From: Planctomycetota bacterium
GTDB taxonomy: Bacteria > Planctomycetota > Phycisphaerae > UBA1845 > UTPLA1
Direction: 5' to 3'
NCBI GenBank assembly: GCA_003576905.1
Contig: QEVG01000042.1
Span: 1 to 32,961, forward strand
DNA length: 32,961 nucleotides
The translations under genes and the position numbers were made by a program. Below, piece after piece: positions 1 to 32,961 of this stretch (the first letter of the stretch is position 1; the number at the start of each line of letters is the position of its first letter). The notes under the pieces were generated by a model, which was not told the DNA's origin, did not search any database, and saw only the letters and a list, made by a program, of their open reading frames with translations.

Positions 1-97
1 CGCGACGTCGGGAATGTGCTGGCCGGTGCGCGAGCACGCGGGGTGCATCGCCATCGCGAAGAAGCTCAGGACGAACAGGTGAGATTTTCTTGAGGAC

Positions 98-991
98 GTG
101 ATCAAGATCCGCTTCCCGTACCAGGAGAAGTTCAACCAGAAGGTCAGCGTTGTGGGCGACGGCACCATCCGGTGCGTCGGCATCGGCCCCGTCCGGGCCG
201 CGGGCCGGACCGCCCAGGACCTCGAGCAGCAGCTGCGCCAGGACTACGGCAAGATCATCAAGAATCCGGAACTCACCGTCGTGGTCGAGGCCGCCAACGT
301 CAAGATCACCGAGCTGAAGAAGGCCATTACGACCGCCCCGCGCGGGCAGTCGCGCCTCGTGCCGATCAAGCCCGACGGCACCATCGACCTGCCCTATGTC
401 GGCGAAGTCTTCGTCGCCGGAAAGACGGTCCACGAGTCGAAGCAGATGCTCGACGCGCGGTACTCGGAGGAAGACCTGAAGGAGATCGAGGTCACAGTCC
501 AGACACTCGAATTCGCCCCGAAGCGCGTCTATGTCATGGGCGAGGTCTGGGCCCCCGGCATGCTTGAAACCAATCGTCCGCTCACCCTGGCCCAGGCCAT
601 CATCCACCAGGGCGGGCCGACGCCGCGCGCCCTGCGGTCAAAGATCCTCCTCGTTCGCCGCCAGTACCTGCCGGTCCCCGAAGCGCTGGTCTTCGACATG
701 GAGCAGGTCCTCAACGCCACGCAACCGACCGAGTTCGGTCTTATGCCGAAGGGAAGTATCTGGCGCTGGGATCCCTACCTCGCCGACGGCGACATCATCT
801 GGGTTCCGCCGACCCAGCTTGCCTTGGCCAACGACTGGATCGACCAGTTCTTTACCAAGGGCATCCGCTCGGTGTTCCCGTACAGCGGCGTGGTCGGCAT
901 GAACTTCGGCTACAACATTTACGAGCCGTCCCAGACCGTCAAGACGCGCCTGATCGGCCCGCCGAATGTCAATGCCCAGTTTGGGCCGTGA
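98..991 (+). CDS. Polysaccharide export outer-membrane protein (OPX/Wza type), N-terminus unresolved
   Basis: This is probably the periplasmic and outer-membrane export channel of the capsule or exopolysaccharide system. The visible start is a GTG without a well-spaced ribosome site, and the protein begins inside the Poly_export domain (residues 1-62, 'IKIRFPY' to 'AAGRTAQDLEQQL'). A second segment with 'PDGTIDLPYVGEV' lies near residues 91-115, and an SLBB-like segment with 'VYVMGEVWAPG' begins near residue 143. 'LADGDIIWVPP' near residue 229 is typical of the family. The signal peptide or lipobox expected upstream is missing. The same frame stays open to the window edge apart from one TGA at 80-82, so the real gene probably starts outside the window and is interrupted or misread there. 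It heads the exopolysaccharide cluster, about 80 bases before the Wzz-like gene. The family call is firm; the start is not. Confidence 0.85.
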   Translation: MIKIRFPYQEKFNQKVSVVGDGTIRCVGIGPVRAAGRTAQDLEQQLRQDYGKIIKNPELTVVVEAANVKITELKKAITTAPRGQSRLVPIKPDGTIDLPYVGEVFVAGKTVHESKQMLDARYSEEDLKEIEVTVQTLEFAPKRVYVMGEVWAPGMLETNRPLTLAQAIIHQGGPTPRALRSKILLVRRQYLPVPEALVFDMEQVLNATQPTEFGLMPKGSIWRWDPYLADGDIIWVPPTQLALANDWIDQFFTKGIRSVFPYSGVVGMNFGYNIYEPSQTVKTRLIGPPNVNAQFGP

Positions 992-1072
992 GGAGCGCCC
1001 GGATCGCGGAATGGACCTGCGCGTAGCACGAGGAAAGTACCCGAACCGCATAACGCGGACCCGAACAACGGT

Positions 1073-2689
1073 GTGACGACCATGAACGAATCATACGGAA
1101 CAAGATCGCTGCGGGAGATCGTCCGGATCCTCTTTCGCCACTGGGTCCTTCTCGTTCTCATTGTGCTGATCGGCGGCCTCGGTACGTACCTCGTCTGCGA
1201 GTACGTCGTTCAGAAGCAGTACCGGAGCGACATAAGCCTGATCTTCAAGCGCCCGGTCAACCGCAGCCCCGTCAGCACCGATGCGGCCGGCGAGCGCACC
1301 CTGGAAGTGTTCGTCAAGGCCCAGCAGCAGATCGTGATGTCGGACCACGTCCTCGCCCGGACCTTCGTCCTCGTCGAGGACGGCGCGCTGCGCGACCGGT
1401 GGTACAAGCTCCAGAAGCAGTGGTACGCCGCGAAGGACAAGGGCGAGACCGAAACCTCCGACGCGTATCAGAAGATTAGAGAATTCGTCGACGAAAAGGC
1501 CTTCCGCGCCGCCGTCAACAACGTCCTCACCAACCGCCAGAAGGACTTCCTCCGCTTCCGAAAGGCGGTCAAGCTCGAAACACCCGGCGGCGAGCAGGTC
1601 GGCATGACCGAAACCTTCAAGCTCTCGGTTGACCAGGCCGGCGACCCGATGAAGGCCCACTATGCCGCCGACATCCTCGCCGACATGTACATGGTGCGCT
1701 ACCAGGAGATCCAGCAGGAGCTCAGCGATCCCGCCGTGCGCGTCATCAACGACGTCATCCGCGACTTCCGCGACACGGAGTTCGCCCAGGCCATCGACGA
1801 CTACCAGAACTTCGTCAAGACCAACTCCGACATGATCGGCGTGCTCGAACAGCTCCTCAAGAGCGGCACCGAGCACGGAACCCAGATCATCCTCACCAAG
1901 GTCCGCGAGAACGACGCCAGCCTGTTCATGGACCTGACACGCGACAAGGCGGTCTATGACGTCCTCAGGAAGACGCTGCCCGAAAAGGTCTTTGAATCCG
2001 GCGGGCTGGACCGCCTGAGCGAACCAGAAATTCACTCGGCGCTGTCCATTATTCCGACCGAGTTCTTCCGCGAGAACCTCCTTTTCCTCGAGCTCTCGAA
2101 GAACATGGCTCGCCTCGAGGAGAAGAAGTCCGAACTCGAGGCCCAGTACACCGACGGCAACATGGACGTCCGCTACATCCGCGAAGAGGTCGCCCGCAAC
2201 AAGCGCCGCCTCCTCGACGCCGTCGTCTCGTACGCCAGGGGCCTCGAGGCCAGCATCGAGGCGCGCGACCAGCAGAAGCGCATGTACGAGGAGCTGGTCA
2301 CGAAGACCCGCGAAGAGCAGAACGAAATCCACGCCAAGCTCGCCGACTATGCCCGGCTCAAGAACGAGTTTGAAGTCGCCCAGAAGCAGCTCGAAACGCT
2401 TCAGGTCGACCGCATGAACGCGATGTCCAACAAGCTGTACGCACGGGAAACCGTCACCATCAACAAGCTCGACCCGGCGTCGATCCCCGCGGCCGACAAG
2501 CCGGTCGTGCCCCTGACGGGCATCTACACCATCGTGGCCGTCGCCGTGTCGATGCTGCTCGGAATCGCCTTTGCCTTCCTCGCCGACCACTTCGACCACA
2601 CGCTGCGGTCGAGCATCGAGGCGGAGCGGTACCTTGGCGTGCCGGTCCTCGGGTCCATCAAGCGGCGCGGACGAAGGCTGATCGTGTGA
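1073..2689 (+). CDS. Wzz/GumC-type polysaccharide chain-length (co-polymerase) protein
   Basis: This inner-membrane protein of 538 residues has the layout of polysaccharide co-polymerases. A transmembrane segment at about residues 24-44 ('WVLLVLIVLIGGLGTYLV') follows a short cytoplasmic N-terminus. A long periplasmic part follows, rich in charged helices (coiled coil about 330-450). A second transmembrane segment lies at about 481-507, just before a short tail with 'GVPVLGSI'. Such proteins set chain length and connect the Wza-type channel to the polymerase. There is no fused kinase domain, and the ATPase-like partner is the next gene. The start could be this GTG or the ATG three codons later; neither has a clear ribosome site. 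The fit to the Wzz family rests on topology and neighbours as well as sequence. Confidence 0.88.
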   Translation: MTTMNESYGTRSLREIVRILFRHWVLLVLIVLIGGLGTYLVCEYVVQKQYRSDISLIFKRPVNRSPVSTDAAGERTLEVFVKAQQQIVMSDHVLARTFVLVEDGALRDRWYKLQKQWYAAKDKGETETSDAYQKIREFVDEKAFRAAVNNVLTNRQKDFLRFRKAVKLETPGGEQVGMTETFKLSVDQAGDPMKAHYAADILADMYMVRYQEIQQELSDPAVRVINDVIRDFRDTEFAQAIDDYQNFVKTNSDMIGVLEQLLKSGTEHGTQIILTKVRENDASLFMDLTRDKAVYDVLRKTLPEKVFESGGLDRLSEPEIHSALSIIPTEFFRENLLFLELSKNMARLEEKKSELEAQYTDGNMDVRYIREEVARNKRRLLDAVVSYARGLEASIEARDQQKRMYEELVTKTREEQNEIHAKLADYARLKNEFEVAQKQLETLQVDRMNAMSNKLYARETVTINKLDPASIPAADKPVVPLTGIYTIVAVAVSMLLGIAFAFLADHFDHTLRSSIEAERYLGVPVLGSIKRRGRRLIV

Positions 2690-2792
2690 GGCCGCCGCCG
2701 AGGTCGAAATAACGAAACCCCCGGACGGGTGCTGCCGATAATCCGGACGCAGTGCCCACCCGGAGCGTAAAATAGAGCGAGGAGTGTGCCCC

Positions 2793-3794
2793 GTGTCCGA
2801 TAAGCCGGAAAACCAGGGACATGATTTCAACTCCGCGGATGACGAACTCAGTCAGCCGCCGAAGCCGGAGCAGATCTGGCCCCCGCCCGGGCCGAAAAAG
2901 CGGCCTCAGCCGCCGGCCTCCTCCAAGCCCCCGGCCGACGAGGGCGAACCGATCGAACTCGACTGGGACGACGGCGTCGAGAAGCTCGACGACGTCATCG
3001 AGGAGATCCGCCACCTGAACGGCGAGACCGAGGCCATGAAGGCCGCGGCAGAACTGGAGGCCGCCGATGCAGCCCTCGACGATACGCCCGTCATGAGCCG
3101 CGAAGCGGCCGCGACCGCCCCCCGCGCCGGCACGCAGGTTTCCGTCCGTGTGCGTCCGAAGTCCGAGGCCGAAATGGCCCAGCTCTGGAGCAACGTCTTT
3201 TTCTCCGCGGAACAGACCCCTCCCAAGGCCGTCATCGTCACGCCCGCACGGCGCGGCGACGGCGCGACCCAGATCGCCACCGGCCTGGCACTGATCGGAG
3301 CCGAGGCCAACCGCGACGTCCGTATCGCCCTGGTTGACTTCAACCTCCGCCACCCGGACGTCGCCGACCTGCTCGGCATCTCCGCCGAGCCCGGCGTCAC
3401 CGACGTTCTGACCGGCCGCGCCACGCTCGATCGCGCGATGCAGACCATTTCCACCGAGGGCGGAGGGACGATTCACGTGCTCTCCGCCGGCGCCCCCGTC
3501 GAGCAGCCCCTGGGGCTCCTCAAGAGCCGCCAGGTCAAGGCGATGCTGACACGGCTCAAGGACCGCTACGACCACGTGATCATCGACGTGTCCAGCCCGT
3601 CGACGTTCCCCGATCCGCAGATCATCGGGTCGATGGTCGACGGTGCGCTCCTCGTCGTTCGCGCCGGACAGACCCCGCGCGAAACCGTCTCCGAAGTCAA
3701 GAAACGCCTGGATATCGCCGGTGTCAACTGCCTCGGTCTCGTGCTCAATCAGCGAAACGACCCGATTCCGGCCCTGGTCTATCGAATGACCTGA
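2793..3794 (+). CDS. CpsD/CapB-like ATPase (BY-kinase family) with degenerate P-loop
   Basis: The C-terminal two thirds match the cytoplasmic tyrosine-kinase/ParA-like partner of Wzz proteins. Recognisable pieces are 'LWSNVFFSAEQTPPKAVIV', a Walker A' strand 'IALVDFNLRHPDVADLLG', 'EPGVTDVLTGRATL' and Walker B 'HVIIDVSSPS' followed by 'DGALLVVRAGQTPRE'. The P-loop reads 'ARRGDGATQIA' where active members have GEGKS/T, so the ATP-binding lysine is replaced by alanine. The tyrosine-rich tail of BY-kinases is also absent; only one Tyr lies near the C-terminus. The first 110 or so residues are acidic and proline-rich and look disordered. The GTG at 2793 is chosen because AGGAG at 2780-2784 lies 8 bases upstream; a GTG at 2784 overlaps that site. 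It may act as a non-catalytic Wzz partner, which is inference. Confidence 0.82.
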   Translation: MSDKPENQGHDFNSADDELSQPPKPEQIWPPPGPKKRPQPPASSKPPADEGEPIELDWDDGVEKLDDVIEEIRHLNGETEAMKAAAELEAADAALDDTPVMSREAAATAPRAGTQVSVRVRPKSEAEMAQLWSNVFFSAEQTPPKAVIVTPARRGDGATQIATGLALIGAEANRDVRIALVDFNLRHPDVADLLGISAEPGVTDVLTGRATLDRAMQTISTEGGGTIHVLSAGAPVEQPLGLLKSRQVKAMLTRLKDRYDHVIIDVSSPSTFPDPQIIGSMVDGALLVVRAGQTPRETVSEVKKRLDIAGVNCLGLVLNQRNDPIPALVYRMT

Positions 3795-3883
3795 CAGCGC
3801 CGCGGCGCGCGACGTGGACGGCCCCGGTCGGGCCGTCGGTACCGGGCGGCTGACCAACTACCACGCATGAAGGATCGCGATCC

Positions 3884-5509
3884 GTGTCCACCCTTACCGC
3901 ACCCCGCGCCTCGCTGCACGCCTTCCTGGCGATCACCGCGATCATGGCGGTCATGTTCGGCGCCGTCGCACTCCAATGGGTGCCCGCCGTCTACCTGCTC
4001 TTCATGTGGGCGGCCCTCGGCGGCTGCGTCCTGTTTATCTTTTACACCATAAAGGGCGACCTGCTCTCCGCGATTCTTCTGTGGTTCATCACCCTCATCG
4101 TTCTGCACGAGGAGTTCTGGCGCGTCAACGTCCCGCTCTTCTTCGCCGTGACGATCCCGCGCCTTGGAATCGTCGTCCTCGTGCTCCTGCTCTTCGCCAT
4201 GCTCTGCGTCGGCCGGTTTCGCATGCGTCATGCCTGGCCCGTCAGCGGGTTCATCGCCCTCGTGGCCGCGTATTTCTTCCTCTCGGCCCTGGTCAGCGGT
4301 TTCGAGACGCGGTCTGTCGTCTCCGTCCACTACCGCCTGATCGGAGGGTACATCTTCCCCTTCGCCGTCTTCGGGCTCGTGCTGCATGCCTTCAACAACG
4401 AACGCGACTTCAAGCGCATGGCCCTGTTCTTCGCAGGGCTTTCCGTCTATCTGACCTTCACCGGCTGGTGCGAACGATTCGAAGTGAAGGCCCTGATCTG
4501 GCCGCGCTTCATCAGCGATCCGACCGTCGGCATTCACTGGGGCCGCGTGCGCGGTCCCTTCGTCATGTCGGCCGCGATGGGCCTGGCCCTCGTCTATTGC
4601 TTCTTCAACAACCTTGTGCTCGCACGGAACGTCCTGCACGGCCGCTGGATGCTCTATGGCCTGAACCTGCTCATGGTTCCGGTGATCTTCTGGACCAAGA
4701 CGCGCTCGGTGTGGCTCTCTTTCGTGCTCTGCATGCTCATCTGGGCCGCTTATTCGCGCCGGCGCACGACCCGCGTCGTATCCGTGTCCGTCCTTCTCGC
4801 CGCCACCCTGCTGATCGCCGTCATCAACATGGAGAACTTCCTCACCGCCGACCGCGATGTCGGCGGTCTGACCGACACCGAGCCCCTGCTCCTCCGCATC
4901 GGCCTCGCCCAGATGACCTGGGAAATCGTCAAGGAACACCCGCTCTTCGGCATCGGCTTCGGCCATTTCCGCGACTATGCCCCGAGTTTCGCGAACGACC
5001 CGTCCAGCCCGTTTTACGCGTTCGGTACCACGGCCCTCGAGCATAACAACCTCCTTTCCATCGCCGCCGAAACCGGCATCATCGGCGTCTGCCTCTACAT
5101 TCTCATGGCCGTGTTCCTCGTGCGCTTCTCCATTCAGCTCTATCGAAAGCTCCCGCCCAAGGGGCCCGGCCTCATCAGCCGCGACCTGCTCGTTCTCTAC
5201 TGGATTCTCGCCGCCGCCTACTTCATCGACGGTACCTTCCGCGAAACGAGCGACAACCCCTTTGCCAACTCGCTGTTCTTCGGACTCAGTGCCGTTCCAG
5301 TGGCTCTCAACATCCTGCTGTCGCCCGTTCCGATCCGTGCCCGGCCGGGCTTCCCGCCCCCGGGTCGGACCGGCCGCCCTGCCCCACCGCCCCGTGGTCC
5401 CGGCGGACGCCCCGCTCCGCTATCATCCCGCCGACCGCCGCGCGGGTCCGCGCCGGGCCTTCGTCCCCCTGCGGGTGGATGGGCCGGCTCACCCGGAGCC
5501 GGCGTGTGA
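3884..5509 (+). CDS. O-antigen ligase/polymerase family membrane protein (Wzy/WaaL-like)
   Basis: This is a multi-spanning inner-membrane protein of 541 residues with about ten or more hydrophobic segments. A large loop contains the O-antigen ligase (Wzy_C) pattern 'EHPLFGIGFGHFRDYAPSF' and 'LEHNNLLSIAAETGIIG' near residues 350-400. Such proteins polymerise or ligate lipid-linked polysaccharide repeats on the periplasmic face; its place next to Wzz-like and Wzx-like genes favours the polymerase role. The GTG start has GAAGGA about 10 bases upstream. The last 55 or so residues are an unusual Pro/Arg/Gly-rich tail ('GFPPPGRTGRPAPPPRG' and onwards), and its end overlaps the ribosome site of the flippase gene. 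Polymerase and ligase cannot be told apart from sequence alone. Confidence 0.85.
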   Translation: MSTLTAPRASLHAFLAITAIMAVMFGAVALQWVPAVYLLFMWAALGGCVLFIFYTIKGDLLSAILLWFITLIVLHEEFWRVNVPLFFAVTIPRLGIVVLVLLLFAMLCVGRFRMRHAWPVSGFIALVAAYFFLSALVSGFETRSVVSVHYRLIGGYIFPFAVFGLVLHAFNNERDFKRMALFFAGLSVYLTFTGWCERFEVKALIWPRFISDPTVGIHWGRVRGPFVMSAAMGLALVYCFFNNLVLARNVLHGRWMLYGLNLLMVPVIFWTKTRSVWLSFVLCMLIWAAYSRRRTTRVVSVSVLLAATLLIAVINMENFLTADRDVGGLTDTEPLLLRIGLAQMTWEIVKEHPLFGIGFGHFRDYAPSFANDPSSPFYAFGTTALEHNNLLSIAAETGIIGVCLYILMAVFLVRFSIQLYRKLPPKGPGLISRDLLVLYWILAAAYFIDGTFRETSDNPFANSLFFGLSAVPVALNILLSPVPIRARPGFPPPGRTGRPAPPPRGPGGRPAPLSSRRPPRGSAPGLRPPAGGWAGSPGAGV

Positions 5510-5517
5510 AGGCGACC

Positions 5518-7209
5518 ATGGATAATCCAGCGCCGCGCGTATTTGCCGGATCGACCCTGAACGACGTCGATCCGTCCGCGCTTCCACGCACCCTGCGCAG
5601 ACGCATTTTCGAGTCCACCGCGCTGAGCCAGTCGCTCGGACTTTACCTGCCGGCGACTGTCGCTTTCCGTCTCATCAACTTCGGACGGATACTCCTCCTG
5701 ACCTGGTGGATGAGCAAGCAGCAGTTCGGCCTGCTCAACATGATCCTCCTCGCCCTCAATGTCCTCACGCCCCTGTGCAGCCTCGGGCTGAACGAAGCCG
5801 TCACGCGCTATGTTCCCCAGCACGAATCGCGCGGCTCCCTGCGCCGCTTTTTCGGCCGCTCTTTCGGCCTCCTGCTCGCCATCACCGGCGTCAGCATTGC
5901 CGTCATGTGGCTGCTCGCCGAAAAGCTCGGCGTGTTCTTTTATGCCCAGGTCTTCACCGACGCCCGTGTCTTCGCGGAGTTTCGCGCAGAGGCCCCCGAA
6001 CTGGCCCGGCTCTCCGCCGTGGTGGTCGGATTGCTCATCGCCTACTTTTACCTTCTCGCCGTGATGAAGGGCCTGCGCATGTTCACGGCCCTGTCCTTCA
6101 TGGAACTCGTCCACGGGATCATCTTTCTCGTCCTCAGCGTTTTCGCCATCACCACGGGCCACCTCAGCGCCTTCACGCTCACGGCGCTCTACGGCATTTC
6201 GCTCTTCATTCCGATTGTCGTCTTCGGAGTCGGCCTGTTCCGCAGCATCTCGGAGGGCACCGCCGAGGAAAGCCCCCCCGAAGAGCACGACTGGGTCGTC
6301 AAACTGCTCCGCTTTTCCGTCTGGACCACGCTCGCCGGAATTACCTGGCAGGCCCTCGTCTATTACCCCACCTGGTTCCTCAACAAGGTCAACGGACACG
6401 ACGCCGTCGCCGTGTTCTCCGCCGTCCGCCAGATCGGCCAGTTCATTCTCGTCGGCGCGGTCGCCGTCGTTACCGTCGTCATGACCATCGTCACCAAGAC
6501 GTGGGAAACGCGCGGCCGCGAAGCCGCACAGCGCCAGCTCTCGCTCGCCTTTCGCGGAACCGGCCTCGGCCTGCTCGTCCTGTGCACCGTCCTCGCCTTG
6601 TGCAAGGACCTGATCATTCGCATGTTCCAGCGCGACTATGCGCCGGGGGCCGATGTCCTGCCCCTGCACCTGCTCTTTTTCCTCCTCGGCGCATACCTCG
6701 CCTTCCTGCCCATCCACTTTCAGCTCACCGAAAAGACCCGCCACATGTTCTGGCCCTGGGCCATCGGTGTGGCCGGCAACATGCTCTATGCCTTCTGGCT
6801 GGCCGGACCGGGCCTCCAGACCGTCAAGGGTTTCGAGATCTGGCGCGGCCTGTCGCGCGTCGTCGCGCCCTTCTTTGTGACCGGGTTCTCGGATCCGATG
6901 GGCCTGGGCAACGCGGCCTGGTGCGGGGTGTTCGCGATCTTTACGGCACTCCTTCTCTGCCTCGTCCTCATCCATAATGAGTGCTGCAAGCTCGACCGCG
7001 GCACCTACCTTGTCATCGCCGCTGCCGGCCTGCTCGGTTTGAACCCCTGGATTCTGACCGTCGGCATGATCGCCTTCATTATCCTCAGCTTCCAGACCGA
7101 ACTCGTTTTCACCGGCGCGGAGCGCCGACGAATCATCGGCTACATCTTCGGCGCCCTGTCCCATGTGCCGTCGGTCCGGCAGATTCTCCGATGGAAGAAC
7201 GGGGCCTGA
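5518..7209 (+). CDS. Wzx-like polysaccharide flippase (MOP superfamily)
   Basis: The predicted 563-residue integral membrane protein has roughly 12-14 hydrophobic helices and the N-terminal pattern of Wzx/RfbX-like exporters ('LINFGRILLLTWWMSKQQFG', 'SLGLNEAVTRYVPQ'). It should move undecaprenyl-linked repeat units across the inner membrane. The ATG at 5518 is preferred because GAAGG at 5508-5512 sits five bases upstream; an in-frame ATG at 5479 lies inside the preceding gene and has no such site. Its ribosome site overlaps the stop codon of the polymerase gene, so the two are probably co-translated. The next gene begins 25 bases after its stop. The family assignment is by topology and local motifs; the substrate is unknown. 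Confidence 0.85.
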   Translation: MDNPAPRVFAGSTLNDVDPSALPRTLRRRIFESTALSQSLGLYLPATVAFRLINFGRILLLTWWMSKQQFGLLNMILLALNVLTPLCSLGLNEAVTRYVPQHESRGSLRRFFGRSFGLLLAITGVSIAVMWLLAEKLGVFFYAQVFTDARVFAEFRAEAPELARLSAVVVGLLIAYFYLLAVMKGLRMFTALSFMELVHGIIFLVLSVFAITTGHLSAFTLTALYGISLFIPIVVFGVGLFRSISEGTAEESPPEEHDWVVKLLRFSVWTTLAGITWQALVYYPTWFLNKVNGHDAVAVFSAVRQIGQFILVGAVAVVTVVMTIVTKTWETRGREAAQRQLSLAFRGTGLGLLVLCTVLALCKDLIIRMFQRDYAPGADVLPLHLLFFLLGAYLAFLPIHFQLTEKTRHMFWPWAIGVAGNMLYAFWLAGPGLQTVKGFEIWRGLSRVVAPFFVTGFSDPMGLGNAAWCGVFAIFTALLLCLVLIHNECCKLDRGTYLVIAAAGLLGLNPWILTVGMIAFIILSFQTELVFTGAERRRIIGYIFGALSHVPSVRQILRWKNGA

Positions 7210-7234
7210 ACGCCGGCCTGCCGAGGGACGAAGC

Positions 7235-9442
7235 GTGACCCGGACGCCCTCCATCTCCGTCGTCATCTGCACGCGAAACCGCCCGCAGGCGCTGGCGGAA
7301 ACGCTCGCGTCCATCTGGCCGCAGTCGCGCCGACCCGACGAACTGATCCTCATCGACGATGGTGATCTCGATGCCGCCGTCCGGGACGACGTGGCCGCGC
7401 ACTGCTCCCGCCTCGGCGTCCGCTTCCTCTGCGAGAAGAACGCGCGGCCCGGCCTGACGCCGGGGCGCAACCTCGCCGCCCGCCTTGCAACGGGCGACGT
7501 GCTGTTCTATCTCGATGACGACGTCACATGCCGGCCCGACTGCATCGAACGCGTAGCGGCGCTCTTCGCGGATCCGGCCATAGCCGGCGTGACCGCCACG
7601 ATCGAAGAGCCGCGCTTCGAGTGCTCGCGTTCCGCGCGGCTGTATCAGCTTGGATATCGAATCGCCGCGTGGTGGCGCATCGCTCCGCGCACGGGGCCGA
7701 AGGGGCCGCCGCCGCGGATTCTTGAACGCCCCTGGGTCGCCACCCGCGCCCGCTGGCTTTCAGGCGCGGCAATGGCCCTGCGCCGAACAATCGTCCTTGA
7801 GCACCCGTTCGACGAGAATCTCGTCGAATACGCGCTGGGAGAGGATCGCGAAATGGGCTACCGCCTCGCATCGAGGTACTGGCTGCTCGAGTCGAAGCTC
7901 GCCCGCGTCGTGCATCGCCGCGACGGCGCCGCCCGAACCGAAAACCGGCGGCTGGGCTACATGACCGTCCGAAACTACCTCTATATCCTCGGCAAGACCT
8001 GCACGATCGGAGTCGGCGAGCGGCTCCTTATCGCGTGGAGCCTGTTTGTCGTCGCCTGCATGCACCTCGCCTGGAGTCTTGGCCCCGGCCAAAGAGGTCA
8101 CTTTTCCTCGCTGTGGGGAATGCTCGAGGGATTGGCCGCATCCCTCCGCGATCTTTGCGCCGCCCGGACTCCGCGCGGAACGCCGAATCCCCGCCGTGGC
8201 GCGCGGCCCGACATCGCCACCCCTCCCCTGACCATCGCGAACAGCGGCCGGAACGCGACGCCCCCGCGAAACGTCCTGTTCGTCACCAACCGGCTCGAAC
8301 CCGGCGGGGCGGAATTGATGCTGTTAGCCCTTGTCAAGCGCCTCTCCGCGCATGGCATCCGCCCCCACATCCTCTGCCTCAAGGACGGAGGACCGCTTGC
8401 CCCGGAGTGCCGCAGCTTAGGCATTCCCGTGTATGAAAAGATTCTTGAGCACCGGACGGACGCCGCGGCCATTTGCCGCATAGGGGGAATCATCGCCGAC
8501 AGCGCCATCGACGCCGTCGTCGTCGCGCACAGCGGCGGCGACCGCATGTTCTGGGCCACCCTGGCCGCCGCGCTGTCGGGCACCCCGGTCGTCGTCTGGT
8601 CCCATTGGTTCCCCCTGCCGAATCAGCATCACTTCGAGCGCGCCAACCGCGCCCTCTATCGCCTCGTGCAGGTTTTTGTCGCCCTCGGCGAGCGCCAGCG
8701 CCAGGCGCTTATCCGCCACGAGTACGTGCCCGCCGGGCGAATCGCCGTCATCCCGAACGCCATCGAACTCGATCGCTTCCGCCGGCACGACGTTTCCCGC
8801 GCCGAGGCCCGCCGGCGGCTTGGCCTGGCCGACGACCAGATCGCCGTCGCAATCATTGCCAATCTGCGTAGAGAGAAGCGGCACGACGTCTTTATCCAGG
8901 CCGCGCGCAACCTCGCACCGCGCGACGCGCGACTTCGTTTCCTGGTCATCGGCGACGGACCGGGCCGCGACGCCGTGCAATCATGCGCAGCCGCCTCCGG
9001 TCTCGATCCCGAAGTTCTCCGGCTGTTGGGGCCCCGCAGCGACATCGTGGAAATCCTGCCCGCGATCGACATTTCCTGTCTGTGCAGCGATCAGGAGTGC
9101 TTCAGCGTCACCATGCTGGAAGCCGCCGCGGCGGGTGTACCCTTTATCGGGCCCGACTCCGGCTGCATGCCCGAGTTCCTCGAACACCGAAAAACCGGCT
9201 TGCTCATCGAGCCTGCCGACCCCATCCAACTGGCCGAAGCCATTGCAGAACTCGCGCGCGATTCGGACCTCCGAACCGCCATTGCCGATGCGGCACGTCG
9301 GAAAGTACTCATCGGCTACGGTATCGAAAAAATGTCCGAGGCTTTCGCAGACCTCCTCCGGGCGACCGCCGCCGCGCCTTCTTCGTCGGCGCAAATCGAC
9401 CGCGATCGTCCACGCCGCTTGCCGGAATTCGCCGCCGTCTGA
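7235..9442 (+). CDS. Bifunctional GT2-GT4 fusion glycosyltransferase
   Basis: One 735-residue reading frame carries two glycosyltransferases. Residues about 5-250 form a GT2 (GT-A fold) domain: 'SVVICTRNRPQALAETLASI', 'ELILIDDGD', the metal-binding 'FYLDDDV' and the 'YALGEDREMGYRL' segment. A hydrophobic stretch follows at about 264-285 ('LLIAWSLFVVACMHLAWSLG'), then a Pro/Arg-rich linker. Residues about 345-715 form a GT4 (GT-B fold) domain with 'NVLFVTNRLEPGGAELM', 'VAIIANLRREKRHDVFI' and an EX7E motif in 'QECFSVTMLEAAAAGVP'. The GTG at 7235 is chosen because GAGGG lies 7 bases upstream. Both domains keep their motifs, so both may add sugars to the same repeat unit. No frameshift is visible at the junction. 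Sugar specificity is unknown. Confidence 0.88.
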   Translation: MTRTPSISVVICTRNRPQALAETLASIWPQSRRPDELILIDDGDLDAAVRDDVAAHCSRLGVRFLCEKNARPGLTPGRNLAARLATGDVLFYLDDDVTCRPDCIERVAALFADPAIAGVTATIEEPRFECSRSARLYQLGYRIAAWWRIAPRTGPKGPPPRILERPWVATRARWLSGAAMALRRTIVLEHPFDENLVEYALGEDREMGYRLASRYWLLESKLARVVHRRDGAARTENRRLGYMTVRNYLYILGKTCTIGVGERLLIAWSLFVVACMHLAWSLGPGQRGHFSSLWGMLEGLAASLRDLCAARTPRGTPNPRRGARPDIATPPLTIANSGRNATPPRNVLFVTNRLEPGGAELMLLALVKRLSAHGIRPHILCLKDGGPLAPECRSLGIPVYEKILEHRTDAAAICRIGGIIADSAIDAVVVAHSGGDRMFWATLAAALSGTPVVVWSHWFPLPNQHHFERANRALYRLVQVFVALGERQRQALIRHEYVPAGRIAVIPNAIELDRFRRHDVSRAEARRRLGLADDQIAVAIIANLRREKRHDVFIQAARNLAPRDARLRFLVIGDGPGRDAVQSCAAASGLDPEVLRLLGPRSDIVEILPAIDISCLCSDQECFSVTMLEAAAAGVPFIGPDSGCMPEFLEHRKTGLLIEPADPIQLAEAIAELARDSDLRTAIADAARRKVLIGYGIEKMSEAFADLLRATAAAPSSSAQIDRDRPRRLPEFAAV

Positions 9443-9611
9443 CCTCTCTCGGCCTCTCTATGGGCCAATAATCATACGCCGCAATTGTCCGACGCCCGGT
9501 TGCTTCGTAGAGTTAAGCAGGGAACGGCAAACTCACGGAACGACGATTGTGCCGTCGTTCGAACAGCCGCACCCATTTCCAACCGATACTCCCACCGGCT
9601 GCGCGGGAGGC

Positions 9612-9660
9612 TTGGAATCCGCCGCGAATTTCGCTAAGCTAAGCAGCCAGGGAAGCTTAG
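9612..9660 (+). promoter_or_regulatory. Possible promoter and 5' hairpin before the GT4 gene
   Basis: The 222-base gap between the fusion gene and the GT4 gene is the largest inside the cluster. It holds TTGGAA at 9612-9617 and TAAGCT at 9635-9640 with a 17-base spacer, a weak sigma-70-like pair (4/6 and 3/6 matches). A perfect 7-bp inverted repeat, CTAAGCT (9634-9640) and AGCTTAG (9654-9660) with a 13-base loop, ends four bases before the ATG and would cover the ribosome site. The inverted repeat is seen directly; any control function is inference. Confidence 0.3.
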
Positions 9661-9664
9661 AAGC

Positions 9665-10852
9665 ATGCAGGCCCTTTATTCGCCAATCAGCCGCACGCGC
9701 CCGACCTCGGTCGTCCATTTCGTTTCGACGTTTAAGGTAAAGACCGATACCAAGTGGCTGCTGCACCTCGCTCGACACCTCGACCGATCAGTGTTTCGCC
9801 TGTCCGTCGCCTGCTTCTATGAGGGCGGTCCGATCCAGGCTCAGCTCGAAGCCCTCGGCGTCCAGACGCTTAACCTCGACGTACCCGCCGAACACGACCC
9901 GCGCGCCATCCTCCGCGCCCGAAACTACATTGAACAATGCGATGCCCAGATCGTTCATACGCACCTGCTTCGCGCCGACCTGATGGCCGGGCTTGCCGCG
10001 CGCTGGGCGGCCGTTCCCGTGATCATTTCGACCTGTTATGCCCTGGGCGAATACCGCCGCGAGAAAAAGCGGCGATCCGACCGCCTGCTCGACTCGGTAT
10101 GTTCCGCGCTTCCGACACACACACTCGCGGTCTCAAAGGCCGTCGCGTTCGACTGCATTACGCGCCTGCACATGGACCCGCAGGACGTGTCGGTCATTCA
10201 CACTGGCATTGACCCGCCGGAGGGCGATTTCTCCGCGGCCGCCTCCGAATTTCGCGCCGCCCACAACGCCGTCGGCCGTCCGCTCGTCCTGACCCTCTCG
10301 CGCCTCAGCTACGAAAAGGGCATCGACGTCTTGATCGACGCCGCCGACGAACTCCGCACGCGCGTCTCGGATGTTCGGATCGTCGTCCTCGGGGAAGGCC
10401 CCGACCGCGCCGCGCTGGAGCAGCGAATTGACCGCATGGGTCTCCGCGACGTCGTCACACTCGCCGGCTTCTGCCCGGACGTATGGCCCGCCCTCGCCGC
10501 TTCGGATGTTGTCTGCTTGCCGTCAAAATCAGAAGGCATGCCCAACGCCCTGCTCGAAGCCATGGCCATGCGAAAGCCCGTCGTCGCCAGCTTCGTCGGC
10601 GGCATTCCCGAAGCCGTCATCGACGAAGTGAACGGACTGCTCGCCGAACCGGGAGACGCGGCAGCGCTCGCGGCCGGCCTGGCGCGCTGTCTGACGGATC
10701 CGACATTCGCCGCGCGCCTCGGAGAGGCCGCGGCCCGCACCGTTCATGAAAAGTTCCTGGCAAAGGACGCCGTGGCCCGATACGCAGCGCTTTATCGACA
10801 GGAACTCTGTCGACGGAGATCCACGCGTGACTTCATCGCCGCCGCAAGTTGA
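9665..10852 (+). CDS. GT4-family glycosyltransferase
   Basis: This is a 395-residue GT-B fold glycosyltransferase. The N-terminal half carries 'VHFVSTFKVKTDTKWLLHLA' and the typical search-and-shelter segments 'QIVHTHLLRADLMAGLAA' and 'VSVIHTGIDPP'. The C-terminal half carries 'VLTLSRLSYEKGIDVLIDAA', 'IVVLGEGPDRAAL' and the EX7E motif in 'SEGMPNALLEAMAMRKPVV', which binds the donor nucleotide sugar. It is cytoplasmic or peripherally membrane-bound and should extend the lipid-linked repeat unit. The ATG lacks a strong ribosome site and is preceded by a small hairpin. Its 3' end overlaps the next gene by 26 bases. The family is clear; donor and acceptor are not. Confidence 0.9.
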   Translation: MQALYSPISRTRPTSVVHFVSTFKVKTDTKWLLHLARHLDRSVFRLSVACFYEGGPIQAQLEALGVQTLNLDVPAEHDPRAILRARNYIEQCDAQIVHTHLLRADLMAGLAARWAAVPVIISTCYALGEYRREKKRRSDRLLDSVCSALPTHTLAVSKAVAFDCITRLHMDPQDVSVIHTGIDPPEGDFSAAASEFRAAHNAVGRPLVLTLSRLSYEKGIDVLIDAADELRTRVSDVRIVVLGEGPDRAALEQRIDRMGLRDVVTLAGFCPDVWPALAASDVVCLPSKSEGMPNALLEAMAMRKPVVASFVGGIPEAVIDEVNGLLAEPGDAAALAAGLARCLTDPTFAARLGEAAARTVHEKFLAKDAVARYAALYRQELCRRRSTRDFIAAAS

Positions 10853-11639
10853 ACTCCCGCCGGCCGTCGAAGTCCTCGGCCTGCCCGTCCGTCCCCTTCG
10901 GACCGACGGGCTGATCGAGCTGCTGGCCCAGCGCGCCCGCGCCGGCCTGAAGACCACCGCGTGCTACGCCAACGCCCACACTGTGAACATGGCCGTTCGC
11001 GATCCCGACTTTCGCCGCGCGCTCGTCGATTCCGAAGTCCTCTACGCAGACGGCGCGTCCGTCGTCTGGGCCAGCCGCTACGCGGCGAAAAGGCTTCCGG
11101 AGCGGATGACCTCCGCCGACTACTTCCCCGCATTTGCACGGCGCTGCGCCGACCTCGGCTTGTCGCTCTACCTGCTCGGCGGCGTCGATGGAATCGCCGC
11201 CGCGGCCGCCGCGCGGCTGACCGCCGATATCCCGCGTTTGCGCATCGTCGGTATGCACCACGGGCATTTCGCCCTGGACTGCTCCGACGAAGTCATTACT
11301 GACATCAACTCCGCCCGGCCCGACGTACTCGTCGTGGGGATGTCGAGCCCGCGGCAGGAACTCTGGCTCGCGCGGCATGCGGGCGAGATTGAAACGCCGG
11401 TAAGATGGTGCGTGGGGGCCCTGTTCGATTATCTGGCCGGAGCCGAGAAACGCGCGCCGGCGTGGCTGTGCCGCATGGGCGGCGAATGGCTGTTTCGGCT
11501 GCTCGTCGACCCGCTCGGCAAATGGCGCAGGTATCTGCTGGGCAATCCACTCTTCGTGTGGAACACCCTGCGCTGGCGTGTGTCCCGGCGACGTGAGTTA
11601 TCGGCAACGCCCGAGGCGCTGAAGCTCACCAGGGGATAG
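10827..11639 (+). CDS. WecG/TagA/CpsF-family glycosyltransferase (GT26)
   Basis: The 270-residue protein has the marks of the WecG/TagA family, which transfers a sugar (ManNAcA or ManNAc in known members) to a lipid-linked first sugar. Visible motifs are 'CYANAHTVNMAV', 'LYADGASVVWASR' with the family Asp, 'RMTSADYFP', 'LYLLGGVDGIA' and 'DVLVVGMSSPRQELW', the last matching the conserved G-x-P-x-Q-E region. The GTG start has GGAG 8 bases upstream and overlaps the end of the GT4 gene, which indicates translational coupling. A start further upstream would need a much longer overlap and is less likely. It probably adds the second sugar after the phosphotransferase encoded by the next gene. Confidence 0.92.
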   Translation: MTSSPPQVELPPAVEVLGLPVRPLRTDGLIELLAQRARAGLKTTACYANAHTVNMAVRDPDFRRALVDSEVLYADGASVVWASRYAAKRLPERMTSADYFPAFARRCADLGLSLYLLGGVDGIAAAAAARLTADIPRLRIVGMHHGHFALDCSDEVITDINSARPDVLVVGMSSPRQELWLARHAGEIETPVRWCVGALFDYLAGAEKRAPAWLCRMGGEWLFRLLVDPLGKWRRYLLGNPLFVWNTLRWRVSRRRELSATPEALKLTRG

Positions 11640-11653
11640 AAGGGAAACGGAAA

Positions 11654-11678
11654 CGGACGCAGGCCGCCTCTGCGTCCG
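11654..11678 (+). promoter_or_regulatory. Perfect 9-bp inverted repeat in the gap before the sugar transferase gene
   Basis: CGGACGCAG (11654-11662) and CTGCGTCCG (11670-11678) form a GC-rich 9-bp stem with a 7-base loop. It lies 14 bases after the WecG-family stop and 85 bases before the next start. No T-run follows, so it is not a standard intrinsic terminator. It could be an attenuator, a transcript-processing site or an operator. The structure is direct observation; the role is unknown. Confidence 0.4.
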
Positions 11679-11763
11679 ATGAAGCATGGCCGCCGGTCGG
11701 CGGCAAGGAACGAGGAAGGGTTGAAGAGCCGCCCCAGCGCGGCCCTTCGGAAAGAAAGAAGCC

Positions 11764-12471
11764 ATGCAGCAGGCCAAACAGTCCGCCGCCGCGGTGGCCG
11801 TTCTCGACGCCGAACGCGGCTTTCGCCCCGCATCGCCGAAGGCGGTCCGCGCGCCGGCCGTTCGGCCCTGGTATCCGATCGCCGTCCGTGCGATCGACAT
11901 CGTCCTCGCCTCCCTCGCGCTCGTCCTGGCCGCCCCCATCATTCTTCTGGCCGCGATCGCCATCAAGCTGACCTCGCGCGGGCCGGCCTTCTTCCATCAA
12001 AAGCGCGCCGGGCTCCACCAGCGCCCCTTCACCATGTACAAGCTCCGCACGATGTACCAGGGAGCGGATGACGACAAGGAGCTGTTCCGCAAGTTCAATT
12101 CGCTTCCGACCGGCCCCTGCTTCAAGATGAAAAACGACCCGCGCGTCACTACCGTCGGCCGGTGGCTGCGCCGGTCGAGCATCGATGAACTGCCGCAGTT
12201 TCTTAATGTTCTCCTGGGCAACATGAGCCTCGTCGGACCGCGCCCGCTCCCGCTCGATGAAGTCCGCACCGACACCCCGGAGCAGAAGCTGCGTTTCACC
12301 GTCAAGCCGGGCATCACCTGCCTCTGGCAGGTCAGCGGTCGAACGGAGATCCCCTACGAGGAATGGCTCGCCCTCGACGTGTGGTACATCCGCAATCGCT
12401 CGCTCTCGCTCGACATGCAGATTCTGATCAAAACCGTCCCTGCCGTGCTCTCCGGCCGCGGAGCCTACTGA
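11764..12471 (+). CDS. Undecaprenyl-phosphate sugar phosphotransferase (bacterial sugar transferase, short PglC/WcaJ-C type)
   Basis: This 235-residue protein is a monotopic phosphoglycosyl transferase that starts a repeat unit by moving a sugar phosphate onto undecaprenyl phosphate at the inner membrane. After a variable N-terminus there is one hydrophobic segment at about residues 42-62 ('DIVLASLALVLAAPIILLAA'). The catalytic domain follows with 'KRAGLHQRPFTMYKLRTM', 'DPRVTTVGRWLRRSSIDELP', 'GNMSLVGPRPLP', 'PGITCLWQVSGR' and a C-terminal 'YIRNRSLSLDMQILIKT'. The length matches the short form without the extra N-terminal helices of WbaP. A purine-rich AAAGAAAGAAG stretch precedes the ATG. 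It is the last + strand gene of the cluster, and the next genes run the other way. Confidence 0.93.
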   Translation: MQQAKQSAAAVAVLDAERGFRPASPKAVRAPAVRPWYPIAVRAIDIVLASLALVLAAPIILLAAIAIKLTSRGPAFFHQKRAGLHQRPFTMYKLRTMYQGADDDKELFRKFNSLPTGPCFKMKNDPRVTTVGRWLRRSSIDELPQFLNVLLGNMSLVGPRPLPLDEVRTDTPEQKLRFTVKPGITCLWQVSGRTEIPYEEWLALDVWYIRNRSLSLDMQILIKTVPAVLSGRGAY

Positions 12472-12507
12472 CGCCGCACGGCCCCCAATCGATACCTTCG
12501 CGTCAAG

Positions 12508-12933
12508 TCACGAAACAGAGCTGATGGCGCCGTTCTGAAGGTACCGTATCGTCCGTTTGCGCCAAAACGGAATAAACAGCAGCACCACTTCGCTCTCAAC
12601 CTGCCATGCGCCGCCCGCCCTGGTTTCAACTCGCTACCGATAGTCGGTCGTCCCCCGCCGATACACGCAAAGCCTGATCTTTCCCGAGACTCCGGCGGCA
12701 AAACAGCGAAGCGAGGCTTCCTCATCCATGAATTGCTCGTGTCATCCCTCAAAGCCGACGATGTACCCGCCGTCAGCCGGCCAAAGCGCGGCATCGAATC
12801 CGGTGCGATCCGCCGCGCGAACGACAAGGTGGCAGCCTCCAGGGTCAGCGTGTATTGCGAACTCGACTGCAAGCCGCCGCCGCAGCCGATCAAGAAAGTG
12901 CTGCCCAACAGGGTCGATTTGGATCTTGGCCAT
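12508..12933 (-). pseudogene. Decayed planctomycete-type hypothetical gene with two in-frame stops at expected Trp positions
   Basis: Read on the minus strand from the ATG at 12933, one frame runs for 141 codons to TGA at 12508-12510, broken only by TGA at 12742-12744 and TAG at 12634-12636. The first 63 residues ('MAKIQIDPVGQHFLDRL' to 'GGYIVGFEG') are followed, after the TGA, by 'HEQFMDEEASLRCFAAGVSG' and 'IRLCVYRRGTTDYR'. After the TAG come 'RVETRAGGAWQVE' and 'LLFIPFWRKRTIRYLQN'. From memory, uncharacterised planctomycete proteins share the patterns 'GWHEHF', 'CFAFGLS', 'YRWxVE' and 'PFWRRRxVxYLQN', with Trp at both stop positions. Each stop is one G-to-A change from TGG. It lies 29 bases after the phosphoesterase gene, at the end of that operon. 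The function is unknown. Confidence 0.7.
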
Positions 12934-12962
12934 ACCCGCTCACCAGCCGCCCGGAGACAAGT

Positions 12963-13493
12963 TCAAACTCCAGGAGTCATCGCGGTATCCTCGAGCGGGA
13001 CCGCGCGCCCGGTGTCAATGCGCAGAACGCGAAGCGCTCCACTGACGAGGTCCAGCCGGGCACACGTCCTCGGGCGGGCCCGGTACAACGCGCCCGGGTT
13101 GATCATCCGGCAACCCCCGCACCGCGTGTCGGCGTACCGGTGGGTGTGCCCGTAAAAGAGGTAGTCCAGCCCGTTACCGCCCGCCGCCGTCGCGAAGCCC
13201 GGCTCGTGCCCGTGATATACCGCGATGCGCTTCCCTGCCAGTTCGATCCGCGTGTCCCGCTGAGGCCACCGAAGCCCTAGACCCTCCACGTACTTTCGAA
13301 TCGCCGGTGAAACGTCGTCACAGTTGCCCCATACAAAAGTGAACGCGTAGCCCGCCATCTCGGCAAGCACGTTCTCTCCGCACACATCGCCGCAGTGAAT
13401 ATAGTGCTCCGCCCCAAGCGACTTGAGCAGTGCCACCGCCCTGGCCGTCGCGGCCGCGTCGCCGTGGCTGTCCGACATGATACCGACGATCAT
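12963..13493 (-). CDS. YfcE/MJ0936-type metallophosphoesterase
   Basis: The 176-residue protein is a small calcineurin-like phosphoesterase. It shows the full set of metal-binding motifs: 'GIMSDSHGD' at the N-terminus, 'HCGDV', 'WGNCDD', 'YHGHEPG' and 'YGHTHRYAD'. Family members hydrolyse phosphodiesters or phosphomonoesters in the cytoplasm with Mn2+ or similar ions; the natural substrate is usually unknown. 'RCGGCRMINPGAL' near the end is also typical. The ATG at 13493 is preferred since GGGAG lies 8 bases upstream; the GTG three codons earlier overlaps that site. It lies 15 bases after mobA on the same strand, so it is probably co-transcribed with rpoN and mobA. Confidence 0.92.
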   Translation of the reverse strand: MIVGIMSDSHGDAAATARAVALLKSLGAEHYIHCGDVCGENVLAEMAGYAFTFVWGNCDDVSPAIRKYVEGLGLRWPQRDTRIELAGKRIAVYHGHEPGFATAAGGNGLDYLFYGHTHRYADTRCGGCRMINPGALYRARPRTCARLDLVSGALRVLRIDTGRAVPLEDTAMTPGV

Positions 13494-13508
13494 CGCGCTC
13501 ACTCCCGG

Positions 13509-14093
13509 CTACAGGGCCCCGCCGGCTGACGCCGCATCCTCCGGCCTGTTCCAGTTCTCCACGCCACGCGCTTCCCCTTCCGATAGCTCTATCATCGAAA
13601 CCCGCAACCCTTCCAGCAGCTTCATCATACCGAGCCGCCGCGCCGCGATCGCCCATCGAACTTTCGGCAGGATGCCCCCGCGATAAAGCCCGCAGCAAGG
13701 ATGCGCCCGCCGGACATTTCCGCCGGCTGTCACGAAAACCGCGGCTTCCGCCTCGCCGATCCCATCAGCCAGCCGCGACAGAAGCCCCGCCGTCACGTTC
13801 GGCATGTCGCACGCCAGCAGCAGGCAGCCTCGATCCGGCCGCGCCGCCAGAAGCGCTTCCAGCCCGCCGATCGGCCCCAGGCCGGGCGTCGCATCGGGAA
13901 TCACGGGGAGATGGCGGAGCGATTGGGGGACCTCGAAGGGCGGCTCGCCGATAAGCAGTGTTTCACCGGCGGCGGCGCCGGCCGCGGCACAGACGCGTTC
14001 GATAAGTGCCGCATTACCGGCACGCAGCAGTGCCTTGGGACGCCCCATGCGGCTGCTCGCGCCGCCGATCAGGATACCGGCCGATAGCTCCAT
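13509..14093 (-). CDS. mobA: Molybdenum cofactor guanylyltransferase (MobA family)
   Basis: The 194-residue protein starts with the nucleotidyltransferase loop 'GILIGGASSRMGRPKALL', the standard MobA-like GTP-binding signature (LAGGxSxRMG-x-DK). It continues with 'TPGLGPIGGLEALL' and the metal-binding 'LLACDMPNVTAGLL'. The 'HPCCGLY' segment corresponds to the family's 'PL-x-GLY' region. MobA links GMP to molybdopterin to form the guanine dinucleotide cofactor used by many molybdenum enzymes. MobB or molybdenum enzymes are not in the window, so a related nucleotidyltransferase role (MocA-like) cannot be excluded. The ATG at 14093 fits the family N-terminus; the frame is open further upstream but that part is unlike the family. 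It lies 92 bases downstream of rpoN and just before the phosphoesterase gene. Confidence 0.82.
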   Translation of the reverse strand: MELSAGILIGGASSRMGRPKALLRAGNAALIERVCAAAGAAAGETLLIGEPPFEVPQSLRHLPVIPDATPGLGPIGGLEALLAARPDRGCLLLACDMPNVTAGLLSRLADGIGEAEAAVFVTAGGNVRRAHPCCGLYRGGILPKVRWAIAARRLGMMKLLEGLRVSMIELSEGEARGVENWNRPEDAASAGGAL

Positions 14094-14185
14094 GCCGATA
14101 GGACTTTCAGAACGTCGCGCCTGCGGTGAAGAGAGCCGGCCGATCCGTGCCCGCGCGGCCGCGCGCTGCATCCGCCCGGATCGGG

Positions 14186-15733
14186 CTAATAGACGCGCCG
14201 TTCGCGCTGCGACGGGATGCCCAACTGGGCGCGGTACTTGGCCACGGTTCGCCGCGCGATGGGCACGCTGACCTGTTCGTTGACCAGGCGCATGATCTCG
14301 TCGTCGGTCAGCGGATTGGCCTTGTCCTCCTTGTCGACGATCTCCTTCACCTTGGCCTTGATGCTGTTCCAGCTTACCGCCTCGCCGGTGGCATCGGTCG
14401 TTCCGCCGGAAAAGAACTGCCGGAGCGGAAAGAGACCCCGTGGCGTCTGAACATATTTCCCGTCCACCGTCCGGCTGATCGTCGAAGGATCGCAGCCAAA
14501 CTCCTCCGCCAGGTCACGCATCCGCAGTACCTTGAGAAACTGCGGCCCGAAGTCAAAGAACTCCCGCTGCCGCTCCAGGAGCACCTTGGCGATCTCCAAC
14601 AGCCGCTCGCGCCGGTAGCGGATCGCGTCGATCAGCACGCTGGCCGACTCGAGCCGCTTCTTGATGAACTCCCGCGTCTCCTTGTCCAGCGTCTTGTCCT
14701 GAAGCATGTCCCGGTACTGTGCCGACACGCGCAGCCGCTGCGTGTTGCCGCGGGCCAGCCGCACGGTATAGCCGTCTCCGTCGTCGCTGTAGTCAATGAG
14801 AATATCCGGTGATATCCGCGGTACGTCGGATGGCTGGGCCAGCAGGCCGGGATGATGATTCAGCTTCCCGATGACCTTCAGCGCGTCCTTGATCTCATCG
14901 ATGCCCCGACCCGTCGCCTTCGCGACCTGCGGGTACATGTTCTTGCCCAGCTCGACGAGATGATTCTCGACCAGGTCGCAGTAGAACGGGTCGTTCTGGC
15001 CCTTCGCCTTCAGTTGAATCATCAGGCATTCCGAAAGGTCCCGCGCCCCGACCCCGATCGGCTCAAGCGTCTGCACCAGCGCAATTGCCTTTTCGAGAAC
15101 GCCCAGGTCGAGCGGCGGCGTCCGCGACAACGAAATCTCCTCCATCAGCTTCCGGCGCTCTTCCGCCATCCGCCGGATGATCAGCGGCCGCGTCTCGATC
15201 GGCTCGCCGTCGCCCTTGTATTGATGATGCTCCGCCTCCGAGCGCACGTAGCCGTCCTCGTCCATCCAGTCGATCAGGACTTCGCCCGCGCGCTTCACCG
15301 GCTCCTCCGCGTCCACCAATGCCCACTGCCGCATGAGCTGTTCGCGAAGGCACTCGCCGCGCGTGGCCGTGTTGGCCATCGCGTCCATCTTCGCGTCACG
15401 CTCGCCCCCACCCGAAAGGCTGCTCCGCCCGTATGGCAGGTCGCCGGGGTCGAATTCGTACTCGCGTCCCAGTCGGTCAAGCCGCTCAAAGCTCTCGGCC
15501 TCCGCCTGGCTCGCTTCCGACGGCGGCGGTTCTTCACGCTGTTCCGGCTCGCGAACCACCCCTTCCACTTCCGGTTCCTCCAGAACCGGGTTCTGTTCCA
15601 TTTCCTCCCGCACCTTGGCCTCCAGGGCCATCAGGGGGAGCTGGAGTATCTCCATCGACTGCACAAGCTGCGGGCTGAGCCGCTGCTCAAGCCGCATCTG
15701 CTGTGAAGGAAGCATGGAGAGGTATTGCGACAT
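14186..15733 (-). CDS. rpoN: RNA polymerase sigma-54 factor
   Basis: This is a full-length sigma-54 of 515 residues. Region I is the Gln/Leu-rich activator-interacting start ('MRLEQRLSPQLVQSMEILQL', then 'EMEQNPVLEEPE'). An acidic region II follows, then the core-binding domain. The helix-turn-helix is in 'LAEEFGCDPSTISRTVDGKY', followed by 'TPRGLFPLRQFFSGG'. The RpoN box 'ARRTVAKYR' lies at residues 493-501 and recognises the -24 element. The ATG has AGGA six bases upstream (15740-15743). It needs an AAA+ activator to open promoters, and none is encoded here. It leads the minus-strand unit rpoN-mobA-phosphoesterase. The usual rpoN neighbours (lptB, hpf, ptsN) are absent. Confidence 0.97.
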   Translation of the reverse strand: MSQYLSMLPSQQMRLEQRLSPQLVQSMEILQLPLMALEAKVREEMEQNPVLEEPEVEGVVREPEQREEPPPSEASQAEAESFERLDRLGREYEFDPGDLPYGRSSLSGGGERDAKMDAMANTATRGECLREQLMRQWALVDAEEPVKRAGEVLIDWMDEDGYVRSEAEHHQYKGDGEPIETRPLIIRRMAEERRKLMEEISLSRTPPLDLGVLEKAIALVQTLEPIGVGARDLSECLMIQLKAKGQNDPFYCDLVENHLVELGKNMYPQVAKATGRGIDEIKDALKVIGKLNHHPGLLAQPSDVPRISPDILIDYSDDGDGYTVRLARGNTQRLRVSAQYRDMLQDKTLDKETREFIKKRLESASVLIDAIRYRRERLLEIAKVLLERQREFFDFGPQFLKVLRMRDLAEEFGCDPSTISRTVDGKYVQTPRGLFPLRQFFSGGTTDATGEAVSWNSIKAKVKEIVDKEDKANPLTDDEIMRLVNEQVSVPIARRTVAKYRAQLGIPSQRERRVY

Positions 15734-16256
15734 CGACGGTCCTGTAACCTTTATCGTGGCGGCAGGTTATGCGGGCCCATACGCCTTGCGTATCGGATGC
15801 CCGCCATACCCGCTCAAGCGAATTATACTGCCGGCTGCCTGCAATGGCATACGAATTCCGCCGCGCGGCATACAATTTGCCGATCTCGCATGATATACGA
15901 CGCGGCCACCCCGAAGCCCGGGATGCCCCTGTACGAAACTGCGGACATCGGCCCGATCGAAGTGAACGAACCAGGGTGGTGCCGTGAGTGACCGCCCGCG
16001 ATCATTCCATGGCCGGACCGCTGTCGCGCGCCTGTGGGCACACCTTTTATGAATCGCTACCGGCAGTGACAATTCCACGGCATCATAAAACACCGGAGCA
16101 ATCCTTCCCTAACACCCTCCGCACGAACTGCGGAATCTGGGCCTCCTCTGAAGACCCTTGCTCCCCTATCATTGACTGAGTCCGACCCGTGATCCGGCGA
16201 TCGCAAGCGCATGCGCTGCTGGGCACCGGGACCTGTGACCGCAAGCGAACTGCCCC
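15734..16256. other. Divergent intergenic region between rpoN and the transporter gene
   Basis: This 523-base gap separates divergent genes and should hold both promoters. On the minus strand a perfect TATAAT lies at 15822-15827, about 90 bases before the rpoN start, but no good -35 hexamer was found at normal spacing. Near it are three loosely similar A/T-rich blocks (AATTATACTGCC, CATACGAATTCC, CATACAATTTGCC). No supported gene or RNA was seen; the open frames crossing it have no recognisable features. Confidence 0.4.
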
Positions 16257-17876
16257 GTGACACGACTCCTCGACGCTCCGTTCTTTCTCCTCTTCGGACT
16301 TATAGCCGTCGGCATGGCGCTCGGCGCGATTCGATTCAGGAGCCTCTCCTTCAGCGCCGCCGGCGTATTCTTCCTTGCACTCGTCGCCGGCCATTACCAG
16401 CACGTGATTCCCCCGGCGCTCACCGAATTCGGTCTGGTGCTCTTTGTCTATTCGGTCGGCCTCCAGTCCGGTTCGCGCTTCTTCCGGGTCCTCCGCTCGC
16501 ATGGCTGGGTCTGCGTCGGCGTCGCGGCCTCCGCGACCCTCACTGGTGCGGCCGTTGCCTATGTCCTCGCCCGCGGACTCGGTCTTTCTCCCGCGCTGGC
16601 CGCGGGTCTTTTCTCCGGAGGTACGACCTGCACACCCGCGCTCGCCGCCCTGCTCGAAGCCCTCAACCGCCTCAGTCCCGATGCCGCCCCATTGGCCGCC
16701 GTAGGCTATGCCGTCGGCTACCCCTTCAGCGTGATCGCCTGCGTCCTGGCCATCCAGCTCCTGCCCCGCCTGACGCGCACAACCGTGACCCGCGCCGCCG
16801 AGGAATACCGTCGCGGCCTGGCCGACCTGGCCCCGGCCCTCGAGCGCTGCGCCTTTCGCGTCACCAATCCCAACTGCGCCGGCGTAACCGTCGCCGAGCT
16901 CAAGGCGCTCCGGATGACCGACGCGGTGATCTGCCGCGTGGAACACGACGGCGTCTCGGTTCCCGCGCGGCCCGACACCGTCATGCACATGGGCGACGTC
17001 GCGGTGACCGTCGGCCTGCCCCAGGAACTGGCAAAGCTCGAGACCATCATCGGAACCATCGCCCCCGAGCCGCCCCTCGACCCTGCGGGCCCGATCGCCA
17101 GCGAATTGATCGTCGTATCGCGCAGGACCGTCTTCGGCCGCCGCATCCGCGATCTTCACCTCTGGGAGACCCACGGCGTGACCGCCACCCGCCTGCGCCG
17201 CGGTGACACTGAGATGACCCCGCACGGCGACACCGTCCTTGAACCCGGCGACGTCCTCCGCCTCGTCGGCGCCCGCGCGGATGTCGCCGCCGTGGCCCAG
17301 CTCATCGGCCGGGAGGAACGCCGCCTCGACGAAACCAGCATGATCCCCTTCGCCGCCGGAATCGCCCTCGGCGCCGCGGTCGGGCGGATCCCCATCCCCG
17401 CCCCGGGCGGTCTGCACTTTCAACTCGGCATCGGCGGCGGCGCGTTTCTCGTGGCACTCGTCATCGGCCACCTCGGCCACGTCGGCCCGTTGCGCATCTA
17501 CGTCCCCAATGCCGCGAAGCACTTCGCCCGTGAACTCGGGATCGTCATCTTCCTCGCCGGCGCCGGGACCGTCGCGGGACAACACTTTGTCTCCATCCTC
17601 CGAGAAGTGGGATACGCCCTTTTCCTTTACGCCGCGCTCGTCACCCTTGCGACCCTCGCGACCGCCCTGCTCGTCATGCGCCTCGCGTTCAGATGGAACA
17701 TCCTCTACGCCGCCGGAAGCCTTAGCGCCATCATGACCAGCCCACCCGGCCTGACCGCCGCGTCGGAAATGACCGACATCGACGCCCCCGCGGTCAGTTT
17801 CGCCAGCGTCTATCCGATCGCCCTTATTATCAAGATCGCTCTCGCCCCGCTCCTGTACCTTGTCCTCGCGCAATGA
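16257..17876 (+). CDS. AspT/YidE/YbjL-type transporter with two TrkA_C domains
   Basis: The 539-residue protein has the duplicated architecture of the aspartate-alanine antiporter family. About five membrane helices lie in residues 5-180, with 'GLVLFVYSVGLQSG' and 'LFSGGTTCTPALAALLEAL' being typical. Two cytoplasmic RCK/TrkA_C domains follow at about 195-265 and 282-350 ('HMGDVAVTVG', 'LEPGDVLRLVG'). A second membrane half covers about 355-539, with 'VGPLRIYVPNAAKHFARELG' and 'AGSLSAIMTSPPGLTAASEM', which mirror the first half. Known members exchange amino or dicarboxylic acids, and many are uncharacterised. The GTG start has no strong ribosome site. The substrate cannot be read from the sequence. 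The protein has no evident link to the genes around it. Confidence 0.88.
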   Translation: MTRLLDAPFFLLFGLIAVGMALGAIRFRSLSFSAAGVFFLALVAGHYQHVIPPALTEFGLVLFVYSVGLQSGSRFFRVLRSHGWVCVGVAASATLTGAAVAYVLARGLGLSPALAAGLFSGGTTCTPALAALLEALNRLSPDAAPLAAVGYAVGYPFSVIACVLAIQLLPRLTRTTVTRAAEEYRRGLADLAPALERCAFRVTNPNCAGVTVAELKALRMTDAVICRVEHDGVSVPARPDTVMHMGDVAVTVGLPQELAKLETIIGTIAPEPPLDPAGPIASELIVVSRRTVFGRRIRDLHLWETHGVTATRLRRGDTEMTPHGDTVLEPGDVLRLVGARADVAAVAQLIGREERRLDETSMIPFAAGIALGAAVGRIPIPAPGGLHFQLGIGGGAFLVALVIGHLGHVGPLRIYVPNAAKHFARELGIVIFLAGAGTVAGQHFVSILREVGYALFLYAALVTLATLATALLVMRLAFRWNILYAAGSLSAIMTSPPGLTAASEMTDIDAPAVSFASVYPIALIIKIALAPLLYLVLAQ

Positions 17877-17982
17877 CGCGCGCCCCCGCCGCCGTCCGCC
17901 GTGATAAGCCCGATGCACGCCCTCGGCGAACGCCGGGCCGCCCCCTATGATCCACCGCCGGACCGACGGAGCCATTGCCGCG

Positions 17983-18357
17983 ATGCCCCACGCCCCCAAC
18001 CCTTCGCCCGACCCGAAGATCGCCCGTGACCTCAAAACGCTGGCACAGTTCATTCGCATCTACTGCCGGCACAAGCACGCCGACGCCGAAAAGTCCGTCC
18101 CCCGCATCAAGGGATTCGACTACGCCGAACTCGGAATCAAGCCCCCCGAGGTGTGCGGCGCGTGTGCCAGGCTGCTGGCCCACGCCTTCGTCAAGCGCGC
18201 CCATTGCCCCTTCAAACCCAAGCCCGCCTGCAAGCACTGCCGGTCGCACTGCTACCAACCCGCCTACCGGCAGCAGATTCGCGAAGTCATGCGTTACTCG
18301 GGCCGAAAGCTCATCCTCTCCGGACGGCTCGATCTGCTCTTCAAACTTATTTTCTGA
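17983..18357 (+). CDS. YgbA-type nitrous oxide-stimulated promoter family protein
   Basis: This small cysteine-rich cytoplasmic protein (124 residues from this start) matches the YgbA_NO family. It shows 'IARDLKTLAQFIRIYCRHKH', 'VCGACARLLAHAF', 'CPFKPKPACKHCRSHCYQP' and 'IREVMRYSGRKLIL' in the family order. The clustered cysteines suggest metal or Fe-S binding. In Enterobacteria the gene answers to nitric oxide through NsrR; whether that holds here is unknown. The ATG at 17983 gives a family-like length and has GGAG 11 bases upstream; an in-frame ATG at 17947 is the alternative. The gene lies about 106 bases after the transporter and converges on the peptidase gene with only 15 bases between. 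Confidence 0.85.
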   Translation: MPHAPNPSPDPKIARDLKTLAQFIRIYCRHKHADAEKSVPRIKGFDYAELGIKPPEVCGACARLLAHAFVKRAHCPFKPKPACKHCRSHCYQPAYRQQIREVMRYSGRKLILSGRLDLLFKLIF

Positions 18358-18372
18358 TTCCCCCGGAAGGCC

Positions 18373-20643
18373 TCATGAGCCCAACTGCGTCTTAAAAAAC
18401 CTCGCGATCCGCTCGTACAGCCGGATCGTCACCTCCGGCTCCGGGACCATGTGCGTAAAGCCGGCCAGCACAAGCAGGTCATACTCCTTGCCCGCCCGGA
18501 AAAGTGCTTCCGCCATCTTCAGCGTGTGCGTGAAATAGACGTTGTCGTCCGTCGTGCCGTGAATCAGCATCAGCGGCCGCTTCAGGTCTCCCGCGTAGGT
18601 CCGCACGTTGCACGCCCGGTACCCTTCCGGATTCGCCTGCGGCAAACCCATGTACCGCTCGGTGTAATGCGTGTCATAGTCCTCCCAGTCGATCACCGGC
18701 GCGCCGGCCACCGCCGCATGAAACACGTCCGGCCGTCTGCACACCGCCATCGCCGCGAAATATCCGCCGAATGACCAGCCATAGATGCCGACCCGGGTCA
18801 TGTCCATCTCGGCGTACTTCGCCCCGAGCGCCTGGATCGCCTCCGCCTGGTCCGACAGCGGGATGTCGATCAGGTTCCACGCCGTCGCACGTTCCCATGC
18901 CCGGCCCCGAAGAGGTGTGCCCCGGCCGTCAATCATCACCACCACAAACCCTTGGTCCGCGAACCACTGCTGCCGGAGGTACGCCCGACCCGACGCAGAC
19001 ACCACGGGATGCCCAGGCCCGCCGTACACGTAGTCCAGTACCGGGTATTTGCGCGATCTGTCAAAGTTGCGCGGGCGGATGACCGCCGCGTGATAGGTCC
19101 GGCCGCCCGCATCGACCGTCGTCAGTTCCACGTTCGCCGAAAACGGCGGAGCTTCCGCCGACGACGGCAGCGCCCGGCCCGTCGCCGCGTCGCGTTTCTT
19201 CAGTTCATACGATATCCGTCCGTCCAGCATCGAGGCCGTATGAACCCACGCACTGCCGTCCTTCGCAAAGTGGCCCCCATGCACGCCAACCCCCTCAGTC
19301 AACCGCGTCATTGCCCCCGTATCCAGCGAGACTCGATAGACGTGCTTCTGCGTTGGGTCCTCCGCGCCGGACACAATCACCTCGCGCCGCTCCGGTTGGA
19401 CCGACACGACTCCGAACAACCGCGCCCCTGCCGGACGTAGTGTCCTTTTCAGTGAACCGTCCCGCCCGCGCAACTCAAGTTCCCACTCGCCGCTCCGTTC
19501 CGACGTCCACAAGAACTCCTGCCCCGCGGCCAGCCACCGCGGCATGTCGCCGTCAATATTGATCCATGCCGAATCGGTCTCCCGCAAAAGTTCGCTTACC
19601 CGCCCCGTCTCCGGATCGACCCGGTACAGCACGGCCTCGCGCTGCTCCCGCGTCTGGACATACACCGTCAGCGGCGCGTCCTTGCCCCAGTGAACAGATG
19701 CAATGTACGGGTACTTCTCGCGGTCCCACTCGACCCACGTCGCCGCGCCCCCGGTCACCGGCACAATTCCAAGCCGCGTCCGCGCATTGTTCTTTCCCGC
19801 CCGCGGATAGCGCCACCCGCGCGGCGGCTGTTCCGGCCGTCTCGGATCGGCGATGTAAAGCGTCTCAACCTCGCGGTTGTCGACTTCCTCGAACGCAATC
19901 CACCGCGCATCGCCGCTCCACCAGTATCCGGTGAAGCGATGCATCTCCTCCTGCGCCACGAACTCCGCCACGCCGTTCGATACGTCCTCCGTCCCGCCAG
20001 TCGTCACCGCCCGCTCCGTCCGCGTCGCCAGGTCGGTCACATAAACGTCATAATCGCGCACGCACGAAACAAACCGCCCGTCCGGGGAGAACCGGGCGTC
20101 CATTGCCGGACCCGCGCCGCTTTCCGGCAGGACGATCGCCGTGCCGTCCACGCGGTTCACGACGTAGAGCCTGCCCGACAGGCTCACGAGCAGCTTGCTC
20201 CCATCCTCGGACATCTTGAACCAGGTGAACCCCCGGCCGATCTCGCGCATGCGCTCGCGTCGCGCCTTTTCTTCGTCCGTCAGCTTCTCGTCCGATCCGC
20301 CGAGCAGGTCCGCGACGCGCACAACCTCCCGCACCGTCCCGTCCGCCGTGTTCATTTCGTAAAGATTGCGAACCACGTCGCGCGGACCGCTCCGAAGAAA
20401 CACCACCGCGCCGCCGTCCGGAGTGATCTCCATCGAAGTCGGAAGACCGGCGGAGAAACCGTACGTCTCGGCGTGAAGCCGAAGAAAGCTCGTGTCCATG
20501 TCTCTCGTGTCAATGTGTGAGTATGGTGGCTGCGCGCAGCCCGTCATCGCCGCCGCGGCGATGACCAGCCCGGACAATCTTTCAATCGTCACCCATTCGG
20601 TTCGACGGATTGCCCGGCCCTGAGGGGGTTGAAACAGTCGCAT
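18373..20643 (-). CDS. Prolyl oligopeptidase-family S9B (DPP-IV-like) lipoprotein peptidase
   Basis: The 756-residue protein has an N-terminal export signal ending in a lipobox-like 'AAMTGCAQ', so it is probably anchored in a membrane outside the cytoplasm. Residues about 60-480 form the DPP-IV beta-propeller, including 'WIAFEEVDNREV', the Glu pair that binds the peptide N-terminus. The hydrolase domain follows: 'YGWSFGGYFAAMAV' holds the nucleophile Ser624, 'HGTTDDNVYF' the Asp at 699-700, and 'FTHMVP' His731. It should remove dipeptides from N-termini, usually after proline or alanine. The ATG at 20643 is chosen because AAGGA lies 10 bases upstream; an upstream TTG adds only a charged stretch. 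All catalytic residues are present. Confidence 0.93.
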   Translation of the reverse strand: MRLFQPPQGRAIRRTEWVTIERLSGLVIAAAAMTGCAQPPYSHIDTRDMDTSFLRLHAETYGFSAGLPTSMEITPDGGAVVFLRSGPRDVVRNLYEMNTADGTVREVVRVADLLGGSDEKLTDEEKARRERMREIGRGFTWFKMSEDGSKLLVSLSGRLYVVNRVDGTAIVLPESGAGPAMDARFSPDGRFVSCVRDYDVYVTDLATRTERAVTTGGTEDVSNGVAEFVAQEEMHRFTGYWWSGDARWIAFEEVDNREVETLYIADPRRPEQPPRGWRYPRAGKNNARTRLGIVPVTGGAATWVEWDREKYPYIASVHWGKDAPLTVYVQTREQREAVLYRVDPETGRVSELLRETDSAWINIDGDMPRWLAAGQEFLWTSERSGEWELELRGRDGSLKRTLRPAGARLFGVVSVQPERREVIVSGAEDPTQKHVYRVSLDTGAMTRLTEGVGVHGGHFAKDGSAWVHTASMLDGRISYELKKRDAATGRALPSSAEAPPFSANVELTTVDAGGRTYHAAVIRPRNFDRSRKYPVLDYVYGGPGHPVVSASGRAYLRQQWFADQGFVVVMIDGRGTPLRGRAWERATAWNLIDIPLSDQAEAIQALGAKYAEMDMTRVGIYGWSFGGYFAAMAVCRRPDVFHAAVAGAPVIDWEDYDTHYTERYMGLPQANPEGYRACNVRTYAGDLKRPLMLIHGTTDDNVYFTHTLKMAEALFRAGKEYDLLVLAGFTHMVPEPEVTIRLYERIARFFKTQLGS

Positions 20644-20916
20644 GCGGGGTGCTTCCTTTTTTCTCTTCGTGTTCAACGACGGCTCGGTACCGGGACGATA
20701 CCCGGCGCCGGCCCCGAAATGCTACCCCGCCCAGGCACCCCTGCCGGCTGCAAAAGGCGCAGAATCCACCCACGTGATTAAGTCCGCAACGTCCGAGAAG
20801 TGTTGAACCGGCCAGCCGTATCGCCCCGCAGGCGACCGGCAAACCTTAGAGATGTTCAAGGTATGAAGCTCGTTCGGCGGGCGAATGCGCCGCGTTCTTC
20901 TCGCCCCGCGGAGGGC

Positions 20917-21003
20917 TTACACGCATCCGACCGAGCCGAGGGCGGCGATCGCTAAAAACGCCAGAACGCCCGCCCGAATCAAGCGGTTCAGCAGTCGAGT
21001 CAT
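20917..21003 (-). CDS. 28-residue membrane peptide (entericidin-like in size)
   Basis: This short frame encodes a basic start ('MTRLLNRLIRAG'), one hydrophobic segment ('VLAFLAIAALGSVG') and ends with Cys-Val. The ATG has GGGAG (21012-21016) with an 8-base spacer. A good sigma-70 promoter lies about 70 bases further upstream at 21081-21109. The peptide looks like a single-pass membrane peptide or a lipoprotein-like signal that stops right after its cysteine. It is not a shadow of another gene, as nothing else supported overlaps it. No family is recognised. The ribosome site, promoter and hydrophobic pattern together support expression; the function is unknown. Confidence 0.5.
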   Translation of the reverse strand: MTRLLNRLIRAGVLAFLAIAALGSVGCV

Positions 21004-21080
21004 GTCGGCGACTCCCACGCGCGGGTGGGTGACTTCCACTCTTGCCACATCCCTTTGGCACCCATTTATCGCGCGACGAT

Positions 21081-21109
21081 GTGATACCCCCGGAGCCACC
21101 CCGTGTCAA
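21081..21109 (-). promoter_or_regulatory. Sigma-70-type promoter with UP-like A/T tract, driving the small membrane peptide
   Basis: On the minus strand TTGACA (21104-21109, perfect) is followed after exactly 17 bases by TATCAC (21081-21086, 4/6). Directly upstream of the -35, about 21110-21155 is strikingly A+T-rich in a GC-rich genome and resembles an UP element. Transcription would start near 21074 and give a leader of about 70 bases before the 28-codon frame. The rest of the gap 21004-21315 holds no gene that I can support. Confidence 0.6.
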
Positions 21110-21315
21110 CGATTATTATAGCTTCATATCTGACAATAGCTTATCTCACATAACCGAACCTTCGCCTTTTGCTCACCGGTTCTTTGCATTCGCCGTGGCC
21201 CGCTGGCACTTCCCTTGCCTATGACCTTTCATGGCCAGCCGATAGACTCGGGAGAGCGGTTTCGGGGTGCCCGCCATCCCGCTGCCCGGCCGAGTCGGCT
21301 GGGAGGAGGACCGCC

Positions 21316-21528
21316 GTGGGAACCCATGCGATGGACAAGTTCGAGAAGCGATACGAACGCAAAAGAGAAGAAAAAAGCCGCTACCAGGCTGGCCTGCCCG
21401 GCGAGGACGAGCAGCCCCTGCCCCCGCCCGTCGAGCCGATCAAGAAGGCCAAGGCCGAGGTCGGGCGAAACGATCCCTGCCCCTGCGGCAGCGGAAAAAA
21501 GTACAAGCAGTGCTGCATGAAGAAGTAG
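21316..21528 (+). CDS. Small SEC-C zinc-motif protein
   Basis: The 70-residue protein has a highly charged N-terminal part ('[17 protein letters not shown]'), a proline-rich middle ('[13 protein letters not shown]') and a complete SEC-C motif at the C-terminus ('[16 protein letters not shown]'). The same zinc-binding motif ends SecA, where it contacts SecB and ribosomes; many small stand-alone proteins carry it without known function. The GTG at 21316 is chosen because GGAGGAGGA ends five bases upstream; the ATG five codons later would be too far from that site. Upstream in-frame codons look non-coding. It precedes waaA by about 100 bases. Confidence 0.85.
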
Positions 21529-21631
21529 CGCCGCCTCGCCGCGCCCCGGTGAGGGACCGCTTTGTCTGGCCGACCGCGCTCCCGCGCTGCGCCTGATTGC
21601 GGGCGCGCCATGACCGCATATCATTCCCGCC

Positions 21632-22930
21632 ATGCCGCCGCTGCTCATGGACCTGCTTTACCTCCCCGCGGCGGCGCTCTATCTGCCATTCCTCCTTTAC
21701 CAGATGATCGTCCTCGGCAAGAACCGGCGCGGCTGGGGCCAGCGCCTTGGCGGCGTTCCCCTGCGCTCCGGCGATAAACCCTGCGTGTGGATTCACGCGG
21801 TCTCCCTCGGCGAGGTCAACGCCACCCGCACCCTCGTCGACGAGATAACCCGCCGTCTCCCGGATCACGACGTCGTCGTCTCCGCCACCACCGACACCGG
21901 CTATGCCGCCGCCCTGAAGCTCTATCCCGGCCGCATTGTCTTCCGCTATCCGCTCGACCTCTCGCCAGTCGTCCGGCGCGTCTTCCGCCGAATCCGCCCA
22001 GGCGCCATTATCCTGATGGAGCTTGAGGTCTGGCCCAACTTCATCACCCTCGCCCACCGCGCTGGAGTCCCCATCTGCATCGCCAACGGCCGCGTGACGG
22101 AAGAAAAGTCCATGCGCCGCTTTCGAAAACCCGTGATTCGGACCATCGCGCGGGGCATGTTCTCCCGCATCACATGGACCGCCGCACAGGACGAAACCTA
22201 CGCCCGGCGATTCGTCGAACTCGGCGTCGACCCCGACCGCGTGCACGTCGTCGGCAACCTCAAATACGACACGGCGGAAATCTCCGACAAGATCGCAGGC
22301 GCCGACGAACTCGCCGCAGCCATGGGAATCGACCGCACGCGCCCCCTCGTCGTCGCAGGCTCCACCGGGCCGGGCGAGGAGGAAATGCTGCTCGAAGCAT
22401 TCGAGACCCTGCGGCCCGGCATCGCCGGGCTTCAGCTCGCCATCATCCCCCGAAAGCCGGAGCGATTCGACGAAGTCGCACGGCTGATCGAGAGTCGCGG
22501 TTACGAATGCCGCCGCCGGAGCCGGATGCCCGACGGCGCGCGCCAGGACCCGCCCGCGGACCGGCCTGTTGTCTTCCTCGGAGACACCATGGGAGAGCTG
22601 CGCAAGTTCTATAGCCTCGCCACCGTTGTGTTTGTCGGGCGGTCGCTCGTGCCCCTCGGTGGCTCGGACGTGATGGAAGTCGCGGGTCTCGGCAAGCCGA
22701 TGTGCTTTGGACCATACATGGAAAACTTCGCCGAGGCGGTGCACGGGCTTCTTTCAGGCCAGGGCGCGATTCAGGTCCGAGATGCCGCCAATATGGCGCC
22801 CGCCCTGGACCGCCTCCTGAGCGACCCCGCCGCCTCGACCGCGTTCGGCGCAAACGCCCGCGCCTTTGTCGCCCGCAACACCGGCACGACAAAAAAAACC
22901 ATCGACCTCCTGATTGCCGCGATCCAGTAG
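21632..22930 (+). CDS. waaA: 3-deoxy-D-manno-octulosonic acid (Kdo) transferase
   Basis: The 432-residue protein matches WaaA/KdtA, the membrane-anchored GT30 enzyme that moves Kdo from CMP-Kdo to lipid A precursor on the inner face of the inner membrane. It begins with a short hydrophobic anchor ('LLYLPAAALYLPFLLYQMIV'). Next come 'KPCVWIHAVSLGEVNATRTL', with the Glu equivalent to the catalytic base, 'IILMELEVWPNFI', 'PICIANGRVTEEKSMRRF', 'VHVVGNLKYD', 'VVAGSTGPGEEE', 'VFLGDTMGELRKFYSLATVV' and 'SLVPLGGSDVMEVAGLGKP'. The ATG at 21632 lacks a clear ribosome site; an in-frame ATG five codons later is possible. Its presence implies Kdo-containing LPS. The last part of the gene is repeated at 26.8 kb. 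Confidence 0.96.
   Translation: MPPLLMDLLYLPAAALYLPFLLYQMIVLGKNRRGWGQRLGGVPLRSGDKPCVWIHAVSLGEVNATRTLVDEITRRLPDHDVVVSATTDTGYAAALKLYPGRIVFRYPLDLSPVVRRVFRRIRPGAIILMELEVWPNFITLAHRAGVPICIANGRVTEEKSMRRFRKPVIRTIARGMFSRITWTAAQDETYARRFVELGVDPDRVHVVGNLKYDTAEISDKIAGADELAAAMGIDRTRPLVVAGSTGPGEEEMLLEAFETLRPGIAGLQLAIIPRKPERFDEVARLIESRGYECRRRSRMPDGARQDPPADRPVVFLGDTMGELRKFYSLATVVFVGRSLVPLGGSDVMEVAGLGKPMCFGPYMENFAEAVHGLLSGQGAIQVRDAANMAPALDRLLSDPAASTAFGANARAFVARNTGTTKKTIDLLIAAIQ
22815..22885 (+). repeat. 71-bp perfect direct repeat, copy A (inside waaA)
   Basis: These 71 bases in the waaA C-terminal coding region are identical, base for base, to 26823-26893 on the same strand about 4 kb away. The translated segment is 'LSDPAASTAFGANARAFVAR' plus 'NTG'. 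Identity ends sharply on both sides. This copy continues as an intact gene end. Confidence 0.97.
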
Positions 22931-23178
22931 CTTCTGCGGTACCGCTCATTCGCGATCTTGTATCGCCGCGGCGCGTATCCGCCATGTGGAACCGCACGCC
23001 CCACGCGAAACCCGTGCCGCCAAGCGTCGCGTAGCGCGCGCCGGCGCGGCCGAGGGCTCCACGCCCTGCCCTATCAGCGAGATCGCGCGGAACGCTCGCC
23101 GGCGGGCGGGGCAAACGAAGTCAACGGCGAAAGAGACCGGAGCCGGATCCCCTCCCAGGCGCGCGGGCCCCGGCGACC

Positions 23179-26100
23179 CTACGGGTGCAGCAGCAGGTTG
23201 ACGAAGAGTTGCGTATCCAACCCGTTCACCACCGAGTCGTTGTTGATGTTTGCGGCGCAGAGCTCGTCGTACGGCACCGCCCGAGGCGTGAGCAGGACCG
23301 TCACAAACATGCCGATATCGTCGCCGTTGACGAGCGCATCCCCGCTCACGTCACCGATGCGCCGGTTCGGACAACCGTCGCAGGCGTCACCGATGCCGTC
23401 CCCATCAGCGTCTTCTTGATTCGAGTTCGAGTACTCGACACAGTTATCACACGCGTCGGGCAAACTGTCGGAGTCTGAATCAGACAGATTTCCCTCAAAG
23501 ATGTAGGCGGCCCCGGACTCGAACCCGAAACTGTCGTCATAGCGTGCACCAACAATTGCTATGGTTGGCCCGATATCCAGTGCGCAACTGAAGGCGTCAC
23601 GCCAATCCGCGTCCGGCGCAGTCAGTTTGGCCTGCTGGGTCCACGTCACCCCGCTGCGGACAAATACGAATGCCGCGCCGGAATTCGGTCCGACCTCATC
23701 GTCGCCATCCGGACCACCGACGATCACCATGTTTTTGTAGATTGCGACAGGAGAGCCGAAACCGGTTGCCCATGGCGAGTCCACCGAAATGAGCTTGGCC
23801 TCGAGCATCCACGAACTGCCATTTCGCGTGAAGACATACGCGGCCCCGGAATCGGATCGGGGCCCTCTGGCCCAGGGCGCTCCCACAACAGCGACATTCC
23901 CGTCCACCGCCACCGACGTACCAAAGTGATCACCGGCGGCCGCGTCGAAGGCAACGAGCTTGGCTTGCTGTGTCCACGTTTCACCGCTGCGGACAAACAC
24001 GTAGGCCGAACCTGAATCGAGACCGGCATCATCGTCAAGCGGCGACCCCACAATTACTGTTTCTCCGCTGATTGCAACGCCGTTACCAAATTTGTCACCG
24101 GTCGAGCCGTCTGGGGCAATGAGTTTGGCCTGCTCGAACCATGAGGATGCTGATCGCACAAAGACGTACGCAGATCCGGCATCTGCGGCGACGTCGTCGT
24201 TCAGGGGAGAACCTGCAATGAGCGTGTCGCCATTGATGCCGACAGACTGGCCGAACTTGTCAGTATAGGCGCCAGGCGATGGGGCGAGAATCTGTTGCAA
24301 GGACCACACCTCGCCGCTGCGGGTAAAGACATAAGCCGAGTTCTGATAAATCGACGTCACGACAGTTGTATCACCGCAGATGTCGACGGCGATTCCGCCT
24401 TGACAAATACCGGTCCCGGCACCAAGCCTGGCTTGCTCAATCCATGTGCCCTCGCTCTCGACAAGTACATATGCCGCTCCTCCATAGCCGAATCCCGGAG
24501 CACCGACAACAGCAGTACCGCCGCTGATGGCCACGGCAGCACCGAATTCGTCGTGTTCAGAAGCATCACTCGCGGTCACTTTCGAGCTCTGACTGAGTAT
24601 TGGACCACCCGGACAGACATCACAAGTGTCCCCGAGGCCGTCGACGTCGACGTCCCCCTGATCAGGGTTCCAATTGGTCGGACAGTTGTCGCAAACATCA
24701 CCGATCCCGTCGCTGTCGCTGTCGAGTTGATCGGCATTGGAGATTAGCGGGCAGTTGTCGCAGACGTCACCCATCCCGTCGCTGTCGCTGTCGAGTTGAT
24801 CGGCATTGGAGATCAGCGGGCAGTTGTCGCAGAAATCACTGACCCCATCCGAGTCCGTGTCGGGCGACATTGATCCGTCGTGATAGACCTCATCCGCACC
24901 GATATCTACGCGGCATGCCATGATACGAGGTTCGCCGTCCAGATCGGTCTGCGTCGGCGGGTCAGGCGTGAAGTAGGGATCGCCGGCATCGATACAGGGA
25001 GAGGTAAGCTGCAGGTGAATATCGAGGATCTTGTAGGAAGTACCCGTGGCACCAAGGCCGGCGAAGTCGCCCCATACCGTCACCTGGTTCGCCGTGTTAG
25101 AGACAATCAATGATTGCCTCCCCTGCGAAGTATCTGGATTCAGAAACGCCCCGGCCCACTGCCCCGCCGTCCAGTTCGCCGATGCATCGGTCAGCGTTGT
25201 TTGCATCGACTCCGGATCGAACACCGCGTTCATTGACCAATGACCTGTCGCGCCCGGACTGAACAATGGATCGGCTCCAATGTTGCCCTCGCCGCCAAGT
25301 GAACCAGTCAGGCCCTGGACAGTCGAATAGTTGATGTCGAGATGCTCGATTGCAAAAATTTGTGCATGCTCGTCTATCCCCTGCTTGTCCTCATTTGCCC
25401 ATAACAAGCTGGAGGATACTGCGTCCCAATAAGGAAGAAAGGCGCCCCCTACATCGATTGCGCGATTCTCGACTAACGTACAGTTAATTAGACGTGAGCC
25501 AGAATATAGTGCACCACCCTGACTCGCCGTATTTCCAACAAAGGCGCAGTTCACGAGGTCAATACTGCCATCCGTGCCATGCACCACTCCGCCAGTGCCG
25601 CCAGCAGAATTGCCGGCAAAGATGCACCCTCTCACTGTCTTATGCTCATCGTCGCCAACAAGAACGCATCCTCCCGCGTTCGAGGCAGAGTTCGAAATAA
25701 ACACCGAGTCACTAACCGTCAGCCAATTTCCCTCTTGCGCCCCAATCGCTCCCCCGTCCAACTCTGCCCGGTTTTCAACAAAAACGCACCGGACGATCTC
25801 CGCCCCATGTGCGAGCATCGCTCCGCCACTGGTTGAGTAGTTTCGAAAGAATCGGCAGTCGTGGATTCTCGACGGCAGTTCTCTGTAAGCATCGATAGAA
25901 AGCGCGGCGCCGTAAAGACCCCGGTTCTGAAGAAACGTGCAAGAACCAATGTCTACGGAGACGGTCTGGATGTAGGCCGCTGTGTCCTCCGCCCCATAAA
26001 TGCTCAAGCCATCAATGGTGACTACTCCCTCGGTGATCTCCAGCAATCTAAAACTGTTGTCCCCCCGGTTCGCGAACTCCGCCCCGTCATCCTCGTTCAG

Positions 26101-26469
26101 GTCTCCGCTCAGAATGGTCTTATAGCCGTCAATGTCCCGATCATCCGGGTCCGCCTCGCCGACACCGGCGTAGCCTCCGCGAAGCGAAAGCCCCCCGCGC
26201 GGAATGAACTTGATGTTCCGGTCTCCGCCCGGCCCCGTCGGGCGATAGGTCCCCTGCGCAATCCTGATCTCGTGAATGTTTGCGTCCGCAGCTGCCGCCG
26301 CCAACGCCGCCTGAAGATCGGTATAGGCCGTCTCCCACGTCATTCCGTCCCCGCCCGACGGCGCGTCATCGTCAACGTAAATGGTGGCGGCTGATGCAAC
26401 CGGTGCGGCTGCAAGCAGAAAGACAGAAACCATCCCCCGAACGCAATCGCGCTGTGATGCCAATCCCAT
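23179..26469 (-). CDS. Secreted multi-domain protein: beta-helix, thrombospondin type 3 repeats, seven FG-GAP-like repeats, dockerin-like end
   Basis: The 1096-residue protein starts with a signal peptide ('MVSVFLLAAAPVASA'). Residues about 30-530 are a right-handed parallel beta-helix of the kind opening 'TIYVDDDAPSGGDG', with repeated 'CxFxxN' turns. Residues about 534-620 are thrombospondin type 3 calcium repeats ('DSDSDGMGDVCDNCP'). Residues about 625-990 hold seven FG-GAP-like repeats ('DKFGNGVAISGETVIVGSP', 'GSAYVFVRSG'), one propeller's worth. A second thrombospondin type 3 stretch and a dockerin-like pair ('GDVSGDALVNGDDIG', 'NINNDSVVNGLDTQ') finish it. The ATG at 26469 is set by AAGGAGG six bases upstream; the longer frame upstream crosses the waaA fragment and is non-coding. 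It is probably a calcium-stabilised surface or matrix protein. Ligands are unknown. Confidence 0.9.
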   Translation of the reverse strand: MGLASQRDCVRGMVSVFLLAAAPVASAATIYVDDDAPSGGDGMTWETAYTDLQAALAAAAADANIHEIRIAQGTYRPTGPGGDRNIKFIPRGGLSLRGGYAGVGEADPDDRDIDGYKTILSGDLNEDDGAEFANRGDNSFRLLEITEGVVTIDGLSIYGAEDTAAYIQTVSVDIGSCTFLQNRGLYGAALSIDAYRELPSRIHDCRFFRNYSTSGGAMLAHGAEIVRCVFVENRAELDGGAIGAQEGNWLTVSDSVFISNSASNAGGCVLVGDDEHKTVRGCIFAGNSAGGTGGVVHGTDGSIDLVNCAFVGNTASQGGALYSGSRLINCTLVENRAIDVGGAFLPYWDAVSSSLLWANEDKQGIDEHAQIFAIEHLDINYSTVQGLTGSLGGEGNIGADPLFSPGATGHWSMNAVFDPESMQTTLTDASANWTAGQWAGAFLNPDTSQGRQSLIVSNTANQVTVWGDFAGLGATGTSYKILDIHLQLTSPCIDAGDPYFTPDPPTQTDLDGEPRIMACRVDIGADEVYHDGSMSPDTDSDGVSDFCDNCPLISNADQLDSDSDGMGDVCDNCPLISNADQLDSDSDGIGDVCDNCPTNWNPDQGDVDVDGLGDTCDVCPGGPILSQSSKVTASDASEHDEFGAAVAISGGTAVVGAPGFGYGGAAYVLVESEGTWIEQARLGAGTGICQGGIAVDICGDTTVVTSIYQNSAYVFTRSGEVWSLQQILAPSPGAYTDKFGQSVGINGDTLIAGSPLNDDVAADAGSAYVFVRSASSWFEQAKLIAPDGSTGDKFGNGVAISGETVIVGSPLDDDAGLDSGSAYVFVRSGETWTQQAKLVAFDAAAGDHFGTSVAVDGNVAVVGAPWARGPRSDSGAAYVFTRNGSSWMLEAKLISVDSPWATGFGSPVAIYKNMVIVGGPDGDDEVGPNSGAAFVFVRSGVTWTQQAKLTAPDADWRDAFSCALDIGPTIAIVGARYDDSFGFESGAAYIFEGNLSDSDSDSLPDACDNCVEYSNSNQEDADGDGIGDACDGCPNRRIGDVSGDALVNGDDIGMFVTVLLTPRAVPYDELCAANINNDSVVNGLDTQLFVNLLLHP
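24680..24886 (-). repeat. 69-bp tandem repeat encoding thrombospondin type 3 units
   Basis: Three units of 69 bases start at 24680, 24749 and 24818, each coding for 23 residues of the form 'DSDSDGxGDVCDNCPLISNA'. The second and third are almost identical at the DNA level, which suggests recent duplication or slippage. Aspartates and paired cysteines are kept, as expected for calcium binding. Confidence 0.85.
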
Positions 26470-26822
26470 GATGACCCTCCTTTGAGAACTGCGACGATTC
26501 GCCGACCCGCCGTCTTCGCCTCCGGCCCAGGGCAGATTGCTCTGCCAGTACATGGCGAATGGGTCAGATCCCCGTGTGAGAAGTGGCCCATGAACGGATC
26601 GATGCACGGGCGACCGCCCGCAAGCGAGTCGTCTGAATGCGTGCGCAAGCATACACCCGTTCGCTGACCTGCAAAAGGCAGGAACCACCGCTGCCACCTG
26701 TCGAAAGGGTGAGCATGGCGCAAGACGGAACTGTATCAACCTTGGATATTTCGGCCCGGGGGCAATCTCCCCATCCTTCAAGCGCCCGCCCGGCAATCCT
26801 GTCTTGTTGTACGCTGGCCCGA
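26470..26822. other. Upstream region of the beta-helix/FG-GAP gene, no gene seen
   Basis: This stretch holds the leader and presumably the promoter of the minus-strand gene starting at 26469. Apart from its ribosome site AAGGAGG I see no clear promoter pair. The long open frames across it on both strands lack ribosome sites and recognisable motifs and are best read as GC-rich chance frames. Confidence 0.35.
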
Positions 26823-26945
26823 TCCTGAGCGACCCCGCCGCCTCGACCGCGTTCGGCGCAAACGCCCGCGCCTTTGTCGCCCGCAACACCGGCGCGACCC
26901 GAAAAAACCGTCGACCTGTTCGCCACGTCGCTCCGCCGGGCATAA
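26823..26945 (+). pseudogene. Displaced second waaA 3' end (71-bp identical to waaA, then diverged)
   Basis: The first 71 bases equal waaA 22815-22885 exactly. Beyond that the DNA differs but the protein stays homologous. If one extra C around 26898-26900 is skipped, the frame reads 'TGAT', 'EKTVDLFATSLRRA' and stops at TAA 26943-26945, against 'TGTTKKTIDLLIAAIQ' in waaA. Upstream of 26823 the similarity is lost at once. The fragment is therefore the tail of a related Kdo-transferase gene with a natural stop, not just a copy of the neighbour. It cannot make a functional enzyme. It lies between the two propeller genes. Confidence 0.8.
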
Positions 26946-26970
26946 CCCCCGACGTCAGCCGACCGCGCAT

Positions 26971-28698
26971 TCACGGAACAAGCAGATCAAGAAACGCCTG
27001 CACGTCCGCTCCGTCCACGCTGCCGTCCGGCTGCATGTCCCCGTGAGAAATGGCGCAGTTCGGATTCCACAGCGCATATTCCGCCGGATCGAGCAGCGCC
27101 TGCACAAACGCGTCCACGTCGCCCATATCCACCGCGCAGTCGCAGTTCAGATTCCCGAGCGTCGGGCAGATCGCAAACACGTACGCCGCGCCGGCGTTCG
27201 TCGCGCTGTTGTTCGACTCATTGCCGTTGACCCCGACCGCGTTGCTGTCTTCAAGGGTCGCGCCCGCCGCGATCGTGCCCCCCGATAGCGCGACGGGAAA
27301 GCCGAAGTTGTCTCCCGTCGGCGTGCCTCCGCCGGGATTCGACGCCTTCAGATACGCCAGTTGGTCCCAGGTCGTCCCATCGCGTACGAACACATAAGCC
27401 GCTCCGGCCCCGCTGATGCTGTTGTCCGACTCGTCGCCGTTCACTCCCGAGTCGCCCCCGTCCTCCAGAAACGCGCCCGACACCAGCACATCGCCCGAGA
27501 CGCCGACCGAGTACCCGAACCGGTCGCCGGCGTCCGTATTGGAAGCCTTGAGGTACGCCTGCTGCGTCCACGTCGTGCCGCTGCGGACAAAGACATACAC
27601 CGCGCCCGCATTCGTGGCCGCGTTGTTCGAACCGTCGCCGTCGGCGCCCGTGGCGGCGCTGTCCTCCGTGGCCGCGCCGACCACCACCGTATCGCCGGAA
27701 ATACTGACCGACCCGCCGAAATTATCCTGCGCGCCGGTGTTTGACGCCTTCAGATATGCCTGCTGGCTCCACGTCGTGCCGTTCCGGACAAAAACATACG
27801 CCGCCCCCGACGCGCTCGCCGAGTTGTCCGTCTGAACCCCGTTCACCCCCGTCGCGGCGCTGTCTTCATATTGCGCCCCGACGACGAGCGTATCCCCGTC
27901 CAGCGCCACCGACGTGCCGAACTCATCGCCCGCCCCGGTGTTCGACGCTTTGATGTACGCCTGCTGCGTCCACGTCGTGCCGTTTCGCACATACACATAC
28001 ACCGCGCCCGACCCGCTCACGCTGTTGTCGGACGCGTTGCCGTTCACCCCCGTCGCCGCGCTGTCCTCAAACACCGCGCCCACCGCCACCGTGTCGCCAT
28101 CCACCGCCACCGACTTCCCATACCAGTCGTCAATGTCCGGGTGCGACGCCTTCAGGTAGGCCTGCTGCCCCCAGGCCGTTCCGTTTCGCACAAAAACGTA
28201 CGCCGCGCCCGCCCCAGACCGGCTGTTGTCCGCCGGATTGCCGGCCGCGCCGCTGTCCTCGTGATACGCACCGACGACAAGGGTGTCCCCCGAAATCCCT
28301 ATCGACTCCCCAAAACCGTCGCCGGCCTCCGAGTTGAGCGACTTGAGATAGGCCTGTTGCGCCCACGCACTGAACGAGCGCACAAACACGTACGCCGCGC
28401 CCGAGTCCGCGGCGCTGTTGTCCGACTGATTGCCATTCACGCCCTGCGCGCCGCTGTCCTCCTTCGGAGCGGCGACAGCCGCCGTGTCGCCCGAGACGGC
28501 GGCCGCCTGGCCGAACCGATCCTCTGACTGCGTGTTGGACGCCTTAAGATAGGCCTGCGGGACAACGATTCCACTCCGGAGGCCGCTGCGCGCCTGGCCG
28601 CCATCTTCCGGCTCATCTTCCCCCGCCCGCAGCGCGGCGTTTGCCGGTGCGAGCATCAGCCCGGCCAGTGCCAGGGCGGTGCGCAGACCCCTGCCCAT
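26971..28698 (-). CDS. Secreted seven-repeat FG-GAP protein with dockerin-like end
   Basis: The 575-residue protein has a signal peptide ('MGRGLRTALALAGLMLAPAN'), a short acidic linker and seven tandem repeats of about 66 residues. The repeat pattern is 'QQAYLKASNT..DxFGxSVAVSGDT', 'VVVGAxxEDSxATGVNG', then 'GAAYVFVRNGTTW'. Seven units suggest one seven-bladed propeller, perhaps calcium-binding through the Asp/Asn-rich loops. The last 65 residues form a dockerin-like pair ('GNLNCDCAVDMGDVDAFVQA' and 'DMQPDGSVDGADVQAFLDLL'). The ATG at 28698 has GGGAGG nine bases upstream; the long open extension upstream is arginine-rich and not signal-like. It is related to the FG-GAP part of the neighbouring minus-strand gene, but its repeats are longer and much more uniform. 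It is probably exported to the cell surface; no enzyme motif is seen. Confidence 0.9.
   Translation of the reverse strand: MGRGLRTALALAGLMLAPANAALRAGEDEPEDGGQARSGLRSGIVVPQAYLKASNTQSEDRFGQAAAVSGDTAAVAAPKEDSGAQGVNGNQSDNSAADSGAAYVFVRSFSAWAQQAYLKSLNSEAGDGFGESIGISGDTLVVGAYHEDSGAAGNPADNSRSGAGAAYVFVRNGTAWGQQAYLKASHPDIDDWYGKSVAVDGDTVAVGAVFEDSAATGVNGNASDNSVSGSGAVYVYVRNGTTWTQQAYIKASNTGAGDEFGTSVALDGDTLVVGAQYEDSAATGVNGVQTDNSASASGAAYVFVRNGTTWSQQAYLKASNTGAQDNFGGSVSISGDTVVVGAATEDSAATGADGDGSNNAATNAGAVYVFVRSGTTWTQQAYLKASNTDAGDRFGYSVGVSGDVLVSGAFLEDGGDSGVNGDESDNSISGAGAAYVFVRDGTTWDQLAYLKASNPGGGTPTGDNFGFPVALSGGTIAAGATLEDSNAVGVNGNESNNSATNAGAAYVFAICPTLGNLNCDCAVDMGDVDAFVQALLDPAEYALWNPNCAISHGDMQPDGSVDGADVQAFLDLLVP
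27165..28565 (-). repeat. Seven tandem ~198-bp repeats encoding the FG-GAP units
   Basis: Units of about 198 bases (66 codons) recur across this interval, visible as repeated reverse complements of the 'QAYLKAS' and 'GAAYVFVR' codons. The central units (third to sixth) are the most alike. The first and seventh are the most diverged, as is usual when internal units expand by recombination. Confidence 0.8.
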
Positions 28699-29075
28699 CG
28701 TTTCCACCCTCCCAACCGTCCATCTGCCGCGGACGCTTTGCCTCTTCGGCTCGCTCGCCGCCGGCCCGCGACACTTCCATGATACCGCCGGGCACCCCTC
28801 CCGAAAAACTTGCCGCGGACCGGCACGACGGATTTCCCCCGGCGCAAACCGGGTTTTCAGCCGGAAAATCGGCATGGGCGGCGTGGCGACGGCACATTGA
28901 CGCGCCCTTTTTGCCCCGCCGCGCCGGCGCACTCCGCGTTTGGATCCTGCCCGGCCGCCGGCCGGCCCGACCGATGCGGGCGAAAGTGTCATAATCGCGG
29001 CACTCACCGGCGTCCGCTTCGCGCCGCGCCGCCCCAACCGACTCGGAGCCGCGACGCATCCCGCCGCCACCGCCC

Positions 29076-29108
29076 CTGTCGACACCGACAGCCTGTCGAC
29101 TCCGACAG
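29076..29108. promoter_or_regulatory. Tandem pair of palindromic sites, CTGTCG-N4-CGACAG twice
   Basis: CTGTCGACACCGACAG (29076-29091) is followed by CTGTCGACTCCGACAG (29093-29108), 17 bases centre to centre. Each is a perfect 6-bp inverted repeat with a 4-base centre, and the two differ at one base. Two identical dyads about one and a half helical turns apart look like paired operator sites for a dimeric regulator. The regulator is unknown. Confidence 0.5.
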
Positions 29109-29174
29109 CCGCGCCGCGTTTTTGCGCGCCATCGCACACGCGCGCGACTTCGCGGCGCTCGAATCCGCGCATTG

Positions 29175-29201
29175 CACAGGAAAAAATCAAAAAAACCTGT
29201 G
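29175..29201. repeat. Inverted repeat CACAGG/CCTGTG around a 15-base A-rich centre
   Basis: CACAGG at 29175-29180 and CCTGTG at 29196-29201 flank AAAAAATCAAAAAAA. The A-tract is exceptional in this GC-rich DNA and would be bent. It may be an operator or a bent upstream promoter element for the PEP-CTERM gene. It does not look like an intrinsic terminator. Confidence 0.35.
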
Positions 29202-29342
29202 ATTGCGTTTCCATCCGCACGCGCGTTTCGGTACGCTGACGGGCACACATCAAATCGGGCTCGCGCCATGCTCCGGGTCAAAGAGTTCGCGATGCCCTTG
29301 GCACGGATCGGCCGCACATCCCGGCCGAAAAGGAGGAAGAAA

Positions 29343-30185
29343 ATGACACGTGTGTTCGCTACCGTCACTCTCGTATGCCTGCTGGCGTCCGGTTCGGCGC
29401 TCGCCGGCATCTCTCAGAACTGGGGCGTCATCTCAACGGCGGGCGATCCAGACCCCGTCACCGCCTTCGACCTCAACAACCCCGGCGCCTCCAATGTCGG
29501 CCTCGGCTTCGTCGATGGCAATTTCAACCGAGGCATGGATTTTTACGGCGAGTCACAGTTCTACTATTACGTGAGCACGGACTCGCTCAATCAGCCCGGC
29601 GACCGCGGCCTGTGGCGCTGGGACAACAACGTCAACGCCCAGCTCTTCAATACGCCTTTCAGTGACAGCGGCGACGGCGACGCCACGCTCAGCAACGACT
29701 ATTCGCGCTTCTTTATCAGCACCGACGACGGCGATTCGACCTCCGGCGACTCGATCTATGTCTTTGATAATCTTGGCGGCGCTGTCACTTTCGCCGAGAT
29801 CGGCGAAACCGGGCTCTCGCAGCTCATCGGCATCGCCATGGATCCCCTCAGCGGGCTGCTCTACGCCTACGACAGCGGCACCGAAGCGCTCTACACGATC
29901 AGCACGACCAACGCGGCGCCCACCCTGGTCGGCGCAAGCGGCGTTTCGCTCGGCGCGATCGGCGGAATGGACTTCAGCGCCGACGGCTCGACGCTCCTCC
30001 TGAGCGTGGCCGGCGATCTTTACAAGGTGGATAAGAACAACGGCCAGCTGACGCCGTCCGGCGACGTCGGGCTCAACGTCAGCGCCCTCAGCTACCGCGT
30101 CCCCGAACCCGGCACGCTCACCCTGCTGGGCTTGGGCGCCCTGGCTCTTCTCCGCCGCCGGCCTATGGCATGGCGTGGTTCTTGA
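29343..30185 (+). CDS. PEP-CTERM sorted extracellular protein
   Basis: The 280-residue protein has a signal peptide ('VFATVTLVCLLASGSALA'), a middle that looks like a beta-propeller (blade-like segments 'GIAMDPLSGLLYAYDSGTEA', 'GGMDFSADGSTLLLSVAGDL') and a C-terminal PEP-CTERM signal: 'VPEPGTLTLLGLGALALL', then an Arg cluster. This tail is recognised by exosortase, often in bacteria that make exopolysaccharide, which fits the cluster at the left; no exosortase is encoded in the window. The ATG has AGGAGG six bases upstream, and a CGGCCG/CGGCCG hairpin sits just before that site. The tail extends six residues past the Arg cluster, and its last codons overlap the convergent esterase gene by 23 bases. 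Confidence 0.92.
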   Translation: MTRVFATVTLVCLLASGSALAGISQNWGVISTAGDPDPVTAFDLNNPGASNVGLGFVDGNFNRGMDFYGESQFYYYVSTDSLNQPGDRGLWRWDNNVNAQLFNTPFSDSGDGDATLSNDYSRFFISTDDGDSTSGDSIYVFDNLGGAVTFAEIGETGLSQLIGIAMDPLSGLLYAYDSGTEALYTISTTNAAPTLVGASGVSLGAIGGMDFSADGSTLLLSVAGDLYKVDKNNGQLTPSGDVGLNVSALSYRVPEPGTLTLLGLGALALLRRRPMAWRGS

Positions 30186-31203
30186 AGAACTCCCAGATCG
30201 CGTCGGTCGCGGAGATTTCCGTGCTCGGCGGGTCGGCCGCGGGAAACGGCTTAAGCCCGCCGGCCCAGGCATGGCCCTGCCCGACAATGGTATAGAGCAC
30301 GACGTCCCCGCGCGTCCCCATCGCCGCGTACGTGTCTTTGATCACGTTGCCGCTGGCGCTTGTGTCCGTCACGGGCGTCGTGGCGGTTTGATTAGCGCTG
30401 ATCCAGAATTGCACGGCCTCGGCGACCGACAGATCGATCCGCCCTTCCGAAACGGGCGATTGCGATGGGCCGCCGCTGTACAGAACGCTCATGTCCGCCG
30501 TGCCGTGAAAAATGATGAGCGGAATCGGCCCCTTCGGCGTGGGGATCTGGACGACCGGAAAACGCGCATCGACTTGCCCGCCGATCGTGCCTTCGACCGG
30601 CGCGATGGCCGCGAACAGGTCCGACGCCTCCGCGCCAAGCCGGTACGACAACATCGCACCGTTCGACATGCCGGTCGCGAAAACCCGTTTCGAGTCGATC
30701 GGGAGCAATCGGCCAAGCCCCCCGATCAGCGCCCGGAGGAACCCCACATCGTCTACGTTGTTGTCCAGCGCAAAGCCGCAGCAATGTTCCGCGTTCCACG
30801 TCTGCACGGTTCCCAGGCCGTCGGGAAACAAGGCGTAAAATCCCTCCGCGTCCGCCTTGGCCGGCCAGCCGTAATCGCGGGCCGCGTTGACCGCGCTGCC
30901 GAAGCCGCCGTGCAGCATGACCACGAGCGGAAGCGCCGTGCGCCCGTCGTGGTTCGGCGGAACGTGGAGAATGAACGTGCGCTGGACGCCTTGGAATTCA
31001 ACCGCGCCGTTGTAATCGCCCGCGCGGACATCCGACGGACGAGACACCGCCGAGGAGTCCGCCTGATTGATGAGTTGCGGAGCGACCGGGAGTTGCGAGT
31101 TGCAGGCGGCAACCAGGATTCCCAGCGCGGCGACCGCGAAAACGTGCCTGGCCCGCCGTCCACATCGATTCGGCCGCAATGCCTGTCTTCGCATCGTGTC
31201 CAT
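30163..31203 (-). CDS. PHB depolymerase/feruloyl esterase-like (LpqC-type) lipoprotein
   Basis: The 346-residue alpha/beta hydrolase has a lipoprotein signal ('VFAVAALGILVAAC'). Its core shows 'RTFILHVPPNHDG', 'LPLVVMLHGGFGSAVNAARD' (oxyanion region), 'VFATGMSNGAMLSYRLG' with nucleophile Ser180, 'LIIFHGTADMSVLYSGG' with Asp237 and 'GQGHAWAGG' with His311. Such proteins cleave ester bonds in polyesters or plant-derived esters outside the cytoplasm. The ATG at 31203 is chosen because GGGAGGG lies just upstream; an ATG six codons earlier lacks a ribosome site. The gene converges on the PEP-CTERM gene and overlaps its end by 23 bases. The substrate is unknown. Confidence 0.9.
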   Translation of the reverse strand: MDTMRRQALRPNRCGRRARHVFAVAALGILVAACNSQLPVAPQLINQADSSAVSRPSDVRAGDYNGAVEFQGVQRTFILHVPPNHDGRTALPLVVMLHGGFGSAVNAARDYGWPAKADAEGFYALFPDGLGTVQTWNAEHCCGFALDNNVDDVGFLRALIGGLGRLLPIDSKRVFATGMSNGAMLSYRLGAEASDLFAAIAPVEGTIGGQVDARFPVVQIPTPKGPIPLIIFHGTADMSVLYSGGPSQSPVSEGRIDLSVAEAVQFWISANQTATTPVTDTSASGNVIKDTYAAMGTRGDVVLYTIVGQGHAWAGGLKPFPAADPPSTEISATDAIWEFFKNHAMP

Positions 31204-31745
31204 TTTCCCTCCCCAGTACATTGTGCTTTCGGCTGGAATTATTCTTGCGGTGAACGAGGTCGGGGCAAGCGATGCGTGCGGTTTCGACTACGTTTCAAGG
31301 GACCTGGCGTCCGTAACGGCCCGGAGGGCCGCAGTCTGGAAGGTGCGGAGCGGACAGTGAACTCGGCTCTCAGGGCAACCGAAAAATAAAAGGGGGGCAG
31401 GTCAACCGGACCACCGAAGGAAGGACGGAAAAGCAAATACGTCGGCCGTGTCCGCTGCCAGCGGTTCCTGGGCGGATTGCTCCGCCATTACTACCGCGCC
31501 GCCTGAGTTGACCACCCGAAAGACCGGCTGCGAATGACGGCTCGAATCCGATTCGAGTACAATGCTGCTGCGCCCCGGCATAGCTTCGCGGTGTCTCCGC
31601 TTGCTGTCTCGAGTCATTTTCGCGGGCGAGCATCCAAATGATGACGGCTTCATGGTGGAATTGGAAGCCCTGCGACATTCTGGACCCGCTCTCGTGGACC
31701 CGCGCGAGACGGCCAACGTGGTTGCATCAAACTCTATTTGTGATA
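31204..31745. other. 542-base stretch without a recognisable gene
   Basis: Several short frames cross this stretch on both strands, but none has a ribosome site together with a family motif. A minus-strand frame ending 'SFLRWSG' at 31402 and a plus-strand frame at 31562 were considered and not accepted. The G-rich run followed by CAGGTCA near 31393-31405 resembles ends of some insertion sequences, but no partner end or transposase is present. Confidence 0.3.
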
Positions 31746-32118
31746 TTACCCGCCCGGAAAATGTTTGCGGATCGCAGCATCCGCTAGCATCTTAAGAAGT
31801 TCGACAGATGCCGACGCAAACCCCTGCTCTTTGATGCTGGCGATGACCTCATCCCAGATGCGAGGGTTACGAATCTTGTCGAGAAACTCATGACCCTGCC
31901 ACGTCAGATCAAAGGGGCGAACGTATATAACGCGATCACTGGTGCTGGACCTGACCGGTTCACAACGAAGATATCCCGCATCATGGAGCAAGACGAGATG
32001 GTACTTGATCACATCCTCCTCAAACCCTGGGATGGGAGGAACATCCACATGTTTTGAATCAAGCCTTTTCGTCAAAAAAGAACAGCAACTTTCGGACGAG
32101 TTCCCAATCCCGCTTCAT
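31746..32118 (-). pseudogene. DUF2513-family gene with a single-base frameshift near its 5' end
   Basis: From the ATG at 32118 (GGAG nine bases upstream) the frame reads 'MKRDWELVRKLLFFFDEKA', the usual start of DUF2513 proteins, and hits TGA at 32059-32061. One base away, another frame continues in register with 'DSKHVDVPPIPGFEEDVIKY', 'AGYLRCEPVRSSTSDRVIYV', 'FDLTWQGHEFLDKIRN' and on to TAA at 31746. Skipping the extra T after GCT joins both parts into a normal-length protein of about 123 residues. The family is small, of unknown function, and often near phage or mobile genes. The lesion is either a real frameshift or a sequencing error; the rest of the gene is otherwise intact. Confidence 0.8.
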
Positions 32119-32719
32119 GGATGACCACTCCGGTTCCGTTTATGCGCTGCCTAAATGATTAGGCCAATCCGTCTCGCAGTTGGTGAGGTCTCTGCAGGGC
32201 GCAACAATCTTCTCCGAGGGGGCCAACAAATCAAGCCGGGCCATTCGATTTCGACGGGACGGCAGAGCCACCAGCCTCCCACTCCCACTCCCACGCCTAC
32301 CGGCTCCTAGCGGAATTTTTTTCGCCTCTCCCATACTCGTTCTGTTACCTCCGGCATTGACTCCGGCCCTGGCGGCGCTGACCGTTCGGAACAGTCACCT
32401 ATTACTGACGTTTTCGGGGTTCTTGCCACCTTCGTCAATGCTCGCGCCGGACCGTTCCGGAAGCTATTCACCATTGCCATGATCCCGTTTTCACCCCCGG
32501 CGCGTCAACTCTTTTCGCGCGCGGGCGTCCGGGCCCCGCCCTGTTCGACAGGCTCGGGCGCGGGGTGTTGCGCGTCCCCGCCGTAAGGGCAGTCTGTTTC
32601 CTCCCTGCCCCCTGGCCCCCGCCCCGCACAGCCCCGAGCACCAGCGAGCGGGGATTCCCGGCGCGACCGTGCCACACACGCTGTCACTCGCCCAGTGCCT
32701 CCGACCCCCGCCCTCTCCC

Positions 32720-32751
32720 GGTCCCGAAGGGACCGCGCATGCGGTTTTTTT
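32720..32751 (+). terminator. Intrinsic terminator-like hairpins with T-run
   Basis: A GGTCCC-GAA-GGGACC hairpin (32720-32734) overlaps a second one, ACCGC-GCAT-GCGGT (32732-32745), whose stem runs straight into seven Ts (32745-32751). This is a plausible plus-strand intrinsic terminator. The nearest plus-strand gene ends 2.5 kb upstream, so it may end an unseen RNA or be part of the repeat region. Confidence 0.4.
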
Positions 32752-32752
32752 G

Positions 32753-32773
32753 TTCCCTGTTCCCTGTTCCCTT
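32753..32773. repeat. TTCCCTG short tandem repeat (three 7-base units)
   Basis: Two perfect units and a third with one end change follow the T-run of the terminator-like hairpin. Such CAGGGAA/TTCCCTG arrays occur in many planctomycete and cyanobacterial intergenic regions, to my recollection, and have no known function. Confidence 0.6.
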
Positions 32774-32887
32774 CTTGAATGTTCGACGTTTCGCGCCCGC
32801 GCACACCACTCTTCGTGCCTCCGTGTCTTTCGCGACCCCCGTTTCGACGTTTCAAGAAGGCGCGCACGGCGAGCAAGGAGGAAGGTC

Positions 32888-32961
32888 ATAACCCGCGAGA
32901 ACGAGCCGGCGATCGCGCGGACGCCCCCGCGCCGCTCGCCCCGCCCGCTCCGCGCCCGGAG
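32888..32961 (+). CDS. Possible start of a gene running off the right edge (ATA start)
   Basis: A near-perfect ribosome site, AAGGAGG at 32875-32881, is followed six bases later by ATA at 32888 and a frame open to the window end ('TRENEPAIARTPPRRS'). No ATG, GTG or TTG lies at the right distance. Either the start codon is a rare ATA, or an ATG has mutated or been misread, or the site is fortuitous. The visible part is Pro/Arg-rich and unrecognisable. Confidence 0.2.
   Translation, partial: MTRENEPAIARTPPRRSPRPLRAR

Follow-up and report, generated by a model that had tools for sequence, protein, structure and literature searches.

A fragment of about 4 kb, carrying a large propeller gene (propA) together with the 3′ end of another waaA allele, probably recombined into the waaA gene of a Planctomycetota bacterium, replaced the last 14 residues of the encoded Kdo transferase and left a remnant of the original ending on its far side. 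We base this reading on a window that spans the whole stretch of DNA analysed (32,961 nucleotides) and constitutes the entire contig 1 of a 65-contig genome. The locus is best read as a gene-acquisition scar of an already familiar type, here with a swapped gene ending, and it may provide a readable record of how large surface-protein genes, which abound in these planctomycetes, can be acquired next to a housekeeping gene that stays intact. Its parts are as follows.

18373..20676, minus strand: S9 peptidase, the conserved left neighbour that adjoins waaA in relatives
21632..22930, plus strand: waaA (Kdo transferase), intact, 432 aa, ending in tail1; Pfam Glycos_transf_N, 1.7e-53
22815..22885, plus strand: repeat copy 1, 71 bp, within waaA, an exact match to copy 2
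22886..22930, plus strand: tail1, which putatively replaces the original waaA 3′ end (14 codons and a stop); waaA-like when scored alone and different from tail2
22931..23178, no strand: intergenic stretch of the putative insert, GC-rich (0.689 including tail1), with no coding match
23179..26469, minus strand: propA, 1,096 aa; Pfam Beta_helix, TSP_3 and FG-GAP_2, found on the longer open reading frame (ORF) 23179-26970
26470..26822, no strand: upstream region of propA and right end of the putative insert, with few short matches in other genomes
26823..26893, plus strand: repeat copy 2, 71 bp, an exact match to copy 1 and the beginning of the waaA remnant
26894..26945, plus strand: tail2, the remnant waaA 3′ end, frameshifted, with its own stop; probably ancestral
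26971..29253, minus strand: propB, a second FG-GAP propeller gene and the right-hand neighbour; Pfam FG-GAP_2, 1.3e-66

The resident waaA combines the Glycos_transf_N domain with full length, and its product matches the WaaA proteins of two same-genus genomes end to end at 68 and 69% identity. It is preceded by a short ORF that we take to be SEC-C-like, also present in one of the relatives (G002). Between the repeat copies propA is the sole recognised gene, the stretch 22931-23178 holding overlapping ORFs without a Pfam match. The window has no tRNA genes, and Rfam gave no match at the gathering score.

The original prediction started from the exact recurrence at 26823-26893 of a 71-base block near the 3′ end of the intact waaA (22815-22885), and this recurrence is borne out, with a spacing of 4,008 bases. 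Local alignment around the repeat reaches 92% over 105 columns, and across the genome two places alone match the repeated part of waaA (E 0.001). On the 5′ side of copy 2 no similarity to waaA is detectable (256 of 2,000 control stretches from the window score equally), nor is any past both endings (570 of 2,000). The two endings themselves part immediately after the repeat and are alike, with none of 2,000 window controls reaching the score of tail1 against tail2. Behind copy 2 lie 52 bases of a differing, frameshifted waaA ending that, once one frameshift is passed, reads as a waaA-like end with its own stop; the frameshift is confined to the remnant, and waaA with tail1 is in frame.

Each ending is recognisable without the shared block. 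A complete waaA end was available in 87 of 90 related loci, and single-ending scoring used 81 of these, leaving out 6 without a usable motif. Against those 81 ends tail1 alone scores 18.3 bits, a value reached by 1 of 10,000 shuffles, and tail2, read through its frameshift, scores 16.0 bits, reached by none of 10,000; related ends scored in the same way have a median of 19.7 bits. In a six-frame scan of the window only 1 of 55,263 ten-residue stretches, with tail1 itself included, reaches the score of tail1 or tail2. A 75-residue profile built from the 87 loci gives 81 bits for tail1 and 84 bits for tail2 read through, mostly from the part that they share. In tail1 a threonine occupies the alanine position of the GAT motif, giving GTT; GAT is present in 78 of the 87 loci and GTT takes its place in one (L132). 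Two further claims of the original prediction thus stand: translation and the ending scores agree with a diverged second Kdo-transferase-like tail that reaches a stop after one frameshift, and the endings on either side of the beta-helix/FG-GAP gene are different and each waaA-like (1 and 0 of 10,000 shuffles). Because both endings are waaA-like and resemble each other, the segment appears to have brought its own waaA end. Conservation is poor across the 23 residues encoded by the block, the best of the 87 related loci sharing 13 and the mean being 8. The identity of the two copies at the DNA level therefore suggests that they arose recently from one sequence, and protein constraint does not explain it.

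These features can be accommodated by a short series of events. About 4 kb of DNA, bearing propA as well as a 3′ end from a different waaA allele, would have integrated in the last part of the resident waaA. With the left junction inside waaA sequence, the gene would have stayed open and gained the incoming 14-residue ending; at the right junction, the DNA upstream of propA would have been joined to the second copy of the 71 bp and the original ending, which, cut off from a whole gene, now carries a frameshift. The incoming fragment may have re-circularised and entered by one crossover where the two waaA sequences match; alternatively, one of its ends may have joined by homologous recombination and the other illegitimately. 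Part of the target gene can become duplicated by either route. Since the newcomer would have brought a waaA end with it, recombination at waaA, rather than transposition, is the most likely process. Direct repeats bracket the segment, which makes its outer flanks likely to be ancestral, and tail2 with propB therefore probably represents the older arrangement, with tail1 and propA as the later arrivals. We infer the insertion from the topology of the locus, as neither an empty-site relative nor a donor was found in the searches described below; the order of events, the ancestral standing of tail2, an outside source of the DNA and the route are inferred as well. Of the earlier claim that the gene and a new waaA end were inserted by homologous recombination, the insertion with a new end is now the best reading, and the homologous route is plausible.

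We favour single-crossover insertion-duplication as the candidate route. In Escherichia coli crosses with lacZ ends, incoming DNA that shared a gene end with the recipient gave mostly partial end duplications, which were ascribed to a single crossover (PMC3240628). As there, a duplicated piece of the target gene flanks the segment in direct orientation; the duplications in those laboratory crosses measured 109-950 bp, whereas here the repeat has 71 bp, a diverged ending follows it and the setting is a natural genome. A simple crossover between two alleles does not fully account for 71 identical bases that give way at once to divergence. The locus also resembles homology-facilitated illegitimate recombination in having one homologous and one apparently illegitimate junction, but that process generally deletes host DNA and mostly uses microhomology of 3-10 bp (PMC3240628); here a piece of the target is duplicated, and there is no significant similarity just before the right junction. 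The score there is reached by 731 of 4,000 random stretches, and a microhomology of 3-10 bp would be too short to stand out in this comparison.

The propeller gene itself bears on where the fragment came from. The product of propA runs from a signal-peptide-like start through a beta-helix, thrombospondin type 3 repeats and FG-GAP repeats to a dockerin-like C terminus, the first and last labels being read off the sequence by eye and not by search. The listed ORF starts at 26970 and reads across the waaA remnant. That start is probably spurious and the true one the ATG at 26469, because the signal-peptide-like stretch follows it directly and a propA paralogue encoded on contig 29 aligns up to this residue and is just 10 residues longer (with the query cut at 26469); annotation by the longest propeller ORF would take in the remnant. 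Matches to propA occur in all 114 genomes of the order, and the closest among them is this contig 29 paralogue from the same genome (L143 10219-13929, G000), at 56% identity over 609 residues. It has a similar build, with an identity of 53-56% across the N-terminal half that falls to about 45% beyond it. Among 749 long ORFs, propA ranks at the 3rd percentile in GC content (0.583), which weakly suggests a foreign origin, but only at the 11th in GC3; low GC is a weak sign of such an origin, because the contig 29 paralogue is low as well (0.602). The stretch beside tail1 is as GC-rich as the host. A foreign origin of the waaA ending is instead suggested by the difference between the two endings.

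Related loci were then compared for the donor, the empty site and further occupied sites. We sought copies of the waaA end both up- and downstream of waaA in 90 related loci and the window, some genomes being represented twice; 61 of the 90 (62 of 91 with the window) extend at least 4 kb downstream. No duplicated waaA end was seen in any of the 90. At E 0.01, 13 of the 91 rows gave matches: the window with its 105-column match, ten rows with short DNA matches (13-27 bases), and L074 and L088, in which a weak protein match of 32 and 30 residues, respectively, lies upstream of waaA. The S9 peptidase adjoins waaA in three of ten relatives compared (G001, G002 and G010), and the genes downstream of waaA differ in the same-genus G001 and G002. 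The closest genomes, at 68-69% WaaA identity, have other downstream genes and provide no empty site. The original prediction had proposed looking for relatives in which waaA is followed directly by the smaller propeller gene; this finds no support, as propB has no match in the 90 loci (E 1e-4) and G001 and G002 differ downstream. The lone match to propA near a related waaA is a weak one in L137, which lies some 3.4 kb beyond waaA and covers 175 residues at 29%.

No donor was found in the other genomes of the order or in the viral contigs and plasmids searched, the viral contigs having been queried with a 40-base piece of the repeat. Among 113 other genomes of the order, short matches at E 0.01 (20-52 bases over both sides) were seen in 23 for the left flank of the putative insert and in 8 for the right flank (27-42 bases, best E 1.9e-5). 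About 40 bases at 26488-26527, some 20-60 bp before the propA start, are matched at 82-90% in five of these eight, with no common neighbouring gene obvious among the ORFs of the five. Homology beyond the endings, which would suggest an orthologous waaA-propeller locus in the donor, was hinted at by a MAFFT alignment but finds no support, 570 and 656 of 2,000 controls scoring equally.

The main rival to a single crossover is a recombinase acting in trans. The 4-kb segment would then be either a small cassette of the integrative type or what deletion has left of a larger island, with an attachment site that mimics the waaA 3′ end; we regard this as unlikely. Such integrations usually leave direct repeats at the 3′ end of a gene, the element supplying a new ending and the old one remaining at the far side. 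The locus has this anatomy, with direct repeats at the waaA 3′ end and the gene end rebuilt, and the genome holds 11 Phage_integrase matches, 10 of them above the cut-off. Against this, contig 1 has no Phage_integrase match and no recombinase gene was found inside the segment (Pfam on the tested ORFs, Phage_integrase family); the segment ends share no inverted repeat beyond an 8-base match; and the related loci, as described above, are without the duplication. Integrase homologues near related waaA genes were seen in L073 and L119 only, upstream of waaA, in what is a weak test with 11 query ORFs, several of them ill-chosen. The same repeat scan did, by contrast, detect an ordinary-looking island in L119. 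This probable genomic island (2386-9859) is bounded by a 50-bp repeat; a tRNA-Arg gene upstream of waaA contains one of the copies, and an integrase-like match adjoins the other.

Among described elements, the segment shares direct repeats with those that integrate at gene 3′ ends, such as SGI1 at trmE (PMC8409611), but differs from them in having one gene, no integrase found and no occupied site in the relatives examined. It is also like the microcin H47 island, a small segment with direct repeats and without its own recombinase that excises and integrates, which lends the trans-acting reading some plausibility; that island has 13 kb and its excision and integration were detected by experiment (PMC3191183), whereas the present segment has 4 kb. 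A more specific version is that of a single-gene mobile cassette using the waaA end as its attachment site, again with a recombinase in trans, in which each insertion would swap a large surface protein together with the C terminus of a lipopolysaccharide (LPS) enzyme. We consider this quite improbable; if true, it would give these planctomycetes a small, testable mobile unit.

It is also improbable that two full waaA paralogues once flanked propA and that the second lost its 5′ part while gene conversion homogenised the 71 bp. Both endings are waaA-like, as that history predicts, and a pair of PEP-CTERM-like genes on contig 13 with a near-identical 3′ end raises the prospect that 3′ ends are homogenised in this genome. 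However, the start of copy 2 is also the limit of identity, so the ends of the deletion and of the conversion would have to coincide, and no relative has two full waaA genes. A waaA match was present in 55 of 60 relatives, one match in 47 and two in 8; for six of the eight, the second match is to the remaining half of the gene already matched, and for two it is weak, partial and on another contig. The alternative in the original prediction of two full waaA genes followed by gene loss accordingly finds no backing among these 55 relatives.

It is very improbable that an assembly error at the 71-mer, or the merging of two strains, produced this locus, even in a 65-contig draft. Contigs 3 and 4 (C3 and C4) start with the same 99 bases, the sole overlap among the 23 of 130 contig ends compared, and the last 99 bases of contig 1 are the reversed last 99 of contig 14 (92,541 bases). 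Exact 99-base overlaps in two places suggest an assembly graph with k probably near 99, so that the 71-base repeat would be resolved within single k-mers, each k-mer across it carrying flanking sequence; the assembly join that had been proposed earlier is thus unlikely. Partner swapping at the repeat, moreover, cannot by itself explain why propA upstream DNA abuts the repeat. If the four flanks were paired differently, both unusual junctions would still have to exist, and the outcome would be a frameshifted waaA and a free circle of 4,008 bases, and no simpler locus. In the assembled waaA the reading frame continues across copy 1 to an ending that is waaA-like. That propA was instead duplicated from elsewhere in the genome and joined to a waaA end by template switching is highly improbable, for although its closest relative is the contig 29 paralogue (56% over 609 residues), a gene so distant is no recent source, its DNA matches fall solely inside the coding part of propA, and tail1 would still require another waaA allele.

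Beyond this locus, exact repeats of at least 44 bp were listed in 1.63 of the 4.71 Mb of the genome (26 stretches), giving 21 intervals. The waaA pair, the pair of genes on contig 13, contig overlaps and propeller-type genes (on contigs 29 and 43) account for 2 intervals each; the other 13 were assigned, on the basis of their partners, to one dispersed repeat. A process recurrent in this genome was considered and rejected, there being no second gene-end remnant among the 21. A dispersed repeat occupies 32380-32961 of the window and has 45 listed genome matches (its own included), several near contig ends; it has no counterpart in Rfam, and the single ORF tested has none in Pfam. The two contig 13 genes (L190, G000; 523-1152 and 1404-2039) are neighbouring, diverged and PEP-CTERM-like, with the Pfam PEP-CTERM match below the cut-off in both; their last stretch is near-identical, exact over 51 bp and longer with few mismatches, and covers the sorting signal, a possible second case of a homogenised 3′ end.
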